Source: a virus
Strand: one strand, 5' to 3'
Length of the DNA: 64,000 nt
Virus record (IMG/VR): IMGVR_UViG_3300028920_000037
Location: 62,001-126,000 of that record
Made by a program: the position numbers and the translations under genes
In this document: positions 1 through 64,000 of the stretch, in pieces
How positions within the stretch are numbered: the first letter of the stretch is position 1
Layout: every line of letters starts with the position of its first letter
The notes under the pieces: model-generated
The model's input: the letters and a program-made list of their open reading frames with translations, nothing else
Told to the model about the DNA's origin: nothing
The model's database searches: none

Positions 1-2
1 CG

Positions 3-842
3 CATTGCACTGAAGAGGTCCTCACGGTGATCGATTCGATTATCAGGAAGGCGAAGTCTGTCTCAGGAAACATCCCGATCCTTGCGATCTGGGACTCTGT
101 CGCTGCGACGGCACCGAAGGCAGAACTCGAAGGTGAGTATGATCAGAACACAGTCGGACTGCAAGCGAGGACCCTCAGCAAAGGCATGAGGAAGATCGTC
201 GGCGTGTTGGGTGAGCACGGTGTCACGCTTCTGTGCATCAACCAGCTTCGCACGAAGATCGGTGTGAACTTTGGTGATCCATATGTGACTCCGGGCGGCG
301 CAGCGATACCGTTCCATTCCTCAGTCCGTGTCAGGCTTACTGGCGAAGGTTCTCCGGTCAAGGACAAGTTTGGCAACGTCATCGGTATCAGGGTGCCGTT
401 GAAGATCATGAAGAACAAGGTTGGCCCTCCGTTCAGGAACTTCTCGATCGAGATCCACTTCGGCAAGGGGATTGTGGAGACGGATGCCTTGATCGACGTT
501 GGGATCGAGTACTGTGTCAAGCACGGTTCTGTACGACGCGACGGCAAGCTCCTGTCGATGACGGGCAAGGGAAAGCCCTGGAAGACGTTCATGGTCACGA
601 CTGAAGACGGAGAGGTCCTGCTCGAAAAAAAGTTCCAGAAGGATTCGTTCGACAGCCTCTTGTACAATGAACCGGGCGTCAGCGACCTCATGTTGGAGTT
701 CTACGACGGTGTACTCACGGTCGTTTACGGTGATGCAGATGTTGCCGAAGAAGATCTAAATCCAGAGACAGACGAAGAGGATATGGGCGAAGAGGAGAAC
801 GTCAAGGCGACCAAGGAAGTGGAAGATGCTGCGGAGCTATGA
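3..842 (+). CDS. recA: RecA/UvsX-type recombinase, 5' end outside window
   Basis: ATP-dependent strand-exchange protein for recombination and recombination-dependent replication. The frame is open to the left edge, so the N-terminus and Walker A lie outside the window; the GTG at 27 is only an internal codon. Visible RecA features are the Walker B-like strand (ILAIWDSVAA), the NQLR...KIGV segment and the TPGG..IPFHSSVR stretch, which match the C-terminal half of the ATPase core and loop L2. The last 40 residues are strongly acidic (Glu/Asp), as in many RecA tails. The gene overlaps the dUTPase start by 17 bp and heads a replication/nucleotide run. Confidence 0.9.
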   Translation, partial: HCTEEVLTVIDSIIRKAKSVSGNIPILAIWDSVAATAPKAELEGEYDQNTVGLQARTLSKGMRKIVGVLGEHGVTLLCINQLRTKIGVNFGDPYVTPGGAAIPFHSSVRVRLTGEGSPVKDKFGNVIGIRVPLKIMKNKVGPPFRNFSIEIHFGKGIVETDALIDVGIEYCVKHGSVRRDGKLLSMTGKGKPWKTFMVTTEDGEVLLEKKFQKDSFDSLLYNEPGVSDLMLEFYDGVLTVVYGDADVAEEDLNPETDEEDMGEEENVKATKEVEDAAEL

Positions 843-1304
843 AGACATCAACAGGCAGCTGCATCCGAACGTTGGTGCTGTAGACGTTCACATCGAATCA
901 CCCGATCTCGTTCCGACGCTGGGATCTGAACAGGCGGCTGGTTACGATATCAAGTCGAAAGAGGACTATGTTCTGAAACCAGGAGAGCGTAGGCTCTTTA
1001 GGCAGGTGTGTTTCTAAAGCTTCCTGATGAACTTGCGGCCATGGTTTGTTCGCGTTCGGGGCTGGCCCTTAAGAAGGGCGTTTACGTGCTGAACTCACCA
1101 GGCATCATCGATACAGACTATCGTGGTGAGATCGGCGCGATCCTACACAACGTAGGTGTCAACGCCGCGATGATTCAACGTGGTGATAGAATTGCTCAGC
1201 TCGTGTTCTTCCCGCGCTTCATCGTGCGGGGTGTAGAGATACCCCTTAGCGCGCTTGAAGATTCTTCTCGAGGTGCCGGTGGGTTCGGAAGCACCGGAGA
1301 GTGA
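826..1304 (+). CDS. dut: Trimeric dUTPase, interrupted by a -1 frameshift
   Basis: dUTP to dUMP + PPi. All five motifs are present but lie in two frames. Frame 1 (826-1017) has motif I (AGYDIKS). Frame 0 (readable from about 1002 to 1304) has motif II (RSGLALKKGV), motif III (IIDTDYRGEI), motif IV (GDRIAQLVF) and the Gly-rich motif V (RGAGGFGSTG). Adding one base after position 1002 restores RLFRTGVFLKLP, the expected junction, so the simplest reading is loss of a single A. No canonical slippery heptamer is visible. Either a real inactivating deletion or an assembly error; a second, unrelated dUTPase-like gene is at 11779. Confidence 0.85.
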
Positions 1305-1570
1305 TGCCTGTTCATCCAACAAGAGTTGAGGTCTCTATCGAGCTTGAAGACCTTGCGCGAAGAGTCGCAGACCTCAGGTATGATGCGTTGGCGAGGTTCC
1401 TTGGGAACCTTGTCTGTGAGCTTTCGTCGGATGCCTCGAAGGACGAGGTGAGGGGCAGAAAACAGCTTGCGGCAAAGATGGACAACGCAATCAGAAACCT
1501 GAGGTTTGCTCGCTCGCATATGGACGAGGCGTGGCGTGTTTGTGCGCCACGCATGGATGAAGGTAAATGA
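1304..1570 (+). CDS. Small hypothetical protein
   Basis: About 88 residues. The ATG at 1304 overlaps the dUTPase stop (TGATG), suggesting translational coupling; a GTG three bases earlier is the alternative. The sequence is charged and probably helical, with conserved-looking Arg/Asp pairs and a C-terminal RVCAPRMDEGK. No family recognised. Its place between dUTPase and the 5'-3' exonuclease suggests an early accessory role, but nothing in the sequence shows a function. Confidence 0.6.
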   Translation: MPVHPTRVEVSIELEDLARRVADLRYDALARFLGNLVCELSSDASKDEVRGRKQLAAKMDNAIRNLRFARSHMDEAWRVCAPRMDEGK

Positions 1571-1622
1571 TAGTTCTGGAAGAACTTTTAAAAGATCATA
1601 AACCTTCGATCATTGATGTTAG

Positions 1623-2159
1623 TCAGGTTTCTTCATTTTCAAAGAAGCGTCGTTTTGCATCGCGCATTTTACGCCTTGTTTCTTCAGAGTGTCTTTTGCC
1701 TGTCATTGGTGCGTTTTCTCGCATCCATTGTGAATGTTTTTGAGAATGTTTTTCAAAAAAACCGTTCGCTCGCTTTGTTGCTACTGCTCGAACAGCAAGT
1801 TCTTTGCGTAATCCTGGATGTTCCTCGTTGAATTTCTGGCAGCTTTCTGAAATCTTCCTACGACGTGGAGCAGGTATCTTTCGACCTCGTTGCGCATCAC
1901 TGATCTTTTTACGTTGTTCAACGGGCATAGGACCGTGCTTACGTCCTTTGAGCTTTTGAGCTGATTTCTTGCCACAACCTGCTATGATCTTGCGTGCGTA
2001 GACCGTGTATTCGTCCTTGAGCTCGGCACGCAACGTACGTGTGATCTTGTTGCGTCCCAACGAGAAGATCGTCATCAATTCTGGTATTGATGTCCCTTGT
2101 TTGAACAGTGACGTCATTTCATTGATCGTCTCTGTGCTTAGTACAATTGGTCTTGCCAT
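1623..2159 (-). CDS. NUMOD-type homing endonuclease-associated protein
   Basis: About 178 residues on the minus strand, against the direction of all neighbours. The N-terminal part has a helix-turn-helix-like segment (SIPELMTIFSLGRNKITRTL). It is followed by repeated NUMOD3-like modules (GRKHGPMPVEQRKKISDAQ; GKRHSEETRRKMRDAKRR), DNA-binding repeats of phage homing endonucleases. No GIY-YIG or HNH catalytic core is obvious, so it may be a remnant or a DNA-binding accessory. I chose the ATG at 2159 because the reading starts at MARPIVLST and lies just after a CTATTTA element on that strand. The region is AT-richer than the flanking genes, consistent with insertion between dut and the exonuclease gene. 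Confidence 0.7.
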   Translation of the reverse strand: MARPIVLSTETINEMTSLFKQGTSIPELMTIFSLGRNKITRTLRAELKDEYTVYARKIIAGCGKKSAQKLKGRKHGPMPVEQRKKISDAQRGRKIPAPRRRKISESCQKFNEEHPGLRKELAVRAVATKRANGFFEKHSQKHSQWMRENAPMTGKRHSEETRRKMRDAKRRFFENEET

Positions 2160-2164
2160 AAATA
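2158..2164 (-). promoter_or_regulatory. CTATTTA late-promoter-like element before the minus-strand endonuclease gene
   Basis: Read on the minus strand, CTATTT runs directly into the ATG at 2159. The same heptamer precedes several virion-type genes on the + strand. Late expression from a promoter inside an insertion is common for phage homing endonucleases; here it is inferred from the motif alone. Confidence 0.3.
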
Positions 2165-2187
2165 GTATCTTATACAAAGAAGGCTGT

Positions 2188-3147
2188 ATGTCTAACGGCG
2201 AACGTCCAATTCTACTAGTTGATATGCTCAACCTCTTTGTCAGGTCATGGGCAGCATATCCCTCAATGTCTGCACACGGCTATCAAATGGGAGGTGTGGT
2301 TGGAACACTGAAAACACTCGCTCGTATTTGCAACGAGTTGAATCCCAGGATGGTCTACATTGCGTGGGAAGGCGGAGGATCTACGAAACGTCGGCAGATC
2401 TATTCTGAATATAAGCTGAATAGAAAGCCTGAGAAACTGAATCGCTTCTATGAAGACGACATTCCAGAGTCTGAAGAGAACAGGAAGCACCAGATCATGG
2501 TGCTGTTGGCGTTGCTGAAGCACACCCCCGTATGCCAGCTCTACGCATCGGACTGTGAAGGCGATGATATCATCGCGTACCTAGCTCGCGGCAGGTTCAA
2601 AGGTAAAAACAAGGTCATTGCGTCATCTGACAAGGACATGTATCAACTGCTTGACGATGAGTCAACGAGGATCTACAACCTTCACAAGAAGATCTATGTC
2701 GTCGCCGAAGATGTCTTTGAGGAGTTCAAAGTCCTTGCAAGCAACTTTGCAATAGCAAAGGCTCTGTGTGGAGACGTAAGCGACAATATCCCAGGCATCA
2801 AAGGTCTCGGTTTCAAGTCTCTTGTGCGTAGGCTACCTTTCGTTGGGCTGGAGCACGATATCACACTTGACAAGGTATTTGACTACTGTGAAGCACATTC
2901 AAAGGAATCAATTCACTATAGACGTATCCTTGAGGGAAAAGAAGACATCAAGAGGAACTGGCGTCTTGTGTACCTTGATGATCATACGCTTTCCAACGAT
3001 CAGGCAAAACGTATAGACTACGCATTGGACACCTTTGTTCCTGGGACCAATCGCATCGAGTTTATGAGGGTCCTTACAAAAGAGGGCCTGAATGATTTTG
3101 ATGTTCCGGGGTTTTACTACGCATTAAATGGGATCAGTAACTCATGA
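2188..3147 (+). CDS. 5'-3' exonuclease / flap endonuclease (T4 RNase H / PolI N-domain family)
   Basis: About 319 residues, typical size. It removes 5' flaps and RNA primers on the lagging strand. Metal-binding acidic motifs are in order: LLVDMLN near the start, the basic helical-arch region (KRRQIYSEYKLNRK), SDCEGDDIIAYLA, SSDKDMYQLLD, then the H3TH segment GDVSDNIPGIKGLGFKSL. The open frame extends upstream to 2005, but the ATG at 2188 follows an AAGAAGG ribosome site and begins the conserved core, so it is the better start. It overlaps the next gene by 4 bp (ATGA). Confidence 0.93.
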   Translation: MSNGERPILLVDMLNLFVRSWAAYPSMSAHGYQMGGVVGTLKTLARICNELNPRMVYIAWEGGGSTKRRQIYSEYKLNRKPEKLNRFYEDDIPESEENRKHQIMVLLALLKHTPVCQLYASDCEGDDIIAYLARGRFKGKNKVIASSDKDMYQLLDDESTRIYNLHKKIYVVAEDVFEEFKVLASNFAIAKALCGDVSDNIPGIKGLGFKSLVRRLPFVGLEHDITLDKVFDYCEAHSKESIHYRRILEGKEDIKRNWRLVYLDDHTLSNDQAKRIDYALDTFVPGTNRIEFMRVLTKEGLNDFDVPGFYYALNGISNS

Positions 3148-3593
3148 TGAAGATCGTTTTTCTTGATATCGACGGTGTCTTAAATAGCAGACAGTCATTG
3201 CCGCTCGACGCAGGATCGATGCATCCGCCACTCATCTCAAAATTGAACAGACTGCTTCAGGAAACGGGCGCAAACGTAGTTATTAGCTCTTCATGGCGTA
3301 TGCATACGCCGCTAAACGAACTTGCAAACTACCTTGTTAAGTCGGGATTTGAATATCCAGAACGCATCATCGGTGCAACGAGGTACCTTGACGGTCGAAG
3401 GTCGCGTGGTTACGAGATCACCCTTTGGTTGCGGCAGGTCAAGGGATGCGTTGATAGTTTTGTCGTCCTTGATGACGTTGCCGCAGGACTGGACGAAGTC
3501 AACGGTAACGTTGTGGTGACGGACAATAGGATTGGTTTGTCGGATAAAAACGTCGAAAATGCCATCAAGATCTTGAACGAAGGTAACGCATGA
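3144..3593 (+). CDS. HAD-superfamily hydrolase (Swiss-Army-knife RNA repair HAD type)
   Basis: About 149 residues. Motif I is FLDIDGVLNS (both catalytic Asp), motif II VISSSWRM, and the C-terminal acidic motif VVLDDVAAG. The short form without a large cap resembles the small HAD domains found next to phage RNA-repair and nucleotide genes (family knowledge); the substrate is not known. Two ATG codons lie in tandem at 3144 and 3147; the former overlaps the exonuclease stop. Likely co-translated with the helicase gene, which it overlaps by 4 bp. Confidence 0.82.
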   Translation: MMKIVFLDIDGVLNSRQSLPLDAGSMHPPLISKLNRLLQETGANVVISSSWRMHTPLNELANYLVKSGFEYPERIIGATRYLDGRRSRGYEITLWLRQVKGCVDSFVVLDDVAAGLDEVNGNVVVTDNRIGLSDKNVENAIKILNEGNA

Positions 3594-5011
3594 GTGAAGA
3601 CACATTCGCAGTCTACGGAAAATCGTTTCAGGAGAAGGTCGTCCAGGCGCTGATCACTGATCATGCATGGGGGGAACAGATGCTCGAGGTATTCAATCCT
3701 GAATACCTGGAACTGAAGTACCTACAGTTCCTAGCGCGGGCATACTTTGAACACGCAAAGAAGTACCGCGTCTTTCCAACGATGCAGTTGCTTATCACGA
3801 TTATCCGTGACAAACTTAAAAAAGGGTCAGACAAGATCCTTGCCGATCAGATCGTCGAGTATCTCACGAGGATGAAAGCAAATCCAGACGTAGGAGACCT
3901 TTCGTACGTCAAGGACAAGTCGCTCGATTTCTGTCGAAAACAGGCCCTGAAGAAGGCGATGGAGGACGCCATCGATCTTATGGCGACGGAGAAGTACGAT
4001 GCCATCGTTGACGTGATGAAGAAGGCCGTTGTCGTAGGAACGACACCTTCTCTTGGACACGAGTTCTTTGACGAAGCGTGTAGAGAATCACGTTTCATTG
4101 AACAGTCACGCAACGCCGTTGCGACAGGTATACCAGAGCTGGATCATAGGGACATTTTAAATGGTGGGCTCGGTATGGGCGAGCTCGGTATCTGCATTGC
4201 GAACACAGGCGTCGGTAAGTCGCACATGCTTGTTCAGATCGGTGCCGCGGCACTAAGGCTAGGGATCGATGTTGTACACTACACTTGTGAGTTGTCGGAA
4301 CACATCATCGGTAAGCGATACGATTCGCACCTTGCCAAAGTTGACTTCAGCGACCTGATTGATTTCAAGGAACATGTCGTCAAGTACTATGATGACAACC
4401 AAGATCTCGGGCGCCTGATCATCAAGCACTATCCTGTTGGGTTTCCGACAGCGTATACACTCAGAAGTCACATCGAACGTGCGGCAACACGTGAGTTCAA
4501 ACCTGGGCTGATGATCATCGATTCGCTTGATAACATGCGTTCGACGCGACAGCTCGAAGCGCTCAGGCTCGAGCTGAAGCACGTCTATGAAGAAGTGCGA
4601 GCGTATGTTGACGAGCTTCGCATCCCGTGTTGGAGCGTCAGTCAATCAAACAAAGAAGGATCGAACAACGATATCGTTGATCTGACAAACATGTCAGAGG
4701 CATACGGAAAGGCGATGGTCGCAGACGTGGTCATCTCGATCTCACGGAAGTCTCACGAAAAAGCAAGTGGCTTCGGACGCATCTACATGGCAAAGAATAG
4801 GGCGGGTCGAGACGGTTTGGTCTGGCCAGTCAAGATCGATACCGCTCAGTCGCGGTTCACCATCGCAGGTTATGCAAATACCGCAGAGGAAGAAACGCAA
4901 AAAGATGAAAATCAAATGAAGCGTCAGATCCGTTCTAAGCTTCGCGAGCTTGAACAAGATCCGTCTCTCAGCGTCAAGAAGCCGTCTGAAGATGATCAAT
5001 CAGGATCTTGA
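3590..5011 (+). CDS. Replicative DNA helicase (DnaB/gp41 family)
   Basis: About 473 residues. The N-terminal helical domain (to about residue 150) is followed by a RecA-like ATPase: Walker A ANTGVGKSHML near residue 204, Walker B LMIIDSLDNM near residue 310, then a Q/SQSNKEG sensor segment and AKNRAGRDG near the arginine-finger region. The C-terminal 35 residues are charged and low complexity. It would be the hexameric 5'-3' replication helicase working with the DnaE-type polymerase and RecA encoded here. The start overlaps the HAD gene stop (ATGA). Confidence 0.94.
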   Translation: MSEDTFAVYGKSFQEKVVQALITDHAWGEQMLEVFNPEYLELKYLQFLARAYFEHAKKYRVFPTMQLLITIIRDKLKKGSDKILADQIVEYLTRMKANPDVGDLSYVKDKSLDFCRKQALKKAMEDAIDLMATEKYDAIVDVMKKAVVVGTTPSLGHEFFDEACRESRFIEQSRNAVATGIPELDHRDILNGGLGMGELGICIANTGVGKSHMLVQIGAAALRLGIDVVHYTCELSEHIIGKRYDSHLAKVDFSDLIDFKEHVVKYYDDNQDLGRLIIKHYPVGFPTAYTLRSHIERAATREFKPGLMIIDSLDNMRSTRQLEALRLELKHVYEEVRAYVDELRIPCWSVSQSNKEGSNNDIVDLTNMSEAYGKAMVADVVISISRKSHEKASGFGRIYMAKNRAGRDGLVWPVKIDTAQSRFTIAGYANTAEEETQKDENQMKRQIRSKLRELEQDPSLSVKKPSEDDQSGS

Positions 5012-5093
5012 GGTTGCGGCGATAGTTAAAAGAACGGTACGCATGTTTGCTTTGATGTGTGCAAAATTTGGATCCTTCTAGGAGCAGAAATTG

Positions 5094-7787
5094 ATGAAGA
5101 CGTATACTCGCGATGAGGTGCGGCAGGCCTCACTCGCCTTTTTTTCGGGAGACGAACTTGCAACTGATGTTTTCATTGAAAAGTACGCGTTAAGAAACGA
5201 AGATGTCTACTACGAAAGTAAGCCTCCTGAAACTTCTGCTCGTCTGGCACAAGAGCTCGCTCGTGCCGAAGCCAAGTTCGCAAATCCAATGTCGCTACGC
5301 GAGGTATTCACATCATTGATGGATATCGACGAGTCGATCCCAGGCATTGAGGAACTACCATGTCTTATTGATGCCGCAACAGGTTACGGGCCGATCATGC
5401 CGCAAGGCTCGCCCACCGCCGCGGTGGGAAATCCGTTTCAGATCCAGTCGCTATCAAATTGCTTTGTTATTGAATCGCCGTACGATTCATACGGGGGTAT
5501 CTGTCGTATGGACGAGGAAACGGCGCAGATCATGAAGCGCCGTGGGGGCGTTGGATTCGACATCTCTACTATCAGGCCAAAGGGACAGCCTACGACAAAC
5601 GCCGCTCGCACGACAGACGGCATCGGAATCTTCATGAAGAGGTATTCTGATACGACAGAAGAGGTTGCGCAGAACGGTCGTCGTGGGGCACTCATGCTGA
5701 CGATCTCGATCAATCATCCAGAGGTCGAAACGTTCATCAACATCAAGCGCAACAAGAAGAACGTTACCGGCGCAAATGTTTCTGTCAAGGTGACCGATGA
5801 GTTCATGCAGGCAGTACAGGACGATGCAGAGTTTGTGCATCGTTTTCCTGTAGACGTACCTCCTGAGGAGGCCAAGATCACGAAGGTCGTCAGGGCTCGC
5901 GATGTCTGGGATCAGATCATTGATGCAGCTTGGTATTCCGCAGAACCCGGAATCCTCTTTTGGGACACCGCGCGTTTACTATCGCCGGCAGACGCCTATG
6001 CTAGCCTTGGTTATACGTCTTTGTCGACAAATCCCTGCGGTGAAATAATTCTTAGTGCATATGATTCCTGCCGCCTGCAGGTCATTGATGTACGAAGGTT
6101 TGTCGTCAATCCATGGACTGAAAAGGCATACTTTGATCACGAGGCGTTCGACGCATGTACGCAGAAGGCCATGCGACTCATGGATGACCTCGTCGAGCTA
6201 GAGATCGAAGCTGTCGATCGAATCCTTTCAAAGATTGATTCTGACGTTGAGCCAGAACATATCAAACTGAACGAACGAACGCTCTGGGAAAGAATCAGAA
6301 ATTCGGCAATAAACGGTCGTCGAACAGGGTTGGGCCCAACTGCGGTAGGAGACGCCGTCGCGATGCTAGGCGTCAAGTACGGTTCTAAGGAGAGCGTTGA
6401 TCTCGTTGAACAGATCTACAGGACCCTTGCGCTCGCTACGTACAAGGCGAGCATTGACATGGCTGAAGAACGTGGATCATTTCCAATATGGAGCTGGGAC
6501 GTTGACAAGCAGCATCCGTTCCTGCAACGCATCTTCAGCGCGTTGCCAAAGGAGTATGCTACAAAGTGGAAGAAGTTCGGTAGACGAAACATCGCAAACA
6601 CGACAACGGCGCCCGTAGGTACGGGATCGATCGTATTGAAGAGCACGTCAGGAATCGAGCCGCTGTTCAACGTCCTACCATGGCGCCGTCGAAGGAAGAT
6701 CGACTCTAATTCAAGCGTCAAACCAGACTTTGTTGACGATAATGGTGTTGCGTGGCAGGAATATGACGTCTATCATCCAGGAATCCAAGCATGGATGGAC
6801 GCGACTGGAGAAACGGACGTAGCAAAGTCGCCGTACTTCGGTGCGTGTGCAGCTGACTTTGATTGGACGATGGGAGTGAAGATCCAGGCGGCAGCCCAGA
6901 AGTGGGTGTGTCATTCGATCTCTAGGACAGCAAACCTTCCAAAACACGCCACGCATGACCTGATCTCAGACGTTTACATGGATGCCTGGAGGCTTGGGTG
7001 CAAGGGCTTCACGGCGTACAGGGACGGTTCACGGACGGGTGTGCTTTTGACGGGTGCAGAGGCGCTTGGATGGATGGATGGGATCCCAAGCGAAGAGCTC
7101 GAGAAGATGATTGATGTCGGTGAGAGGTTCAAAGGATCAATGCCATCCGAATACCTCGAGTTCCTTGAAGAGGCGTCTCAAGAATTGGCAAGAAGGGTTG
7201 AAGGGGGCAATAGGCAACCTATCGAGATTTTTCAGGCAGCCAAGAAGAGGCCCAAGAAGCTGCTTTGTGACATACACAGAGTAAGGGTCATGGTGAACGG
7301 AGAATCCGAATCGTACCTTGCGCTTGTCGGTCTAATGAACGGCGAACCGTATGAAATCTTCTGTGGGCTTTCGAAACACGTTGACCTTCCGCGAAAATAC
7401 ACGCAGGGGTGGATCATCAAGAACGGTCGCAAGAAGGGAAACATCGCGACGTACAATCTGGTGATCGGAGAAGGCGACGACGCGATTGTCTTCAAGGATA
7501 TCGTCGAACAGTTTGACAATCCGAACTACGGAGCATTCTCAAGGACGCTGTCGCTTGTGCTTCGACACAAGATCCCGATCCAGTTTCTGACAGAGCAGCT
7601 ACAGAAGGACAAGCACAGCGATATTTCATCGTGGTCGAGGGCGATCGCTCGCGTCATCAAGGGATACATCCCAGACGGGACGTCAACCACGCTCGATAAG
7701 GTTTGTCCACAGTGCGGGTCAGAGGGATTAATTTATCAGTCGGGATGTCCTTCGTGTAAGGTTTGTGGATTTTCAAAATGTCTCTAA
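5094..7787 (+). CDS. nrdJ: Class II (B12-dependent) ribonucleoside reductase
   Basis: About 897 residues. It reduces ribonucleotides using adenosylcobalamin, so no small subunit is needed. Visible residues: NCFVI (first active-site Cys, about residue 121), the nucleotide-binding segment RRGGVGFDISTIRPKG, NPCGEI with the radical Cys and catalytic Glu (about residue 313), TTTAPVGTGSIV, and a C-terminal Cys-rich tail (CPQCGSEG, then CPSCKVCGFSKC) characteristic of NrdJ. I preferred the ATG at 5094 to the TTG at 5091 because an AGGAG site lies 9 nt upstream. Oxygen-independent dNTP supply is implied; vitamin B12 must come from the host. Confidence 0.93.
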   Translation: MKTYTRDEVRQASLAFFSGDELATDVFIEKYALRNEDVYYESKPPETSARLAQELARAEAKFANPMSLREVFTSLMDIDESIPGIEELPCLIDAATGYGPIMPQGSPTAAVGNPFQIQSLSNCFVIESPYDSYGGICRMDEETAQIMKRRGGVGFDISTIRPKGQPTTNAARTTDGIGIFMKRYSDTTEEVAQNGRRGALMLTISINHPEVETFINIKRNKKNVTGANVSVKVTDEFMQAVQDDAEFVHRFPVDVPPEEAKITKVVRARDVWDQIIDAAWYSAEPGILFWDTARLLSPADAYASLGYTSLSTNPCGEIILSAYDSCRLQVIDVRRFVVNPWTEKAYFDHEAFDACTQKAMRLMDDLVELEIEAVDRILSKIDSDVEPEHIKLNERTLWERIRNSAINGRRTGLGPTAVGDAVAMLGVKYGSKESVDLVEQIYRTLALATYKASIDMAEERGSFPIWSWDVDKQHPFLQRIFSALPKEYATKWKKFGRRNIANTTTAPVGTGSIVLKSTSGIEPLFNVLPWRRRRKIDSNSSVKPDFVDDNGVAWQEYDVYHPGIQAWMDATGETDVAKSPYFGACAADFDWTMGVKIQAAAQKWVCHSISRTANLPKHATHDLISDVYMDAWRLGCKGFTAYRDGSRTGVLLTGAEALGWMDGIPSEELEKMIDVGERFKGSMPSEYLEFLEEASQELARRVEGGNRQPIEIFQAAKKRPKKLLCDIHRVRVMVNGESESYLALVGLMNGEPYEIFCGLSKHVDLPRKYTQGWIIKNGRKKGNIATYNLVIGEGDDAIVFKDIVEQFDNPNYGAFSRTLSLVLRHKIPIQFLTEQLQKDKHSDISSWSRAIARVIKGYIPDGTSTTLDKVCPQCGSEGLIYQSGCPSCKVCGFSKCL

Positions 7788-7805
7788 CCACATTGAATAC
7801 ATTTC

Positions 7806-8837
7806 GTGCATCCAAGATATGATCATCTTGTGATCGAGTGTAATCTTTGTGATACGAAATTCACTAACAACAAGTCTGGAGCGTTTACACGTCACATTGT
7901 TGACGTTCATGAGATGTCGCTAGAAGACTATGTTGTAAAATTCGAGTTATGTGGCATTGAACCTCGATGTGCTTGTGGCTTGTGTGATGAACGACCTTTA
8001 TTCAGACGCGGAAAGTTTTCAAGGTATGCGTTGGACCACGATAAGCATGAGAAACGTAGAGAACTTTACATTAGAAGGTACGGTAAACCTACGTGTGAGA
8101 TTTGTGGAGCAGAGTGCAAATTTGATCGTGTAACACCACGTAAGCGATGCGATCGTTGTCGAATGATTGGTAAAGGATTTGGTGATCCTAACGTTCAACA
8201 GAAGATACGAAATGTTGTCAAAGAACGCTATGACGTAGACAACGTAGGGCAACTTGAACATGTCCGTGAGTTGAATCGTCGTCTTAAAACTGGACGACGA
8301 TTCAAGTTATCTCAAAATGCAAAGAAAAGAATCTCATTAGGAATTAGTAAATGTTGGAAGAGAGTTGATTATCGTAATCGATGTTCGCAAAGCTTGAAAA
8401 TAGCATGTAACACCCCAAGGGAACGTAAGCGTCGTTCTGACGCGATGAAGAAGATGTTTGCAGATGGTCGGCTTTCACCACCTGATCCACGTTGGCGTTT
8501 GTCGCGCTTGCACCAAAGGTTACGCAATGAACTTTGCCTTGATGAACTTGGATTTGTGTCCGAACAACGCATTGGATCGTTGATCGTTGATGAGCTCAAT
8601 GAAGATAAAAAGATTATCATTGAAATCAATGGAGATTACATCCACGCAAATCCAAAGTTTTACAAATCTGATGATGTCATCATAACAAAATTTGGATCAT
8701 ACGCAGCAAGTGAGAAGTGGGCTCGTGATGTACATCGAAAGAAAGTACTTGAAGATCTTGGTTACAAGGTGATCGTTGTCTGGGAAAGCGACTGTGTTGA
8801 ATTGTTGCAGAAACAAATCAATGAAAGTTTACTATGA
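7806..8837 (+). CDS. Putative homing endonuclease, zinc fingers plus Vsr/EDxHD-like nuclease domain
   Basis: About 343 residues. The N-terminal C2H2/Ros-like finger (CNLCDTKF...HIVDVHEMSLEDYVVKF) is followed by further Cys pairs (CACGLC; CEICGAEC...CDRC), a Lys/Arg-rich linker with NUMOD-like helices, and a C-terminal nuclease-like domain with IIIEINGDYIHANP and LEDLGYKVIVVWESD, the hydrophobic-acidic pattern of Vsr-like nucleases. AT-rich and sitting between nrdJ and small genes, as expected for a mobile endonuclease gene. The start (GTG 7806) is weakly supported. Target site unknown. Confidence 0.75.
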   Translation: MHPRYDHLVIECNLCDTKFTNNKSGAFTRHIVDVHEMSLEDYVVKFELCGIEPRCACGLCDERPLFRRGKFSRYALDHDKHEKRRELYIRRYGKPTCEICGAECKFDRVTPRKRCDRCRMIGKGFGDPNVQQKIRNVVKERYDVDNVGQLEHVRELNRRLKTGRRFKLSQNAKKRISLGISKCWKRVDYRNRCSQSLKIACNTPRERKRRSDAMKKMFADGRLSPPDPRWRLSRLHQRLRNELCLDELGFVSEQRIGSLIVDELNEDKKIIIEINGDYIHANPKFYKSDDVIITKFGSYAASEKWARDVHRKKVLEDLGYKVIVVWESDCVELLQKQINESLL

Positions 8838-9061
8838 AGATTTTTCTAGGTGTGTTGGCGATTGTGATTTTTTGGGTAGGAATTTTCTTTGCAAGGAATT
8901 CGTTTACATCAAAGAAAACACGCCAAAAATTAGCCGCAACATTCTGGGGAGCTAATCCACACATAATTCCATTTCTTGTTCGGCAACACAATTCTGCGAT
9001 TGTGGGATTTGTTCTTTATGCGCTTGCGTCAACCATACAAATCATTGCTCTATTTCTGTAG
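8834..9061 (+). CDS. Small membrane protein with two transmembrane segments
   Basis: 75 residues. Hydrophobic stretches at about 2-20 (FLGVLAIVIFWVGIFFA) and 57-74 (VGFVLYALASTIQIIALF) flank a basic loop, predicting a hairpin in the inner membrane. The ATG overlaps the endonuclease stop (ATGA), so the two are probably co-translated. Composition is AT-rich like the endonuclease, so it may belong to the same insertion. Function unknown. Confidence 0.6.
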   Translation: MKIFLGVLAIVIFWVGIFFARNSFTSKKTRQKLAATFWGANPHIIPFLVRQHNSAIVGFVLYALASTIQIIALFL

Positions 9062-9077
9062 AGGATAGTTATCAATC

Positions 9078-9350
9078 GTGACACCAGCAGAGGACGCAAA
9101 GCTACGTTTGCTCATCAGGGAACACGTCTTGTCGGCAGCTGTACCTGATTTTGTCATGATTGAGGCACTCGACATCGTCGAACAGAAGCTTAGGTTCGCG
9201 TTCGAAAAGTACATCCAACAGTACAAGTCGCACTCACCTGAAGAACGAGCGACCGCTGAAGATGCTGTGAACGTCCTGCTCGCGGGCCTCAAGGAAGACG
9301 TTAAGGAGTCCTTCGAACAGCGTCTACTCGACTTCCTACAGTCCGTGTAG
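9078..9350 (+). CDS. Hypothetical helical protein
   Basis: 90 residues from GTG 9078. Predicted almost entirely helical, acidic, with the amphipathic stretch ALDIVEQKLRFAFEKYIQ. No recognised domain. Its stop directly abuts the thyX promoter region, so it closes the transcription unit that began upstream or contributes read-through. Confidence 0.6.
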   Translation: MTPAEDAKLRLLIREHVLSAAVPDFVMIEALDIVEQKLRFAFEKYIQQYKSHSPEERATAEDAVNVLLAGLKEDVKESFEQRLLDFLQSV

Positions 9351-9379
9351 TTGAACATTGGGCCTGCGTGTGTTAGTAT
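9351..9379 (+). promoter_or_regulatory. Promoter of thyX, leaderless type
   Basis: TTGAAC (9351-9356), 17-nt spacer, TAGTAT (9374-9379). The ATG at 9386 is 6 nt beyond the -10 box, where transcription would start, and there is no Shine-Dalgarno site. Confidence 0.75.
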
Positions 9380-9385
9380 GTGCTC

Positions 9386-10228
9386 ATGCAAGAGCAAAGG
9401 TGCATCGATGTCCTTGATCATGGCTATGTGAAATTCATCGAATCGTGGGGGTCTGATGAACGTATCATCGAATCAGCACGCATGAGCACCGACGGAGCAT
9501 TCCGTGGATGGGGACCGTACTACCAGTGTACGGTGTGTAAGTGCAAGCGGAGGGAAAACTTTGACGGCACGTGGTTGCCCTACGATGGAGACCAGCAACC
9601 AGGTCAGTGCTGTGACAACAACGACGATTTTCTCGATCGGCTTAGTAACGCCCAACCGGGAGACGAAAAGCTCCTGCGCTACCTCTACAAACACAGGCAC
9701 CACACACCGTTTGAGATGGCTGGGATGACGATCGAAGTCCAAGCACCGATCTTTGTTTTCCGCGAGTGGCACAGGCACAGGACGCAGTCATACAACGAGC
9801 TTTCAGCAAGGTATACACCGCTTCCCAGCCTGTACTATATGCCAGCTCTCGATCGACTGCTGATCAACGCTCGTTCTGATAAGAACAAACAGGCTGGTCT
9901 TGCGAGGGGTGCTCGCCAGTTGACGACAGAACGAGCCCTCAGGTTCCAGGACGACCTCGAGCGCCAGTACGAAACGTTTGAAGAACACTATCAAGAAGCA
10001 CTTCGTGACGGTGTTCCCAAGGAGCTCGCACGAGCAGGTATGCCGGTCGGGCACTACAGCAGGATGCGAGCGACTGCGAATCTTCGCAACTGGCTCGCAT
10101 TTTTGACGCTGCGGATGGACCCAGCTGCTCAGTGGGAGATCAGGCAATTCGCAAACACTGTTGGAATGTTCATTGAATCTGAGTACCCACGTACGTGGGA
10201 GCTCTTTGTGGAAGGCAGGCAGAAATGA
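9386..10228 (+). CDS. thyX: Flavin-dependent thymidylate synthase ThyX
   Basis: About 280 residues; dUMP to dTMP with FAD, NADPH and methylene-tetrahydrofolate. The ThyX signature appears as WHRHRTQSYNELSARYTPLP near residues 128-147, preceded by LLRYLYKHRHHTPFE. Unusual is a roughly 45-residue segment after ARMSTDGAFRGWG containing CTVCKC and a later CC pair, a possible metal site in place of a short loop. A GTG at 9380 is in frame, but the ATG at 9386 fits the leaderless promoter. The stop overlaps the dTMP kinase start (ATGA). Confidence 0.94.
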   Translation: MQEQRCIDVLDHGYVKFIESWGSDERIIESARMSTDGAFRGWGPYYQCTVCKCKRRENFDGTWLPYDGDQQPGQCCDNNDDFLDRLSNAQPGDEKLLRYLYKHRHHTPFEMAGMTIEVQAPIFVFREWHRHRTQSYNELSARYTPLPSLYYMPALDRLLINARSDKNKQAGLARGARQLTTERALRFQDDLERQYETFEEHYQEALRDGVPKELARAGMPVGHYSRMRATANLRNWLAFLTLRMDPAAQWEIRQFANTVGMFIESEYPRTWELFVEGRQK

Positions 10229-10830
10229 AGAAGGCACCTCACAAGAGGACACAGCTCATCGTGATCGAAGGTCCTGATCGCGTGGGCAAGGAAACACAGT
10301 CAAAGCTCCTCGTCAAGACGCTTCAGGGCCTCGGTTACTCTGCAACGCGTATCGAGATCCCGTTCAACGACGGTGTTACGTACAAGCTCATCTACTGGAT
10401 GCTTGGCAATGGCCTCGCGAAGAAGTTCAACAACCTATTCCAGGCAATCCAGATTCTGAACAAGTACGTCTGTCAGACGCTTGAGCTACCGAGGTATGAG
10501 GAGCAGTACGACTACGTTATCCTTGATAGATGGCATCTCTCGTCTGAGGTCTATGGTGAAGCCAGCGCTGTGAACAAGGAACTTCTTGATATCGTTGCAA
10601 GGGTCCTGACAAGGGTCGATACGACGTTTGTCCTCTTGGGTCCTCCACACATGAAGGAAGGCCGCGACGTCTACGAAAGAGACACAGAATTTCAACAGAA
10701 CGTCAGAAAGATCTACAAGGGCATGACAGAAAAGGACCCGAGCCTTGTTCAGATCAAGGCCGACCAACCTATAGAAAGCGTACATGATGCAATCATGTCG
10801 TACCTCTCGTTGCGAGGAAAGTTGGAATAG
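10225..10830 (+). CDS. tmk: Thymidylate kinase
   Basis: About 201 residues; dTMP to dTDP. P-loop IEGPDRVGKETQ at residues 12-24, DR(W/Y)-type motif ILDRWHLSS for nucleotide binding, and a short lid segment. The normal Gly of GxDGxGK is Arg (DRVGKE), as in several thymidylate kinases. The start at the ATGA overlap with thyX was preferred to the upstream GTG at 10195. Enzymatically follows ThyX. Confidence 0.9.
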   Translation: MKKAPHKRTQLIVIEGPDRVGKETQSKLLVKTLQGLGYSATRIEIPFNDGVTYKLIYWMLGNGLAKKFNNLFQAIQILNKYVCQTLELPRYEEQYDYVILDRWHLSSEVYGEASAVNKELLDIVARVLTRVDTTFVLLGPPHMKEGRDVYERDTEFQQNVRKIYKGMTEKDPSLVQIKADQPIESVHDAIMSYLSLRGKLE

Positions 10831-10835
10831 GATAA

Positions 10836-11480
10836 GTGCCCTATCAAATCATAGTAGCAGATCCGCCTTGGAAGTTCAGCGATAGGCTGAAGAACATGGG
10901 CAACAAGGTGAAACGCGGCGCTGAACACGTCTACAAAGGACACGTATTGTCGATCGCGGATATCAAGGCGCTCCCGATTAGGCAGTATGCCGATCCAAAC
11001 GGTTCAGTGCTTGCGCTGTGGGTTCCGAGTACGATGCTTCAAGACGGCCTCGATACAATGAAGGCATGGGGTTTCGTGCAAAAGCAAACGTTCGTTTGGG
11101 TGAAGCTTAAAAGGGCGTTTTTGAACGAGGTCGATGCAAATCATGCTCTTCGCATGGGCATGGGTCACCTGCAGAGGCAGTGCCATGAAATCGGACTGAT
11201 CGGAACGATGGGCAGCCCGTATGGGTTGCTCATGAACAGAGCACAGCGTTCAACGTTCTTCGATGAAGCGTTTGAAGAAGAAGAGCTGAAGGGAGTGACG
11301 ATGTTCGATCTGAACCACCGTCACTCCCAGAAACCAGAGGTGCTACAGGATCGGTTCGATATGATGTTCCCAACGTCGCAGAAGCTCGAGCTGTTCGCAA
11401 GGCGTACCAGGCCTAGTTGGACGTGTCTCGGGAACGAAATTGATGGAAAAGACATCCGTCAGGCGCTATCAGAGATCTAG
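10836..11480 (+). CDS. MT-A70 family adenine-N6 methyltransferase
   Basis: About 214 residues from GTG. The catalytic DPPW occurs at residues 9-12 (IIVADPPWKF), followed by the family pattern of LPI..., LALWVPSTML and GF...TFVWVKL, and the C-terminal RHSQKPEVLQDRFDMMFP segment. Phage members usually methylate DNA adenines (family knowledge), protecting against restriction; the recognition site cannot be read from the sequence. A second, unrelated methylase is at 19815. Confidence 0.9.
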   Translation: MPYQIIVADPPWKFSDRLKNMGNKVKRGAEHVYKGHVLSIADIKALPIRQYADPNGSVLALWVPSTMLQDGLDTMKAWGFVQKQTFVWVKLKRAFLNEVDANHALRMGMGHLQRQCHEIGLIGTMGSPYGLLMNRAQRSTFFDEAFEEEELKGVTMFDLNHRHSQKPEVLQDRFDMMFPTSQKLELFARRTRPSWTCLGNEIDGKDIRQALSEI

Positions 11481-11512
11481 ACAGAGTAGAATTGCTCTTG
11501 GAGGAAATGTAT

Positions 11513-11776
11513 ATGTCTCAGAAGTTCAAGCACAGCGACCAGGTCTGGCACAGAGTCGTGCAAATCGTGCAAGAGGCAATGATCATGGGCGTTGATTGTG
11601 TCGACCTTCTTCGACAGATTGAGGTCATGTCAGACGACAAGGACAACCTTGTTCTGACGCCAGAATACATCAGATCGGTCGGAAAGATGCACGAGAAGTG
11701 GCTCGCGGATGCCGTTCGACTTCAGGAAGATCAGACCAACGCGAAGAACGTGGTCATTGATCCGAACATGAACTAG
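11513..11776 (+). CDS. Hypothetical protein
   Basis: 87 residues. A strong GAGGAA ribosome site at 11501-11506 favours the ATG at 11513 over the in-frame ATG at 11507 and the TTG at 11492. Mostly helical, no recognisable motif. Two bases separate it from the downstream dUTPase-like gene, so it is probably in that operon. Confidence 0.65.
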   Translation: MSQKFKHSDQVWHRVVQIVQEAMIMGVDCVDLLRQIEVMSDDKDNLVLTPEYIRSVGKMHEKWLADAVRLQEDQTNAKNVVIDPNMN

Positions 11777-11778
11777 GT

Positions 11779-12150
11779 ATGGCGCAGGATAAGCTCAAGG
11801 CGATGTGGGATCAGCAGTTCGCGTTTATGCGGTTGCTTCAACAGGAACGCGACTTTCCGCAGTTTCCTGTTGATCTTTCTGAAAAGAAAGGACAACGGTT
11901 TTTAAAGGACATCACACATGAATGCATGGGTGAGCTCTTTGAGGCAAACCAACACCTCAAGAATTCAAAAAAGCACCGCGTCACAGAGGTCACAGAATTT
12001 GAACGTGAAAAATACATTGAAGAATTGTGCGATTCATTGCACTATTTTTTCGAAATCTGTATTGCCAGTGGGATCTCACTTGATGAATTATACACAGCGT
12101 ACATGACAAAGGGTGAGATCAACGTCGAGAGAATCAAAGGCGGTTATTGA
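11779..12150 (+). CDS. All-alpha NTP pyrophosphatase (dimeric dUTPase/MazG-like)
   Basis: 123 residues. The helical metal-binding pattern of this superfamily is visible: ECMGELFEANQHLKN (ExxE), then YIEELCDSLHYFFEICIASG (EExxD) and a C-terminal YMTKGEINVERIK (K..N..R). Family members hydrolyse dUTP/dUDP or related dNTPs. This could replace the frameshifted trimeric dUTPase, or remove dCTP if the phage uses a modified cytosine; the sequence does not decide. Confidence 0.82.
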   Translation: MAQDKLKAMWDQQFAFMRLLQQERDFPQFPVDLSEKKGQRFLKDITHECMGELFEANQHLKNSKKHRVTEVTEFEREKYIEELCDSLHYFFEICIASGISLDELYTAYMTKGEINVERIKGGY

Positions 12151-12231
12151 ATAGGTACACAAGCATGGCCGCAAAGAAGAAGAACAGGTGAGGTCTGAAG
12201 GTCTCGTTCGACTGGTCACAGACAGACGACG

Positions 12232-12477
12232 ATGAGAACGACATTTGAGATCGACGTACCTGGCGCTGAGGCTGCGTCGATAACGGTTGAGTTCAAGGGC
12301 AACAAGTTGATCGTCTTCGTCGAACGAGTCGGTGGTTCTGCGATCGATAGGTTCAATGTACCGCGTCGAGAGTACAATGCCCCCGCAGCGACGGCAACCT
12401 TAACGAACGGTGTGCTCACTATCGATGTACCAAAGATGTCCAAGCAGGGCGATGTGAACATCCCTGTAACAGGGTGA
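12232..12477 (+). CDS. Hsp20/alpha-crystallin-like protein 1
   Basis: 81 residues covering little more than the crystallin core: FEIDVPG, TVEFKGNKLIVFVER, FNVP and ATLTNGVLTIDVPK, the A-x-x-x-NGVL hallmark of small heat-shock proteins. The ATG at 12232 has no Shine-Dalgarno site. A TAGGTA box lies 7 nt before another ATG at 12165 (MAAKKKNR then TGA), and the codons after that stop still look coding (KVSFDWSQTDDDE) until close to 12232. The true N-terminus may therefore start at 12165 in an ancestral or error-free version. Confidence 0.78.
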   Translation: MRTTFEIDVPGAEAASITVEFKGNKLIVFVERVGGSAIDRFNVPRREYNAPAATATLTNGVLTIDVPKMSKQGDVNIPVTG

Positions 12478-12545
12478 CAAATCCTGTGTACACCACTCGA
12501 TCATAGGGTACCTTGATCACACCCTGATGGAGGAAAGTATACAAG

Positions 12546-13016
12546 ATGAGCAATCAAAACATTGAGAAGTACGGCACACAGTCCGAGTGTGATGGTGACT
12601 GTGAGAGCTGTGAGAGCTGTGAAAAGGCAGGAAGCATCCTTGCTACATTCGAAAAGGTCGGCCTTGCGCCGATCGGCGCAGCTGCCATATCACCCGTAGA
12701 CCTGTTAGCGTTTCTGAAGCCACCACCACCATCGCGAGGCGACATGCCCAAGCTGTCCAACAATGTTGTCGGCAACGAGCTGATCATCACCGTCGACCTA
12801 CCTGGTGTTGCAAAGGAGACCGTCAGCGTCGAGGTCCCACCGCAGGATCCCGCGGCGCTAAAGATCGGTTGGACTCGCAACAGCGAAGAACACAGGTTTG
12901 GGTACACGTCCGTTTCTCCGGAATATGATGCCACTGCGGCGCGTGCTACGCTTGCGAATGGTGTGTTATCGATCACCATTCCTGCGAAGCCTTCGGTTAC
13001 GATCGAGGTCAAATAG
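12546..13016 (+). CDS. Hsp20/alpha-crystallin-like protein 2 with Cys-rich N-terminus
   Basis: 156 residues. An N-terminal cluster (CDGDCESCESCEKAG, residues 15-29) could bind metal. A Pro-rich linker precedes a crystallin-like core, with ELIITVDLPGV, FGYTSVSPEYD and ARATLANGVLSITIPAK. GGAGG at about 12531 gives the ATG at 12546. Second of three tandem paralogues; the cores are divergent from one another, so not a recent duplication. Confidence 0.8.
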   Translation: MSNQNIEKYGTQSECDGDCESCESCEKAGSILATFEKVGLAPIGAAAISPVDLLAFLKPPPPSRGDMPKLSNNVVGNELIITVDLPGVAKETVSVEVPPQDPAALKIGWTRNSEEHRFGYTSVSPEYDATAARATLANGVLSITIPAKPSVTIEVK

Positions 13017-13042
13017 GTATCGTTCAGCGACCGCTGCAGCAA

Positions 13043-13069
13043 GGTGGGTGCCCTCATTGGGCACCCATC
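13043..13069 (+). terminator. Strong hairpin after the second Hsp20-like gene
   Basis: TGGGTGCCC (13045-13053), loop TCATT, GGGCACCCA (13059-13067), extended by two further pairs (one G-U). Only a short T-run follows, so an intrinsic terminator or RNA-stability hairpin. Confidence 0.65.
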
Positions 13070-13149
13070 GTCGTTTCAAAAAAGTGCGTTTAGGGCCTGT
13101 ACCTTCGACGCTGTAGACTTATCATGTGTTTGCACACAAGGAGGAAACA

Positions 13150-13497
13150 ATGTCTCTAGCTCTCTATCAAGGTGGATTGTCTACACGTTCATTTGATGAC
13201 CTCTTCGACACCTTCTGGAGCGGCGCCGCGGTGTCGCTACCACGCTACACATCACGGGTCGAAGACGATACGTACGTCATTGAAGTCGACCTACCTGGCA
13301 CCAAGAAGGACGACATCGATGCGACTGTGCTGAGTGGAAAAGTTCACGTAAAGGCAAAACGCGGCGGCTCTGACGTTGCGTTTGTCGTCAACATACCGCA
13401 CACATATGACATCGAGACGGTTCAAGCGAGCATGTTGAACGGCGTCCTCACGCTCAAGGCAAAGAAGGTACTTGGTCGAAAGTTGGAAATCACATAG
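13150..13497 (+). CDS. Hsp20/alpha-crystallin small heat-shock protein 3
   Basis: 115 residues. The best of the three matches: SFDDLFDTFW N-terminal motif, TYVIEVDLPGTKKDDIDATV, a KVHVKAKRG strand, IP..YD...VQASMLNGVLTLKAKK, and a C-terminal IxI-like RKLEIT. AAGGAGGA at 13138-13145 selects the ATG at 13150 rather than the upstream frame start at 13126. ATP-independent holdase chaperones of this family occur in T4-like cyanophages (family knowledge). Flanked by hairpins on both sides. Confidence 0.87.
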   Translation: MSLALYQGGLSTRSFDDLFDTFWSGAAVSLPRYTSRVEDDTYVIEVDLPGTKKDDIDATVLSGKVHVKAKRGGSDVAFVVNIPHTYDIETVQASMLNGVLTLKAKKVLGRKLEIT

Positions 13498-13519
13498 CGT
13501 CAGATCCGTGCAGAACTTC

Positions 13520-13543
13520 GAATGGGCTCATTTGGGCCCCTTC
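13520..13543 (+). terminator. Imperfect hairpin after the third Hsp20 gene
   Basis: GAATGGGC and GCCCCTTC pair with one mismatch around an 8-nt loop. Its TCATT-containing loop resembles the hairpin at 13043-13069. Weak terminator candidate. Confidence 0.4.
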
Positions 13544-13572
13544 GTGCATTTGTGATACGCGTGGTGTAGCCT
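13544..13572 (+). promoter_or_regulatory. Candidate leaderless promoter
   Basis: GTGCAT (13544-13549), 17-nt spacer, TAGCCT (13567-13572), then ATG at 13580 after 7 nt. Weaker boxes than elsewhere; an overlapping TTGTGA-17-TATACA pairing is also possible but would place the start inside the gene. Confidence 0.35.
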
Positions 13573-13579
13573 TATACAC

Positions 13580-13888
13580 ATGCACGGCATTCATACATAC
13601 GCCTACAGGTCACCAGCAGTTATAGATGATGATCCTGAAGATAGGTGGACGTTTGCACGTTTCATGCGCATTGTGCATAGAAGGTCAAGGTTTCGACGTC
13701 TTTGTCGATCATTGTTGATCGTTTTGTACGGTACGTGGAAAAGCAGGTTTTACAGGTGCACGTGTGACGAATGTTACGAAAAAAGCGATAACAAAGAGGT
13801 ACATCACAAGATGAGGTGCCCTGCATTGCGTTGTCAATCGGGAGCGCGGGTCCCGGTCCATGAAGGACGGTCCAAGAATGAAATTTGA
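13580..13888 (+). CDS. Small basic Cys-containing protein
   Basis: 102 residues, very rich in Arg/His, with CTCDEC and CPALRC pairs that might form a zinc site, and a short hydrophobic stretch (LCRSLLIVLYGTW). No family recognised. Its 3' end overlaps the next gene. Supported by a promoter-like sequence and lack of an alternative gene here, but coding status is uncertain. Confidence 0.45.
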   Translation: MHGIHTYAYRSPAVIDDDPEDRWTFARFMRIVHRRSRFRRLCRSLLIVLYGTWKSRFYRCTCDECYEKSDNKEVHHKMRCPALRCQSGARVPVHEGRSKNEI

Positions 13889-14870
13889 TATCGAGTCACG
13901 TACGATCTACCTCGCTCGGCACGGGTCTCACGCGTACGGGACAAACCTACCTACAAGCGACATTGACGTGAAGGGGATCTGTATCCCACCCCTTGCTGTG
14001 CACTTTGGGTTCCTGCATACGTTCGAGCAGTACGAACGTATGGGAAACAACGAGGGCGGCAACCTACACAGGCTTCGTGGGCTTGTGAGCAGCGACTGCG
14101 ACCTTGTCATCTACTCGTTGAAGAAGTTTGCAAAGCTTGCTGCCGACTGCAACCCGAACATCATCGAGGTGCTGTTCTGTAGTGACGAGGACGTCCTCGA
14201 AGCGACTCCAGAAGGAGAATACCTCAGAAGCATCCGTGAACGCTTCTTGTCAAAGAAGGCAAAGCATACGTTCTCCGGATACGCCCACGCCCAGTTGAAG
14301 CGCATCAAGACGCATAGGGGGTGGCTGCTCAACCCTCCGATGGAGCCATCTCGAGGAGCGTTTGGCCTCAGCGAGAAGCGAGAGGTCTCGAAGTCTGACC
14401 TAGGCGCGTACAACGCTGTCGTGGAGCGAGGCGACGAGCTCAACCTCCCGCCGAATATCGTTGAGCTACTAAAGGCGGAGAACGCATACGCCCAGGCACA
14501 ACGAACGTGGCAGCAGTACCTCGACTGGCAGACGAACAGGAACAGTGCTCGCCACGAGCTAGAAGCCCAGTTTGGGTATGATACGAAGCACGCGATGCAC
14601 CTCATCAGGCTCATGCGGATGTGCAGGGAAATCCTGCTAGGAAAGGGTGTTATCGTCAAGCGTCCTGATGCCGAGGAGTTGCTCGAGATCCGCGCCGGAC
14701 GACGCTCGTACGAAGACGTTGTCGCAGAGGCAGAGAGCCTTAACGCTGAGTGCGACGAGCTCTACAAGACAACGTCCTACCTACCACATAAGCCTGATGT
14801 CGCCGCCCTCGACGCCCAAGTCGTTGAAATGACGCTCAAGTATCACTTTCGAAAGGATTTTTCGCTTTGA
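13878..14870 (+). CDS. RNA-ligase-associated nucleotidyltransferase (RlaP / YcgL-like, Pol-beta superfamily)
   Basis: About 330 residues. Catalytic signature GSHAYGTNLPTSDIDVKG at residues 16-33 (GS and DxD), followed by the family pattern YSLKKFAKLAADCNPNIIEVL and a C-terminal helical domain with KHAMHLIRLMRMCREIL. This family is repeatedly found near RNA ligases and is thought to take part in RNA end repair (family knowledge). Here it is 3.3 kb upstream of an RNA ligase with a Pnkp-like enzyme between. ATG 13860 is an alternative start; 13878 follows an AAGGAC site. Confidence 0.88.
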   Translation: MKFDIESRTIYLARHGSHAYGTNLPTSDIDVKGICIPPLAVHFGFLHTFEQYERMGNNEGGNLHRLRGLVSSDCDLVIYSLKKFAKLAADCNPNIIEVLFCSDEDVLEATPEGEYLRSIRERFLSKKAKHTFSGYAHAQLKRIKTHRGWLLNPPMEPSRGAFGLSEKREVSKSDLGAYNAVVERGDELNLPPNIVELLKAENAYAQAQRTWQQYLDWQTNRNSARHELEAQFGYDTKHAMHLIRLMRMCREILLGKGVIVKRPDAEELLEIRAGRRSYEDVVAEAESLNAECDELYKTTSYLPHKPDVAALDAQVVEMTLKYHFRKDFSL

Positions 14871-14895
14871 CCACTAAACCGAAGCACCAGACTAT

Positions 14896-15159
14896 GTGTG
14901 GGAACACGACTGCTCAACGTCGATGACGCAGTCGCCAGAACCCATGCTGATGAAGGACGGCAAACCGTTCGAAGCGGTGAACGAGCTTCTGTGTGTCATC
15001 GAAGCAGCATCCGGTGAGGAAGCGTCTGCAATCTTCAACCTTCGCATGGGCTTCGGAGCGTACCATCCGATGGGCGAATCGCAGGAGTGTCCAAGGTGTG
15101 GAGCTTGGTTCTATCCGAGTGGTTCTGGACAGTGTTGGAGCTGCGGGCACTCGCAGTGA
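14896..15159 (+). CDS. Small zinc-ribbon protein
   Basis: 87 residues from GTG 14896, or 78 from the ATG at 14923. The C-terminal CPRCGAWF...CWSCGHSQ is a four-Cys zinc ribbon. The preceding helix FEAVNELLCVIEAASGEEASAIFNLR suggests a small nucleic-acid or protein adaptor. Function unknown. Confidence 0.6.
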   Translation: MWEHDCSTSMTQSPEPMLMKDGKPFEAVNELLCVIEAASGEEASAIFNLRMGFGAYHPMGESQECPRCGAWFYPSGSGQCWSCGHSQ

Positions 15160-15171
15160 TCGTTTAACACG

Positions 15172-15200
15172 ATGCATCTGCGTCTGCTATTTAGATGCAT
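15172..15200. repeat. Perfect 8-bp inverted repeat around a late-promoter-like motif
   Basis: ATGCATCT (15172-15179) and AGATGCAT (15193-15200) are separated by 13 nt that contain most of CTATTTAGA. The right arm runs into the ATG at 15199, so the structure could act on promoter recognition or translation start. Confidence 0.55.
15187..15195 (+). promoter_or_regulatory. CTATTTAGA late-promoter-like element
   Basis: Identical 9-mer also precedes genes at 51818 and 54136, with close variants before 48927 and 38578. It resembles the single -10-type element of T4 late promoters. ATG follows after 3 nt. Confidence 0.5.
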
Positions 15201-16191
15201 GGACAACGTTGTCGACCCAGGAGCTCAGAGGATCCTCCGGCCGTTCATGCGCTACATCAGGACGGGAAACGTACCTCAGGAGTTCGATCACAATAGCAAG
15301 TTTCGTGCGCTCGCTCAGGCGCTTCGTGACTCTGGACGCTGGGAAGGCTACAAGGACGAATATTCTTCGCTGTATAATGCGTGGATCAAGCAGGATGTTA
15401 CTGCGAACATGAATGATTACAAGGAACTCGAGAAGGCGGCGATGCACGACATTGAGGATCTGCAGCTCAAGCAGCGCTTTGCTGTACGGCGCTTTGTGAA
15501 CACGGCGCTGTACAAGGGTCTTGGCTCTGATGCGAATCCGGTGCTCGCAGCTGCGTGGGCCGCGACAGACTTCAACATGGGCAATAGGAACGAGCTTGAG
15601 AATTCTGTCGACGCGAGGTTGCTTACGTGGTTGAAGGACAACGCATACGACCTCGCTGAGCTCGCCGAAGAGTTCGGTCGTCAGGTGAATACGCTCATCT
15701 CGAGGTACGAAAACACGCCATCGGCGCAGTCGAACGGTGGGCTACGTCGGGCGATTGAACTCGCGAACGACTATCGCCATGCGAAGAACGTCTTTTACGA
15801 TCTTACCCAGGGAATGATTCGTTCGGCGCGATCGTTTACACCCGATCGCGCTCGCGACATGGCCGCAGAGTTCTGGTCGTCTGCGGCCAGCGAGAGCGAT
15901 CCAGGAAACGATACGAGGATCATGGCAGTGATTGAACCGTTACTTCCACAGAGCACGTCAGCATTATCCGACCTCATCTCGTTTCTTGAGGATGCGTACA
16001 ACCAGGTAGTAAACATCTTGTATTTCGGAAACGATACGTCAGATGTCCTGCAAAAGCCAGAATCGTTGCTCGTCGCGTACCTCCTTGACAGAAACAAGGA
16101 CGAGCTCGTGCAGCGCTGGCAGCAATTTTTACCGATTGATGACCTTGAAACGATTGCAAACGCGTTCGGTGACACCGTCATGAATGCCTAG
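15199..16191 (+). CDS. Putative virion-associated protein of unknown family
   Basis: About 330 residues. The ATG at 15199 lies just after CTATTTAGA; the longer frame from 15172 adds residues translated from the promoter. Predicted mostly helical with no recognisable enzymatic motif. A late-type promoter motif points to a structural or packaged protein, but this is inference. The 3' end overlaps an alternative start of the next ORF. Confidence 0.65.
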   Translation: MDNVVDPGAQRILRPFMRYIRTGNVPQEFDHNSKFRALAQALRDSGRWEGYKDEYSSLYNAWIKQDVTANMNDYKELEKAAMHDIEDLQLKQRFAVRRFVNTALYKGLGSDANPVLAAAWAATDFNMGNRNELENSVDARLLTWLKDNAYDLAELAEEFGRQVNTLISRYENTPSAQSNGGLRRAIELANDYRHAKNVFYDLTQGMIRSARSFTPDRARDMAAEFWSSAASESDPGNDTRIMAVIEPLLPQSTSALSDLISFLEDAYNQVVNILYFGNDTSDVLQKPESLLVAYLLDRNKDELVQRWQQFLPIDDLETIANAFGDTVMNA

Positions 16192-16249
16192 TGCACTTCC
16201 GTTCGTCGAGCCATACTATTGGTTGAACATCCACGGTTGGAAGGATAAG

Positions 16250-16423
16250 ATGAGCAAAGAGAAGAATACTACGCAACGTCCTGTAAGCGATCTACGGCTG
16301 CAAAGTACCTCGCATTTCTTGAAAATGCTCCGCCAGTCGAACCTTGCGTTCTATGCGGAGCATGGAGAGGATCCTGAGGCACGTCGCAAGGCACAGAAGA
16401 TCCTTGCAGGTGAACGTCTTTAA
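16250..16423 (+). CDS. Small hypothetical protein
   Basis: 57 residues, charged, helical. AAGGA at 16241-16245 favours the ATG at 16250; an in-frame ATG at 16184 would add 22 residues overlapping the previous gene. A TTGAAC-17-TAAGAT match overlaps this start and would give a transcript beginning inside the gene, so it was not called. Ends 6 bp before the Pnkp-like gene. Confidence 0.5.
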   Translation: MSKEKNTTQRPVSDLRLQSTSHFLKMLRQSNLAFYAEHGEDPEARRKAQKILAGERL

Positions 16424-16429
16424 GACGCT

Positions 16430-17371
16430 ATGAGAACTAAAACGATTCTCTTGCTTGTCGGACTTCCGGCGAGTGGCAAGTCAACATACGCTTTCGACCT
16501 GATGAAGAGGGAACGCAGGTGGAAGCGTGTTTCACGCGACGATATCAGGTTGATGCTCGATGGAGTCGAGTTCGATCCAAAGAACGAGTCATTCGTCACG
16601 AAGATTGAGGATGCCTCCGTCGAGGCGGTACTTCGTGCTGGATACGATGTTATCATCGATGCAACACATTTGAATGTGCAGTCGCGGAACAAGTGGTTGC
16701 AGTTCGCGGCGCACTTTGGTGACGTTAAGATCATTTCGAAGAACTTTGATATCAGTCTGGAAGATGCGCTGCGAAGGAACGATCTACGCAACCAAGCAGG
16801 TGCACAAAATGTTTCACCCGATGTCATTGAAAGGATGTACGATAGGTACGTCAAGAAAAACGGCCTTCCAAAGGAACTCGATGAATACTTCCCGAGTCCA
16901 GCATTCGTGCAGGCAGAGGTAGATGAATCGCTTCCTTATTGCGTCGTGTGCGACCTTGACGGGACGCTTGCGGACAACTCATGGAGGAACGTTTACGAGG
17001 CTACCGATTGTGAGCGTGATCCAGTGATCAGATATGTTAAGGATGTGCTTTTTGCCGTACATGAAAAGTTCGGCGATTCAATCATATTTGTAACAGGTCG
17101 TGAGGAACAGTTTCGTGAAGGAACAGAAGAGTTCCTTACAAATGCTGGATTTATGTGGACCAGTAGTGACAGATCTATGCGGGCAAACGAGCTTCATATG
17201 CGCTCCAACACAGATAAGCGCAAGGACTACGTTGTTAAAAAAGAAATTATCACTGAATTTCGCAAGAGGTTTAATATCAGGTTCTGCCTCGAGGACAGGC
17301 CACGAAACTGTCGCATGATGCGGTACGAACTCGGCCTTCCGGTCCTCCAGGTTGCAGATGTGGAGTTCTGA
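16430..17371 (+). CDS. pnkp: Polynucleotide kinase-phosphatase (T4 Pnkp-like)
   Basis: 313 residues, two domains as in T4 Pnkp. The N-terminal kinase has P-loop LLVGLPASGKST (residues 8-19) and SRDDIR; the C-terminal HAD 3'-phosphatase has CDLDGTLADNSW (about residue 174), FVTGREEQFREGTEEFL and CLEDRPRNCRMMR. It phosphorylates 5'-OH and removes 3'-phosphate or 2',3'-cyclic phosphate ends so that they can be ligated, e.g. to mend tRNAs cut by host anticodon nucleases. The RNA ligase follows 0.8 kb downstream. Confidence 0.93.
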   Translation: MRTKTILLLVGLPASGKSTYAFDLMKRERRWKRVSRDDIRLMLDGVEFDPKNESFVTKIEDASVEAVLRAGYDVIIDATHLNVQSRNKWLQFAAHFGDVKIISKNFDISLEDALRRNDLRNQAGAQNVSPDVIERMYDRYVKKNGLPKELDEYFPSPAFVQAEVDESLPYCVVCDLDGTLADNSWRNVYEATDCERDPVIRYVKDVLFAVHEKFGDSIIFVTGREEQFREGTEEFLTNAGFMWTSSDRSMRANELHMRSNTDKRKDYVVKKEIITEFRKRFNIRFCLEDRPRNCRMMRYELGLPVLQVADVEF

Positions 17372-17619
17372 TGCACGAAACAGTGAAGCAGATCATCCTT
17401 AAAAGGTCATCGACACAGTATCTACTCGCCCTGAAGGTTCGTGCAAACAGGAACGGAGGCGAAGCCGTAGAATGCGGTGGGATTGTCATCTCAGTCGAAG
17501 AACTCAAGAAGGAGCTCGCTCTGAGGCCTCACATTCCAAATAAGGCGGAATCTCCGAGCGGCAGACGTCTGCCGCTCGGAGATCAAAGGAAAGAAAGAAG
17601 CGTCGATGAACATTATTGA
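17371..17619 (+). CDS. Small hypothetical protein spanning a 32-bp palindrome
   Basis: 82 residues; the ATG overlaps the Pnkp stop (TGATG). The first 50 residues look ordinary (ILKRSSTQYLLALKVRANRNGG...). The last part is translated through a perfect palindrome and looks less protein-like, so the gene may originally have ended before it. No family recognised. Confidence 0.5.
   Translation: MHETVKQIILKRSSTQYLLALKVRANRNGGEAVECGGIVISVEELKKELALRPHIPNKAESPSGRRLPLGDQRKERSVDEHY
17551..17582. repeat. 32-bp perfect palindrome
   Basis: TCTCCGAGCGGCAGAC followed immediately by its reverse complement. As RNA it would form a very stable 14-bp stem with a 4-nt loop; as DNA it could extrude a cruciform. 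No T-run follows, so an ordinary intrinsic terminator is unlikely. Confidence 0.9.
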
Positions 17620-17842
17620 ACGTGCCGTTGCAGGTGAGTTCGACGGGAAGCCCATTGACGAGCTCCTTGAGGCCATAGACGATGAGATTGACAAATGGCA
17701 CTCGCCTGAACACGATGACGATGATTCTAAACTTCATGAGTTCCTTGGCATGTCGTGGGAAGAGTACAAGTTCTTTGTAGAAAAGCCAACATACTTCATG
17801 AGTTCCTTGGTATGTCGTGGGAAGAGTACGGGTTCTTTGTAG
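17606..17842 (+). CDS. Small acidic protein, C-terminus altered by a tandem duplication
   Basis: 78 residues as it stands. The acidic N-terminal two-thirds (PIDELLEAIDDEIDKWHSPEHDDDD) is intact. A 62-bp duplication shifts the frame, replacing the end. If one copy is removed the frame continues through EKPTSKEVQQ and stops at an ATGA overlap with the next gene (17871), exactly the spacing used elsewhere in this genome, which shows the ancestral arrangement. No family recognised. Confidence 0.65.
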   Translation: MNIIERAVAGEFDGKPIDELLEAIDDEIDKWHSPEHDDDDSKLHEFLGMSWEEYKFFVEKPTYFMSSLVCRGKSTGSL

Positions 17843-17854
17843 AAAAGCCAACAT
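17731..17854. repeat. 62-bp tandem direct duplication (two copies)
   Basis: Copy 1 at 17731-17792 and copy 2 at 17793-17854 match at 59 of 62 positions. The unit length is not a multiple of three, so it frameshifts the gene at 17606. Confidence 0.93.
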
Positions 17855-17870
17855 CTAAAGAGGTTCAGCA

Positions 17871-18185
17871 ATGATTGAAAGCGACTTCTACGAACAGAGT
17901 GTCAAGAACAAGGAAAAGTTCCCACAGAATGCAATGTACATCGCCCTTGTTTTTAAGCAGGGATCTCAACACGTTCCAGCGTATGATCGCCACGATCCTC
18001 CTGAAGGCACGTACTGTCCAACGGAAGAGTGCGACGCGTATGTCTTTGGAGACAAGGAAACGCTCGACATGTTTGCCATGCGAGCGATGCACCTCAACAT
18101 GAAGTACGTCATGTTTGAGCTAGGAAGCCAGCTTACAACGCATGTTACAGTCGACGTCAAACCGAAGATGGAGCCTACGCGATGA
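17871..18185 (+). CDS. Hypothetical protein
   Basis: 104 residues. No recognised family; segments YIALVFKQGSQHVPAYDRHDPP and MKYVMFELGSQLTTHVTVDVKP suggest a small alpha/beta fold. The stop overlaps the RNA ligase start (ATGA), so it is probably co-translated with it. Confidence 0.65.
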   Translation: MIESDFYEQSVKNKEKFPQNAMYIALVFKQGSQHVPAYDRHDPPEGTYCPTEECDAYVFGDKETLDMFAMRAMHLNMKYVMFELGSQLTTHVTVDVKPKMEPTR

Positions 18186-18982
18186 TTGTTAAGTACCCGC
18201 GGACGCAACACGTCAGGGGCTCGCACCTTCAATACGGTGATGAGGACCTCGATGCGGTGTCGTTCGATGATCTGCGAGGCAAGCACCTCGTTGTCGAAGA
18301 AAAGATCGATGGAACAAACTCTGGAATCTCGTTCGAATCAGGACGACTCATGCTCCAGTCACGAGACCACTACCTACGTGGAGGCCCACGTGAAAAGCAG
18401 TTCGATCTTCTGAAGCAGTGGTCTAGCATGTGGCGGCAGGACCTGAACGACATCCTCGACGAGCGCTACGTGATGTACGGAGAGTGGATGTTCGCGAAGC
18501 ACACATGTTTTTACGACATGCTTCCACACTACTTCATGGAGTTCGACGTTTGGGACAAGGAACGAGGCTTCTTTCTTGATACATCTTCTCGATACGCGCT
18601 GTTGCGTAGCAGGAATCACGGTGTAAACATCGAACCTGTTCTTGTTGTCGCTGAAGGAATGTTCGGTTCGCTCGACGCCCTGAAGGAGCTGGTGTGTGAT
18701 TCACACTTCAAGTCTCGGCAGTGGCGTGCTGACCTAACAAGGCAAGCGTTGCTCGCTGATGTCGATCCTGATGTTGCCAAATTTCACACCGACATGAGTG
18801 ACCTGATGGAAGGTCTCTACGTCAAGTGGGAAGAGGACGGCATCGTCAAGGGACGCTACAAGTTCGTACGTGAATCGTTTACGAACCACGTCCTCAGTCA
18901 GGACCAACACTGGCACGACAGGCCAATCATACAAAATTCGCTGCGTCCAGGTGCCTTTAACGCGATGTTTGGTACAATGTAG
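18182..18982 (+). CDS. RNA ligase (covalent nucleotidyltransferase superfamily)
   Basis: 266 residues. Motif I KIDGTN (Lys at about residue 41 would be adenylylated), motif III-like YGEWMFAKHTCFYD, motif IV EEDGIVKGR and motif V-like YKFVR. Size and motif spacing fit single-domain RNA ligases. Together with the upstream RlaP-type and Pnkp-like genes it forms an RNA end-healing and sealing set. A second, larger ligase is at 55097. Confidence 0.88.
   Translation: MIVKYPRTQHVRGSHLQYGDEDLDAVSFDDLRGKHLVVEEKIDGTNSGISFESGRLMLQSRDHYLRGGPREKQFDLLKQWSSMWRQDLNDILDERYVMYGEWMFAKHTCFYDMLPHYFMEFDVWDKERGFFLDTSSRYALLRSRNHGVNIEPVLVVAEGMFGSLDALKELVCDSHFKSRQWRADLTRQALLADVDPDVAKFHTDMSDLMEGLYVKWEEDGIVKGRYKFVRESFTNHVLSQDQHWHDRPIIQNSLRPGAFNAMFGTM
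18973..18978 (+). promoter_or_regulatory. -10 box of a leaderless promoter
   Basis: TACAAT is 6 nt before the ATG at 18985. The -35 position (18950-18955, GGTGCC) is poor. Confidence 0.45.
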
Positions 18983-18984
18983 CA

Positions 18985-19815
18985 ATGGCACGTTACGCTT
19001 GGGCAACAGACGTACATCTAGATCACCTGAGAGACTCGTCTCAGGTGATTGCATTTGCAGAGATGATCGTCGCAACGAACTGCGACGGGGTCATCATCTC
19101 AGGGGACATCTCGATCGCGAAGCATGTGACGTATCACCTTGCGGCGATCGAAAAGGTTCTTCAGAGGCCGATCTACTTCGTTCTTGGGAACCATGACTAC
19201 TATGGCGGGACGATCGAGGCAGTTCGCAAGGAGATGAGCAACCTTGCGAGGATCTCACCGTTCCTCAAGTACCTCCCATTGCAGAGCTACCACATGCTCA
19301 ACAGCTCGACGGCGATCGTCGGTCATGATTGTTGGTACGACGGGATCCTCGGCAACCCGCAGGGATCGAAGTTTCATCTGACCGATTGGAGCGCCATCAG
19401 TGATTACAGGAACGACTACATGAATCCTCGAAAGTCCGAGGAAGAGAAGCGCAACCTGATCATCGGAACATCGAGGGACCTTGCGACCGAAGGCGTCATA
19501 CACATCCAGAAGGGCATCAAGGACGCGTTCAGGTACGCTCGTAGGGTGATCGTCGTCAGCCACGTCCCGCCGTATGCTGAATCACACATCTACGAAGGCA
19601 AGATCGGCAACGACGATGCGATGCCGTGGTTCACATGCAAGCTGTTGGGCGACATGCTGTCTGATGCATCGAAGGCATTCCCAGACAGGAAGATTGTTTC
19701 GCTCTCGGGTCACACACATGGCCAGTACCAAGGCAAGAAGACAGACAACCTCGACGTCCTTGTTGGTGGTGCTAGGTACGGAAATCCAATGATCGAAACA
19801 ATCATTGATATCTGA
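18985..19815 (+). CDS. Calcineurin-like metallophosphoesterase
   Basis: 276 residues. The metal-binding motifs are in order: TDVHLDH, SGDIS, GNHDYYGG, SHVPP and SGHTHGQ. Typically a two-metal phosphatase or nuclease; phage members may remove phosphate ends or act on nucleotides (family knowledge). It lies directly after the RNA ligase but has its own -10 box, so joint function with RNA repair is possible, not shown. Overlaps the methylase gene by one base (TGATG). Confidence 0.85.
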   Translation: MARYAWATDVHLDHLRDSSQVIAFAEMIVATNCDGVIISGDISIAKHVTYHLAAIEKVLQRPIYFVLGNHDYYGGTIEAVRKEMSNLARISPFLKYLPLQSYHMLNSSTAIVGHDCWYDGILGNPQGSKFHLTDWSAISDYRNDYMNPRKSEEEKRNLIIGTSRDLATEGVIHIQKGIKDAFRYARRVIVVSHVPPYAESHIYEGKIGNDDAMPWFTCKLLGDMLSDASKAFPDRKIVSLSGHTHGQYQGKKTDNLDVLVGGARYGNPMIETIIDI

Positions 19816-20594
19816 TGACTGACGAGATTATCAGCGTCGATGGAGGCTGGCTTATCAAAGCAGATGCGGCGGTCCAACAGACCGTCTGGGACGTGCTCGA
19901 CCTCGTCGGTCAGAATAGGTGGATGATCTACACAGATCCTCCTTACGGCAGCATCGTCAAGGAGGGCTGGGACGTCAAACTTCAGGGTGAGGAACACGGT
20001 GAGTGGATGCTCAACTGGACGAACATGTGGGCGCACCACCTCAATGAAGGAGCTGCGTTCTACGTTTGGGGAGGCGTGGGAAAGCACTTGAATAGGTCGT
20101 TCTTCTACTACGCTGCGAAGGTCGAGCACCGCACACAGCTCAAGATCCAGAACGTGATCACCTGGAAGAAGCGTCGAGGCATAGGGACGGCCTACAATTA
20201 TCTCTTCACGCGTGAGGAGTTGCTCTTTATGCTCAAGGAAGGCAAAAACGTGCAGCCTCTCGTGTTCAACGTGCCACTGCTAGATGAGCTCCGCGGCTAT
20301 GCGGGTTACAACAACAAGTACCCAGCCAAGAGCCCGTACAAGAGGCGATCGAACGTTTGGACAGACGTCACCGAAATCCTTCGTGGTAAGAAACACCCTG
20401 CACAGAAACCCGTTCGTCTCGCGGAGATCGCGATCGAGACATCATCCCATAGGAAGGACGTCGTTGTTGACCTTTTCGCTGGTTCGGGTTCTACGGGTGT
20501 CGCCGCTCACCGCTTAGGTCGCGATTTCGTCCTTGTAGAGAACGATGACGCTACGTTTGAAGAACTCAAGCGAACCTTCTCTTGTAAAGCGTAA
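19815..20594 (+). CDS. DNA methyltransferase (N6-adenine/N4-cytosine, beta-type motif order)
   Basis: 259 residues. Catalytic motif IV YTDPPYGS at about residue 42 precedes the SAM-binding motif I DLFAGSGSTGVAA at about residue 218, with HPAQKPVRLAE (motif X) just before it. This order fits the DPPY beta group. The target recognition region (about 85-190) gives no hint of specificity. Probably protects phage DNA or changes promoter recognition. Confidence 0.9.
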   Translation: MTDEIISVDGGWLIKADAAVQQTVWDVLDLVGQNRWMIYTDPPYGSIVKEGWDVKLQGEEHGEWMLNWTNMWAHHLNEGAAFYVWGGVGKHLNRSFFYYAAKVEHRTQLKIQNVITWKKRRGIGTAYNYLFTREELLFMLKEGKNVQPLVFNVPLLDELRGYAGYNNKYPAKSPYKRRSNVWTDVTEILRGKKHPAQKPVRLAEIAIETSSHRKDVVVDLFAGSGSTGVAAHRLGRDFVLVENDDATFEELKRTFSCKA

Positions 20595-20610
20595 TGCGGT
20601 GTATTAGGGT
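20582..20610 (+). promoter_or_regulatory. Leaderless promoter
   Basis: TTGTAA (20582-20587), 17 nt, TAGGGT (20605-20610), then ATG at 20617 after 6 nt. The -35 lies within the end of the methylase gene. Confidence 0.6.
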
Positions 20611-20616
20611 GTATCT

Positions 20617-20901
20617 ATGACGCCCGAACAGCACAAAGAGCGCGAGAATCAACAGGCACGCCTCAAGTGGCTCGAGGAGAACCTCGCTCAATCCATCAAG
20701 GAGGAAGGCTTTGCACGTAGCCGCAAGGAACGCCAAGAAAAGCTCATGCTAAGGGTTGGTTACGCAAAGAAACCAAAACATAAGCAGGAACAGATCAGGC
20801 GTAGGCACTATAATGCAACCGTTCAAGAATCCCAGTTGTCTGAAGTTGCCCAGCTCCTTGGTTCAGAGATCGGAGGCCTCCGTCGAGAAATCGAAGGCTG
20901 A
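20617..20901 (+). CDS. Small coiled-coil protein
   Basis: 94 residues, about 40 percent charged, Gln/Glu/Arg/Lys-rich, predicted coiled coil (QQARLKWLEENLAQSIKEEG; EVAQLLGSEIGGLRREIEG). Possesses its own leaderless promoter. Overlaps the start of the next gene by about 90 bp. Function unknown; DNA- or RNA-binding is possible from the basic middle segment KKPKHKQEQIRRRHY. Confidence 0.6.
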   Translation: MTPEQHKERENQQARLKWLEENLAQSIKEEGFARSRKERQEKLMLRVGYAKKPKHKQEQIRRRHYNATVQESQLSEVAQLLGSEIGGLRREIEG

Positions 20902-21820
20902 GGATGACATCATAAAGGTCGAGTTTGACCTCCTCGAACCCCTGCGTGACGCGCCCAAGTGGGGAGTCGTCACAGAGATCATCGAGTCCGCAGCTCCGTA
21001 CGGAGGGTTCCTTGCGGGAGGTTTTGCTTCGCAGCTGGCAAGGATAGCACTCGCACCAAATCGTCCTCGTCGGGCGCACCTCAAGGATCTCGAATCAACG
21101 TACATTGATGTTGAAAAGGCATTTGGTCCTTCTGACATCGATATGTTTTTCGACGATAACGAATCTCTTGAGTGTTTTGTTTACACAAAACCGTTCACAC
21201 GACCGAACAAGATCAACATTGTTGAAAGTTCGGGTGGAGAAGCGTACGAGTTCAAGGTCAAGGTCGGAAATGATCGTAATTCACCTCTATACGTACGTTT
21301 CCAGCTGATCAAGCGTTGGCTTGGTACACCAAAGCACGTTGTGGGTGACTTTGACCTTGTGAACGCGATGGTTGGGTACAGGCGTCTCAAGAACACCCAC
21401 ACGACGTTTGTTCACAAGGACTGGAAGAGGTATGAAGACGCTCGTCAGGTCCATGTTCTGAACTGGAACAGCCCGATGGTCATCAAGCGCGTCGTGAAGT
21501 ACGTCAAACGCAAGGGTTACAGCGGGCTTTCGCAGGAGACCGCCGACCAGCTCAGTGCGGCATCGATGGAATTCATTAACGGGATACGTTCTGGAAAGTA
21601 TTCGTTCGAGTTCTGTCCGACTGAATCGAGCTTTGCATCGAACCTGTCGACGCTCATGCCATACCTTTCGATCGATCAATTACTAACGTTGTCGATGATC
21701 AATGTGAAGTTTGATGAGTACGAACGTGACAAGACGTTCCACGAGCGCGTAATGCGGACGATCGTCGATAGACATGCGCGCGAGCTCGAGGAGCGACACG
21801 CTGCAGCAATCTCTGTGTGA
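20813..21820 (+). CDS. Pol-beta-type nucleotidyltransferase-like protein
   Basis: About 335 residues. FLAGGFASQLARI followed by GPSDIDMFFDD (about residues 65-115) matches the G-G/S and DxD metal-binding pattern of the Pol-beta superfamily; VKYVKRKGYSGLS and helices follow. Third member of this superfamily in the window after the genes at 13878 and 56349. The start is unsure: ATG 20813 has no ribosome site and overlaps the upstream gene; the frame is open from 20756. Confidence 0.65.
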   Translation: MQPFKNPSCLKLPSSLVQRSEASVEKSKAEDDIIKVEFDLLEPLRDAPKWGVVTEIIESAAPYGGFLAGGFASQLARIALAPNRPRRAHLKDLESTYIDVEKAFGPSDIDMFFDDNESLECFVYTKPFTRPNKINIVESSGGEAYEFKVKVGNDRNSPLYVRFQLIKRWLGTPKHVVGDFDLVNAMVGYRRLKNTHTTFVHKDWKRYEDARQVHVLNWNSPMVIKRVVKYVKRKGYSGLSQETADQLSAASMEFINGIRSGKYSFEFCPTESSFASNLSTLMPYLSIDQLLTLSMINVKFDEYERDKTFHERVMRTIVDRHARELEERHAAAISV

Positions 21821-21870
21821 ACAAGCTCGTTGTGTGTTGTAGATATCGATAGGGTGCGCCACACACCCGT

Positions 21871-21888
21871 CGTTGCTGCTTTGCAACG
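21871..21888 (+). promoter_or_regulatory. Short hairpin in the 5' leader of the HNH gene
   Basis: CGTTGC, loop TGCTTT, GCAACG, just upstream of an AAAGGAGAG ribosome site. Could modulate translation. A TAGGGT box at 21850-21855 may be the -10. Confidence 0.35.
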
Positions 21889-21902
21889 AAAAGGAGAGAA
21901 CC

Positions 21903-22436
21903 GTGAAGCGCGCACTGCTGCTGAATGCAGACTACACACCGATGCACTTCGTTGACGAGGAAGAGGCAATCTACCTGCTCTACCTCAACAAGGCGGAGAT
22001 GATCACAATGTTGAACGGTACGCCCAGCTCGTGGCCTGAGGGTCACGGTCTCGTGAACGGCGGAACGTTCCCAGCTGGAGCAACGCTCAGGCTCATGGAA
22101 CGTGTCACGAAGAAGTGGAAGTCACCTCGCTTCCGCAAGCGTGTCCTGTTCAACAGGGACGATTGGAAGTGCCAGTACTGTGGTACGCCAGTCACAACGT
22201 CCACGGCGACGATCGAACACGTGTTTCCACAGTCAAGGGGCGGCATGACAACGTGGCAGAACTGCGTCACTGCGTGTTCACCGTGTAACAGACGGAAGAA
22301 GAACAGGACGCCAGAAGAGGCAGGAATGTGCCTGTTGTCGCAGCCAAAGGCTCCATCGCCGCTGCACTTCTGGGACCTGAGAAGGACGAGCACCTGGCAC
22401 TCTGACTGGGATACGTTCCTTCGCGTTGACAACTGA
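21903..22436 (+). CDS. HNH endonuclease
   Basis: About 177 residues from GTG 21903, chosen because AAAGGAG lies at 21890-21896. The HNH domain is at residues 91-140: CQYCG, IEHVFPQSRGG, WQN and CSPCNRRKKNRTP, i.e. paired CxxC zinc ligands around the H-N-H core. The N-terminal LLLNADYTPMHFVD...A segment is typical of a widespread bacterial HNH family rather than of classical homing enzymes. Role could be DNA processing or host DNA degradation; unknown. Confidence 0.85.
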   Translation: MKRALLLNADYTPMHFVDEEEAIYLLYLNKAEMITMLNGTPSSWPEGHGLVNGGTFPAGATLRLMERVTKKWKSPRFRKRVLFNRDDWKCQYCGTPVTTSTATIEHVFPQSRGGMTTWQNCVTACSPCNRRKKNRTPEEAGMCLLSQPKAPSPLHFWDLRRTSTWHSDWDTFLRVDN

Positions 22437-22452
22437 TGCATACTTACTGGCT

Positions 22453-23087
22453 ATGAGGACGACCCTCAGCCAGGTTAGGAGTATCATCAGAGAGGAATTG
22501 GCCCGCCATCTTAATGAGGAATGGTGGGCTGAGTCATATTCTGGTAAGCTGTACGATGAGCCCGCGCTTGATCCAGAAAAAGAGACGCTCTGGATCGAAA
22601 AGGATTCGAAGCGCAAGATCAAGAAGTGGATGAAGGACATGGGCCTCGCCGAGGCTGTGTCCAACAGAGACATCCTCGCAAGGCTTCAAAACCTGAGTGA
22701 TAGCAATGTTGAGTACATAAAGGATCCCTTGAGCTATAGGGCCGGATCGCTCAGGTTCAACGAGCTCGAATACATCACGAGTAACGCTGATCCTACTACG
22801 ATCGCGTTGAAACAACACCCATCTGCCTAAACGTTTGGGCAGGCGATGATGAGTTGAAGTTTTATCTGAACGACGGTCGCCACCGCTGGTTGCCTGCACG
22901 GATGTACGGTGCGTCAAAGATACGTGCGGATGTCACGATCGACTATAGTGAGAATGATTCGATGCCGGTCGGTGTAATGACGATCGGAATTGCTTCCGAT
23001 GATCTAGGACGATTGATCAAGATCGCAGACAAGGTCTACAGAAAGGACCGCGAAAGACCTCCCGATCGCTCTTTGAGGTTCAATTGA
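22453..23087 (+). CDS. Virion-type protein with N-terminal LRxIIRE helix, split by a -1 frameshift
   Basis: The first part (22453-22830) begins TLSQVRSIIREELARHL, the recurring N-terminal helix of this genome. The frame ends after ALKQHPSA, but frame 0 continues with coding-like sequence (TPICLNVWAGDDELKFYLND) before the TTG at 22854. One extra A in the AAA run at 22810-22812 would join the halves into about 211 residues. No slippery site is visible. No enzymatic motif; the C-terminal half has a beta-rich look (VTIDYSEND, GVMTIGIASDDLG). The halves may also be separate genes, with the second starting at TTG 22854. Confidence 0.6.
22823..22842. repeat. Near-perfect 20-bp palindrome
   Basis: CTGCCTAAAC paired with GTTTGGGCAG, one G-U. 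It covers the stop codon of the first half of the split gene; it may be a coincidence of coding sequence if the frameshift is an error. Confidence 0.4.
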
Positions 23088-23127
23088 GCGCTCGCCCGAG
23101 TCGTTATACTTATAGCGAGGAGTCCTC

Positions 23128-24282
23128 ATGAAGTTGAAGCTGCAACAGCTGCGTGCCGTGGCACGCAGCACCTTGGTAGAAGTCAAGGCAACCGAGGCGC
23201 TGCGTAACGCTATGCCGAAGGTTTTTGGTCCTGCTATGCGCGTAGATGGTGACCTCAAGGTGCTCGCTCGTAGGGTAAACGAGCGCCTCGATGTCATGGA
23301 GCGTACAGGAAACACCGCGATCATTGAGATTGCTACGGCGGTGCTTGCGCCGCTCGCAAGGAACCGATCAGCAGAAGTACGCAAGATGGTTGCAAGGCTT
23401 CTACCCAAGAACCTTACGACGAAGCTGTGTGAGGACAGGCATCCAGCTGTTAGGGCAGCAGTAGCTCGTAGGGTTCCATACGATGCGCTTTGTAAGATGT
23501 GTGAGAGGTTTCCAAACGACGACCAGCTGACAACCATCAAGGCAGAGCGCATCGACGAGGTGCTTGAACCCGTTGAAGAGCTTGATTCAAAAGCAATAGG
23601 TGAGACAGTCATGACGAACGTCAGCGAGTTGTCGAAGCAGTGGTACATGGAGGCTGCGCGCAAGCTCCTTGAGGACTACGGCGAGTTTACGAGGACTCCG
23701 GTACTCGCCGAACGTCACTGGAACCCGAAGGCGGTCGCTCGGTACTGTGCGAGCCTGAAGGCCTCGTGGGGCGTCGAGATCGATGCAAAGAAGCTTCAGG
23801 AGGCGGTCGATATGCTGCTTAGGGAGCTCGACGATCGCAGGGAGAATCAGTATGGAAACTCGCTGTCAGAGATCAAGAAGAACCTCGAACGTCTCGTTGA
23901 AAGTGACGACCGCGGCAAGCTTCCGATCATGCCAATCGTTGCTGAAGAGCGGACAGATCCGGTCAAGTCGTTGCTCGAGAACAGGTGCACGAACGCTGAG
24001 TACTTGAAGTTCTTTGAGTCAATGTTCAATGTTCGCAAGTCAACGATTCCAGCGACGATCAGGAAGTACAGACTCGGCGAAGGAATGTCAAAGGAGACGT
24101 TCGTTCCGATGAAGGCGCAGCTTCCACACGGTGTTTTGAATGAGGTGACTGAACAGGCGCTCAACAGGTACGTTGAGTGTTGGAACGCGGCGGTTGCGCT
24201 CGCTGGTGAGCCACTGAAGCTTGGTTGGAACATTGATCCGGCGAACATTGCGTCGGTCGGATTTGACCTGGAGCTCTTCTGA
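23128..24282 (+). CDS. Large helical protein with N-terminal LRxVxR leader
   Basis: 384 residues. It starts KLKLQQLRAVARSTLVEVKA, the same kind of basic amphipathic helix found at the start of other late genes here. Residues 30-130 contain HEAT-like helical repeats (ARNRSAEVRKMVARLLP; DRHPAVRAAVARRVPYDAL). No known family. GAGGAG at about 23118 gives the ATG; a TTGAGC ... TATACT pair in 23085-23112 is a weak promoter candidate. One-base overlap with the Dps-like gene suggests an operon. Confidence 0.7.
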   Translation: MKLKLQQLRAVARSTLVEVKATEALRNAMPKVFGPAMRVDGDLKVLARRVNERLDVMERTGNTAIIEIATAVLAPLARNRSAEVRKMVARLLPKNLTTKLCEDRHPAVRAAVARRVPYDALCKMCERFPNDDQLTTIKAERIDEVLEPVEELDSKAIGETVMTNVSELSKQWYMEAARKLLEDYGEFTRTPVLAERHWNPKAVARYCASLKASWGVEIDAKKLQEAVDMLLRELDDRRENQYGNSLSEIKKNLERLVESDDRGKLPIMPIVAEERTDPVKSLLENRCTNAEYLKFFESMFNVRKSTIPATIRKYRLGEGMSKETFVPMKAQLPHGVLNEVTEQALNRYVECWNAAVALAGEPLKLGWNIDPANIASVGFDLELF

Positions 24283-24836
24283 TGAGCAAAAAGAACATTC
24301 TAGAATCGCTCGAAGCGCAGATCATGATTCCGCCCGATGCTGACGCAAAGCTTCAGAGCCTGCTGCAGCACTGGGAAAGCACGTACTACGGAGCGCTGTC
24401 TGTCCTGCTTGCAAACCTTCGCTTCCTTGCGCTCCTTCATCAGTTTCATCACTGGACGGTTTCCGGTAGCTCGTACTACGGTGACCATCTGCTGTTTCAA
24501 CGCCTCTATGAGGGCGTCACTGAAGAGATTGACAGCCTTGCAGAAAGGGCAATCGGCCTGGGTTCAGAGTGCAACGTTGACCTCAGGATGCAGTTTGATA
24601 CGATCTACGCGTTCATCAAGGACTACAGCATGGCTGGGGTCACGTACGCTCGTGACGGAGACCTTGCATACAAGTCACTCGATGCAGAGTACAACTTCCT
24701 CCGTGTTGCTCAGGTAATCAGAGAGTATCTCGATGCGAACGGCATGCTGACAGGTGGCCTTGAGGACCTACTTCCTGCGATCGAAGGTAAGCACGAGGAA
24801 CACATCTATCTTCTGAAACAAAGGGTTGGTGGATGA
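24282..24836 (+). CDS. Dps/ferritin-like protein
   Basis: 184 residues. The ferroxidase-like pattern of Dps is visible: LHQFHHWTVSGSSYYGDHLLFQRLYEGVTEEIDSLAERAIGLG split over residues 46-88, with the His, Asp and Glu positions of the intersubunit iron site (HHW, GDH, EEID..AE). The C-terminal helices (EYNFLRVAQVIREYL; KHEEHIYLLKQR) complete a four-helix bundle. Dps proteins bind iron and protect DNA from peroxide. Virion or host-directed role unknown. Confidence 0.75.
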   Translation: MSKKNILESLEAQIMIPPDADAKLQSLLQHWESTYYGALSVLLANLRFLALLHQFHHWTVSGSSYYGDHLLFQRLYEGVTEEIDSLAERAIGLGSECNVDLRMQFDTIYAFIKDYSMAGVTYARDGDLAYKSLDAEYNFLRVAQVIREYLDANGMLTGGLEDLLPAIEGKHEEHIYLLKQRVGG

Positions 24837-24837
24837 C

Positions 24838-25329
24838 ATGGAAGAGATTGCAGGAATCTGGGATGTATTAGCGCGACATGTCAAGTCGGACACAGGCAAG
24901 GAGCTGGATTCGCTTCAGCTCCAGCAGACGTTGGCCCCGTTTGATAGGCAGGACATCTCAGAAGAAGAACTTGCAAACATCGTTGCTGATGCTATCTCAG
25001 GCGGCGGTTCGTGGTTCGAAACAGACACGATCATCCAGGACATGGAACTGATGGGATTTCTGCTTCCGACGACGATTGATACGTCTGCGGCGAATCAGGT
25101 CTACACGCTCAACCTGACAGAGACGATTGACGTTGCGACAGCGTTGCTCCGTGAGAGGTTCGGTTGGCCGGTCAAGGCGACAGAACAGATGGTTGGAGTC
25201 GCTGACGAGGGCCCTGATGGAAAGACAACGTACGACGATGAGCCAAAGCCAGGAGATTGGGACGATTCTGTTTTTCGTGAGGACTTCAAGCGCTACGTCA
25301 GGTTCATCGCCGCCAGTTTGAACGATTGA
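24838..25329 (+). CDS. Hypothetical acidic protein
   Basis: About 163 residues from ATG 24838 (TTG 24826 overlaps the Dps-like gene). Very acidic; no motif recognised. Segments LTETIDVATALLRERFGWPV and DDSVFREDFKRYVRFIAASLND look helical. Co-directional with the Dps-like gene and probably in the same transcript. Confidence 0.6.
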   Translation: MEEIAGIWDVLARHVKSDTGKELDSLQLQQTLAPFDRQDISEEELANIVADAISGGGSWFETDTIIQDMELMGFLLPTTIDTSAANQVYTLNLTETIDVATALLRERFGWPVKATEQMVGVADEGPDGKTTYDDEPKPGDWDDSVFREDFKRYVRFIAASLND

Positions 25330-25354
25330 ACAGCGTGTGCTCGTAGCATAGAAT
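25326..25354 (+). promoter_or_regulatory. Leaderless promoter
   Basis: TTGAAC (25326-25331), 17 nt, TAGAAT (25349-25354), 6 nt, ATG at 25361. Near-consensus boxes with the same geometry as the thyX promoter. Confidence 0.8.
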
Positions 25355-25360
25355 CGGTCT

Positions 25361-25888
25361 ATGGAACACGACGAGGAACCGATCAACGCACTGTGTAGGA
25401 CGGCAAACATGGTCGATGTGTTTGCTGTTCTGATCTACAAGCACGACCCGATGTCGCTCCAGTCTCCCGATCCACTCGAGTATGAATCTGAAGCGTTATC
25501 GATCACCGCACGGTTCATTGAGTCGGGCGTGCACGCTGCAAACGATGACGTTGCTGTGCCTGCTGCAGTCGAGATCGTAAGGAACGCGTTTATCTTCTGG
25601 TTTGAAGACGATGATGCAGCACTCAGCGCTCGTGCAAAGGGAGCGGACTACGGTCCGCTCGCAAAGGAGCTTGTTGAAGCGCTTCGCACAGAATTTGTGG
25701 AGGAGTTTGCAGAGCTCGATGAAGAATCGCCCACTGGCGTGCAGGCAGAGTTTGCTGCCGCTGTTGGCTTGAACGTTGAGTTTCCGCTGAGCGAACGTAC
25801 AACGCCCGGAACGCCTCGTGCCAAGGTCGTTGCAGAGGATAACATGGATCTTGATGGTCCACCAATCATCATCAGGGAGAAAAAGTGA
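25361..25888 (+). CDS. Hypothetical acidic protein
   Basis: 175 residues, acidic (about pH 4 by eye), helical N-terminal two-thirds and a Pro-containing tail ending GPPIIIREKK. First gene of a unit with the UDP-glucuronate decarboxylase, whose GTG overlaps this stop (GTGA). No family recognised. Confidence 0.65.
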   Translation: MEHDEEPINALCRTANMVDVFAVLIYKHDPMSLQSPDPLEYESEALSITARFIESGVHAANDDVAVPAAVEIVRNAFIFWFEDDDAALSARAKGADYGPLAKELVEALRTEFVEEFAELDEESPTGVQAEFAAAVGLNVEFPLSERTTPGTPRAKVVAEDNMDLDGPPIIIREKK

Positions 25889-26862
25889 AGAACGTTCTCA
25901 TCACCGGTGCCGCAGGGTTCCTAGGTAGTCACCTTGCCCAAAGGTTCATCAACAACGGAGACTTCGTCATAGGAGTCGACAACTTTTCGACGGCACTCGG
26001 CGTAGATGCAATTCACTTCACTGCGCTTCAGGTGCAGAAGCACTTTGAGTTCTATAGGATGGACATCCGTGATCTTTTAAAGATCGGCACCCTCATCGCA
26101 AGGTTCAAGCCGTCGCTCATCCTGAACTTTGCGTGTCCAGCATCACCACCAAGGTACCAGGCTGAACCGATCCAAACCTTGATGACGAGCGTTCAGGGAC
26201 TAAACAACGTGCTTTCGGCCGTCAGGCTGGCCTGTATCAGGCCCACGATCATCCACGCGTCGACCAGCGAGGTCTATGGAGACCCAGAGATGTCTCCACA
26301 ACCTGAGACGTACTTCGGTCGCGTGAACTCGTATGGACCGCGTAGCTGCTACGATGAGGGCAAGCGTGCTGCAGAGGCACTGTGTTTCGACTATGCGAAC
26401 CTGGGTATGGATATCAGGCCGGTCCGCATCTTCAACACCTATGGTCCTCACATGGACCCCGATGACGGCCGCGTCGTCAGCAATTTCATCTGCCAGATGC
26501 TTCGCGACGAACCGATGACAATCTACGGCGACGGTGAGCAGACGCGTTCGTTTTGCTACGTTGACGACCTCGTAGAAGGGATCTATCGTGTCAGTGAGCT
26601 TCCTGTCGGAGTATTGAACGGACCGATCAACCTGGGGAATCCAAACGAGTTCACGATCAAGGAACTCGCGTTCAAGGTTGCAAAGGCACTTGGCAAGAAG
26701 CCTCAGATCACGTTTGACGCGTTTCCCATCAACGACCCGCTTCAGCGCAAGCCTGACATCACGCTTGCGAAACAATTTCTCAATGGGTGGGGACCAAAGG
26801 TCCAGCTCGACGATGGACTTCCTCCGACGATTGAGTGGTTTAAGAATCTTCTAGAGAAGTGA
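25885..26862 (+). CDS. UDP-glucuronate decarboxylase-like (UDP-xylose synthase) SDR enzyme
   Basis: 325 residues. NAD-binding GAAGFLGSHLA (residues 8-18), the catalytic triad as STSEVYGDPE (about 127) and SCYDEGKRAAE (Tyr-xxx-Lys, about 154-158), ACPASPPRYQ, FNTYGPHMDPDDGRVV and YGDGEQTRSFCYVDDL. These are the hallmarks of extended SDR enzymes that turn UDP-glucuronate into UDP-xylose. With the epimerase at 43481 and glycosyltransferase at 42071, a pentose donor could be made for DNA, protein or cell-surface decoration. Confidence 0.85.
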   Translation: MKNVLITGAAGFLGSHLAQRFINNGDFVIGVDNFSTALGVDAIHFTALQVQKHFEFYRMDIRDLLKIGTLIARFKPSLILNFACPASPPRYQAEPIQTLMTSVQGLNNVLSAVRLACIRPTIIHASTSEVYGDPEMSPQPETYFGRVNSYGPRSCYDEGKRAAEALCFDYANLGMDIRPVRIFNTYGPHMDPDDGRVVSNFICQMLRDEPMTIYGDGEQTRSFCYVDDLVEGIYRVSELPVGVLNGPINLGNPNEFTIKELAFKVAKALGKKPQITFDAFPINDPLQRKPDITLAKQFLNGWGPKVQLDDGLPPTIEWFKNLLEK

Positions 26863-26886
26863 CGTCTTCGTAGGTACAACGTAGGA

Positions 26887-26967
26887 ATGACCCGTCCCGC
26901 CCGAGAAGCTAGACGTGAAGCCGCCAGTAGGTACGATTCTGAGCGTCACGGAGGTGGTAGAAATTGA
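26887..26967 (+). CDS. Possible 26-residue Arg-rich peptide
   Basis: TACAAC lies 6 nt before the ATG, and the peptide (TRPAREARREAASRYDSERH...) is highly basic and uses codons like its neighbours. Followed by a hairpin. Too short to assign; it may be translated from a leaderless transcript or be noise. Confidence 0.3.
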   Translation: MTRPAREARREAASRYDSERHGGGRN

Positions 26968-27002
26968 TGCTTGGCACACCGTGAGCTCCGGGTGCTCAAG
27001 CA
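26968..27002. terminator. Hairpin between convergent genes
   Basis: TGCTTGGCAC (26968-26977) pairs with GTGCTCAAGCA (26992-27002) with one bulged base. It sits at the 3' ends of the + unit and of the minus gene ending at 26996, so it can serve both strands. Confidence 0.5.
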
Positions 27003-27409
27003 TGGACATAGTAGGACACGTGGACCGTCACCCCAGCGAGAGCGTAGGAGGATTCAGCTTCTGACATATTAGGAATGTGTCCCTCTGCGAGCAAGCGGAA
27101 GCCCAGGTCGATCCCGCGGAGGCGCGACGCACTCCCAGGAACCATCTTGACCTTGCAGATTGAGACGACATCGAGTTCCAAGAGCGCGTCGCTCGCCACC
27201 TGGCAGGTTGGATGTTGAGGGTCGAGCCAGTGTTGCGCAGCCTCTTCAACCAACTCAGCGGTATCAGGCCGCCGGTCGAGCAACAATTCATAATCACGCG
27301 GCGTGTACTGAATCACAGCGTCGGTTTCGTTGAGTTGGTGGTCAGCGGCGAGTATCTTTCGCTTTGATCTCTTAGAGAGCCTGTTCGCCGCGTACAGGAT
27401 TTTAAGCAT
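26996..27409 (-). CDS. Hypothetical protein, minus strand
   Basis: About 137 residues, start ATG 27409. On its strand GTGCAG-17-TACAAT precedes the ATG by 5 nt, the same geometry as the + strand promoters, which supports a real gene. N-terminus basic (KILYAANRLSKRSKRKIL); middle acidic with RPDTAELVEEAAQHWLD. C-terminal part beta-rich (YALAGVTVHVSYYVHA). No family recognised. Divergent from the FmdB-like gene, with overlapping promoter regions. Confidence 0.6.
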   Translation of the reverse strand: MLKILYAANRLSKRSKRKILAADHQLNETDAVIQYTPRDYELLLDRRPDTAELVEEAAQHWLDPQHPTCQVASDALLELDVVSICKVKMVPGSASRLRGIDLGFRLLAEGHIPNMSEAESSYALAGVTVHVSYYVHA

Positions 27410-27431
27410 GGTCAATTGTAGGCCTTACGCA

Positions 27432-27460
27432 GTGTAGCTGCACCTCACGTATGGTAGTGT
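27432..27460 (+). promoter_or_regulatory. Leaderless promoter, GTGTAG type
   Basis: GTGTAG (27432-27437), 17 nt, TAGTGT (27455-27460), 6 nt, ATG at 27467. Overlaps the divergent promoter for the minus-strand gene. Confidence 0.7.
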
Positions 27461-27466
27461 TGTTGC

Positions 27467-27670
27467 ATGGTCTATGAATACAAGTGTGCATCTTGTGGGA
27501 AGATGCACGAGATCGAACATGCAATCAGCGAAGAACCTCGAACAGTGTGTCCTGCGTGTGGTAAAGATTCACTTAGGAGGCAGATCAGTGGAGCACCCAG
27601 GTTTATCCTGAAGGGTCGTGGGTGGGCGTCAGACGGATATTCTTTGCCAGAAAAGGTGTCCTCTGACTGA
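27467..27670 (+). CDS. FmdB-type zinc ribbon protein
   Basis: 67 residues. YEYKCASCGKMHEIEHAISE then TVCPACGKDSLRRQISG: the CxxC...CxxC arrangement and spacing of the FmdB/CxxC_CxxC_SSSS family, with the short C-terminal tail. These small proteins are common in bacteria and phages and thought to be regulatory or adaptors; no substrate is known. Confidence 0.82.
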   Translation: MVYEYKCASCGKMHEIEHAISEEPRTVCPACGKDSLRRQISGAPRFILKGRGWASDGYSLPEKVSSD

Positions 27671-27708
27671 TCGAACTACAGCCCTGTGGCTGCATAGAGG
27701 AACGCTCA

Positions 27709-28053
27709 ATGTTTGTTCCAATCCTAAGCACAGAAGAAGCACTAGTTCGGATTGCGTTGTTCTGGATGAAAATGGATAACTTGGGTCTGTGTCGACCTTA
27801 CAACCATGTAGCTCAGCTTTGTGTTGAATCCGCGCTGGCTCGTGGTGATCAAAAAAGTGCGGAAACCTTGGTTGTTGATAACCAGCCAAGATGCAATGTT
27901 AAGCAGATTTCTAGGTTTGTCCCTGGAAGACACTACTATGCGCTTGATCGTAAGTTTTTAACCTACGATTTGGCTGTGACGTATTTACGAGATCGTGGAT
28001 ATACAGTTCATCCTGAGGTGTTTGAGTACAGAATCCTTAGAGAAGGAGATTGA
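27709..28053 (+). CDS. Hypothetical protein
   Basis: 114 residues. No recognised domain. Contains VAQLCVESALARGDQKSAETL and FVPGRHYYALDRKFLTYDLAVTYLRDRGYTV, an alpha/beta pattern. Somewhat AT-richer than its surroundings. Followed by a clear hairpin 47 nt downstream. Confidence 0.6.
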   Translation: MFVPILSTEEALVRIALFWMKMDNLGLCRPYNHVAQLCVESALARGDQKSAETLVVDNQPRCNVKQISRFVPGRHYYALDRKFLTYDLAVTYLRDRGYTVHPEVFEYRILREGD

Positions 28054-28099
28054 TTTGGATGCTTACGGGATAAGCAAGGAAGAACGAACATGGCAATGT

Positions 28100-28122
28100 C
28101 AGGGGACCTTCTTGGTCCCCTG
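28100..28122 (+). terminator. Perfect 9-bp hairpin
   Basis: CAGGGGACC, loop TTCTT, GGTCCCCTG. No T-run. A likely transcription or RNA-processing stop between 28053 and the next unit. Confidence 0.65.
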
Positions 28123-28151
28123 CGTCGTATGCAGGCGATGATGCAGTGACG

Positions 28152-28157
28152 TATAAT
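28152..28157 (+). promoter_or_regulatory. TATAAT box 6 nt before an ATG
   Basis: Perfect -10 consensus with the leaderless spacing to the ATG at 28164; the -35 region is poor. Follows the hairpin at 28100-28122. Confidence 0.45.
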
Positions 28158-28163
28158 CAAGCT

Positions 28164-28316
28164 ATGGTACACAGATACCTACGGACGACGTTCAGGATAG
28201 ATTGACACTTGAAAAGTTTAGGAAGCTTGAAGAATTTGCTTGTCAGTTGTGAACATCCGCGTCATCTACGGTTTGTCAATTCATATTTCTCCAGGAACAC
28301 TTTCAAAACTTGTTAG
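28164..28316 (+). pseudogene. Possible degenerate small gene
   Basis: From the ATG only 13 codons are open, but coding-like sequence continues in shifted frames: LTLEKFRKLEEFAC, then SCEHPRHLRFVNSYFSRNTF and a stop near 28314. Joined, these would give about 50 residues with a Cys-x-x-Cys-like site. Two indels are needed, so this is either a decayed gene, sequence error, or chance. The 28054-28322 interval otherwise holds only the hairpin and -10 box. Confidence 0.25.
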
Positions 28317-28322
28317 GTGCAG

Positions 28323-28751
28323 ATGATATCAAACGAAAAAGAACCTCCTCACACCCTTCGGGCGTGCGAGAACCATCCAACAGTACAGAAGATCAACAAG
28401 CTCTGTGAAGTCGCTCAAGAGCTCGGTGTCTACGTTCAGTTCTTTGGGCACCGTACGTTTGTTACTGACAAAGAATTTCCTGGTCGCCTTTACGATATCA
28501 GCGACATTGGGAATTCAGACGAAGCGATCAGCGATTTCCCACCTCAGCTTGACTACAAGCTTACGTTTGAGAATCCAAAGTGGACGAACTGGAACAATGA
28601 AAATAACGCTCGCCGCGAAAAAGAACGTAGACAGGCTGAGGCTGAGGAGCGACGCGTTCGCGAGGAAGAAGAACGTCAAAAGGCACGAGCTCTCGAAGAG
28701 CGTGAGCGGCAAGAACTCGCTCGTCTGAAGGAGAAGTATAGAGATGAGTAG
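28323..28751 (+). CDS. Hypothetical protein with C-terminal charged coiled coil
   Basis: About 142 residues from ATG 28323. Globular N-terminal half (VQKINKLCEVAQELGVYVQFFG...), then about 45 residues of nearly pure Arg/Glu/Ala/Gln heptads (RREKERRQAEAEERRVREEE), a single long helix or coiled coil. Overlaps the next gene by 8 bp. Function unknown. Confidence 0.65.
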   Translation: MISNEKEPPHTLRACENHPTVQKINKLCEVAQELGVYVQFFGHRTFVTDKEFPGRLYDISDIGNSDEAISDFPPQLDYKLTFENPKWTNWNNENNARREKERRQAEAEERRVREEEERQKARALEERERQELARLKEKYRDE

Positions 28752-29241
28752 CATGAAGCACAAGTTCAGGTTTCCTGTCGGTGACTGGTCGGGTGACGGT
28801 CATGGTAAGTGTGAATGGTTTCAAGTTCGAAGCAACCAACCTGTCGAGAAATGGCGTGAGGCGTACTTTGCATCATTGATCAAATTCAATGAACACGACA
28901 TCGCACCTGATAGTCACCACAATGGCAGGAAGGATAGAGGCTGGCCTCTGCACAAGATGCGTGAGCTCGTTGGTTTCAAATTTCCAAATACCGATTATGA
29001 CTGGCAGTATGACCAGCAAAGGGGAGAAAAGATCGAAGTCATACAAGATATTCCAAGGGTTGGATTTCCGGATCCGAAGGACGCCGTAGGGTACACGCTC
29101 GCGTTCTGCCAGGCGTCTGATTCGTCGCTGAAGTTCGAGATCATTGAAAAAGAAACTGAGATGTTTCAGTTCTACGGTTTCGACGAGCAGGAAAGGCACA
29201 TCGGTCACATCGGTTACGAAATCTTCATGGATGGTTGGTGA
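28744..29241 (+). CDS. Hypothetical protein
   Basis: 165 residues, rich in aromatic residues (FPVGDWSGDGHGKCEWF; FQFYGFDEQERHIGHIGYEIFMDGW). Overlaps the previous coding sequence, so probably coupled. The order W/D/H-rich suggests a compact enzyme or structural domain, but no known motif is present. Confidence 0.65.
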   Translation: MSSMKHKFRFPVGDWSGDGHGKCEWFQVRSNQPVEKWREAYFASLIKFNEHDIAPDSHHNGRKDRGWPLHKMRELVGFKFPNTDYDWQYDQQRGEKIEVIQDIPRVGFPDPKDAVGYTLAFCQASDSSLKFEIIEKETEMFQFYGFDEQERHIGHIGYEIFMDGW

Positions 29242-29263
29242 TGAATTCCGTGTCATATGCGTG

Positions 29264-29269
29264 TACAAT
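29264..29269 (+). promoter_or_regulatory. TACAAT -10-like box upstream of the dnaE unit
   Basis: Would start an mRNA with a short leader that includes the GGAGGT ribosome site at about 29300. No good -35 seen. Confidence 0.35.
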
Positions 29270-29310
29270 CGTCAGTCCACAGGAGATATTGAAGATCTGC
29301 GGAGGTACAC

Positions 29311-29532
29311 ATGAAAGCAACGGCTGAATTCACGATCATCGAGCTAGAGCCAGGTACGTATTTTTCAGGATACGTCGGTACGTTGCCTCTTACGATTGAG
29401 TGGGCAAGCGTCGGTAACCCGCTGCTTGCGACAAGAGCACAACCAGGGTCGCTCGATGCTATTAAGGAAATGTTTCCGCATGCAAGGTACATGAGGGTCG
29501 AGGCAACCGCAGAGTGCGAGTACTATGAGTGA
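29311..29532 (+). CDS. Small hypothetical protein
   Basis: 73 residues, beta-rich (ATAEFTIIELEPGTYFSGYVG). GGAGGT at about 29300 gives the ATG at 29311. Stop overlaps the polymerase start, so it is probably translated together with it. Confidence 0.6.
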   Translation: MKATAEFTIIELEPGTYFSGYVGTLPLTIEWASVGNPLLATRAQPGSLDAIKEMFPHARYMRVEATAECEYYE

Positions 29533-31792
29533 GAAAACAATCAAGCGTGGTGCTCGAGTTGTCGATCCTGAATGCGTTTTACCGAAACGATTTGTTTCGC
29601 TTCATAACCATAGTGGATTTTCCACATATGATGGTTTGGGACCTCCGGAAGCTCACTTTGATTTTTGTATGGAAAATGGCTTAGATGCTCATGCCATTAC
29701 GGATCATGGCCATATGAATGGGTATGCAGCATCTCAATTGTACTATGAGAAGCTTAAGGATCAAGGGAGAGATTTTAAGTTCATACCTGGATGTGAATTT
29801 TATGTCCATCCTGACCTCGATGACTGGGCTCGCTACAGAGCACAGGAAGAGCAGAACAAGGAAGAGCGCAAGAAGGCTGAGCGTGCTGCGAGGAAACGTG
29901 GTGATGCTCCTGATAACGATGTTGACAATGCAAATGCATTGACAGTTGAGAACGAAGAGGCGTCTAAGACCAATAAGTACCGTGACCCATTGAAGCGCCG
30001 CCATCACCTTGTGGTGCTGCCTAAGAACACAGCAGGCCTCAAGAAAATCTTTTCACTGGTCTCCTATGGCTACTTGGATGGGTTTTATCGGTTCCCTAGG
30101 ATTGACATCAAGAGGATAAAGGCTGTCGCAGATGATGACATCATCCTCTCGTCGGCATGCATCGGTGGGCCCCTAGCATACGAGATCTTCGGTGTATTTG
30201 CAGACGCACAGTGGGATGAGATGGGCCCACACCTGCTCAACGACTCATCGAACTACGAAAAGGTGATGCGTGCCCTGGGCAACGCACACGACATGTACGC
30301 TGACTCTGTGGGTGTTCACAACATGTTCCTCGAGCTGCAGTTCAACAAGATGCCACAGCAGGACCTAGTAAACCTAGCGCTGCTCAGATACGCAGTCGCA
30401 AACGGCATACAGGATCAGCTCATCGTCACATGCGACGCCCACTATCCAGGACCAGACCTCTGGCGTCAGAGGATCATGTACAAGAAGCTTGGGTACCTGA
30501 ACTACACAGAGATCGATCCGTCGGCGATCCCTAAGTCGAAGGACGAGCTCGAGTGTGAACTCTATCCCAAAAATGCCCAGCAGCTCTGGGAGGAGTATGT
30601 GGGTTGTAAGGCTAGGTCGTCCGAGTACGAGGCGATCGAGGGCATCGATGAGATCGTCTGTGCCGCCGTAGAGCGTACGTACGACATCGCTCATACTGTC
30701 ATAGACGAGCTTCCTCCAGACAGAGAGGCAAAGTTTCCTCACATCAGTGCAGAGGGTGATAAGCCATTCAACTACCTCGTTCAGATGTGCAAGAAGGGCT
30801 TGAAGAAGCGTGGACACGCCCACAAGCTCGAATATGTTGATCGCCTAAAGGAAGAGCTCGGGGTCATGAAGGAGCTCGGAGTCTCGAGGTACTTCAACAC
30901 CCTTGCTGTCGTCATGCAGCTTGCACGTACGAAGGTGCTTACGGGACCGTGCAGAGGATCTGGTGGTGGTTCGCTCGTGAACTACTGCCTGTACATCACG
31001 GATGTCGATCCGATCAAGTACGACCTGTACTTCTCGAGGTTCATGTCGGTGTACCGAAAGGGTATGCCTGACGTTGACATCGACATCGATGATCGCGATA
31101 CTGTCCTTGACCTGTTGCGCAGCGAGTTTGGCTACACAAACGTCGTTCCGATCTCAAACTATAACCTCTTGAAGCTCAAGAGCCTGACAAAGGATGTGTG
31201 CAAGTTCTTTGGCGTGCCGTTCGAAGAGGTGAATGCCGCGATGCGTACCGTCGAGGACGACGTCAGGAAGTCGACCCTCAAGGAAGGCGACGACAAAAAC
31301 CTGTTTCAGCTGACGTTTGACGAGGCGATGGAACATTCGCCGAGTTATCGCGAGTTCATCGAAAAGCTTGCCGAAGACTTCCCAGAGGCCGTGGAGTCAA
31401 TCCAGGCGCTCTATAAAGAACAACGTTCGCTCGGACGCCATGCGGGTGGAGTCCTTGTTGTTGACGATCTGCGAGACAAGATGCCTCTCATTACCTCGGG
31501 TGGCGAACCACAGTCGCCGTGGGTCGAAGGCATGGCCGTAAAACATTTAGAAAAAATTGGTAATTTCATCAAATACGATTTATTGGGTCTACTTACTCTT
31601 CGTTTGATTAGGCGAACAATTGAATTAGTGCTTGAGAAACAGGTTCGAATTGATATTGACGGTCAAACGTTGTTTCTTGCGCCCGAGGAAAAGGTCGAAC
31701 TTACAGCAGGCATGTTCAAAAAAGCCAAAGATATCATAGAAGGTGATGAAATTGACGACGATTGGCTCAGAACTTACACAGAAGGTGCTTGA
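29525..31792 (+). CDS. dnaE: DNA polymerase III alpha subunit, N-terminal piece (PHP and palm)
   Basis: 755 residues. PHP domain: SLHNHSGFSTYDG and AITDHGHMNG (residues 25-60), then HHLVVLPKNTAGL. The palm has GPCRGSGGGSLVNYCL and the catalytic aspartates in GMPDVDIDIDDRD near residue 515; GRHAGGVLV and KYDLLGLLTLRLI follow. The last about 50 residues (DGQTLFLAPEEKVEL...GDEIDDDW) have no obvious DnaE counterpart. The gene stops where normal DnaE continues into fingers; the rest is encoded at 34698 and 36780. An endonuclease gene starts out of frame within its 3' end. Confidence 0.92.
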   Translation: MSEKTIKRGARVVDPECVLPKRFVSLHNHSGFSTYDGLGPPEAHFDFCMENGLDAHAITDHGHMNGYAASQLYYEKLKDQGRDFKFIPGCEFYVHPDLDDWARYRAQEEQNKEERKKAERAARKRGDAPDNDVDNANALTVENEEASKTNKYRDPLKRRHHLVVLPKNTAGLKKIFSLVSYGYLDGFYRFPRIDIKRIKAVADDDIILSSACIGGPLAYEIFGVFADAQWDEMGPHLLNDSSNYEKVMRALGNAHDMYADSVGVHNMFLELQFNKMPQQDLVNLALLRYAVANGIQDQLIVTCDAHYPGPDLWRQRIMYKKLGYLNYTEIDPSAIPKSKDELECELYPKNAQQLWEEYVGCKARSSEYEAIEGIDEIVCAAVERTYDIAHTVIDELPPDREAKFPHISAEGDKPFNYLVQMCKKGLKKRGHAHKLEYVDRLKEELGVMKELGVSRYFNTLAVVMQLARTKVLTGPCRGSGGGSLVNYCLYITDVDPIKYDLYFSRFMSVYRKGMPDVDIDIDDRDTVLDLLRSEFGYTNVVPISNYNLLKLKSLTKDVCKFFGVPFEEVNAAMRTVEDDVRKSTLKEGDDKNLFQLTFDEAMEHSPSYREFIEKLAEDFPEAVESIQALYKEQRSLGRHAGGVLVVDDLRDKMPLITSGGEPQSPWVEGMAVKHLEKIGNFIKYDLLGLLTLRLIRRTIELVLEKQVRIDIDGQTLFLAPEEKVELTAGMFKKAKDIIEGDEIDDDWLRTYTEGA

Positions 31793-33707
31793 CGCCTCTA
31801 CACGGCACACATCTGCAAACGCGATCGCCCGCGAGCTTGGAACGTCTGCATATAAGGTGCGAAGGGTCCTGAGCGATAATAACGTAACGCTTAAGCAGCA
31901 CATCGATCCAAACGCGATTCCAGAACACGAACATGAGCATGTTGTTGAACTACTTCGTGGTGGTATGTCGCGTGTTGACGTTGCAAAGAGGTTCAATTCG
32001 ACCATCAATGCCGTCAAAAAGGTACAAGATACCACGGGGTTTCGCAAACGTGCCGTAAGTCAGCCCAAGCGTTCCAATCACCTCGACGGCAAAGAACGCC
32101 AGATTATTGTGATGTATGAGTCTGGTTGTTCCGTCAATGAGATCGTCACCGCGCTTACAACGACAAAGACGTTTTTGAGACACAAGTTTCAAGAGCTTGG
32201 CATTATGCCATCGGAACGTCGAAAAAGAAAGGCCTTGACGAAGGCGGAGATGCTGGAATGTATCTCCCTTCGTTTGACCACCAAGGAGTCAATCAAAAGG
32301 TTGAAGACTACTCCAGCGGTGTTTCGCAAGTTCAGAAAGAAGTACGAGTTGTCATTTAGATACGATCTTGCGCCTAAGGGCGAGGACTTAGATCGTCTTA
32401 TTGCGTTGTTCAAACTTGGTAAAACTGCGCATGAAATTGCTGTTGAGATTTCATCGACTCCATCCTTGGTTACACGAGCCGCACGTCAGCAAGGATTGAT
32501 TTTTCGTGATCGTGTCAAGCAGAGGAAGATCATTCCAGAACATAGGATCAAAGATTTTAAACGCTTGTTCGAACGTGGGGATACAAAGCAACAGCTCGCA
32601 ACCACGTTTAAAACGACGACATATGTTGTCAATGCGACTGTTGCCCACATTGGACTGTCATTTGATGCTCGTGATGTACAGATTGCGCGTAACAACGCAG
32701 TTGAGCGCATAAACACGTTCGAACATTTAAACGTCATTGATGCGTCAGCATACAGGACGATGTACGGCCTCGACATACACGTTGAGTGTCTCAAATGTGG
32801 CCATAAATGGTGGGACTGCTACAATACGCTTCGAAATGGATTCTGTAGAGGGTGTTCTGTTAGGAGCAAACCGGAACTGGAAATATCACAGTTCATCGAT
32901 TCGATCGAAGGTATCTCTGTCGTTCGAAACACTCGAACGATCATTTCACCGCTCGAACTCGATGTCTATGTACCTGAACTTAAGCTTGCTGTTGAGTTCA
33001 ACGGGATATACTGGCATTCTGAAAAGGCAGGTACACCAAATAACTACCACGATCAAAAGATGCGTCGATGTCTAGAAAAAGGCATCATGCTTCTGCAATT
33101 TTTTGAAGATGAATGGTGGCACAAGCGTAACATTGTTGAAAGCATGATTATGCATCGTTTGGGGCGCTCAACGCGACGCGTGTTTGCAAGAAAGACCAGT
33201 GTAGTTGAAGTTCATAGCAAACAAAGGCAGGAGTTTTTTGCTCGAAATCACATAGATGGAGACGTCCCAGCAACAAAGGCGTGGGGGCTTGAATTAGATG
33301 GTGAACTCGTATCTGTGATCAGCGTGCGGCAGCCAAAACACAAGAAATACAATAACGCGATTGAAATCGCACGTTTTGCGTCAGTGTTGGGAACCGTCGT
33401 ACCCGGTGCGCTCGGCAGGTTGATGGTGCGTGTTTGTGAATTTTCTAATGACATGAACATTTCACAGATTGTTACATATGTCGATCTACGCCACGGTACA
33501 GGTAGGGGATACGAAGGCGTTGGATTTAGGCTCGATCATCTGACACCACCCAGATTTTGGTGGACAGACTTCAAACAACGCTATGATAGGTTCAAGTTCA
33601 AGGCAGACAAGGAGAATAATCTGACGCAGGAACAGGTCGCTAAGACCGCTGGAGTATGGCGAATTTTTGGTTGTTCGAATGCTTTGTATATCATGGATGT
33701 GCGCTAG
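31743..33707 (+). CDS. Homing endonuclease with HTH repeats and Vsr/EDxHD-like nuclease domain
   Basis: 654 residues inserted in the first dnaE break. The N-terminal 300 residues carry at least five helix-turn-helix-like repeats (e.g. SANAIARELGTSAYKVRRVL; MSRVDVAKRFNSTINAVKKV). Zn pair CLKCGHKW and CRGC follow, then the nuclease pattern RTIISPLELDVYVPELKL, VEFNGIYWHSE, CLEKGIMLLQFFEDEW. A C-terminal domain (ATKAWGLELDGELVSVISVRQ) resembles those of other phage enzymes of this type. Start overlaps dnaE out of frame; lower GC than dnaE. Probably mobile and self-spreading. Confidence 0.85.
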   Translation: MMKLTTIGSELTQKVLDASTRHTSANAIARELGTSAYKVRRVLSDNNVTLKQHIDPNAIPEHEHEHVVELLRGGMSRVDVAKRFNSTINAVKKVQDTTGFRKRAVSQPKRSNHLDGKERQIIVMYESGCSVNEIVTALTTTKTFLRHKFQELGIMPSERRKRKALTKAEMLECISLRLTTKESIKRLKTTPAVFRKFRKKYELSFRYDLAPKGEDLDRLIALFKLGKTAHEIAVEISSTPSLVTRAARQQGLIFRDRVKQRKIIPEHRIKDFKRLFERGDTKQQLATTFKTTTYVVNATVAHIGLSFDARDVQIARNNAVERINTFEHLNVIDASAYRTMYGLDIHVECLKCGHKWWDCYNTLRNGFCRGCSVRSKPELEISQFIDSIEGISVVRNTRTIISPLELDVYVPELKLAVEFNGIYWHSEKAGTPNNYHDQKMRRCLEKGIMLLQFFEDEWWHKRNIVESMIMHRLGRSTRRVFARKTSVVEVHSKQRQEFFARNHIDGDVPATKAWGLELDGELVSVISVRQPKHKKYNNAIEIARFASVLGTVVPGALGRLMVRVCEFSNDMNISQIVTYVDLRHGTGRGYEGVGFRLDHLTPPRFWWTDFKQRYDRFKFKADKENNLTQEQVAKTAGVWRIFGCSNALYIMDVR

Positions 33708-33750
33708 TTAAAATAACACTGTGTGATATACCCCCAATCAGGAACGTTTG

Positions 33751-34407
33751 ATGATCATACCGAGTGGAAAGAAGCACGTTGTCTGGGCACGTATAGCAAA
33801 GACGGGTTCTATGTCAACAGAAAGAACGCTCACTGCATTGGGTGTGTTTATGCCACTGCGAAACGTGCTTCGTCGCCGAGAGGCGTACAAACCAAACAAG
33901 CACATCCTTGTCGTTGATGACCTTGGAAAGCTAGCTGACGTCGGCGTGAACGTTGACGATTGCTTCATCTTTACGATCGTTCGATCGCCTTACTCACGTG
34001 CGATGTCAGCGTGGTGTGGACACACCTTCTTCAAGGAAAAGAACAGGGACAACTTTGCCGACTGCATCAGGAACCCTCCCCAGCGTCCAGACAAGGGCTA
34101 CAGAGAGCTTGGGAACAAGAAGGAAAAGGCTATCGAGGGCGCATGGAGACATTTCACAAAAACGATGTCGCAGTCGACGTCAATAGACGGTGCCTTACGC
34201 GTTGACAGGATCATCAAGCTCGAGGACTACAAGAACGGGCTGACTGCGGTGCTCGAAGAGCTAGGATTCAAGAAGATCAAGTTCTTCAAGGAGAACAAGA
34301 GTCGCTTTCGCAAGAAGCGTGACCTGAAGCCGGAAGAGATCAGGCTCATCAATGCAAACTATTCTGAAGACTTCGACAATTTCAAATACGAAAAGAAAGA
34401 GGGCTGA
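33751..34407 (+). CDS. Sulfotransferase-family protein
   Basis: About 218 residues. 5'-phosphosulfate-binding-like ARIAKTGSMSTERTL (residues 13-27) and 3'-phosphate-binding-like TIVRSPYSRAMSAWCG (about 78-93) match the two PAPS-binding motifs of carbohydrate sulfotransferases. An RVDRIIKLEDYKNGL segment typical of the family follows. ATG 33751 follows AGGAACG; TTG 33748 is an alternative. Acceptor unknown. Placed between the first endonuclease and the second dnaE piece, so it may have been carried in with the insertion. Confidence 0.75.
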   Translation: MIIPSGKKHVVWARIAKTGSMSTERTLTALGVFMPLRNVLRRREAYKPNKHILVVDDLGKLADVGVNVDDCFIFTIVRSPYSRAMSAWCGHTFFKEKNRDNFADCIRNPPQRPDKGYRELGNKKEKAIEGAWRHFTKTMSQSTSIDGALRVDRIIKLEDYKNGLTAVLEELGFKKIKFFKENKSRFRKKRDLKPEEIRLINANYSEDFDNFKYEKKEG

Positions 34408-34582
34408 CTGCATTGTACCCGGTGACATCGTCGGCGATGAAGATGTCACCGTTGGTCCTCGCTTGTTCCTTGTGCTTTCAGTCGTGCCACGTATGTGGAT
34501 GATCGATTTTACCGTGTTGAACCCTTTGGGTGGAACGCAGATATGCTGTTCAACGCCTTACAAAGGACACAAAGTCCTTTAG
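34352..34582 (+). CDS. Small hypothetical protein
   Basis: 76 residues from an ATG within the sulfotransferase gene. The part after the sulfotransferase stop looks coding (VPGDIVGDEDVTVGPRLFLVLSVV), a beta-barrel-like pattern, so the true start may be a rare codon near 34410. Ends inside a hairpin. Low confidence in the N-terminus. Confidence 0.4.
   Translation: MQTILKTSTISNTKRKRADCIVPGDIVGDEDVTVGPRLFLVLSVVPRMWMIDFTVLNPLGGTQICCSTPYKGHKVL
34562..34580 (+). terminator. Hairpin upstream of the second dnaE piece
   Basis: AAAGGAC, loop ACAAA, GTCCTTT. Probably ends the insertion-associated transcript before the new promoter at 34663. Confidence 0.45.
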
Positions 34583-34662
34583 GGACTTACCCAACATTCC
34601 AGTTGCATACAACGCAACGCCTCAGCTGCTCAGTGGAACGTACATTACTGAAGATTAACACA

Positions 34663-34691
34663 GTGTAGATCGTGCCGTCGTATTGTAGGAT
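34663..34691 (+). promoter_or_regulatory. Leaderless promoter of the second dnaE piece
   Basis: GTGTAG (34663-34668), 17 nt, TAGGAT (34686-34691), 6 nt, ATG at 34698. It shows that the second polymerase piece is a separately expressed gene. Confidence 0.75.
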
Positions 34692-34697
34692 AAACAC

Positions 34698-35624
34698 ATG
34701 GCTCTAGTAAAAGCTGTCAGGACGAGTACGCCCGACTTTCCTGAGATCCAGACGTTCTACAACGAACACCTTCATCCAGATGTGATCGACTTTGAAGACC
34801 AAGACGTCTACAAGTATGTTTTTCACGGCGGACGTTGGGCTGGCATCTTTCAGGCAACACAGAGGCCGACACAGAACTTCTTCGTCCAGTGCAAGCCGAC
34901 GACCGTAACAGACCTTGCAGCGATCACATCAATCTGGCGTCCGGGTCCACTCGCCGGCAAGATGCACGAGCTGTACGTCGATGCAAAGTTCAACAAACCG
35001 TACGATTGGGGACATCCACTCCTGAACGAGACACTGGCAGATACGTACGGTCTCTTGATCTTTCAGGAGCAGATCATGCTCCTTGCAAACAAGGTTGCTG
35101 GGTATGACATGGCCCAATGTGACCAGGTCCGCCGCGCAATCCTAAAGCGCTCTCTCGCGACAGGTGAAGCAGCAAAAAAGGAGGCAGCTGAGCTCGAGGA
35201 GAGCTTTACGGACGGCTGCGTGAAGAACGGTGTGCCCCTCACCGTTGCAAAGAAGCTCTATCAAAACATCCTTGCTTGGGGTGGGTACGGTTTCAATAAA
35301 AGTCTGTGTAGAGAGGATATGGTGATAGTTAATAACTATGAAACCAAACAACTCGATCAAGTTATTCCTGGCGACCAAGTCCTTACCCGAGACGAAGAGA
35401 GCGGACAAAACGTTTATACAGAGGTGCAAGAAGTCCATGACCATGGTACGCTTGAGCTCGTGGAGGTTGAACTAGACACAGGAGAAACGATCAGGTGTAC
35501 GTTGGATCACAAGTTCAGGACGAAGGAGACGGGAGAGATGCTTCCTCTATGGTTGATAGCGAAGCAGCAGTACAGCATCGTTGTAGACGATGCGGCAAAG
35601 AATTCAAATCAGATATCTGGCTGA
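34698..35624 (+). CDS. dnaE: DNA polymerase III alpha, middle piece fused to N-terminal half of a split intein
   Basis: 308 residues. Extein: FYNEHLHPDVIDFEDQDVYK, WAGIFQATQ, WRPGPLAGKM and TYGLLIFQEQIM are fingers-region DnaE motifs; it ends at GGYGFNK. The intein N-half then starts SLCREDMVIV (block A), with IPGDQVLTRD and block B ETIRCTLDHKFRT (TxxH). Joining after GFNK to SHATGYAM in the 36780 gene rebuilds the conserved DnaE GFNKSHA motif exactly, so intein residue 1 is Ser rather than the usual Cys. The last about 25 residues overlap, out of frame, with an endonuclease gene. Confidence 0.9.
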   Translation: MALVKAVRTSTPDFPEIQTFYNEHLHPDVIDFEDQDVYKYVFHGGRWAGIFQATQRPTQNFFVQCKPTTVTDLAAITSIWRPGPLAGKMHELYVDAKFNKPYDWGHPLLNETLADTYGLLIFQEQIMLLANKVAGYDMAQCDQVRRAILKRSLATGEAAKKEAAELEESFTDGCVKNGVPLTVAKKLYQNILAWGGYGFNKSLCREDMVIVNNYETKQLDQVIPGDQVLTRDEESGQNVYTEVQEVHDHGTLELVEVELDTGETIRCTLDHKFRTKETGEMLPLWLIAKQQYSIVVDDAAKNSNQISG

Positions 35625-36607
35625 ACAAACACGAAGCCAGGTGCAATGAACCCATCTACCTTCCTGAGGAAGAAGGAAAGAAGTGGGTTGCTTGCAAAAT
35701 CTGTGGTCACAAAGGCGTTCGCATTGGTAAACACCTGAAATCTGCGCACGGGCTGACGACCAAAGAATACACAGCACAATTCCCAGATGCTTTGACGTCA
35801 GCGCTCGATGAAATTCAGAAGATGAGTGAGGCGTGCAACTGGATTGATCGTGCCAAAGAAAACGGCGACGATCTCAGCGAGTATCGTCAACGAATGGGTG
35901 CTGCAGTTTCTCAGTCGATCATGTCAAATCCAGAAGAGCGAGCTCGTCGCTCGGTCCAGATGGCCGTGAACAACCAAACACCTGAAGCTCGTGAAAAGTC
36001 ACGTGTTACCGCAAAGAAGACATCTCAGCGTCAAGATATACTTGATCAACGTACACATAATCTTGCAAATTGGCGTGAAAAACATCCTGATGATTTTGCA
36101 AAGTGTACAAACGCGATGTTACAAACTAGTGTTTCATCACCAGAGCTTGAGTTGTTTTACATTATTGATGTTTTATCCTCAATGAAAGTTATTTGTTGTG
36201 ATGTGAAACGTCAACAAAGGATTCAAGATGTTAGTTTTACAGCAAGTAAAACACATATGTTTTGTGTTGACATTACCTGCATTTTTCAAAACGTATGTGT
36301 TCATATTGAGATTGATGGTATCCATCATTTTCAACAAATTGCAAGTTTTGATCTCAACAAACGACAACGACGTGATCAAGAATTTGAAAACTGGATCAAT
36401 GCTCGAAATGATGTGATGCTTGTTCGATTGTCATACGATACGTGGGAAACACGTCGCTGGCAAGAAAACAAAGAAAAGATGAGTAGGACATTTTTCTCCC
36501 AACCTGCTCTCGAGGCCCTCTTCAGCCTTCTCAAGAATCCTAAACCTGGCGTCCACTGTATCGGCCAGGCATACGGTGAAAGGAACCTGCTGTGTGGAAG
36601 CCAATAA
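35555..36607 (+). CDS. Free-standing endonuclease inside the split-intein locus
   Basis: About 350 residues from ATG 35555 (the frame is open from 35495). N-terminal C2H2-like finger CRRCGKEFKSDIWLNKHEARC split across residues 12-32, second finger CKICGHKGVRIGKHLKSAHG with a LTTKEYTAQFP tail, NUMOD-like helices, and a C-terminal nuclease-like domain: CVHIEIDGIHHFQQ and RNDVMLVRLSYDTWE. The arrangement (split intein halves with an endonuclease ORF between) matches the fractured-gene loci described for phage split inteins. Strongly AT-rich in its 3' half. Confidence 0.8.
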   Translation, partial: DSEAAVQHRCRRCGKEFKSDIWLNKHEARCNEPIYLPEEEGKKWVACKICGHKGVRIGKHLKSAHGLTTKEYTAQFPDALTSALDEIQKMSEACNWIDRAKENGDDLSEYRQRMGAAVSQSIMSNPEERARRSVQMAVNNQTPEAREKSRVTAKKTSQRQDILDQRTHNLANWREKHPDDFAKCTNAMLQTSVSSPELELFYIIDVLSSMKVICCDVKRQQRIQDVSFTASKTHMFCVDITCIFQNVCVHIEIDGIHHFQQIASFDLNKRQRRDQEFENWINARNDVMLVRLSYDTWETRRWQENKEKMSRTFFSQPALEALFSLLKNPKPGVHCIGQAYGERNLLCGSQ

Positions 36608-36810
36608 GCTCAATTCCTAGGAAAAAGTGTTTCGTTTTAACGCGACGGATGCACATCATTACAGTAATTCCAGATGCTGACGGTTCATGGTGCATTCCAA
36701 CATCGTCGGGGTGGGAAGAGGTTTCAATTGAAAACGATCTTGCTTGGTCACCGTTTCCTGATATGGAAGAATTTGCATCATGCCTGAGCCTGTTGACAAA
36801 GAACAGTTGA
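36592..36810 (+). CDS. Small protein resembling the DUF551 fold
   Basis: 72 residues from GTG. WKPISSIPRKKCFVLTRRMHI, then GSWCIPTSSGW and WSPFPDMEEF: the W-x-x-I...P / W...P.P pattern of short phage DUF551-like proteins. Located between the endonuclease and the C-terminal intein gene and overlapping the latter's start by 31 bp. Function unknown. Confidence 0.5.
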   Translation: MWKPISSIPRKKCFVLTRRMHIITVIPDADGSWCIPTSSGWEEVSIENDLAWSPFPDMEEFASCLSLLTKNS

Positions 36811-38108
36811 AGACATTCCTTGGCGCCCTCGGCGAGGCGATCGCAAAGGGTGATTTTCCTGATTCTGACATTGTGAATGACACGTCGTTGTCAGAGGAAG
36901 AATTTGAACGTATTCTAAAAGAACGTGTTGCGGCGAGGTACAACAGACCCCGCAAGAAGCTAACGATTGAAGAGATCGAACTTGCGGTTTTAAAAGGTCC
37001 ACAGCCTACAGGTAGGATCGTTTCGATCAGAGAGGTCGGCGAGCATCCTACCCGAGACCTATCTGTGGCGCATCCAGATCATCAGTTCTACCTTGCAAAC
37101 GGCGTGTTAACAAGCAACAGCCATGCCACGGGATACGCGATGATCTCGTACCAGTGTGCCTACCTCATGACGTATTACGAGGCGGAATGGCTGTGTTCAT
37201 ACCTCGAATCGATGAGCGGGAACGAGAACTCTCGCGCAAAGGCATTCGCGGAGGTCAGGTCACTCGGATACAACATCGTTCCGATCGACATCAATTCGGC
37301 ACGTGTAGGGTGGACAAGCATTCTCGGAAAGAAGTTCATGCCCTCGTTCACAACGTGCAAGGGAGTAGGTGCCGCTGCTGTCCAGGAGATCGTCGAGGCT
37401 CGCCCGTACGAGAAGTTCGAAGATGTTCTCTGGGACGACGAAGGAAATTGGCGTCACAGCAAGTTCAACAAGAGGGCGTTCGAGGCGTTGGTAAATATCG
37501 GAGCGTTTGCGAGCCTCGACTGTGTAGGTGAAGGTAAGCTCTTTGAATCGTACGCCCAGATGCACTGGGTTCTGTTTGGTTCTCACACGGCGAAGGTCAA
37601 GAAGAAGCGCAAAGGCGCTGAGGTCGAAGTGGAGAAGAAGTTCGACCATTTTGCCTGGATCAAACGTAATCCAACAATGGATCCTCACGAAGGTCGTAGG
37701 AACTTCTACGAGCTCATCAGGATGTCAAGCGGACAGATCGAACCTTGGACGCGGAGGGAGTGGGCTCTGAAGAACATCGAGCACTTCGGCTCACTCGACG
37801 TTCGAAGCCTCGTGGAGCCAAGCGTCCTTGAAGTCTTTGAAGAGAAGGGTCTACGTTCAATCGATGAGTACGAGGACGAGGACGTCTACTGGTTTTGCAT
37901 TGTCAAGGTCGAAAAGAAGACAACACGGAACGGTAAGAAGTACCTCCTGTTGTACGCCCAAGGACCTGCAGGGAAGGTCTTCAGGATATACGCCTGGGGG
38001 TGGAACGGAAAGCGTATAGTTGACCTCTACGCGGTCTGTTTTGCCGAACTTAAGAAGTCGGACTTTGGGTTCGCAACGAGCATGTACAAGCTGCGTGAGC
38101 TTGAGTAG
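36780..38108 (+). CDS. dnaE: C-terminal half of split intein fused to DNA polymerase III alpha C-terminal piece
   Basis: 442 residues. Residues 1-76 are an extra helical region with no known match. The C-intein follows: GRIVSIREVGEHPTRDLSV then HQFYLANGVLTSN, ending in the required Asn with Ser as +1. The penultimate residue is Ser, not the usual His. The extein SHATGYAMISYQCAYLMTYY continues DnaE through helix-hairpin-helix (CKGVGAAAVQEI) to an OB-like domain (WFCIVKVEKKTTRNGKKYLLL). Trans-splicing with the 34698 product would give the fingers and C-terminal part of the polymerase. Confidence 0.9.
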   Translation: MPEPVDKEQLKTFLGALGEAIAKGDFPDSDIVNDTSLSEEEFERILKERVAARYNRPRKKLTIEEIELAVLKGPQPTGRIVSIREVGEHPTRDLSVAHPDHQFYLANGVLTSNSHATGYAMISYQCAYLMTYYEAEWLCSYLESMSGNENSRAKAFAEVRSLGYNIVPIDINSARVGWTSILGKKFMPSFTTCKGVGAAAVQEIVEARPYEKFEDVLWDDEGNWRHSKFNKRAFEALVNIGAFASLDCVGEGKLFESYAQMHWVLFGSHTAKVKKKRKGAEVEVEKKFDHFAWIKRNPTMDPHEGRRNFYELIRMSSGQIEPWTRREWALKNIEHFGSLDVRSLVEPSVLEVFEEKGLRSIDEYEDEDVYWFCIVKVEKKTTRNGKKYLLLYAQGPAGKVFRIYAWGWNGKRIVDLYAVCFAELKKSDFGFATSMYKLRELE

Positions 38109-38127
38109 GACGATACTTAACTCTGCC

Positions 38128-38373
38128 ATGGCAGACAAGAAGATCGTTAGGCTGACAGAAGGTCAGCTTCGCAACATCATCCGCAAGGTCCTCAATGAGG
38201 ACATCGTACAGTCGAACGACATCATTGACACGATCGATACGATCGAGGATACTGATACGCTCGTTGCAATCAACGACAAGATCAAAGCGAGGTATGGGTA
38301 CCTCATGCGCCTCTCACGTTCGCAGCGCCAAACGTCTCGCAAGCCTCCCCCTCCGCCTCAAAGGCGACGTTGA
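38128..38373 (+). CDS. Small protein with N-terminal LRxIIR leader
   Basis: 81 residues from ATG 38128. Starts with KKIVRLTEGQLRNIIRKVLNEDI, the leader-like basic helix, followed by an acidic Asp/Ile/Thr stretch and a Pro/Arg-rich tail. Probably a packaged or scaffold-like late protein; inferred only from the leader. Confidence 0.6.
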   Translation: MADKKIVRLTEGQLRNIIRKVLNEDIVQSNDIIDTIDTIEDTDTLVAINDKIKARYGYLMRLSRSQRQTSRKPPPPPQRRR

Positions 38374-38672
38374 GCAGGCGGACACGTCAGCACCTGCTTG
38401 ACTTCCTGGCGTTTGGACTACCAGGAGTTTTACTCCTGGGTCTGGATGGATACCTTTGGGTTGCGACGAACGCCGATGTCAACGGTCTTGTTGGGACGCT
38501 CATCTGTTCTTTGGCGTCCATTGGCATCTACTGCCTTGTTCTGCGTCACAGTTTGCAGTGGCGCATATTTAGGCATCATGCAGACAACGATCGGAAAGAT
38601 CAGAGGGCTCGTCAGAAAGACGCTGATACTGACAGAGATGAGAGGTCCAACAGGAAACCTCCGCCGCGTTAG
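38370..38672 (+). CDS. Small membrane protein
   Basis: 100 residues from TTG overlapping the upstream stop (TTGA). Two hydrophobic segments (FLAFGLPGVLLLGLDGYLWVA; LVGTLICSLASIGIYCLVL) predict a membrane hairpin. The charged tail (HHADNDRKDQRARQKDADTD) overlaps, in another frame, the next gene's start. Function unknown; holin-like topology. Confidence 0.5.
   Translation: MSRRTRQHLLDFLAFGLPGVLLLGLDGYLWVATNADVNGLVGTLICSLASIGIYCLVLRHSLQWRIFRHHADNDRKDQRARQKDADTDRDERSNRKPPPR
38564..38572 (+). promoter_or_regulatory. CATATTTAGG late-promoter-like variant
   Basis: Variant of CTATTTAGA; ATG at 38578 follows after 5 nt. Confidence 0.35.
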
Positions 38673-38967
38673 GAGCGGCGGCCAGCGGCACAAGATCGGA
38701 AAGATTGAAGATGAGAACAGGGAGGTTTCGTTCGCTGAAGCCGAGATGTTGTTTCCAGGTTCGACGAACGCATGGGCAGAGATCGTTCCAGAGCTGTTCC
38801 CACAGTTCCCGTTTGACGATCCGTTCTCCATTAAGAGGAATTCCGTTTTCTTCAAGGAAGGAGACGGGTTAACGGTCGCGTTTGCTGACCACCCACAGTT
38901 CAATCTCGCTACGTGGGATCCAACCAGAGAAGATTGGATCGAAAACGAGCTCGCCGGCACGGGCTGA
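38578..38967 (+). CDS. Putative virion protein with N-terminal leader helix
   Basis: 129 residues from the ATG at 38578; the longer frame from 38398 is translated mostly from the previous gene. Begins QTTIGKIRGLVRKTLILTEM, the recurring leader pattern. The remainder is a compact domain with EAEMLFPGSTNAWAEIVPEL, PFSIKRNSVFF and WDPTREDWIEN. No known family. A stable hairpin follows. Confidence 0.65.
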   Translation: MQTTIGKIRGLVRKTLILTEMRGPTGNLRRVRSGGQRHKIGKIEDENREVSFAEAEMLFPGSTNAWAEIVPELFPQFPFDDPFSIKRNSVFFKEGDGLTVAFADHPQFNLATWDPTREDWIENELAGTG

Positions 38968-38975
38968 TGCAAACC

Positions 38976-39001
38976 ACGTCCACTTATTGTAAAGTGGACG
39001 T
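38976..39001 (+). terminator. Perfect 10-bp hairpin
   Basis: ACGTCCACTT, loop ATTGTA, AAGTGGACGT, directly after the gene ending at 38967. The right arm touches the ATG at 39002. Confidence 0.65.
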
Positions 39002-39094
39002 ATGGGCTTCTTTAAGAGATGGTTCGGCTACGTGCGAGTCGAGCTGTTTAAATGCGCTGGCGTCGTAACTCTTTGGAATGATGCACCGGGGTGA
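39002..39094 (+). CDS. Possible 30-residue peptide
   Basis: ATG 39002 has a TAAAGT box 6 nt upstream, within the hairpin. Peptide GFFKRWFGYVRVELFKCAGV is amphipathic and could be membrane-associated. Too short to assign. Confidence 0.3.
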   Translation: MGFFKRWFGYVRVELFKCAGVVTLWNDAPG

Positions 39095-39101
39095 CCACTC
39101 A

Positions 39102-39254
39102 ATGAAACCATTTGATGGAACATCGTGGTCGCTGCACCTCGGTGTCTATCTGTCGTTCTGGGTATGGGGAAGAGCTGACGATGCCATCGAGTATGATGGC
39201 ATCGTAATTCCAAATTGGGGCTTCGGTCCCCTGTTCCTCTTCAATTACTACTGA
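39102..39254 (+). CDS. Small aromatic-rich protein
   Basis: 50 residues from ATG 39102 (an ATG at 39078 is in frame). A GGGGTG site lies 8 nt upstream. WSLHLGVYLSFWVWGRADDA and IPNWGFGPLFLFNYY are strongly hydrophobic and aromatic. The stop overlaps the next start (TGATG). Membrane association is likely; function unknown. Confidence 0.5.
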   Translation: MKPFDGTSWSLHLGVYLSFWVWGRADDAIEYDGIVIPNWGFGPLFLFNYY

Positions 39255-39811
39255 TGGAACAAATGCCAAAGACACGTCAACACATCATCTGCTTCGTCGG
39301 TCCTGATATGACCGGCAAGACAAACATCTCTCGTGAGCTTTCGCGTAGGACGAGCATCCCGCGGTTCAAGGCGTCATCCGAACACATGACGTTCACCGAT
39401 GAACAGGATCGTTTCCTTACTCAGCTTCGCGTTGCGGACGTCAGGCAGCTCGACCTCCTGCAGCAGGTCGGATTTTCGATGATCATGGACCGTGGTTGGC
39501 CGTGTGAATACGTGTATGCGAAGTTCTTCGATAGGACAACTGACATCGAACAGCTTCGTTCGAACGATAGGAGCTACGCAGCGCTCGGAGCACAGGTCGT
39601 CTTCTGTTATCACGATGATTATAATGGATTCCGTGACGATCTCAATCCAAAAATCGGTCCCGCTGAACTGAGGCGACTACACGACCTGTATGAAGAATTC
39701 TTTGAGCTAACTAGGTGTCCAGTAGTGCGGCTATGTGTGGATGACCTGAACCTCGATCGTCAGATGCGCGATCTAAGGGATGGGCTTCACATCGAACTTG
39801 TAAGGAAGTGA
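39254..39811 (+). CDS. P-loop nucleoside/nucleotide kinase
   Basis: About 185 residues. P-loop IICFVGPDMTGKTNISREL at residues 10-28, a central MIMDRGWPCEYVYAKF segment (DR-x-x-E) typical of deoxynucleoside and thymidylate kinases, and a C-terminal LHDLYEEFFEL helix. Could act on a modified dNMP or a salvage nucleoside; substrate not deducible. Starts in a TGATG overlap rather than at the upstream frame start 39215. Confidence 0.75.
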   Translation: MEQMPKTRQHIICFVGPDMTGKTNISRELSRRTSIPRFKASSEHMTFTDEQDRFLTQLRVADVRQLDLLQQVGFSMIMDRGWPCEYVYAKFFDRTTDIEQLRSNDRSYAALGAQVVFCYHDDYNGFRDDLNPKIGPAELRRLHDLYEEFFELTRCPVVRLCVDDLNLDRQMRDLRDGLHIELVRK

Positions 39812-39813
39812 TC

Positions 39814-40173
39814 ATGTCAGAAAGAGTGATTCACTGGAGCAACTGGGCGTCTCAGCCGTGCATACAGATCGCGTGTACAGGTGAGACGTTTCATCCTTGG
39901 GGGTGCGACAGCACGTTGCCGAAGGATGTCTTCAATGCTGATTTGAAGTTTCATCCTGAAATTCTCTATGCATTCGATGAGTCCCTCGTGACGTGCAACA
40001 AGTGCAAGAAGATCGATGGCTTTCAAGAGGGGCTCGATCGCGTCCTTGCGTACAGGCAGAAGGTCAGGGAGTCCGGGTTGACCGAACGTGAATACGCAGA
40101 GCGCGAAACACGTAGGACACTCAAAATGCTGCGTGAGAAAGGAAGACTTGTACATGATGTTCTAGGAGGGTAG
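39814..40173 (+). CDS. Hypothetical protein with a possible zinc site
   Basis: 119 residues from ATG 39814 after AAGGAAG. Cys residues in CIQIACTG, WGCDS and CNKCKK could bind zinc. HWSNWASQPCIQ and FHPWGC are aromatic-rich; C-terminal half helical and basic. No family recognised. Confidence 0.6.
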   Translation: MSERVIHWSNWASQPCIQIACTGETFHPWGCDSTLPKDVFNADLKFHPEILYAFDESLVTCNKCKKIDGFQEGLDRVLAYRQKVRESGLTEREYAERETRRTLKMLREKGRLVHDVLGG

Positions 40174-40176
40174 GTT
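40148..40176 (+). promoter_or_regulatory. Leaderless promoter
   Basis: TTGTAC (40148-40153), 17 nt, TAGGTT (40171-40176), 7 nt, ATG at 40184. Confidence 0.6.
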
Positions 40177-40183
40177 TTCATGC

Positions 40184-40734
40184 ATGGAAGTCTACTTTTC
40201 GCGTGACGTCGAGGCAGACGGGCCGATCCCTGGTCCAAATTCAATGCTGTCGCTTGGATGTGCGGCGTTCAAGGACGACAGGCTGCAGAATACATTCAGC
40301 GTCAACCTCGAGTTTCTCGACGGGGCAACGCCAGACGAACACACGACGGAGGAATTCTGGGACAGGAATAAATCGGCGTACGCCGCAACGAGGACAATCT
40401 CAAACGCCCCAGCACTGCGATGTTGATGTTTGTGAAGTGGGTAGAGTCGTTCAACGGGAGACCCGTGTTTGTAGGTTACCCGGCGACGTATGATTTCATG
40501 TTTGTCTACTGGTACCTGATGCGTTTCGCAGGCAGGAGCCCGTTCTCGTTCAGCGGTCTGGACATCAAGACGATGGCTATGGTGATGCTAAAGAAGGAGT
40601 TTCGGGCATCTACAAAGCGAAACATGCCGAAGCGCTGGTTTTCAAGGTCGCCTCATACGCACGTCGCTGTCGATGATGCAATCGAGCAGGGTGAGATGTT
40701 CTGCAACATGAGACAGGAGCTGTTTGGACGATGA
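40184..40734 (+). CDS. DEDD-family 3'-5' exonuclease, split by a -1 frameshift
   Basis: First half (40184-40426) has the ExoI motif [10 protein letters not shown] (Asp and Glu). The second, in frame from before 40420 to 40734, has [20 protein letters not shown] (ExoII) and [14 protein letters not shown] (ExoIII, HxAxDD). One extra G in the GG at 40392-40393 would join them as [16 protein letters not shown], restoring about 183 residues of an RNase T-like fold. It could supply proofreading, which the DnaE pieces lack. Error or mutation cannot be told apart here. Confidence 0.8.
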
Positions 40735-40937
40735 ACGACTTAGATGTTGTTATCACTGTTCGTGCAGAAGGACATGGTAATACATTTAAGATCGCAAAAA
40801 TCCTTGAAGAAGTGGGCGGACTTACTGTATACACGGTGCTAAACACGACACATACGATCTTTGGGCACTGCGATAAGTCAGTGTTTGTCTTGCTGTCCGC
40901 CCACCCGAGCGTTGAGCGAATCGAAGAGAATGAGTAG
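40731..40937 (+). CDS. Small hypothetical protein
   Basis: 68 residues; start overlaps the exonuclease stop (ATGA). An alpha/beta pattern ([43 protein letters not shown]). Not recognised. Confidence 0.6.
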
Positions 40938-41097
40938 CTACTGTGATCCAGGCGCAGACAGAGCGGTTCTTTTGGAGATGAAGTTCGGCCAGACTTCGGT
41001 ACGTTTTCGAAAAAACGTGTTGAGGATCTATGCTGGATGGTGGGTCATCTCTACGCTGTGTGAGATCAACGATGCAGTATCACGAGTACTGTTTTAG
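40930..41097 (+). CDS. Small hypothetical protein
   Basis: 55 residues from ATG 40930, which overlaps the upstream stop. Sequence [20 protein letters not shown] and NVLRIYAGWWVISTLCEIND. Last gene of this + unit; convergent with the minus gene ending at 41094 with a 4-bp overlap. Confidence 0.5.
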   Translation: MSSYCDPGADRAVLLEMKFGQTSVRFRKNVLRIYAGWWVISTLCEINDAVSRVLF

Positions 41098-41318
41098 TCG
41101 TCGGACTTCTTTTCATCCTCTGCCTGAGGGGCGATCAGGATCGTGTCAGTCGGTCCTTGGATCCATGCTATGTTGTCGTTTGTTTCGGCAACGACCATGC
41201 CATGCGTTTCATGAAAGATCGCTCGGATGACAGTACAAATTACGTCGATGTCGTCGCTTTCGATCGTGACGACGTCTGGCACCTTCTTAAGCAGGTTGTA
41301 CTTCATCCTTACTTTCAT
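41094..41318 (-). CDS. Small hypothetical protein, minus strand
   Basis: About 74 residues from the ATG at 41318 (41327 also in frame). On its strand TATGAT precedes this ATG by 4 nt with TTTGCC 17 nt further up, like other promoters here. Beta/alpha content (VPDVVTIESDDIDVICTVI; HGMVVAETNDNIAWIQGP), acidic tail. Divergent from panD. Function unknown. Confidence 0.55.
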   Translation of the reverse strand: MKVRMKYNLLKKVPDVVTIESDDIDVICTVIRAIFHETHGMVVAETNDNIAWIQGPTDTILIAPQAEDEKKSDD

Positions 41319-41343
41319 CTCAATCATAAGTAAGCAACAACGT

Positions 41344-41349
41344 TAGGCA
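41344..41349 (+). promoter_or_regulatory. -10 box before panD
   Basis: TAGGCA, 6 nt before the ATG at 41356; poor -35. Confidence 0.4.
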
Positions 41350-41355
41350 AACAAC

Positions 41356-41721
41356 ATGCGATTGACTGTACTGAAGAGTAAGATCCACGGCGCCATTGTT
41401 ACGGGAGCAAACCAAGAGTACATGGGGAGCATCTCGATCGATCCTGTTCTCATGGAGGGCGCAAACATCCTATCGAACGAGCAGGTACACGTCTGGAACG
41501 TCACAAACGGTGAGCGCATCATTACGTATGCGATTCCGGCGTCTGAACAGCAAGGTTCGATCTGCATCAACGGCGCAGCTGCACACCTGTTCTCGTCTGG
41601 CGACAAGGTGATCATCGCTACGTTCTGTGAGATGGACGCCTGGAAGGCGAACGAATACACACCTATCGTTTTAATCATGGATGGGCTGAACAGCAACCGC
41701 GTTAAGGAGAAGCGTCAGTGA
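41356..41721 (+). CDS. panD: Aspartate 1-decarboxylase
   Basis: 121 residues, normal PanD size. Makes beta-alanine from aspartate, the pantothenate/CoA precursor. The self-cleavage site is exactly at Gly24-Ser25 (EYMGSISID), which would yield the pyruvoyl group. Lys9 and His11 (LKSKIHGA), the NGERIITYAI segment with Arg and Tyr58, and INGAAAHLFSSGD with Asn72 are conserved. Very unusual cargo for a phage. Divergent from a small minus-strand gene; the next gene overlaps its stop. Confidence 0.92.
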   Translation: MRLTVLKSKIHGAIVTGANQEYMGSISIDPVLMEGANILSNEQVHVWNVTNGERIITYAIPASEQQGSICINGAAAHLFSSGDKVIIATFCEMDAWKANEYTPIVLIMDGLNSNRVKEKRQ

Positions 41722-41963
41722 TGAATGTCTTTGAAGACGATGAAGAGCCTCACGACCGCGTTGCCGACGCCGTGTTCGAACTCATTGTACATGCGTCGAG
41801 AGATGGTGAAAATGTGTGGAAGCAGATGTGGTTGAAACTGACGCCGTCTGAGGTTAGAAACGTCATCGAAGATCCTGATGCGTACACAAAGATGATCGAA
41901 TCGCTCGCACCCAGGATCCACGACCAACTCGAGTCGATCGTGGACAAGATCGAGTACGTATGA
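41721..41963 (+). CDS. Small acidic hypothetical protein
   Basis: About 80 residues; ATG 41721 in a TGATG overlap with panD (GTG 41718 alternative). Helical, acidic, with WKQMWLKLTPSEVRNVI. Not recognised; co-translated with panD. Confidence 0.55.
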   Translation: MNVFEDDEEPHDRVADAVFELIVHASRDGENVWKQMWLKLTPSEVRNVIEDPDAYTKMIESLAPRIHDQLESIVDKIEYV

Positions 41964-41986
41964 AACCAACAGACGAAAGAGGAAGC

Positions 41987-42058
41987 ATGAAGAAGCTTCT
42001 GGCGCAATTTGTGTTGCAAACTGATATTGTTGTTGAAATCAAATCAATCAACAACTAA
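41987..42058 (+). CDS. Possible 23-residue peptide
   Basis: An AGAGGAA ribosome site precedes the ATG. Peptide KKLLAQFVLQTDIVVEIKS. Its first residues resemble the start KKLLIQTQLSNYD of the glycosyltransferase-like protein just downstream, so it may be a remnant duplicate. Low confidence. Confidence 0.3.
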   Translation: MKKLLAQFVLQTDIVVEIKSINN

Positions 42059-42070
42059 AATACGCAAGTG

Positions 42071-43447
42071 ATGCAATATCGTTTGGAAGGACATCAACGT
42101 GCCATTTCCCAACGATTGAAATTGATCGTGGATTTCCATAGAAACATGAAGAAATTACTGATACAAACACAATTAAGCAACTACGATACACAAGGTAAAT
42201 TTATCCTTGAGTGCGATAGCGGGTACAACATGATGATGGGTAGAACTAGAGTTCTCCTTCAACAAGTTCCTGACTTGAAGGTCTTCATCACAGGTCCTCA
42301 GCTAAACCAATGTAGAACCTCGCCGTATGATCTCAACGCCGATCTGTTCAATGATTTTGGCAACAGGTTGAAGTACATCCCGCTGCTGCTGATCCCGAAC
42401 GCCCTTGCTACGCGTTACGATTTTGTGTTCGAAGACATCGCACGAGCGTTGGACCTGGGCGAAGATGGGCATGAACCATTTACACACGTCTTCATCAACG
42501 ATCCGATGTTGTTGAGGAACTTTCAGGCCCTGTTCTTCCTCAAGGGAAAGTACAGACCGAAGTACATCGTCCATTCGCACTTCATCGACAATCCAGAGTG
42601 TCCGAAGTTCCCGACCGAGGCTTCGCTCTGGATGGGACAGATGGAAGCAGCGTTCAAGGCTGACTTCAACTTCTGGCAGTGCGAATCGTCGCTGCAGGTG
42701 TTCCTCAAATCTGCGATGAACTGGCTGTGTGAGGACCTGGTCGCTGTGATCAGGCACAAGTCACTTCCTTGGGACGATGGGTACAGCAGTGAGGAGATAA
42801 ACTCTCCAATCAATATGAACAACGTCAGGTTTGATGTAAATGACCTAGCACGAAAGACGGTAGGCAAGACTGTCGTTTTCGTACCGAACAGGATCGGTGG
42901 TTTTGGTCGCAGCAGCGACTACACGAACTGTGGAAGGTTCATGTTTGAGACGGTACCTCGTGTGCGGAAGATGAGGGACGACTTCGTCGTCATCGCTGGA
43001 AATCCGAGCCAGAAGATCCTGAACCACGAGCTCGAGGAGCTATGTCCGGCGTTCCTCAACCTTGTTCCGGATGCATTGAACAGAGACGAGTACAAGTACG
43101 TTGCAAGGCACATTCAGGACATCAGTGTCGGACTCTACAACCAGGACAGCTACGGTGGCACGGCAGCTCGTGAGCTCTGCGACGTAGGAACGATCCCACT
43201 GTGGGTCGACAACTATGAGTACACCCAGATTGCGCTCCTTGCCGGTTTACCGAAGGACATGATGATCGCTCCTGACCTCTCCAATATGGATGAGACGCTC
43301 GTGTTTATGCTTGACTGGATTTCTCAAGTCAAGCATGATGCTCCTGAAGAGATCAAAGGCTGGCATGATCGTCTTAGCGATGTTGTCTACAGGCGTTGTT
43401 CATACGAGGCGACATCCGACGAGGCGATCCGGCACATGGGTCTTTGA
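42071..43447 (+). CDS. Glycosyltransferase-like protein (GT-B type, tentative)
   Basis: About 458 residues from ATG 42071; an ATG at 42146 begins a cleaner Rossmann-like first strand (KKLLIQTQLSNYD) and may be the real start. Other supportive segments are KYIVHSHFIDNPE, KTVVFVPNRIGGFGRSS (start of a second Rossmann domain, about residue 260), DDFVVIAGNPS, and SVGLYNQDSYGGTAARELCDVGTIPLW, which resembles the donor-binding E-x7-E region. Next to a UDP-sugar epimerase and a TS-family base-modifying enzyme. Donor and acceptor unknown; DNA hydroxymethylcytosine is one option. Confidence 0.6.
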   Translation: MQYRLEGHQRAISQRLKLIVDFHRNMKKLLIQTQLSNYDTQGKFILECDSGYNMMMGRTRVLLQQVPDLKVFITGPQLNQCRTSPYDLNADLFNDFGNRLKYIPLLLIPNALATRYDFVFEDIARALDLGEDGHEPFTHVFINDPMLLRNFQALFFLKGKYRPKYIVHSHFIDNPECPKFPTEASLWMGQMEAAFKADFNFWQCESSLQVFLKSAMNWLCEDLVAVIRHKSLPWDDGYSSEEINSPINMNNVRFDVNDLARKTVGKTVVFVPNRIGGFGRSSDYTNCGRFMFETVPRVRKMRDDFVVIAGNPSQKILNHELEELCPAFLNLVPDALNRDEYKYVARHIQDISVGLYNQDSYGGTAARELCDVGTIPLWVDNYEYTQIALLAGLPKDMMIAPDLSNMDETLVFMLDWISQVKHDAPEEIKGWHDRLSDVVYRRCSYEATSDEAIRHMGL

Positions 43448-43472
43448 ACACCGTGTGCGTGAGTTGTACAAT
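43444..43472 (+). promoter_or_regulatory. Leaderless-type promoter before the epimerase
   Basis: TTGAAC (43444-43449), 17 nt, TACAAT (43467-43472), 8 nt, ATG at 43481. Confidence 0.7.
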
Positions 43473-43480
43473 ATTCATGT

Positions 43481-44440
43481 ATGTCAAAACGTGTCTTGAT
43501 CACAGGTGGCGCGGGCTTCATCGGTAGCAACCTAGCCCGTCGCTGTGTTGATGAAGGATATAAGGTTGTCGTAGTCGATAACCTTTCAAATGGCCATAGG
43601 GAGTTCCTGCCCTATGGTCTCGATGAGTTTTGGGAGGACGACTTCTCGGCGGAGTGGGTCCTTGGCGTCGTCTCATCGGGGGTGTTTGATACCATTTTCC
43701 ACGTCGCGGCTGTACCGCGTGTCAGCTACTCGGTCGAACACCCGATTGAGACGAACGAGACGAACGTATCGAAGACACTCGCTTTGATAGACGCTGCAAA
43801 AGAGAAGACGCGAAGGTTCATCTTTTCGTCCTCGTCAAGCGTCTACGGCGGAGCAGACGTGCTGCCGACGCCAGAGACCGAACCGTTCAACGCAAAATCA
43901 CCTTACGCGTTGCAGAAGGTCATCATTGAGCAGTACCTGAAACTGTATCACGACATCTACGGGCTCGATAGCTGCAGCCTGCGCTACTTCAACGTCTTCG
44001 GACCGAACCAGCTAGGAGATTCTCCTTACGCGACTGCTGTAAGCGCGTGGTTGACGGCGATCTTCAAGGGAGGTGAATGCCGAAGTGATGGCAACGGTGG
44101 GCAGTCAAGGGATATGTGCTATGTTGACAACGTTGTTGAAGCAAACATGCTTGCGATGAAGAAGTCAAGCTACCTCGGTGCAGAATCATACAACGTTGCG
44201 TGTGGCGACAGTACGACGAATAACGAGATCCTTGAACACCTCAAGGAACGCTTCGGTAACAAGGTCAAGGTCAAGAACGCACCGTGGCGACCCGGCGATG
44301 TCATGCACACCCAGGCTGACATCACAAAGATCCACAACGACCTTGGATACGATGTGAAGGTTAGGTTTTGGGACGGCCTCGACAGGACAATCGCGTGGTT
44401 CGAGGGTTCGAAGCTTGCAAAGCTTAACGGGAAGGTGTAG
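43481..44440 (+). CDS. NAD-dependent sugar-nucleotide epimerase (UDP-4-epimerase type SDR)
   Basis: 319 residues. GGAGFIGSNLARR (residues 8-20), DNLSNGHREFL, SSSSVYGGADVLPTPE and SPYALQKVIIEQYL (catalytic Tyr-xxx-Lys), RYFNVFGPNQ, RDMCYVDNVVEA. Typical of extended SDR epimerases acting on UDP-glucose, UDP-GlcNAc or UDP-xylose. With the UDP-xylose synthase-like gene at 25885 it could make UDP-arabinose (inference). Confidence 0.85.
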   Translation: MSKRVLITGGAGFIGSNLARRCVDEGYKVVVVDNLSNGHREFLPYGLDEFWEDDFSAEWVLGVVSSGVFDTIFHVAAVPRVSYSVEHPIETNETNVSKTLALIDAAKEKTRRFIFSSSSSVYGGADVLPTPETEPFNAKSPYALQKVIIEQYLKLYHDIYGLDSCSLRYFNVFGPNQLGDSPYATAVSAWLTAIFKGGECRSDGNGGQSRDMCYVDNVVEANMLAMKKSSYLGAESYNVACGDSTTNNEILEHLKERFGNKVKVKNAPWRPGDVMHTQADITKIHNDLGYDVKVRFWDGLDRTIAWFEGSKLAKLNGKV

Positions 44441-44443
44441 GTT
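44415..44443 (+). promoter_or_regulatory. Leaderless promoter
   Basis: TTGCAA (44415-44420), 17 nt, TAGGTT (44438-44443), 6 nt, ATG at 44450. Confidence 0.55.
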
Positions 44444-44449
44444 GTAAGC

Positions 44450-44689
44450 ATGTCCGCTGAGCTGCTCTCCATGCTCGATGGCAAGAGAGGTACGTCTGTT
44501 TTGCTGTCAATGAACGTACACGGATACGCGTTCCTGACGCTCATGGAACCGATTGGACTCGATATGTCTCCGGGAGGAAGCATTTCGTATACGTTCGCTC
44601 CAGATGAGGACGGCCTGAGAAACGCTCGATCGTTTGTTGAATCGCTACAACAGTGGATCGAGCACATCGAGTTAACGGAAAAGAAATGA
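44450..44689 (+). CDS. Small hypothetical protein
   Basis: 79 residues with its own leaderless promoter. SVLLSMNVHGYAFLTLMEP and GGSISYTFAPDEDGLRNARSF suggest an alpha/beta fold. Starts a short operon with the next small gene and the TS-family enzyme. Confidence 0.6.
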   Translation: MSAELLSMLDGKRGTSVLLSMNVHGYAFLTLMEPIGLDMSPGGSISYTFAPDEDGLRNARSFVESLQQWIEHIELTEKK

Positions 44690-44895
44690 GCACATACGTG
44701 ACAAGTGATGCGTGGCATCGTCTCTGCTGTGAGTTAGACCTTCGAAAAGCTGTCTTTGAAACGCTTGCAAACATTGGCAGCGAAATGAATTTTCAGCTTC
44801 CACCAGAAGAGTTACTAAAACTTGTGATGAAACGTTCGAAGGGAACATTGGATCCTGCGGTCGCAAAGACGTACATTGAAGGGCTTTACAAATGA
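44686..44895 (+). CDS. Small hypothetical protein
   Basis: 69 residues from ATG 44686 overlapping the previous stop; its own stop overlaps the next start. Helical (HRLCCELDLRKAVFETLANI; EELLKLVMKRSKGTLDPAVA). Not recognised. Confidence 0.6.
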   Translation: MSTYVTSDAWHRLCCELDLRKAVFETLANIGSEMNFQLPPEELLKLVMKRSKGTLDPAVAKTYIEGLYK

Positions 44896-45923
44896 CGTTG
44901 CACATATATGAAAACTTCACCGATGCATACCGTGGCCTTCTTGAGGACGTCTATTCTTCTCCTGAATTTGTTTGCGCGCCGCGCGCGCAAAAGATAAAGG
45001 AAAAGCTCGGTGTTCGATTCGTGATTACGAATCCACTCGCCAGGCTTCCATTCATCAGACCCCGCGACTTTGCAGTCAACTACATTGTCGCTGAAGGTAT
45101 CTGGTACTTCGCCGGTATTGAGCTCACAGAGTGGATCTCGTACTACAGCAAGTTCTGGGAAAAGATCAGCGATGACGGTAGGAACGCGAATTCTGCGTAC
45201 GGCGCGAGGATATTCAAACCTCACAAACGAGCGGGAAAAGATCCAACAAACCAGCTTGATAGCTGGACACAGTGGGACTGGTGCATTAAGGAGCTGGTGA
45301 ACGATAACGACTCGCGTAGGGCGGTCGTGCACATCAGGAACCCTCTCGATTCTCGGTACGCTGTGAAGGATGTTCCTTGTACCCTCACGTTGCAGTTTTT
45401 CCTGAGGGACGACAAGGTCCACCTCTGTGTGGCGATGCGATCGTCTGACCTTTGGTTGGGCATCGCAAATGACGTTCCGGCGTTCACGCTCTTTCAAGAG
45501 CTAATGGCGATCGACCTTGAAAAAAGGCTTCGTCGTCCAATCGACGTCGGCACGTACACCCACATCAGCAACTCACTGCACATCTACGAACGTAACTTCA
45601 AGAAAGTTGAAGAGGTGATCGAGGAACCAGAATCCGAGCGCTCTGGGTCGATATCTATGCCCAAGATGCCGTCAGCCCCGCCGCTTGAAATGCTTCTCAT
45701 AGCAGAACAGGACATTCGAGGTGCTACGTCTACCGAAGAGGTTGGACGTCATGTCGCTGTCTTCTCTGATCTGGCAGCGTTGCATGGGACCATCGAACGC
45801 TACTGGGTCGATTGGATCAAGGTGCTTGCAAGTCATCGCTGCGGCAAGCTCGACGACAAAGATGCTCAGAGGCGTTTTCTTGATGAAACATCATGGGAAG
45901 GCTACCACTTCTTCGACAGGTGA
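44892..45923 (+). CDS. Thymidylate-synthase-family enzyme, probable dCMP hydroxymethylase
   Basis: 343 residues. TS-family core: FIRPRDFAVNYIVAEGIWYFAG, NSAYGARIF, phosphate-binding SRRAVVHIRNP, the nucleophile in DVPCTLTLQFFL, MRSSDLWLGIANDVPAF and SLHIYERNF. Where TS has the Asn of FNIASY that selects dUMP, this protein has Asp (NDVPAF); the same change distinguishes T4 dCMP hydroxymethylase (established). With ThyX already present, dCMP is the likely substrate, giving 5-hydroxymethyl- (or methyl-) dCMP. About 100 extra C-terminal residues are unexplained. Confidence 0.78.
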   Translation: MTLHIYENFTDAYRGLLEDVYSSPEFVCAPRAQKIKEKLGVRFVITNPLARLPFIRPRDFAVNYIVAEGIWYFAGIELTEWISYYSKFWEKISDDGRNANSAYGARIFKPHKRAGKDPTNQLDSWTQWDWCIKELVNDNDSRRAVVHIRNPLDSRYAVKDVPCTLTLQFFLRDDKVHLCVAMRSSDLWLGIANDVPAFTLFQELMAIDLEKRLRRPIDVGTYTHISNSLHIYERNFKKVEEVIEEPESERSGSISMPKMPSAPPLEMLLIAEQDIRGATSTEEVGRHVAVFSDLAALHGTIERYWVDWIKVLASHRCGKLDDKDAQRRFLDETSWEGYHFFDR

Positions 45924-45926
45924 CAC

Positions 45927-46508
45927 ATGACATGCATCATTGGGCTTGAGTGCGACGGCGAGGTCTACGTTGGAACCGACAGTGCGTTGAGTGACACATG
46001 GACGATCTCGTCACTTGCGGCTCGTGAGAAGGTTTTCGTCAAGCACGACATGATCTTCGGAGTCTGTGGCTCGATGAGGTTGGCGCAGCTGCTACACCAC
46101 GCCTTGGAGGTTCCAGAGCACGAGGAAGAAAAGGATGTCATGTCATACCTTGTTGTTGACTTTGTCGACTCTCTGAGGGAGATGCTCAAGGACAAGGGAA
46201 CTCTGTACACGTCGGATGATGAAGGCAAAGTTGAGTACCTGCCGAACTCAGCGTTCATCCTTGGATACGGTGGCAAGGTCTATGTCGTTGATGAGGACAT
46301 GCAGGTGTCTCGTTCGGTCGGTGGGTTCATGTGCGAAGGCTCGGGCAAGGAGGTCGCAACCGGAGCGATGCAGGTCCTAAAGGACAGGCACGACCTCACG
46401 CCCGAGGATAAGATCAGAAAGGCGCTCGAGGCGAGTGCCCTTCACACGTGCTATGTCCAAGGACCCTTCCATGTCATGAAACTGTCGGACGATGACGATG
46501 ACGACTGA
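45927..46508 (+). CDS. Proteasome-beta/HslV-like Ntn hydrolase
   Basis: 193 residues. TCIIGLECDGEVYVGTDSALS starts right after Met, putting Thr at position 2 as N-terminal nucleophile once Met is removed. VGTDSAL (Asp17-like), REKVFVKHDMIFGVCGSMR (Lys33-like) and FMCEGSGKEVATGAM (the GSG loop) follow the proteasome-subunit pattern. No HslU/ATPase partner is visible nearby. An acidic Asp-run closes the protein. Could be a peptidase acting on phage or host proteins; substrate unknown. Confidence 0.78.
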   Translation: MTCIIGLECDGEVYVGTDSALSDTWTISSLAAREKVFVKHDMIFGVCGSMRLAQLLHHALEVPEHEEEKDVMSYLVVDFVDSLREMLKDKGTLYTSDDEGKVEYLPNSAFILGYGGKVYVVDEDMQVSRSVGGFMCEGSGKEVATGAMQVLKDRHDLTPEDKIRKALEASALHTCYVQGPFHVMKLSDDDDDD

Positions 46509-46776
46509 TATTTGTGGCGTTTGTGGAGCCTTGCTGTTACGAAACAGTGGCTACAGTCTACCTTCGGACGAGATGTGTAGGGCGTCAGGGAAAAGGGGCG
46601 GTGAGCTGAAGATCTGCGCTGACGGATCGATCAAGATCTGGCACTATGGGCTACGTAAGTGGGTCGAGACCGAACCTTGCGGCACGTACGGATGCGCAAG
46701 GTTGAAGGTAAACGACCTTCTGTCGGTCGTGCATCAAAGAATACCTGGAAGATCCAGATGCATTCAAGTGAGATGA
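46492..46776 (+). CDS. Small Cys-containing protein
   Basis: 94 residues, start overlapping the upstream gene by 17 bp. CGVCGALL, EMCRASG, LKICADGS and EPCGTYGCARL provide several Cys residues for a possible zinc site. Not recognised. Two bases before thymidine kinase. Confidence 0.55.
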   Translation: MTMTTDICGVCGALLLRNSGYSLPSDEMCRASGKRGGELKICADGSIKIWHYGLRKWVETEPCGTYGCARLKVNDLLSVVHQRIPGRSRCIQVR

Positions 46777-46777
46777 G

Positions 46778-47347
46778 ATGAATCCTGAGTTCATAATTTA
46801 TTGTGGCCCAATGTTTTCGACGAAGACCACTTCAATGTTCTTACGTCTAGAACGCTTTGAGCTCCAACATAGAGCCACACGGCTCTTCAAACCGATCGGC
46901 GATGAACGGTATAGCACCGACGAGGTCGTTACGCACTCTGGCTGGAAACGTCCGGCAACAAGGGTCTCTAAGGGCCTTGACATCCTGAAGCAGATCGAAG
47001 AGGACCCGCCGAGCATTGTTGCAGTCGATGAGGCGTTTATGATACAGGACGTCTACAAGGTCCTCCCGTGGTTGTTCAAGAACGGTGTGACGATTGTCGT
47101 CGCTAGTCTTGATCTTGCGTTCAACGGAAAGTCGTTCAAGGAGGTCGAAAAGATGCTGCCGTGGGCGACAGAGGTACACAAGTGTCCTGCGGTATGTACT
47201 GTCTGTGGCGCAAATGCGTTTTATACGCATAGAAAGACGTCTGACGATGAAGACATCATCGTAGGGGGCGCTGAGATGTACGAACCTAGATGTTTTTCTC
47301 ATCACCCTGTTATAAATGAGGGATTTGGAAATGTTTCTTCGCGTTGA
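46778..47347 (+). CDS. tdk: Thymidine kinase
   Basis: 189 residues. Salvages thymidine to dTMP. P-loop IYCGPMFSTKTTSM (the usual Gly is Thr), VVTHSGWKRPAT, IVAVDEAFMI (DE), ASLDLAFNGKSF and a zinc lasso CTVCGANAFYTHRK. The last 15 residues (HHPVINEGFGNVSSR) look unlike the family C-terminus, where the usual second Cys pair is reduced to RCFSHH. The downstream endonuclease insertion probably altered this end. Confidence 0.9.
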   Translation: MNPEFIIYCGPMFSTKTTSMFLRLERFELQHRATRLFKPIGDERYSTDEVVTHSGWKRPATRVSKGLDILKQIEEDPPSIVAVDEAFMIQDVYKVLPWLFKNGVTIVVASLDLAFNGKSFKEVEKMLPWATEVHKCPAVCTVCGANAFYTHRKTSDDEDIIVGGAEMYEPRCFSHHPVINEGFGNVSSR

Positions 47348-48569
47348 AAAGAATGGTCGCAAAAAGAAGCATATTATCAAATGCGATAACTGTGGTATCG
47401 AAGTTGAACGTTACGCCGCACATGCAAAAGGCAATGTTCACTTTTGCTCTAGAAGATGTAGCAATGCGGCAAAACGAGCGTCGATTCTCGTAACAAAAGC
47501 GTGTGAAACTTGCGGAAAAGAATTTATAAGGATCCCATCACTTTCTGGTCGCTATTGTTCCAAATCATGCGCAATAAAGTCACGATACGTCAACAAGTCA
47601 ACTTGGACAAAGGTTGCTTGTGACACGTGTGGGAAAACAATCGAAAAACGTAAGATCCACGTTGGCCAACGTTCATACTGTTCACGAGAGTGTTTGAGTA
47701 TTGGGCATGCTAAGACTCACTCTTCACATAACGTTCGATGTAACAAGGCAAAGGGTATAAAACGTGGAATCTATTTAACACTTGATGGTCGTTCGATCAA
47801 GTATGATTCTTCGTATGAACTTCGTCGTATGCGAGAATACGACTACATCATCGATGATGAACTTGAATCATGGGAACGATGTGATCTAATCGTACCTTAC
47901 ATCGATGTGAACGGCAAAAAGAGAAGTTATAATCCAGATTTTTTGCTTCGATACACTGATGGTTCTGTTGTTATCGAAGAAGTTAAGGGGCGTTTAACAG
48001 ACAATGATGTTTTGAAATTCAACGCGTTGATTTCGTATTGTGCACATCAAGGAGATAACGTACAGGCTAGGATGTTTTCAAATCCAGATTTTGATGATAT
48101 TGAGGTCAAAACAAGCGTGTACAAAAACGATTACGGTGTGTTTTCTAGGCCGACATTAGAGTACATCTTTATAAAGATGGCGCTTCTTCTCGCAGAACGT
48201 TCAACATGCCTTCGAAAGAAGGTAGGTGTTGTGTTTACAGATTCAGAGATGCGTCATGCGTACTGCGTTGGTTATAACGGAGATGAAAAGGGTGGCAAAA
48301 ATCAATGTGAATCCCTTGATCCCGGGAAGTGTAACTGCATACACGCAGAAATTAACGCATTGACGAAGAATAATATTGACATTACAGGATGTACGTGTTT
48401 TGTCACCCTGGCACCATGTCCGGTTTGTGCTAAGGTTTTGATTAATCGTGGCGTCAAAAAAGTGATTTATCACGAAGCATATAGAAATTCGAGAGGATTA
48501 CAACTGCTTCATCAGCGTGGTGTTGAAGTCGTAAAGTATGCTTCTTTAGAAACAACGTCTGGTTCCTAG
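47316..48569 (+). CDS. Fusion of zinc-finger PD-(D/E)xK endonuclease and dCMP deaminase
   Basis: 417 residues. Residues 20-130 hold three similar Cys clusters (CDNCG...CSRRC; CETCGKEF...CSKSC; CDTCGK...CSREC). Residues 145-265 form a nuclease-like domain: RSIKYDSSYELRRM, SYNPDFLLRYTDGSVVIEEVKG (PD..EVK). From about residue 280 a complete zinc deaminase follows: ALLLAERSTCLRKKVGVVF, CIHAEINAL, LAPCPVCAKVLI and VIYHEAYR. The AT-rich endonuclease appears inserted in frame at the 5' end of a dCMP deaminase gene. Start overlaps tdk out of frame. Confidence 0.82.
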   Translation: MRDLEMFLRVEKNGRKKKHIIKCDNCGIEVERYAAHAKGNVHFCSRRCSNAAKRASILVTKACETCGKEFIRIPSLSGRYCSKSCAIKSRYVNKSTWTKVACDTCGKTIEKRKIHVGQRSYCSRECLSIGHAKTHSSHNVRCNKAKGIKRGIYLTLDGRSIKYDSSYELRRMREYDYIIDDELESWERCDLIVPYIDVNGKKRSYNPDFLLRYTDGSVVIEEVKGRLTDNDVLKFNALISYCAHQGDNVQARMFSNPDFDDIEVKTSVYKNDYGVFSRPTLEYIFIKMALLLAERSTCLRKKVGVVFTDSEMRHAYCVGYNGDEKGGKNQCESLDPGKCNCIHAEINALTKNNIDITGCTCFVTLAPCPVCAKVLINRGVKKVIYHEAYRNSRGLQLLHQRGVEVVKYASLETTSGS

Positions 48570-48584
48570 TAGGTAAGTACTTCT

Positions 48585-48905
48585 ATGCAACTAGATGAGG
48601 GTGTTGTCATCAGGATCATCCGCGAGGAGTATTCTCAACAGGTCGCTGAGGCGCTGAACGCTATCAAGTCTGTTTCCGGTGAGGACAAGAACGTCCTTGA
48701 CGCGGGCCTGAAGCTCAAGCTAAAGAAGAACGATACAGAACGGAAGCTTCCGAAGGGCACGCTGTATACCATCAAGTCGGTCGGAAACGACGGGGTCGTT
48801 GTCATTCGTATTAAGTCTGACGAGGAACCCGAGGTCGACTCATACGAGGCAAAGGAACGAGTAGTTTCATACGAAGACCTCGAACGTGACTTTGAACTCG
48901 ACTGA
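48585..48905 (+). CDS. Small late-type protein with N-terminal leader helix
   Basis: 106 residues. LDEGVVIRIIREEYSQQVAEAL matches the recurring leader pattern; then a beta-rich domain (KGTLYTIKSVGNDGVVVIRIKS) and a charged tail. Not recognised. First of a run of late-type genes. Confidence 0.6.
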   Translation: MQLDEGVVIRIIREEYSQQVAEALNAIKSVSGEDKNVLDAGLKLKLKKNDTERKLPKGTLYTIKSVGNDGVVVIRIKSDEEPEVDSYEAKERVVSYEDLERDFELD

Positions 48906-48909
48906 CGCG

Positions 48910-48918
48910 CTATTTAAG
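48910..48918 (+). promoter_or_regulatory. CTATTTAAG late-promoter-like element
   Basis: Variant of CTATTTAGA, 8 nt before the ATG at 48927. Confidence 0.45.
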
Positions 48919-48926
48919 GTGAGGAC

Positions 48927-49652
48927 ATGGGCAAGAAAAAAAACGATGAACGTCCTGTCGTGAGCATCAGTGACAACAAACTGAGGCAGTTCGTTAAGGA
49001 CGCGGTATCCAAGCACGGAAACCTGAGTCCATTGGAGGAAGCGTACGTCTCTGAACCAAAGCCATTCAAGCAGGTTACAGACATGGTTTCTCAACGAACC
49101 AAGGACGGGCACCAGGAACTCTATAAGGGGTACGTTGACGCGTTGAACAGGACAGTCGCCGAGCTTGAGGCGATCGAAACGACCGGTGCAAACGCGATGC
49201 ATTCCGAATATAGGTCCGCTCGCCTTGATGAAACGTATAACCTGAACGCAAAGTGGCTGCATGAACTTTACTTTGCGAACTGCTTTGACCCGAATAGCAA
49301 CGTCTATATGGACTCTCAGGCGTTTATCAGGTTATCGCGCGACTTCGGAAACTTCGAACGTTGGCAGAAGGATTTCATCGCGTGTGCTCTAAGCGCCGGC
49401 GAAGGCTGGGCAGTCTGCGGCTACAACATGCACTTGAGGCGTTACACCAACACGTTCATCAGCCACCATTCTGGTGATGTGATGCTTGGGATGTTCCCGA
49501 TCGTCGTCCTCGACATGTGGTCGCATGCGTATCATAAGGACTACGTCATCGACAGGCAGAGCTACATTGTTGCAATGATGCGAGAGCTGAATTGGAATGT
49601 CATTGAGGACAGGATCGGTGTGGCCGAAAAGATCGCAGGAGTATTGAAGTGA
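48927..49652 (+). CDS. Fe/Mn superoxide dismutase-like protein with N-terminal leader
   Basis: 241 residues. An N-terminal SISDNKLRQFVKDAVSKHGN leader-like helix precedes an SOD-like domain: GHQELYKGYVDALNRTVAEL (first helix), NAKWLHELYFANCF (second His), FGNFERWQKDFIACALSAGEGWAVC, and VVLDMWSHAYHKDYVIDRQSY split over residues 191-212, giving the Asp and His ligands. The first His ligand is shifted by one residue (GH instead of HH), so activity is uncertain. Preceded by a late-type motif, so a virion-located protein is plausible. Confidence 0.7.
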   Translation: MGKKKNDERPVVSISDNKLRQFVKDAVSKHGNLSPLEEAYVSEPKPFKQVTDMVSQRTKDGHQELYKGYVDALNRTVAELEAIETTGANAMHSEYRSARLDETYNLNAKWLHELYFANCFDPNSNVYMDSQAFIRLSRDFGNFERWQKDFIACALSAGEGWAVCGYNMHLRRYTNTFISHHSGDVMLGMFPIVVLDMWSHAYHKDYVIDRQSYIVAMMRELNWNVIEDRIGVAEKIAGVLK

Positions 49653-50290
49653 AGACACTGAGCTTTGTAAAGCAGTACCTCAAGGACATGGTCCTCAAGG
49701 ACATGGTCCTCAAAGAAGCTGATGAGGGTGACGATGCCGTAACAGCTCCTGAACCTCCATCGACTGTTGAAGGCAACGATTCTCTCGATGTCCAGGTCGA
49801 TGGTTACCTTTCAGGGTACGAACAGGAAGCAGCTGAGATGGCTGCTACGGCCGAGGACCCCGGATCGCAGCTTGAGCACGTCGATTTCAGGCAAATGACG
49901 CGTGAGTTCCTGTTTGAGGCACCTGAGGACGAACAACCCGACGCCGCCGAACAGCAGGACGAAGAAGAACCAACGGGTGATGAGGAAGGCGACACCCATG
50001 TCGCTCCACCCGAGCCTCAAAAAAAGACACTCGGTGAAATCGACGTGCGAACATACGCTGAAAGCGTCTCACGGCTCATTGAGAACATCAACAGCTTGAT
50101 CGAGGTCAGGAATACTGTTCTGCGCCGAGCGATCAATCACCTCGGAAAGACGTACGACGAATCTGTGCAGGGGCAGCTTGAGATCGTACTTGAAGAGGAA
50201 TTTGGACTTGCAGTAGGCAAGTCACAGAAGGACCTCGAGGACGAAATTCAAGCCCCTCCAGCGGCGAACGCAGGCCCGTTGGGAGGGTGA
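49649..50290 (+). CDS. Acidic late-type protein with leader and short internal repeat
   Basis: 213 residues from GTG overlapping the previous stop. KTLSFVKQYLKDMVLKDMVLKEADE resembles the N-terminal capsid-targeting segments of T4 (MKT-x-x-x-F pattern), and contains a 15-bp tandem repeat (LKDMV twice). The central region is very acidic and disordered; residues 130-195 are helical (ESVSRLIENINSLIEVRNTVLRR). Possibly a packaged or scaffold-type protein. Confidence 0.6.
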   Translation: MKTLSFVKQYLKDMVLKDMVLKEADEGDDAVTAPEPPSTVEGNDSLDVQVDGYLSGYEQEAAEMAATAEDPGSQLEHVDFRQMTREFLFEAPEDEQPDAAEQQDEEEPTGDEEGDTHVAPPEPQKKTLGEIDVRTYAESVSRLIENINSLIEVRNTVLRRAINHLGKTYDESVQGQLEIVLEEEFGLAVGKSQKDLEDEIQAPPAANAGPLGG

Positions 50291-50294
50291 CAAA

Positions 50295-50603
50295 TTGCGA
50301 ACCGATCTTTTTCAAGATCGAAAGTGCGTGCATGTAAAGCTCGAGAAGGAAACACACGCAGCGTTTCGTACGAGGTTGTTCACACATAACCTGAGCATGC
50401 AGGAAGTGTTTGACGCCTTTGCAAAGCTTGTTGTCGGTGGGGACAGCAGGGCGACAAGGATAATCGAAGACATCGTCGTCAAGAAGGTCGAAGCGCAGGT
50501 CAACGGAAAGATCAAGAGGCGACGTAAAAAGAACCATGTCTCTGAAAATGACAGGGACGTGCTGTATAACATGATAGAAGGGCAGGGACAATGCCAGGTT
50601 TGA
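50295..50603 (+). CDS. Small basic hypothetical protein
   Basis: 102 residues from TTG. KCVHVKLEKETHAAFRTRLFTHNLSMQEVFDAFAKLV resembles a ribbon-helix-helix pattern (beta strand then two helices), suggesting DNA binding; the following KIKRRRKKNHV is highly basic. Overlaps the next gene by 13 bp. Confidence 0.55.
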   Translation: MRTDLFQDRKCVHVKLEKETHAAFRTRLFTHNLSMQEVFDAFAKLVVGGDSRATRIIEDIVVKKVEAQVNGKIKRRRKKNHVSENDRDVLYNMIEGQGQCQV

Positions 50604-50905
50604 TGGACAGGGCGAAATCGCTGGTTGAAGGAGCACGAAATAGAGTCGAGGTTGCTACCTTTCATGTGCTGAGGCACGTTCCAGGGTTTCGCGCCATCTA
50701 CGTCGACATCATGCGTCTTGCATACGGCGTGCAGTCGACGACTCAAGCTATCCAACACAATCACGCAATGATGGTGCGCCTCTTCAAGGAGGTTGCCGAG
50801 GCTCGAGATATGACGCAGCTCGTCCTGCGCAAGCTAGACGATGTATCGACAGACACCTCATTGCCACAGCTCTCCTCTGACAAGGTCGAGGATAAACCGA
50901 ATTGA
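50591..50905 (+). CDS. Small hypothetical protein
   Basis: 104 residues, helical; a central segment (FRAIYVDIMRLAYGVQSTTQAIQHNHAMM) and a disordered acidic tail. No family recognised. Lies between a possible DNA-binding protein and membrane-associated genes. Confidence 0.55.
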   Translation: MPGLMDRAKSLVEGARNRVEVATFHVLRHVPGFRAIYVDIMRLAYGVQSTTQAIQHNHAMMVRLFKEVAEARDMTQLVLRKLDDVSTDTSLPQLSSDKVEDKPN

Positions 50906-50913
50906 GGTGTCTT

Positions 50914-51309
50914 ATGCTACTTTGGTGGAAGAAGTTTTGGGTTGACGCCAAGAAGTACTGGCAGTTGATTGCGCTTGGGTTGGGTCTCGTCGTCACGATG
51001 CTTTTGCTACGCACTCAGCGTACGAACTTTGCTGATAGGCTTAAGGAGATCAACGACGCCCACAAGGACGAGGTCGACCGGATCAACACCATCCGTGACA
51101 CCGAACGCAAAAGGTACGAAGAGAATAGGGTCGAGCTCGAAAAGAAGCTGACAAGCATCAAACGCCAGTACGAAAAGAGGATCGCCGAGCTCGACGTGAA
51201 GACGCAGCAACGTGCTGAACAGATCCTCAAAGAAAACGAATCAGATCCAGACAGGCTTGCTGCAAAACTGTCGCAGGTACTTGGGTTCGAGATCGAAACA
51301 GGAGGTTGA
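50914..51309 (+). CDS. Membrane-anchored coiled-coil protein (possible inner spanin-like)
   Basis: About 131 residues from ATG 50914 (TTG 50902 upstream). One N-terminal transmembrane segment (LIALGLGLVVTMLLL), then about 85 residues of charged heptads (DRLKEINDAHKDEVDRINTI; ENRVELEKKLTSIKRQYEKR). This topology fits an Rz-type inner spanin, but also other phage membrane coiled coils; no lipoprotein partner is seen, though the next gene has a signal peptide. Confidence 0.55.
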   Translation: MLLWWKKFWVDAKKYWQLIALGLGLVVTMLLLRTQRTNFADRLKEINDAHKDEVDRINTIRDTERKRYEENRVELEKKLTSIKRQYEKRIAELDVKTQQRAEQILKENESDPDRLAAKLSQVLGFEIETGG

Positions 51310-51310
51310 A

Positions 51311-51784
51311 GTGAAGAAGTTTATCGCTGCTGTACTGATTGCGTTGACGTTGCTGTCACCTGCGACGGCATTCGCCGATCCACCCGTCCAACCACCGGGA
51401 AAGATCGCCCCACTACATGAAACAGACCCCGCACCGTTCGACGGCGTGTTGTTTTCTGCAGAAGCTGTGGCGTGGGTCGCCGCACAGTCAGAATCATTTG
51501 AGGAACGCGTTCAGATCGAACGTCAGGATGCGACCGCTCAGGCCACAGCACACTGCGACCGCAGGATCGCTGATGCTGATGCCAGATCTGAGGCGGACCG
51601 CGCAACGATGCAGGCGCAGCTGGACGCCCAACAGGCCCGACTCGAGACGATGGAACGGGCGCTTCGAGACGAAGAAAAGAAGCGCAAACCCGGTACGATT
51701 GCGCTCTGGACATCACTTGGCACCGGCGGAGGTATCCTACTTACGCTGGGAACCATCTTTCTGGTAAACCAGGCGACCAAGTGA
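51311..51784 (+). CDS. Exported coiled-coil protein with C-terminal transmembrane segment
   Basis: 157 residues from GTG 51311 with GGAGG at 51301-51305. A classical Sec signal peptide (KKFIAAVLIALTLLSPATAFA, predicted cut after AFA), Pro-rich region, long Ala/Arg/Glu coiled coil (ADARSEADRATMQAQLDAQQ) and a C-terminal hydrophobic segment (SLGTGGGILLTLGTIFLV). Probably spans the periplasm; with the preceding gene it could form an envelope-linking pair for lysis. Confidence 0.65.
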   Translation: MKKFIAAVLIALTLLSPATAFADPPVQPPGKIAPLHETDPAPFDGVLFSAEAVAWVAAQSESFEERVQIERQDATAQATAHCDRRIADADARSEADRATMQAQLDAQQARLETMERALRDEEKKRKPGTIALWTSLGTGGGILLTLGTIFLVNQATK

Positions 51785-51795
51785 GCCAGTGCTGC

Positions 51796-51804
51796 CTATT
51801 TAGA
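51796..51804 (+). promoter_or_regulatory. CTATTTAGA late-promoter-like element
   Basis: Exact copy of the motif at 15187 and 54113; ATG at 51818 follows after 13 nt with a TGAGG ribosome-site-like stretch between. Confidence 0.5.
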
Positions 51805-51817
51805 CCTGAGGCAGCAC

Positions 51818-52138
51818 ATGTCTGAAGAAACAAAAGAAGAGACGGCAGTCGTTCCTGCCGACGAAGTAAAAGTGCCAGACACCTGGTTCTGGATCCGTGA
51901 CAGCAAGGGCTACGGCTCGGTTACAGTCACGTTCGTCACGATCGCGTTCTGGGTTACGACCCTCGCATACGTGGCGTCGATCTTTTCGAAGATCGGGCCC
52001 GTTGAGATCAGGCCTTTCGATGTCGCTGCGTGCAGCGCGTACTTCATCCCAATTTTGACCCTATACTTCGGTCGCAAGTTCACTGAAGCGAAGTGGGGAC
52101 ACGGTCCAGGGCCAGGGAGCACCAACAAGGCAGAGTGA
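51818..52138 (+). CDS. Small membrane protein, holin-like topology
   Basis: 106 residues. Charged N-terminus, then hydrophobic segments at about 44-65 (VTFVTIAFWVTTLAYVASIF) and 70-88 (FDVAACSAYFIPILTLYFG), and a Gly/Pro-rich tail. Follows an exact late motif and two envelope-associated genes, so a holin or other lysis role is plausible but unproven. Confidence 0.6.
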   Translation: MSEETKEETAVVPADEVKVPDTWFWIRDSKGYGSVTVTFVTIAFWVTTLAYVASIFSKIGPVEIRPFDVAACSAYFIPILTLYFGRKFTEAKWGHGPGPGSTNKAE

Positions 52139-53226
52139 TGCACGGGATCACGGTCACTGAGGGTGCGATCAGAAAACTCGTCAGGAAGGCGCTTAATGGA
52201 ACACAACGGCTTGCTGAGATGGGTGGACTACAACCTCAGGAACCAGTCAGGGTCGTCAATGTTGTCGACCCTCAGGCTGCAGAAACAGACCCAAAGAATC
52301 CGAGGTACCTTCCTCAAGATAAGGTAGAATTTACTGTAGCGATACGCCAGCTCCTGGATGCAAACCCAGAGGCTGACTACCAAGAGATTTTCCGAATCGT
52401 CAAGATGAAGCTCGACGACGATGAGGGCGGAGGAGAAACAATGAACGTCAAGGAACAGGTGGAGGCAGCTCTTCGCAGGAAGGTTCGAGCTGTCATCAAG
52501 GAGGCGATGCCGGCGTACGCGCGAGGCGGCCAGTACGGTCAGGAAGACTTCGAACGCGACAAGGCGTGGTTGCAGCGTAAGTTTGGAGAAGAGGAAGAGC
52601 CTGAAGGCAAGGACAACTACACGCCGAAACGTGTCCGCGGAAGCAAAAATAACGACGAACAAGCGTCACAGATCATTCGGGTGCTGAACTCTGAGTTCGG
52701 CATCGATATGAAGGGTTCGCAGTTCCAGTCGTTCGACAAAGCAACGAAGCTTCGTTGGTTTGCGACTGCGTACATCTCGGAACACGATCCTCGGTTCCTG
52801 GAACGCACAGTCGCCGACTACATCGAAGCGCTCGAAGAGGCCGCGGATGAGTCGGGCGTCCTAGACGATACACTCATCGAGGAATTGAAGGACCTTGAGA
52901 GGGAACTGCTGAAGAATCCGTCGATCTCTGATGCGTTCTCAGAGTACCTCCAACAAGAGGTCCAGACGACGATCAACTCGATGGATCCAGAGCAGTACAA
53001 GACGTTCATGGGTCTAGCACAGCTCGCGTTCGACGATGTACCAGGCGGCATCATGAAGTTTGGTGCCGGCGGCGCTGAGAAGCCAGAGGATGTACGTACC
53101 TGGGCAGCTCGTCGTCAATCGAGCAAGCAGTTCACAGGAGGCGGAGATCCGAAGACCGGTGGCGGAAGCGCAGTTGACAGATTCAGAGCGGCCGTTGATC
53201 ATCCGGCGGTCCCACCAGAGAAGTAG
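52138..53226 (+). CDS. Late-type protein with two leader-like helices
   Basis: 362 residues from the ATG at 52138, one base overlapping the upstream stop. GITVTEGAIRKLVRKALNGT opens the protein, and EQVEAALRRKVRAVIKEAMP repeats the pattern near residue 110. The rest is helical (EASQIIRVLNSEFGIDM...; DYIEALEEAADESGVLDDTL) ending in a Gly-rich tail. Probably packaged or structural; function unknown. Confidence 0.65.
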   Translation: MHGITVTEGAIRKLVRKALNGTQRLAEMGGLQPQEPVRVVNVVDPQAAETDPKNPRYLPQDKVEFTVAIRQLLDANPEADYQEIFRIVKMKLDDDEGGGETMNVKEQVEAALRRKVRAVIKEAMPAYARGGQYGQEDFERDKAWLQRKFGEEEEPEGKDNYTPKRVRGSKNNDEQASQIIRVLNSEFGIDMKGSQFQSFDKATKLRWFATAYISEHDPRFLERTVADYIEALEEAADESGVLDDTLIEELKDLERELLKNPSISDAFSEYLQQEVQTTINSMDPEQYKTFMGLAQLAFDDVPGGIMKFGAGGAEKPEDVRTWAARRQSSKQFTGGGDPKTGGGSAVDRFRAAVDHPAVPPEK

Positions 53227-53242
53227 GTGATTTTTCACCTGG

Positions 53243-53677
53243 ATGCAAGACGAGGGATCTATGGGCGTGTTGTTGGAGATGCATGAGCGGCTCGCTTCCG
53301 ACGTAGGAAGCACAATAGCACCCAGGTTTCCAGTCGTTCCACAGAATCCTTCTGCGCCTGTTGTGAAGACGAACAGGTGGATCGTCTCTCGTGATGATGT
53401 CATGGGCGGTGTTCAGAAGCTCAGCAAGACGTACGACTTTGATGATTCGTTCCAACGAAACATGTTTGTCAGTGAGCTGTTTTCGTACGAAGAACGTACG
53501 CAGCACCGTGCAGACATCTCCATCAGGAACAACGAAGACTCTCCAATGTTCACGGTCGCTGTGACGCTGTGGACGAGAAACATCGGCCAGGTGACAAACC
53601 TCGACAAGGAATACGCAGCCTACGCTGATTCCATTTACCGCGAGGTGATGTACAATCTAATGAATGAATCGATCTGA
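53243..53677 (+). CDS. Protein with pterin-4a-carbinolamine-dehydratase-like pattern
   Basis: 144 residues. WIVSRDDVMGGVQKLSKTYDF, FDDSFQRNMFVSELFSYEER, HRADISIRNN and VAVTLWTRNIGQVTNLDKEY follow the order of the PCD/DCoH fold, but the second His of the HH(P) active motif is Arg, so it is probably not an active dehydratase. Such folds may have been reused as phage structural or regulatory proteins. ATG 53261 is an alternative start. Confidence 0.45.
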   Translation: MQDEGSMGVLLEMHERLASDVGSTIAPRFPVVPQNPSAPVVKTNRWIVSRDDVMGGVQKLSKTYDFDDSFQRNMFVSELFSYEERTQHRADISIRNNEDSPMFTVAVTLWTRNIGQVTNLDKEYAAYADSIYREVMYNLMNESI

Positions 53678-54104
53678 AGTTAGGCCTGATGCCGATTCGT
53701 CGCTCCTCATGTCGCAGGAACTGTACGACGAGATCGACCTAGAGGATGGAGCGAAGGAGCTCATCCAGGCGCGGTCGAAGATCATCGTCCTGAAGATCAA
53801 GACGAAGGACGGCAAGAACGACCTTGTTCTTGCTCCACTTCGTGGTATGGGGTCCGCAATCGAGGACGAGCTGCTTACGCTCGAGCTCGAGCTTCCAGAG
53901 GCCCAGGCTCTCGAGTTCCTCCTTGACATTCGTAGCGGTGGGACAGGTATTTACGGGATCGACATGCACTGGCGTCAGGATGTTGTCACGATCCTTAAGG
54001 AGAGCGACGAACGCTACAGTATACAGAAGGTGAACATCTACGATGTCTCTGTAGAATCAGAGGCATCTACGTTGGTCATCGTGCTCAATGATGCGTTTCA
54101 TTGA
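53664..54104 (+). CDS. Hypothetical late-type protein
   Basis: 146 residues, overlapping the previous gene by 14 bp. Beta-rich (RSKIIVLKIKTKDGKNDLVL; VNIYDVSVESEASTLVIVLND). Acidic N-terminus. No known family; neighbours suggest a structural role. Confidence 0.6.
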   Translation: MNRSEVRPDADSSLLMSQELYDEIDLEDGAKELIQARSKIIVLKIKTKDGKNDLVLAPLRGMGSAIEDELLTLELELPEAQALEFLLDIRSGGTGIYGIDMHWRQDVVTILKESDERYSIQKVNIYDVSVESEASTLVIVLNDAFH

Positions 54105-54112
54105 AGGTCGGC

Positions 54113-54121
54113 CTATTTAGA
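54113..54121 (+). promoter_or_regulatory. CTATTTAGA late-promoter-like element
   Basis: Third exact copy; ATG at 54136 follows after 14 nt. Confidence 0.5.
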
Positions 54122-54135
54122 GATCACGGGTCATC

Positions 54136-54336
54136 ATGTTAGAAGAAGGTACACAGTTTGATAAGTTCATGGACGATATCCTCATAAAAGAGGCTCGTCA
54201 GGTCAAGCGCGATGCAAAGGAAGAGGAACTACCTCTACATGTCAGAGCAAACGGTCTTCGTCGCGAGAATCCAGGTCACCTGATCAGGTACGGTGGAACA
54301 TTCTCCAGGCATCCTGGGATCAGGTACAGAGGGTGA
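54136..54336 (+). CDS. Small basic late-type protein
   Basis: 66 residues. EEGTQFDKFMDDILIKEARQ resembles a T4-like N-terminal targeting segment ending in a KEA site; the tail is Arg/His/Gly-rich (RENPGHLIRYGGTFSRHPGI). Overlaps the next start (GTGA). Possibly packaged with DNA. Confidence 0.55.
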   Translation: MLEEGTQFDKFMDDILIKEARQVKRDAKEEELPLHVRANGLRRENPGHLIRYGGTFSRHPGIRYRG

Positions 54337-54878
54337 ACCGAGTGGAACTCAGAACGGCAAAATCGATCGAGCAATTCATCGATGGGATCACTACGTCTGT
54401 GCTGCGGCATCGGCTACGGGAAGGTCTAGACGATGACCTAAAGGTCATTAAGCCCGACGTAAAGAAGGACCCCAACACCGCGAATGTCAGCGGACAGGCA
54501 AAGACTGTCGGCGATGAGCGCGACGGTGAGATCATGTCTCAGGGAGACGTTGAGGTCGGTGACATCATCGAAAAGCTCAACGCAATCAGGGCAGGACGTT
54601 CGGTCCGCAACCCGGCCATCGCTCAGGAGCTCGAAACGTACTTTGGCGACCTCGACGCTGAAGAGAGGATCGCCTTGTTTGCGTATTTGAAGGGAATCGC
54701 TGAAGTCGTAAGTGGCGAGCATCCTGGTAAGAGTGCCGAAGAACCCAGCGATCCAGACCCTAGGATCGAAATGGACCGCGAAGGTGGATCGTCTGACAAG
54801 GCCCGGGTGACAGTCAAGTCAGGAGGCGGGGGCGAAGATACGTCTCCTCCTGTGCCTATTGCGGTGAAAAATCGATAG
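54333..54878 (+). CDS. Late-type protein with leader-like N-terminus
   Basis: 181 residues from GTG. TAKSIEQFIDGITTSVLRHRLREG opens the protein, followed by an acidic linker, a helical domain (DIIEKLNAIRAGRSVRNPAI; LDAEERIALFAYLKGIAEVV) and a disordered Gly/Ser-rich tail. Function unknown; probably virion-associated. Confidence 0.6.
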   Translation: MNRVELRTAKSIEQFIDGITTSVLRHRLREGLDDDLKVIKPDVKKDPNTANVSGQAKTVGDERDGEIMSQGDVEVGDIIEKLNAIRAGRSVRNPAIAQELETYFGDLDAEERIALFAYLKGIAEVVSGEHPGKSAEEPSDPDPRIEMDREGGSSDKARVTVKSGGGGEDTSPPVPIAVKNR

Positions 54879-54887
54879 CTTGGAAAG

Positions 54888-54893
54888 TAGAAT
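54888..54893 (+). promoter_or_regulatory. -10 box of a leaderless promoter
   Basis: TAGAAT, 7 nt before the ATG at 54901. The -35 position reads TGAAAA. Confidence 0.45.
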
Positions 54894-54900
54894 GGTAGAA

Positions 54901-55107
54901 ATGGAAGCTAGAAAGATCAACCTGCCAAAGGGTGAGACGCTCGAAATCGAGATGGATCCAAAGTTCTTGAGCTATGTGGCCCGGCATTTTGGTCTTCCTG
55001 GGACTTCTGCTGTGAAGGATGATCACATCCGAATGTTCATCTGGGGAGCCACCAAGAATGCCATCGACAAGTCCGAAAAACAGCAAGCGATCGCCCATGT
55101 CAGGTAG
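54901..55107 (+). CDS. Small hypothetical protein
   Basis: 68 residues from ATG 54901; in-frame TTG 54880 and ATG 54892 lie upstream, but 54901 fits the promoter. RKINLPKGETLEIEMDPKFL is followed by a helical end. Overlaps the ligase start by 11 bp. Not recognised. Confidence 0.6.
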   Translation: MEARKINLPKGETLEIEMDPKFLSYVARHFGLPGTSAVKDDHIRMFIWGATKNAIDKSEKQQAIAHVR

Positions 55108-56335
55108 TCGAACAAAGACAAGCATCGATCACATCTACTGCAATTCAACCCTCACGCTTCAGGACGTGAAGGACATCACATGGCTCGCCTTACGAGGCAA
55201 GCTCAATACTCCGACGGAGAAGGTTGATGGAAGCAACTTGTATGTGACGTACGACGGACACGCTGTCTACGTTGCACGCAGGAAGCAAGATATCATCGAT
55301 GGAGGGCTTGATTCATCGAGGATCAATGAGTTGTACAAGGACCACCCGAAGGTCCGAGACGCGTTTCTCCACGCGATGGAAACAGTCGAGCTTGCGATCA
55401 AACGACTCTTACCAAGGTTCATTGGGCACCTCACCGAGGACGTCTTTGCAAACGGTGATCGTTGGTTATCGATCGAGGTCGTCTATCCCAACCTAGATCA
55501 CATCATTGCATACGACAAGAACTGCGTGATCGTACATCGCACTCCAACGCTTTTCTTCTATGACGGTGAGGTCGTAGTTGAGGACAGCAATATGAGCGCG
55601 TTGAACCTGCTGTTGAACATGCTGTACGACGAAGAAGAACGTAGCTTTGACATGTTCCAAGTTGAGAACGGATGGTTCTTCTCAGGACCGTTGATCGCCG
55701 AGCTCACCGACCTGGGCGAAGAGCTTGCGAGCTCATACACAGACGGGTTGGACGCAGCGATGCGTATCGTCGGTGCAACGAACGACGATACGATCAAGGA
55801 TTTCATCATCGCTTGCGCGACAAACACGATCAAGAAGACGATCGTCAACGACGAAGCAGTCGCTCGCAAGGTTGCAGAACGCTTCGCAGGGTTCCCAGGC
55901 GGCCCGAACGTACGTGCGTTGAAGAAGCTGTTCGAGGAGAAGGGCTACGATCCAAACGTCATCGATGAGCTCAGGGCGAATCAGAACGACGTCGCTCGTA
56001 TGTTCAGGGCAACGCTTGAGCTGTTCGTCCACGCGGTTGCGCTCGAAGTCCTGAGCCACGTCAAGCCGTCACTAAAGTCGAACGTTGACTCTGTCAAGCG
56101 CACCCTTCTCAAGGTCATCGAAAGGCTGACAGCAGCCCCACGTGGTACCATCGTTGCCCTCACGCGGCAGCTAGAAAAATTGGGACCCATCGAGGGTATT
56201 GTTCCCCTTGAGGGCATCGTATTTTTCTACAATGGTCACCAGTATAAGCTCACTGGGAACTTTGCTCCTGCGAACCAGATCATGAACATTTACCGTCGAG
56301 CCGTTAGGGAAGGCTACGTCCAGGCGCTCGCGTAG
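55097..56335 (+). CDS. Second RNA/DNA ligase-family protein
   Basis: About 412 residues from ATG 55097. Motif I EKVDGSNLYVTYDG (Lys in about residue 43), motif III-like GDRWLSIEVVYPN, and near the C-terminus motif IV EGIVFFYNG and V YKLTGNFAPANQI. A helical insert of about 200 residues (Tyr/Asp/Ala-rich) separates III and IV, unlike simple Rnl enzymes. It sits among virion-type genes with a nucleotidyltransferase next door (56349). It would seal nicked RNA or DNA; substrate unknown. Confidence 0.8.
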   Translation: MSGSRTKTSIDHIYCNSTLTLQDVKDITWLALRGKLNTPTEKVDGSNLYVTYDGHAVYVARRKQDIIDGGLDSSRINELYKDHPKVRDAFLHAMETVELAIKRLLPRFIGHLTEDVFANGDRWLSIEVVYPNLDHIIAYDKNCVIVHRTPTLFFYDGEVVVEDSNMSALNLLLNMLYDEEERSFDMFQVENGWFFSGPLIAELTDLGEELASSYTDGLDAAMRIVGATNDDTIKDFIIACATNTIKKTIVNDEAVARKVAERFAGFPGGPNVRALKKLFEEKGYDPNVIDELRANQNDVARMFRATLELFVHAVALEVLSHVKPSLKSNVDSVKRTLLKVIERLTAAPRGTIVALTRQLEKLGPIEGIVPLEGIVFFYNGHQYKLTGNFAPANQIMNIYRRAVREGYVQALA

Positions 56336-56348
56336 CAAGGAGTGAAAC

Positions 56349-57203
56349 ATGGGCGGAAATGCTTTCGGGAGCGTGTCATCGATTGACGTTGACACGCTCC
56401 GCGAGGAGTACAGGCGCATCGTCATCTTCCTCGAAGGCCATGGATTCAGTAACGTAAATGCGATCGGTTCGACGTTCAAAAAGGACGTCATGAGCGACGT
56501 AGACGTTGTTGCCGAGTTCGATGGAACGCGTGACGATGCGTACGCCGAGCTCCTCAAAGACATGTCCGAAGATCAGCTTCGTCGCATCGGATCGAACATC
56601 GTTAGCATCGCTTGGCAGCGCGCCGATGAGAAGTGGGTTCAGGTTGACATCGTTGTTGGAAATGTTGATCTTGTCAAATGGACAAGGTTCGGACCCTTCG
56701 ACTCGAACTTCAAGGGCACGATGCGTCAGGTTTTCCTGTCTGCGATCCTTACAGCAATGTCTGAGAGGGACTTTGGTAAGGAGTGGACGGATGATCACCG
56801 TATGAAGTACGTGCTCGATCTCGACAACGGAATGTTCAAGGTCGTTCAGACAAAGCGCGGCGTCCGCGGAGGTATGCTTCGTAAGTGGAAGACGATCAAA
56901 CGTGAGTTGGTGTCTCGCTCTCCTCGAGACATTGTTAGGATCGTCTTTCACGGTGGCGTGATGCCCGAGGATGTGTTATCCTTTGAAAGTGCTGTTTACG
57001 AATCCAAAAAGTCTGCCCAGCTGCGACCCATCGAGACAAGGATTGTTGAGATCTTTTGTGAGGATGTGGATGAAATTGCGAAAAAACAACCCTTGCGTAT
57101 CGCAAGGACACGGAACGATGCACTTGCTCAGGCTTTCGTTGCAAAACAGCTATTGAAGGACTCTATCATGAAAAAACCAAGTTCGGTCGGAGGTTCACAG
57201 TGA
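56349..57203 (+). CDS. Pol-beta-superfamily nucleotidyltransferase
   Basis: 284 residues. GGNAFGSVSSI start, then NAIGSTFKKDVMSDVDVVAEFDG (GS and DxD, about residues 36-60) and VQVDIVVG (third Asp). The helical C-terminal half contains KRELVSRSPRDIVRIVFHGG. Proteins with the GGNxF start and this core are found in large phages. Placed directly after the ligase, suggesting joint nucleic-acid end processing. Confidence 0.82.
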   Translation: MGGNAFGSVSSIDVDTLREEYRRIVIFLEGHGFSNVNAIGSTFKKDVMSDVDVVAEFDGTRDDAYAELLKDMSEDQLRRIGSNIVSIAWQRADEKWVQVDIVVGNVDLVKWTRFGPFDSNFKGTMRQVFLSAILTAMSERDFGKEWTDDHRMKYVLDLDNGMFKVVQTKRGVRGGMLRKWKTIKRELVSRSPRDIVRIVFHGGVMPEDVLSFESAVYESKKSAQLRPIETRIVEIFCEDVDEIAKKQPLRIARTRNDALAQAFVAKQLLKDSIMKKPSSVGGSQ

Positions 57204-57475
57204 ACGCTAAATGTCCACTCTGCAATGCTACCCTCTACAACGAGCGTCGCAAAGAACATCATTCCATCGATTACCAGGCACCCGCGTTGGCGGTCAGTTG
57301 GATTTGTGCTGGTTGTGGAGTCGAGGTCACCGCTCAGCGCGGTTGCGTTCCTTGTTCGCAACTTCCACCAACAATCGTAGCTGCGGCGAAACGCCCAGGT
57401 GAGTTAGGCGACAGGGGTAGCAAATGGCCAGCTGTGTGGTTTGAGGAGAGAGGTGACCTGCATGGACCATTTTAG
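57200..57475 (+). CDS. Zinc-ribbon protein
   Basis: 91 residues; start overlaps the previous stop. CPLCNATLY and CAGCGVEV form a CxxC...CxxC pair 26 residues apart, followed by GCVPCSQ. The C-terminal half is Pro/Gly/Trp-rich (GSKWPAVWFEERGDLHGPF). Function unknown. Confidence 0.65.
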   Translation: MNAKCPLCNATLYNERRKEHHSIDYQAPALAVSWICAGCGVEVTAQRGCVPCSQLPPTIVAAAKRPGELGDRGSKWPAVWFEERGDLHGPF

Positions 57476-57496
57476 GCAACCTTATGGAGGTAACAG

Positions 57497-59398
57497 GTGA
57501 TAGTCGATAAAAAGGTTATACCTCAACTCGATTTTTCGGTCTACAAACCAAAAGAAGAGTACTTCAAGGCGTATGCTGAGCTCGGCAAGGCACAGGCGGC
57601 CCGGCAGCTGATCGGTGAGATCAAGTTTGCGTATTTGAATGTCTATTCACACCTGAGGTCGACGTTCCTCGACGGCGAAGAGTTGAAGCCAAACGATGAG
57701 ATCATCACGAGGGTGTATTCTGGCAAACACCTCGTTATCTTGGACGATGACAAGCTCGTAAAGTACACAAACTTCCTGCGTGACAACTGGCCCAAGCGCG
57801 GAACCACGCTCGTGAACTCATCGTCAACGCTCTTTGACATCAAGAAGGCGGTTACGAGTTCGACAAGACGCGTCCCAGAATACAAGCAACACCCCAAGGC
57901 AGGTGAACCTGTCGTCTACAAGTCGACGAACAAGGCAAAGGGATACGTAAAAGGCGAGCAGCAGGTTGACAAGGATGGAAATCCAAAGTTCTATCCAATG
58001 AAGGTGAAGACAGGCTGGCGGTACGTGATCGACAGAAAAGCGATCCGTTTGTGGCTCGATATGTGGAGCCGACAGGAGGAACTCCTTGATGCTGAAGTCC
58101 ACAACAGGACTCACGCTGTAGATACTGTTGTCAAGGCGATCGACAAGTTTGAAGTGAATACCGGCAGCATCAAATTCGAACGCAACGCGTCGACGGATGT
58201 GAAGCCTCCGGACCCGCGAGCACACAGGTGGATCTCACTTGCCGGCCTTGTTCCACTGATGTGGTATGAGTGGCCGAAGGGCATCGACATCTACTCTGAC
58301 ACAAGGTTCAGATCGTCAGAATCGGGCATCGGCGCGGGAGAAAGGTGGCTTGGGTTCCTCCTCGGTGCACAGGTCCAGGGCCCAACAATTACGTTTGATC
58401 TCGCAGTTCCTGGAGAGGCAGGGTTCGACTCATGGGAGGTCAAGGAGTACGATGAAAAGATCAGAGTCGTCAGGTTGGGTTCGTGTGGCACTGATACCGT
58501 TGCCGCAATGGCCGATGATGTCTCTGACATCATCAGGCAGATTAAGAACATCGTCACTGCATACGATACGCTTAATATTCGCAGCGTCTATGGTCCCGAG
58601 ACGTGGTTGGGTAGGTTCGTTATAAGCCTCAACGACTATATCGATGAACGATACAAGAAGATCGTCATCCGCGGCGAGCTAGGCAACTCTGAGCTCCGTG
58701 AGCTGCAGTACGTAGCGAACGGCGTTGCCAAGATGTTCAGGTTGATCCACGAGAACCACGCTGTCTCAATAGACACCGTCAAGGTCAGAGAGCAGAGGAT
58801 CAACCTGACACCGTCACAGTACGCGCGGATGCTCTACCTCGTACACAGCGAAGAACCGATGGCGCTCTCGCACGATGAACGGATGTTCGCGTTTGGATCA
58901 TGCGTGGAACACGCATTGCTCAAGGGCGAGATGACATTCGACGACTACCTACATGAGTGGTTGTCTACGCTGAAGCCTAGCGATGCGTTCGGAAACGTCA
59001 AGGGTGTGTTCCTCGTCAACAAGAAGGGATTCATGCTCGTCCCGAACGACAGGTTGAACGATGTCTTCAGTTACTACAGGATGTCCCAAGGTCGTCGATT
59101 AAACTTCAAGGTGAACAACATCCCATCGCTGGATGAAGCGATACAGTTATCGAGCATGTTGCCGCTGTCTGGCATGTTTGAGTACCCGCCAGTAGACGTT
59201 GACAGCGGCATATTTGAAGGTATCGACGAATATGTACTCGCAGGAGGACCTCCAATGCCGTCCGAAGAGTCGCCTTGGTTTGAGCCTGAGTTTGTTTGGA
59301 CGATCCGAGAAGAGGATTTCGTCGTGCTGCCCTTCGACGATGAGACGTTGCTCTACGATCCACGCAGGTTCGTCAATGTTGATGCATTCTTGCATTGA
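57497..59398 (+). CDS. Large unrecognised late-type protein
   Basis: 633 residues from GTG with a good GGAGGT. No motif recognised. Segments such as RWISLAGLVPLMWYEWPKGI and RMFAFGSCVEHALLKGEMTF look globular; the protein is probably structural or a large accessory factor. The 3' end overlaps the minus-strand gene by 26 bp. Confidence 0.7.
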   Translation: MIVDKKVIPQLDFSVYKPKEEYFKAYAELGKAQAARQLIGEIKFAYLNVYSHLRSTFLDGEELKPNDEIITRVYSGKHLVILDDDKLVKYTNFLRDNWPKRGTTLVNSSSTLFDIKKAVTSSTRRVPEYKQHPKAGEPVVYKSTNKAKGYVKGEQQVDKDGNPKFYPMKVKTGWRYVIDRKAIRLWLDMWSRQEELLDAEVHNRTHAVDTVVKAIDKFEVNTGSIKFERNASTDVKPPDPRAHRWISLAGLVPLMWYEWPKGIDIYSDTRFRSSESGIGAGERWLGFLLGAQVQGPTITFDLAVPGEAGFDSWEVKEYDEKIRVVRLGSCGTDTVAAMADDVSDIIRQIKNIVTAYDTLNIRSVYGPETWLGRFVISLNDYIDERYKKIVIRGELGNSELRELQYVANGVAKMFRLIHENHAVSIDTVKVREQRINLTPSQYARMLYLVHSEEPMALSHDERMFAFGSCVEHALLKGEMTFDDYLHEWLSTLKPSDAFGNVKGVFLVNKKGFMLVPNDRLNDVFSYYRMSQGRRLNFKVNNIPSLDEAIQLSSMLPLSGMFEYPPVDVDSGIFEGIDEYVLAGGPPMPSEESPWFEPEFVWTIREEDFVVLPFDDETLLYDPRRFVNVDAFLH

Positions 59399-59957
59399 TG
59401 ACACGAGCGTGGAGCTTGCACCAGATCGCGTGCTTCTCGCTTTCGTTGAGCACATCAGGTAGGTTCGTTTTGAACGACGCCTCGTCGCTGTTCCACAGGA
59501 ACCGTCGCATCATCGTTCCAGAGATGTTGCTTGTCTCTGACCGCGGGACCCTGCGAACGCTGACGCGCTCGACGATGTCTGGTACGTAGCGCCTGAAGTG
59601 TTCTGTCGAAAATTTTTGTTCAACGTCGGTATCGTCACCTACGAAGATCAAGATCTCTAGGTCCTTGGATTCCAACGTGCCAAGCTCAGCTATGTTGCCG
59701 AGCGCGCTCCATGTTTTTCTGATGGGTGAAACCTCGCTGAGGTAAACGGTGACGTTTCCTGGGATGTGATGAAGGATGTACTCTTGCCAGATGTCCTCCA
59801 TGTCTCGTCCAAGGATCGTGTGTTCGCCACGCCGCACCCTATCGGTCGTGGAGACAAAGACGATGACGCTTTCACATTCTGTTGCGGCTGTAACAATCAG
59901 GTTGTGATGCCCACGTTGGTAGGGTTTTGCCGACATCGGTATAAGACCTAGCTTCAT
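59373..59957 (-). CDS. Nucleotidylyltransferase of the HIGH/Rossmann cytidylyltransferase fold (NMNAT/CoaD-like)
   Basis: About 194 residues. GLIPMSAKPYQRGHHNLI carries the HxGH-like nucleotide-binding motif (RGHH here), and near the end ISGTMMRRFL matches the ISGTxxR motif. Middle strands VIVFVSTTDR and LEILIFVGDD follow the Rossmann pattern. Could make NAD+ or dephospho-CoA, or activate another phosphate; the PanD gene makes a CoA link tempting but not shown. Start 59957 fits a minus-strand promoter: GTGTCG-17-TATAGT, 7 nt before ATG. Confidence 0.75.
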   Translation of the reverse strand: MKLGLIPMSAKPYQRGHHNLIVTAATECESVIVFVSTTDRVRRGEHTILGRDMEDIWQEYILHHIPGNVTVYLSEVSPIRKTWSALGNIAELGTLESKDLEILIFVGDDTDVEQKFSTEHFRRYVPDIVERVSVRRVPRSETSNISGTMMRRFLWNSDEASFKTNLPDVLNESEKHAIWCKLHARVINARMHQH

Positions 59958-59958
59958 G

Positions 59959-59975
59959 TGTTGTACTATACAACA
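59959..59975. promoter_or_regulatory. Palindromic divergent promoter/operator
   Basis: TGTTGTA-CTA-TACAACA is a 7-bp inverted repeat that supplies -10-like boxes in both directions: TATAGT for the minus gene at 59957 and TACTAT (59964-59969), 7 nt before ATG 59977. A symmetric repressor site is possible. Confidence 0.55.
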
Positions 59976-59976
59976 G

Positions 59977-60258
59977 ATGGTTGAGCGCGACACACGAGTT
60001 GATGAAGAGATTATCGATGCAATGAATTTATTTTGCGGTTACGCCCCCTTCGTCAACTCGTGGATCGACGTCAAAAAGAACCTGCTGTTGTTGCTGCCGC
60101 CGAAGAAACGTTCGTTGTTCTCACGCAGGGACGAGAAAACAAAGCAGCAGATTCCCAACGCGATGGAATATGAACTGATGCAGATGTGGGCCGACCTCAC
60201 GGGTCGTCCGGTCATATTTACCAATGATGGACAACATGGACAGATCGATCCTACGTGA
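59977..60258 (+). CDS. Hypothetical protein
   Basis: 93 residues from ATG 59977, chosen by its -10 box; the frame is open to 59956. FCGYAPFVNSWIDVKKNLLL, basic SRRDEKTKQQ and MEYELMQMWADLTGRPVIFT are helical. Overlaps the next gene by 32 bp. Not recognised. Confidence 0.55.
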   Translation: MVERDTRVDEEIIDAMNLFCGYAPFVNSWIDVKKNLLLLLPPKKRSLFSRRDEKTKQQIPNAMEYELMQMWADLTGRPVIFTNDGQHGQIDPT

Positions 60259-61390
60259 GTACGTCCGTTCTGTCATCGTTGAGGACGGTGACGGCGGTGG
60301 AGCCGGTGACGGCTTCGGCGGCTGGGGAGGCATGGGCGGTTACGGCGGTGGAATGGGAGGCATGGGCGGAGGTTTTGGCATCGGTGATGACGTCATCTAT
60401 AGGACGTTTGTCGCTGGGTGGGTTGACCTCTTCAAGACTGCTACGTCTGCAACGAAATCGGTCCTCGGCTCAGCGTATGCCACTGCACGAGTTGTCTTTG
60501 ATTCAATCGCATCATCTGTGATCCCTTTCTACAGATCGAGGTACAAGGCGATCGCTGAACAACACCGCGAGACGCAAGAACAAATCAGGAACGAACACCA
60601 TGCGGCGTATAGCTCGATCACGAGCGCCCTCGTCAGCAACGATGACTTCCTGGTCAGTGCATTCATGTTCGATCCGGCGAGGTTCTTTAAGACTGCGTTG
60701 TCGAACCCATCGGCGTTCGTTACAGCAGTAGGCGTAGCAAACGCACCTGACGCGATCGCAAATACGTTTGACGTCCTGTCGGGTGGTGGGATGCTCGGCA
60801 GGATTATCAAGCGTGCCCACGCTGAGAAGTCGGATTGGGAGTCGATTCAAGACAAGCTCAAGCATGTCCTTGGTGAAAAGACGCTTAGGGGCATGTTCGG
60901 AGAGTCAACCGGCAGGCGAGTGAATCCAAGCCAGTTTATCATCGTTGAAGAAGACGCTCCGCGAAAGCGCGACAAGGAACCCGAAAAGGGGCAAAACCTT
61001 GAAGAGGACCAACTCGACGTCATCAAAATCCTGCTCGATCCAGCGGTGATCGACATGGTCATGCAGGGTCGTGAGGCTGAAGCGATGTCAAGGGACATGC
61101 GCAAGGCAACAGAGAAGTTCCTTAAAAAGATCGTTGAAACCGTGGAGCAGTCACGGCAGATCAGGTCCCTCGATGATGTCCAAAAGATCACCGGCAAGCC
61201 GATCAAGGGTGACGAAGACTTGACGCCTGAGGTTGAGGAACGCATGGTTCAAGAGACGAAGAAATCGATCAAGAAGATGTACGCTGAGATGCTTGCTGCG
61301 GAGGCGAAACATGTCGCGAAAGTGCTCGATCCTGATCACGATATGGTGAAGGCATACAAGGTGGCGCTCAAGGCGATACACGACGCGTGA
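60227..61390 (+). CDS. Late-type protein with leader and Gly-rich segment
   Basis: About 387 residues. DNMDRSILREYVRSVIVEDG is a leader-like helix with an acidic cut-site-like end, followed by about 35 residues of almost pure Gly/Met/Trp/Tyr, then helical regions with a hydrophobic part (ATSATKSVLGSAYATARVVF) and acidic/charged C-terminal helices. Possibly an ejected or membrane-interacting virion protein. ATG 60236 is an alternative. Confidence 0.65.
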   Translation: MDNMDRSILREYVRSVIVEDGDGGGAGDGFGGWGGMGGYGGGMGGMGGGFGIGDDVIYRTFVAGWVDLFKTATSATKSVLGSAYATARVVFDSIASSVIPFYRSRYKAIAEQHRETQEQIRNEHHAAYSSITSALVSNDDFLVSAFMFDPARFFKTALSNPSAFVTAVGVANAPDAIANTFDVLSGGGMLGRIIKRAHAEKSDWESIQDKLKHVLGEKTLRGMFGESTGRRVNPSQFIIVEEDAPRKRDKEPEKGQNLEEDQLDVIKILLDPAVIDMVMQGREAEAMSRDMRKATEKFLKKIVETVEQSRQIRSLDDVQKITGKPIKGDEDLTPEVEERMVQETKKSIKKMYAEMLAAEAKHVAKVLDPDHDMVKAYKVALKAIHDA

Positions 61391-61396
61391 CTGTTG

Positions 61397-61402
61397 TAGG
61401 AT
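61397..61402 (+). promoter_or_regulatory. -10 box of a leaderless promoter
   Basis: TAGGAT, 6 nt before the ATG at 61409; -35 position poor. Confidence 0.45.
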
Positions 61403-61408
61403 CGGAGC

Positions 61409-61702
61409 ATGGCTAGAGTGGCTAAGAAGGCTCCGAAGCAGTACAACATCGCGAACCTCCAACCCGATGAGATCAACGACCTGCGTCGTGTGGTGCGTGA
61501 GTACGCGCAACGCAAACAGAACATTTTAAACGAGATTGAAACTCTCAAGGAGGACCTCAAGACGCTGGACCAGGAGTTCGCCGAGAAGCTCGACCTGAAG
61601 ACGTTAAAGCTTGTCGAACGACACCTCAACGTGATGCAAGGCGTTGCTCACAAGGATACCTTCGATCTTTTTGTTGAGGCATTGGAGGATCAAATATGCT
61701 AA
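61409..61702 (+). CDS. Small coiled-coil protein
   Basis: 97 residues. DEINDLRRVVREYAQRKQNI then a heptad-rich middle (ETLKEDLKTLDQEFAEKLDL). The first segment resembles the leader pattern but is not at the very N-terminus. Basic start (ARVAKKAPKQ). Function unknown. Confidence 0.6.
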   Translation: MARVAKKAPKQYNIANLQPDEINDLRRVVREYAQRKQNILNEIETLKEDLKTLDQEFAEKLDLKTLKLVERHLNVMQGVAHKDTFDLFVEALEDQIC

Positions 61703-62220
61703 CAGAGACAACCGGATCGCTGCCGGTTGATCGCTCTACGAGCGAAGGTCCAACGCTCCTGTCTGTTGCACAGGAGCCCAACGGCGGGTGGTCGTTTGGG
61801 ATTCCACCCGTGCCAAACATCAATGTCGAAGAAGAAGTATCAGTTCCAGACACCGTTTACGAACCGATCAGGGAACCGCGAAGCCTTCATATACTCAGGT
61901 TGACGACAGTCGAGCTCATACACCTACGTGACATCCTTAGCATCGCCCTACCACCCGCGCTCGAAAAGACAGTGTCTCAGGCACTCGCTGAGAAGGAAAA
62001 CCACGTGCTTTCGGAAGCAAACCTTTGGAAGAAGGTCACCTCCGCGTGCGTAGACGCGGAGGTGCCGATCAACGACAACGCACCTGACTTTATCGTTGCA
62101 CCTGGTGGGATGCCTGAGATGCGTGTTTTTGAGATCTCAGCAGAACCTATGGATCAGTCAGATGAAGGTTCGGGTCTTGTTGTCGACCCGTTCGGGTCGA
62201 AGAAGGGAAGCGATGATTAG
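61696..62220 (+). CDS. Hypothetical late-type protein
   Basis: 174 residues; overlaps the coiled-coil gene by 7 bp. Pro/Gly-rich N-terminal 60 residues, then a helical domain (LTTVELIHLRDILSIALPPA; LEKTVSQALAEKENHVL) and an acidic disordered tail. Not recognised. Confidence 0.6.
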   Translation: MLTETTGSLPVDRSTSEGPTLLSVAQEPNGGWSFGIPPVPNINVEEEVSVPDTVYEPIREPRSLHILRLTTVELIHLRDILSIALPPALEKTVSQALAEKENHVLSEANLWKKVTSACVDAEVPINDNAPDFIVAPGGMPEMRVFEISAEPMDQSDEGSGLVVDPFGSKKGSDD

Positions 62221-62662
62221 GTTAAAGGTTGGGCAGATCGTCTACGTCCTGTTCGAAGAGCACAGGACCGTGCTCCCCGCGCGGGTCGTTGCTGAGAACA
62301 GGGCAAAGACCCTTGAAGGGACAAAGATCACATACGAGATCGTCCTAGGTGCTGGTGACCAACGTAAGGAGATGCAGGTCAACGATTCGAACTGTGAACG
62401 TGTCTTTGATTCTGCAAAGAAGGTCCAAAACTACCTGACGCAGCAGGCGACGACTTCGATCGGTGAGATCGTTTCTCAGGCAGAGAACCTTGCCGAGGAG
62501 TGGTACGGGGGTGATGCTCCTGCGTCTGCGGACGATGATGAAGAAGACGAACAACCTCGCAAACCTCTTACTCCCACCCGACCCATGCATCCTGGGCCAA
62601 AGGTCGATCTTGGCAATGGTCAGGTTGCTAACATCATTGTCAGTGAGCCTCGCTCAGAATAA
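62213..62662 (+). CDS. Small beta-rich protein
   Basis: 149 residues from ATG 62213, overlapping the previous stop by 8 bp. First 60 residues look like an SH3-like barrel (LKVGQIVYVLFEEHRTVLPA; TYEIVLGAGDQRKEMQV), followed by a helix and an acidic/Pro-rich tail. Not recognised. Confidence 0.6.
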   Translation: MIRLKVGQIVYVLFEEHRTVLPARVVAENRAKTLEGTKITYEIVLGAGDQRKEMQVNDSNCERVFDSAKKVQNYLTQQATTSIGEIVSQAENLAEEWYGGDAPASADDDEEDEQPRKPLTPTRPMHPGPKVDLGNGQVANIIVSEPRSE

Positions 62663-62665
62663 CGA

Positions 62666-62694
62666 GTGTAGCACTACGAGGCTCGGTGTAGAAT
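62666..62694 (+). promoter_or_regulatory. Leaderless promoter, GTGTAG type
   Basis: GTGTAG (62666-62671), 17 nt, TAGAAT (62689-62694), 7 nt, ATG at 62702. Confidence 0.7.
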
Positions 62695-62701
62695 GGTCGA
62701 G

Positions 62702-63139
62702 ATGGCCACAATTGAAGCCGACCAACACTACAAGAACGTAAAACAGCAGGTTATGGCGTGGCATAGGACGATGCTTTGTCAGCCTTCGTGGGATGAGGTA
62801 AGAGAGTTCCATGCGATCATGGTGCTCGGCTACTACACGATGTCGATGAAGTCGTTCGAGCCGAAGATACAGGTGATTGAAAAGGGTTACGTCAAGGCGC
62901 TTGAATGGATTGCAAGGTGTAAGCAACACGGTATCTGGATCTTTGGAATTTACGATACCGCAGCAATAAACTACGAGACAGAATATGGGCCACGCGATGT
63001 GTGGCCGCTCGAACCCGCGTCGGCATTCACAGATGTGAATGGATCGATCGTTGAATTAAGACAAAGCTACAGAAAGAACCTGCGAGAGGCAACGAAGGAA
63101 CATGGCAGTACTACTGAAAAGGGTAAGATACGCAGTTAG
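62702..63139 (+). CDS. Hypothetical protein
   Basis: 145 residues from ATG 62702 (an ATG at 62693 overlaps the -10 box). Aromatic and helical: WHRTMLCQPSWDEVREFHAI, KALEWIARCKQHGIWIFGIY. No family recognised. Confidence 0.65.
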   Translation: MATIEADQHYKNVKQQVMAWHRTMLCQPSWDEVREFHAIMVLGYYTMSMKSFEPKIQVIEKGYVKALEWIARCKQHGIWIFGIYDTAAINYETEYGPRDVWPLEPASAFTDVNGSIVELRQSYRKNLREATKEHGSTTEKGKIRS

Positions 63140-63146
63140 GAAGCCG

Positions 63147-64000
63147 ATGTCTGACACTGACATCAACGGAGATAGCATCACGTCGGTGCCGACGTTTCCG
63201 TACAATCCAGAGTCAAAGACGCAGCCAACGACCGCAAAACGTTGGGCAACGTCGGGTTGGATGATCGGAGGAGCCAAATTCGTTGCACCGGAGGTTGAGT
63301 TCAACAACGACCCATTCTCAGTTCGCATCATCGCGCTCGACAAGCGTGCCGAAGGCGGTCGAGCGTACAAGGTCATTGACGATCAGGGACGTAAGTTTGA
63401 CCTCCGTGAAGATCAGCTGATGGAGGCGATCAGGCTTGGAGGCATCGAGGCAGGTGGTCAGATCATCGGTGGTTTCGTCTGGGGAATTCGTGGTAGCCAG
63501 ATGACGCTGACGTTCCACGGAGGTAGGCTTTACGAGGAGATGAAGGCCGAACTCGACAAGAGAGAGAGCAAGAAGACGCCCGAAGGAAAGAAGAGCCTGA
63601 TTACGGCACGAAATGTGGTTGCTGGTGGAATTTACCTTGGGAAGCAAAGGCGCTATGGTACAGACGCCTTCATCTACGTCGGCAGGTTGAGGATCCCCGG
63701 TGAGAAGACACCCAAACATGCTGTTGTCGAGTTCTACAATACCATGCACAGAAACGACGGGCGGTACGTCTGGCAGGACAAGGTTCCGGCTGATATTGAT
63801 ATATCAAAGCTAACAGACGAGCAGCTCTTCAAATACGTATGTGAGTTCGACAAAAGATTCATCAATGAGCGACTACAGTCGACCCAACGTGGTCCACACT
63901 TCTACTGCCTCTACCTTCGCGGAAACGTTTCGTTTGAGGAACAGGTCGGTAAAGTCAACGATGTAACACCGCTCAGGGAGCTCGCGGCGGCTGGAACGAT
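63147..64000 (+). CDS. Unrecognised late-type protein, 3' end outside window
   Basis: At least 284 codons, open to the right edge. ATG 63147 follows an AGGAAG site; ATG 63102 is in frame but overlaps the previous gene. The N-terminal half contains WATSGWMIGGAKFVAPEVEF and AGGQIIGGFVWGIRGSQMTL, repeated Gly-rich beta patterns; later KRRYGTDAFIYVGRLRI-like strands. Structural protein likely; not assigned. Confidence 0.65.
   Translation, partial: MSDTDINGDSITSVPTFPYNPESKTQPTTAKRWATSGWMIGGAKFVAPEVEFNNDPFSVRIIALDKRAEGGRAYKVIDDQGRKFDLREDQLMEAIRLGGIEAGGQIIGGFVWGIRGSQMTLTFHGGRLYEEMKAELDKRESKKTPEGKKSLITARNVVAGGIYLGKQRRYGTDAFIYVGRLRIPGEKTPKHAVVEFYNTMHRNDGRYVWQDKVPADIDISKLTDEQLFKYVCEFDKRFINERLQSTQRGPHFYCLYLRGNVSFEEQVGKVNDVTPLRELAAAGT

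Follow-up and report, generated by a model that had tools for sequence, protein, structure and literature searches.

The window analysed here, a stretch of 64,000 nucleotides of DNA, comes from an uncultured bacterial virus, a huge phage, with a conserved gene set whose products very probably make 5-hydroxymethylcytosine (hmC) and place a sugar on it in DNA, as protection. The sugar is most likely a pentose, either xylose or arabinose. In its full form, this reading holds that dC is replaced by hmC which is then decorated with a pentose by phage enzymes, and we assign it a probability of about 0.62. The genes from which a first-pass annotation had assembled such a pathway are all real open reading frames lying at or near the coordinates it gave, and the enzyme classes proposed for them survived tests that might have gone against them, on dCMP-type residues, the UDP-xylose synthase signature, the GT-B fold, the presence of ThyX, and how far the genes are conserved and occur together in relatives. 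The relevant features are as follows.

9380..10228, + strand: ThyX, FAD-dependent thymidylate synthase (TIGR02170 3e-42, 144.6 bits, cut-off 87.9; PF02511)
10195..10830, + strand: second thymidylate-kinase-like P-loop kinase (phrog_761 2.5e-12)
11779..12150, + strand: all-alpha NTP pyrophosphatase, possible dCTPase (phrog_12184 9e-13; dUTPase_2, C-terminal part, 8e-7)
25885..26862, + strand: UDP-glucuronate decarboxylase / UDP-xylose synthase, UXS (PDB match, ten signature residues)
39215..39811, + strand: P-loop (deoxy)nucleotide kinase, proposed hmdCMP kinase (AAA_28 3.5e-6; phrog_761 thymidylate kinase 1.8e-7; synteny)
42146..43447, + strand, reading frame open from 42068: GT1, predicted GT-B glycosyltransferase, proposed hmC-DNA sugar transferase (model, fold matches, 18 homologs)
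43481..44440, + strand: UDP-sugar 4-epimerase (extended SDR), proposed UDP-xylose/UDP-L-arabinose 4-epimerase (sequence; clade tracks UXS)
44892..45923, + strand: predicted dCMP hydroxymethylase, MilA-like, thymidylate synthase (TS) family (Pfam, PDB matches, aligned residues)
45927..46508, + strand: HslV/proteasome-like protein, conserved in the cassette (phrog_1040 3e-19; synteny)
46778..47347, + strand: thymidine kinase, TK1 type (PF00265 9.6e-41)
47316..48569, + strand: C-terminal dCMP deaminase domain fused to a zinc-finger/endonuclease-like N-terminal part (PF00383 1.2e-16; phrog_174 1.6e-39)

In the route that we infer from these genes and their presumed cellular substrates, the 44892 enzyme would convert dCMP to 5-hydroxymethyl-dCMP, phage kinases would raise this to the triphosphate, the pyrophosphatase and dCMP deaminase would reduce the dCTP and dCMP pools, and ThyX and the thymidine kinase would supply thymidine nucleotides. 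Together these steps would yield DNA synthesised with hmC replacing C, and virion DNA would contain hmC. UXS would convert UDP-glucuronate to UDP-xylose, the 4-epimerase would interconvert UDP-xylose and UDP-L-arabinose, and the GT-B enzyme would transfer the pentose, through a presumed linkage, to hmC in the DNA acceptor, which would shield the DNA from host nucleases.

Conservation of the cassette

GT1, the epimerase and an Asp-type hydroxymethylase occur together in 15 other related virus contigs, a recurrence which indicates that the gene order of the cassette is not due to chance. Relatives were found with an alignment as query; a single hydroxymethylase query against viral contigs returned no relative, and among named phages the region had no megablast match. 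Across contigs, the same slot is filled by one of two divergent Asp-type hydroxymethylases, either MilA-like or T4-gp42-like. Even the divergent contigs L075, L079 and L085 have GT1 homologs near Asp-type hydroxymethylases. An SDR gene is also present in L075.

Predicted sugar-donor genes and the likely sugar

The gene at 25885, previously described as UDP-glucuronate decarboxylase-like, can be named with more precision. Its product matches UDP-glucuronate decarboxylase in the PDB at 1.6e-78, the next enzyme kind following at 1.6e-37, and all ten residues, catalytic or signature, that were taken from human UXS are retained. The UDP-sugar 4-epimerase of the first-pass annotation was likewise confirmed, as the 43481 product is an extended-SDR 4-epimerase with its S-Y-K triad present; we propose that it accepts UDP-xylose, on the indirect ground that its clade tracks UXS. 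UXS is found in 12 of 14 contigs with GT1 and in 3 of 14 without it. It also tracks the epimerase clade: among contigs tested, those with the clade of the window's epimerase (clade A) have UXS in 14 of 14 cases and those with clade B in 1 of 14, which lends support to a pentose donor. Since most contigs with UXS and GT1 fall in one polymerase clade, these associations reflect few independent events.

A hexose on hmC, for which a GalE-type epimerase would provide UDP-galactose or UDP-GalNAc and GT1 would use either that or host UDP-glucose, with UXS serving some other purpose, appears unlikely. Such a sugar is suggested by the best solved relatives of the epimerase, which are UDP-GlcNAc/GalNAc/Glc 4-epimerases, by two contigs, L017 and L019, which have GT1 without a visible UXS (both are partial), and by the position of UXS in the window, about 16 kb from the cassette rather than adjoining GT1. 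Against it stand the distribution of UXS described above and its location in L012, L018 and L056, where it lies directly upstream of the polymerase or the cassette.

It counts against the preferred pentose reading that no UDP-glucose dehydrogenase was found in the window's own (partial) record and that the nucleotide-sugar dehydrogenase homologs in five relatives are C-terminally short at ~320-350 residues; the alignment of the one that was scanned ends at position 295 of the 413 in the model, and its score falls narrowly below the cut-off. Because the dehydrogenase was not found here and is shortened in relatives, we do not claim a complete in-phage route from UDP-glucose to UDP-pentose.

GT1 is a predicted GT-B glycosyltransferase

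GT1, noted earlier only as a glycosyltransferase-like gene upstream of 44892, probably starts at 42146, where its homologs (n = 18) begin. A confident AlphaFold2 model of its product (pLDDT 92.5) has a GT-B fold, with a match to GT-B glycosyltransferases at E 1e-10 and probability 1.0. The fold matches are generic GT-B enzymes; T4 AGT and BGT are not among the matches listed. GT1 has neither a Pfam nor a PHROG match, and a profile search against PDB sequences gave a single weak, chance-level match, to an intron endonuclease. A tblastn search at E 0.01 against 50,697 named phage records, among which the presence of RB69 is unconfirmed, gave no match and hence no sign of kinship to the RB69-type arabinosyltransferase (ORF003c). 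Based on gene context, we propose that GT1 modifies hmC in DNA.

GT-B and nucleotide-sugar enzymes often serve glycans and no DNA-transferase kin of GT1 was recognised by sequence, so that modification might instead end at hmC (or 5-methylcytosine), with GT1, the epimerase and UXS making a virion-protein glycan or changing the host surface. We consider this improbable, given that the hydroxymethylase is accompanied by GT1 and the epimerase across contigs, with GT1 homologs near it even in the divergent ones, that the sister transferase GT2 (see below) resembles T4 beta-glucosyltransferase, and that sisters with a carbamoyltransferase indicate a hydroxyl on cytosine.

The predicted hydroxymethylase and nucleotide-metabolism genes

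The product of 44892 matches the Pfam thymidylate synthase family at 1.7e-20, and its best PDB match is the CMP 5-hydroxymethylase MilA (1.2e-38), followed by T4 dCMP hydroxymethylase (4e-13) and, more weakly, by true TS. The first-pass annotation had reported Asp in place of the dUMP-selecting Asn and compared the enzyme to that of T4. The substitution is clear: Asp194 occupies the position of TS Asn177, aligns with the Asp of MilA and gp42, and is invariant, together with Ser184 and Arg142, in 22 aligned sequences, while Asp is found at this position in 102 of 103 loci examined. The T4 parallel holds for function but not for nearest solved relative by sequence, which is MilA and not gp42. 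The protein thus combines a TS-family fold and a catalytic Cys163 with the Asp of dCMP hydroxymethylases, and Thr replaces His147; TS positions 177 and 147 both discriminate modified from unmodified contigs (PMC8670742). In MilA, Ala176 and Lys133 favour CMP, and Ser and Arg at these positions shift it towards dCMP (PMC5175136). The window's enzyme has the deoxy-type pair, Ser184 and Arg142, equivalent to Ser169 and Arg123 of gp42 (PMC5175136), and is predicted to make hmdCMP from dCMP.

Pfam and PHROG call the protein thymidylate synthase, and its BLAST matches include the SPO1 dUMP hydroxymethylase; both identities are very improbable given the residues at 177 and 147, a score of 65.3 bits against the NCBIfam TS cut-off of 327, and the presence of ThyX, and ordinary TS retains no surviving support. 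That the enzyme hydroxymethylates CMP on the way to a small nucleoside compound, as its closest solved relative MilA does, is hardly credible with dCMP-type residues at both CMP-favouring positions, no MilB-like or other antibiotic gene noticed, and DNA polymerase and dNTP genes as neighbours.

ThyX, cited earlier as already covering dTMP synthesis, is indeed present at 9380-10228, above the TIGR02170 cut-off. The P-loop kinases and all-alpha pyrophosphatase that were to complete the pathway are also there, although their recognition is weak: the 39215 kinase has nothing beyond weak P-loop matches among PDB sequences, and the match of the pyrophosphatase to the C-terminal part of dUTPase_2 recurs in 10 of 11 relatives. 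Kinases of the 39215 type adjoin GT1 or GT2 in most relatives.

A possible modular locus

The place of the glycosyltransferase is taken in sister contigs either by a protein with a T4 beta-glucosyltransferase-like fold (GT2), often beside a UDP-galactopyranose mutase, or, in L038 and L043, by a carbamoyltransferase; L053 has GT2, a mutase and an epimerase. Relatives seem to exchange sugar-making and sugar-attaching genes at the same locus. We tentatively suggest, at somewhat less than even odds, one modular locus in which hydroxymethylase, kinase and dCMP deaminase form a stable hmC core and the second step is swappable: UXS, epimerase and GT1 would give xylosyl- or arabinosyl-hmC; epimerase, UDP-galactopyranose mutase and the BGT-like transferase would give galactofuranosyl-hmC; and the carbamoyltransferase would give carbamoyloxymethylcytosine. 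Galactofuranosyl-hmC in the sister phages is a novel prospect. We found no paper on galactofuranose in phage DNA modification in a search largely without subscription papers and, within that literature, this sugar would be new on DNA if the modular reading is true. If true, such exchange of sugar modules, with the hmC core left unchanged, would illustrate how phages diversify the shielding of their DNA.

Comparison with known systems

If true, our reading extends pentose-decorated hmC past T4-like phages to uncultured large phages, and adds a donor pathway encoded by the phage, along with a family of glycosyltransferases unseen by Pfam and PHROGs; the recombinant enzymes named here are direct candidates for new DNA sugars. 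Pentose-decorated hmC is itself of a known kind, as RB69 carries arabinosyl-hmC. In RB69, as proposed here, hmC is formed at the nucleotide level and the pentose is added afterwards, and UXS with a UDP-xylose 4-epimerase is one possible UDP-arabinose source named for that phage (PMC6024577). However, RB69 has a T4-gp42 enzyme, ORF003c and unclear donor genes (ORF052_053c, ORF055c) (PMC6024577), whereas the window has a MilA-like hydroxymethylase, UXS with an epimerase, and a GT1 that is without match in named phage records. Shewanella phage Thanatos shares a pentose-type cytosine modification, a hydroxymethylase-like gene, a dCTPase and a dCMP deaminase (PMC12838424), but it has a UDP-xylose pyrophosphorylase, not identified in the window, and its reported sugar is a deoxypentose (PMC12838424).

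The glucosyl-hmC system of T4 (gp42, alpha/beta-glucosyltransferase, gp56, gp1) likewise combines a dCMP hydroxymethylase, kinase, dCTPase and GT-B transferase, and the sister GT2 shares the BGT fold. T4 uses host UDP-glucose as donor, while the window has other enzyme sequences and phage-encoded donor genes. MilA (PMC5175136), the nearest solved relative of the 44892 product, is similar in length and C-terminal extension but differs in its CMP-type residues and in context, which in the window is DNA replication. Finally, the 5-carbamoyloxymethylcytosine system (PMC8670742) also pairs an Asp-type TS-family enzyme and a dCMP deaminase with a second-step enzyme acting on hmC, and the carbamoyltransferase of L038 and L043 is of the type known to act on hmC; in its place, the window carries a glycosyltransferase and sugar genes.

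A predicted dCMP hydroxymethylase in the proposed modification cassette

The first-pass annotation had proposed a possible cytosine hypermodification pathway in which a pentose from UDP-xylose or UDP-arabinose is attached to 5-hydroxymethylcytosine (hmC), and every gene it listed was found in the window. Genes are named here by the start of their open reading frame:

25885, UDP-glucuronate decarboxylase/UDP-xylose synthase (UXS)
42068 (probable start 42146), predicted GT-B glycosyltransferase (GT1)
43481, UDP-sugar 4-epimerase, by sequence
44892-45923, thymidylate synthase (TS)-family protein, predicted dCMP hydroxymethylase

The window covers positions 62001-126000 of a partial virus record of 140,495 bases, and our search against named phages found none with a DNA-level match to the region.

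The 44892 protein (343 residues) has a Pfam match to thymidylate synthase. Its best solved relative is the CMP 5-hydroxymethylase MilA (1.2e-38), followed by T4 dCMP hydroxymethylase (4e-13), with true thymidylate synthases behind both. The Asp noted earlier proved to be Asp194, aligned with the Asp of MilA and of the T4 enzyme. MilA favours CMP through Ala176 and Lys133, and an A176S/K133R double mutant flips its preference to dCMP (PMC5175136); the aligned residues of 44892, Ser184 and Arg142, are the dCMP-type pair. All three residues are invariant among 22 aligned sequences, and the Asp is found at 102 of 103 loci. A metagenomic association study found that TS positions 177 and 147 distinguish modified from unmodified contigs (PMC8670742), and 44892 carries Asp and Thr there. 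Further, 44892 scores far under the cut-off of the NCBIfam thymidylate synthase models, and ThyX, to which dTMP synthesis had been assigned, is clearly there. Given this combination, we read 44892 as a predicted dCMP hydroxymethylase. That its product is hydroxymethyl, not methyl, rests on kinship and on the adjoining second-step enzymes.

Sugar donor and glycosyltransferase

The decarboxylase assignment of 25885 was borne out by its match to human UDP-xylose synthase (1.6e-78; next enzyme kind, 1.6e-37), of which it keeps 10 of 10 signature residues (Table 3, PMC12820599), and 43481 was confirmed by sequence as the epimerase claimed upstream of 44892. We found no nucleotide-sugar dehydrogenase for UDP-glucuronate supply in the 140,495-base partial record, and the homologs in five relatives (L116, L117, L118, L119 and L120) are short (about 320-350 residues), keeping the GGxCFxKD motif but seemingly without the C-terminal domain, so UDP-glucuronate may be supplied by the host.

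Neither Pfam nor PHROG gave a match for 42068. A confident structural model built with 18 homologs (pLDDT 92.5) matches GT-B glycosyltransferases and phage proteins annotated as glycosyltransferases, in line with the glycosyltransferase-like gene predicted upstream of 44892.

A sister transferase, GT2, occurs in twelve related contigs, one of these weakly, and in 0 of 14 GT1 contigs; the five best PDB matches of its model (pLDDT 83) are all T4 beta-glucosyltransferase (BGT). UDP-galactopyranose mutase adjoins GT2 in 7 of the twelve, where mutase and epimerase would yield UDP-galactofuranose. In L053 (9017-11217), L047, L057 and L061 the hydroxymethylase is followed directly by the mutase and then the T4 BGT-like glycosyltransferase, an arrangement predicted to give galactofuranosyl-hmC. 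A carbamoyltransferase-like gene replaces GT2 and mutase in L038 and L043 and, judged by eye only, L046; such a partner has been shown to yield 5-carbamoyloxymethylcytosine (PMC8670742). Since two of the three second-step modules belong to types with known action on hmC, hmC is by analogy the likely substrate of GT1, in the same role.

In L043 (7337-7999), L038 (5244-5888) and L046 (7285-7980), a second small protein, some 220 residues long and bearing faint TS-like motifs, is encoded between the hydroxymethylase and the carbamoyltransferase-like gene; the one of the three scanned had no Pfam match.

Distribution of the cassette

Besides the window, 15 virus contigs carry GT1; two of them are near-identical, and several are at least 300 kb long. 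With small changes, GT1 contigs share one gene order: polymerase III alpha, kinase, GT1, epimerase, hydroxymethylase, HslV-like, TK, dCMP deaminase. Their hydroxymethylase slot holds a MilA-like or a T4-gp42-like enzyme, Asp-type in either case, suggesting that cytosine hydroxymethylation is under selection at this position. Among contigs with GT1, 12 of 14 have UXS, against 3 of 14 among those lacking it (Fisher p = 0.0018, uncorrected for kinship); in L012, L018 and L056 UXS lies immediately upstream of the polymerase or cassette. The epimerase tree has two fully supported groups, with UXS in 14/14 tested contigs of the window's group (clade A) versus 1/14 of the other, two of the latter scored via sister contigs with identical match statistics. 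One clade of the polymerase tree takes in most GT1/UXS contigs; because the UXS and clade-A epimerase pair also occurs outside it, in L043 and L016, the pairing does not stem from a single inheritance only. Independent events are few. In L079 and L085 divergent GT1 homologs lie near an Asp-type hydroxymethylase; the divergent L075 homolog adjoins one, and a nucleotide-sugar dehydrogenase and an SDR are encoded close by.

Other genes in the window

DNA polymerase III alpha, unbroken in L039, L041 and L066, is fragmented within 29525-38108 (pieces 29525-31792, 34698-35624 and 36780-38108). A split intein is suggested at the last break by intein-like ends at the end of piece 2 and start of piece 3, with an endonuclease-like ORF (35495-36607) between them. 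The broken region also holds a sulfotransferase-family ORF (33748-34407; PF03567, 2e-12).

The HslV/proteasome-like protein at 45927-46508 recurs in many relatives, whose cassettes hold 1-3 copies of it. The 47316-48569 product fuses an N-terminal part, zinc-finger and endonuclease-like, to the dCMP deaminase; in L007 and L008 the deaminase ORF is unfused and short. Directly past the cassette lies an iron/manganese superoxide dismutase-like protein (48927-49652; C-terminal domain, 2.6e-19). RNA-repair-like genes (RlaP nucleotidyltransferase, polynucleotide kinase-phosphatase, RNA ligase) span 13860-18982, and two DNA methyltransferase-like genes (10836-11480 and 19815-20594) are a possible extra layer of DNA modification.

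Proposed pathway and known systems

We propose that dCMP would be converted to hmdCMP and phosphorylated, with dCTP removed by the pyrophosphatase (11779-12150) and dCMP by the deaminase, and that hmC would be incorporated in DNA. UDP-glucuronate would pass through UDP-xylose to UDP-L-arabinose, and the pentose would then be moved onto hmC. The P-loop kinase and pyrophosphatase genes proposed earlier are present, but their functional assignments are weak; the identity of the sugar, its linkage and its acceptor are what we infer.

As in T4 and RB69, hmC would be produced at the nucleotide level and decorated afterwards. RB69 DNA carries arabinosyl-hmC (PMC6024577), and Thanatos, which has a pentose-type modification, encodes a UDP-xylose pyrophosphorylase (PMC12838424). 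The enzymes in the window are different: the predicted hydroxymethylase is MilA-like, the proposed donor route runs through UXS and an epimerase, and the GT-B transferase belongs to an unrecognised family.
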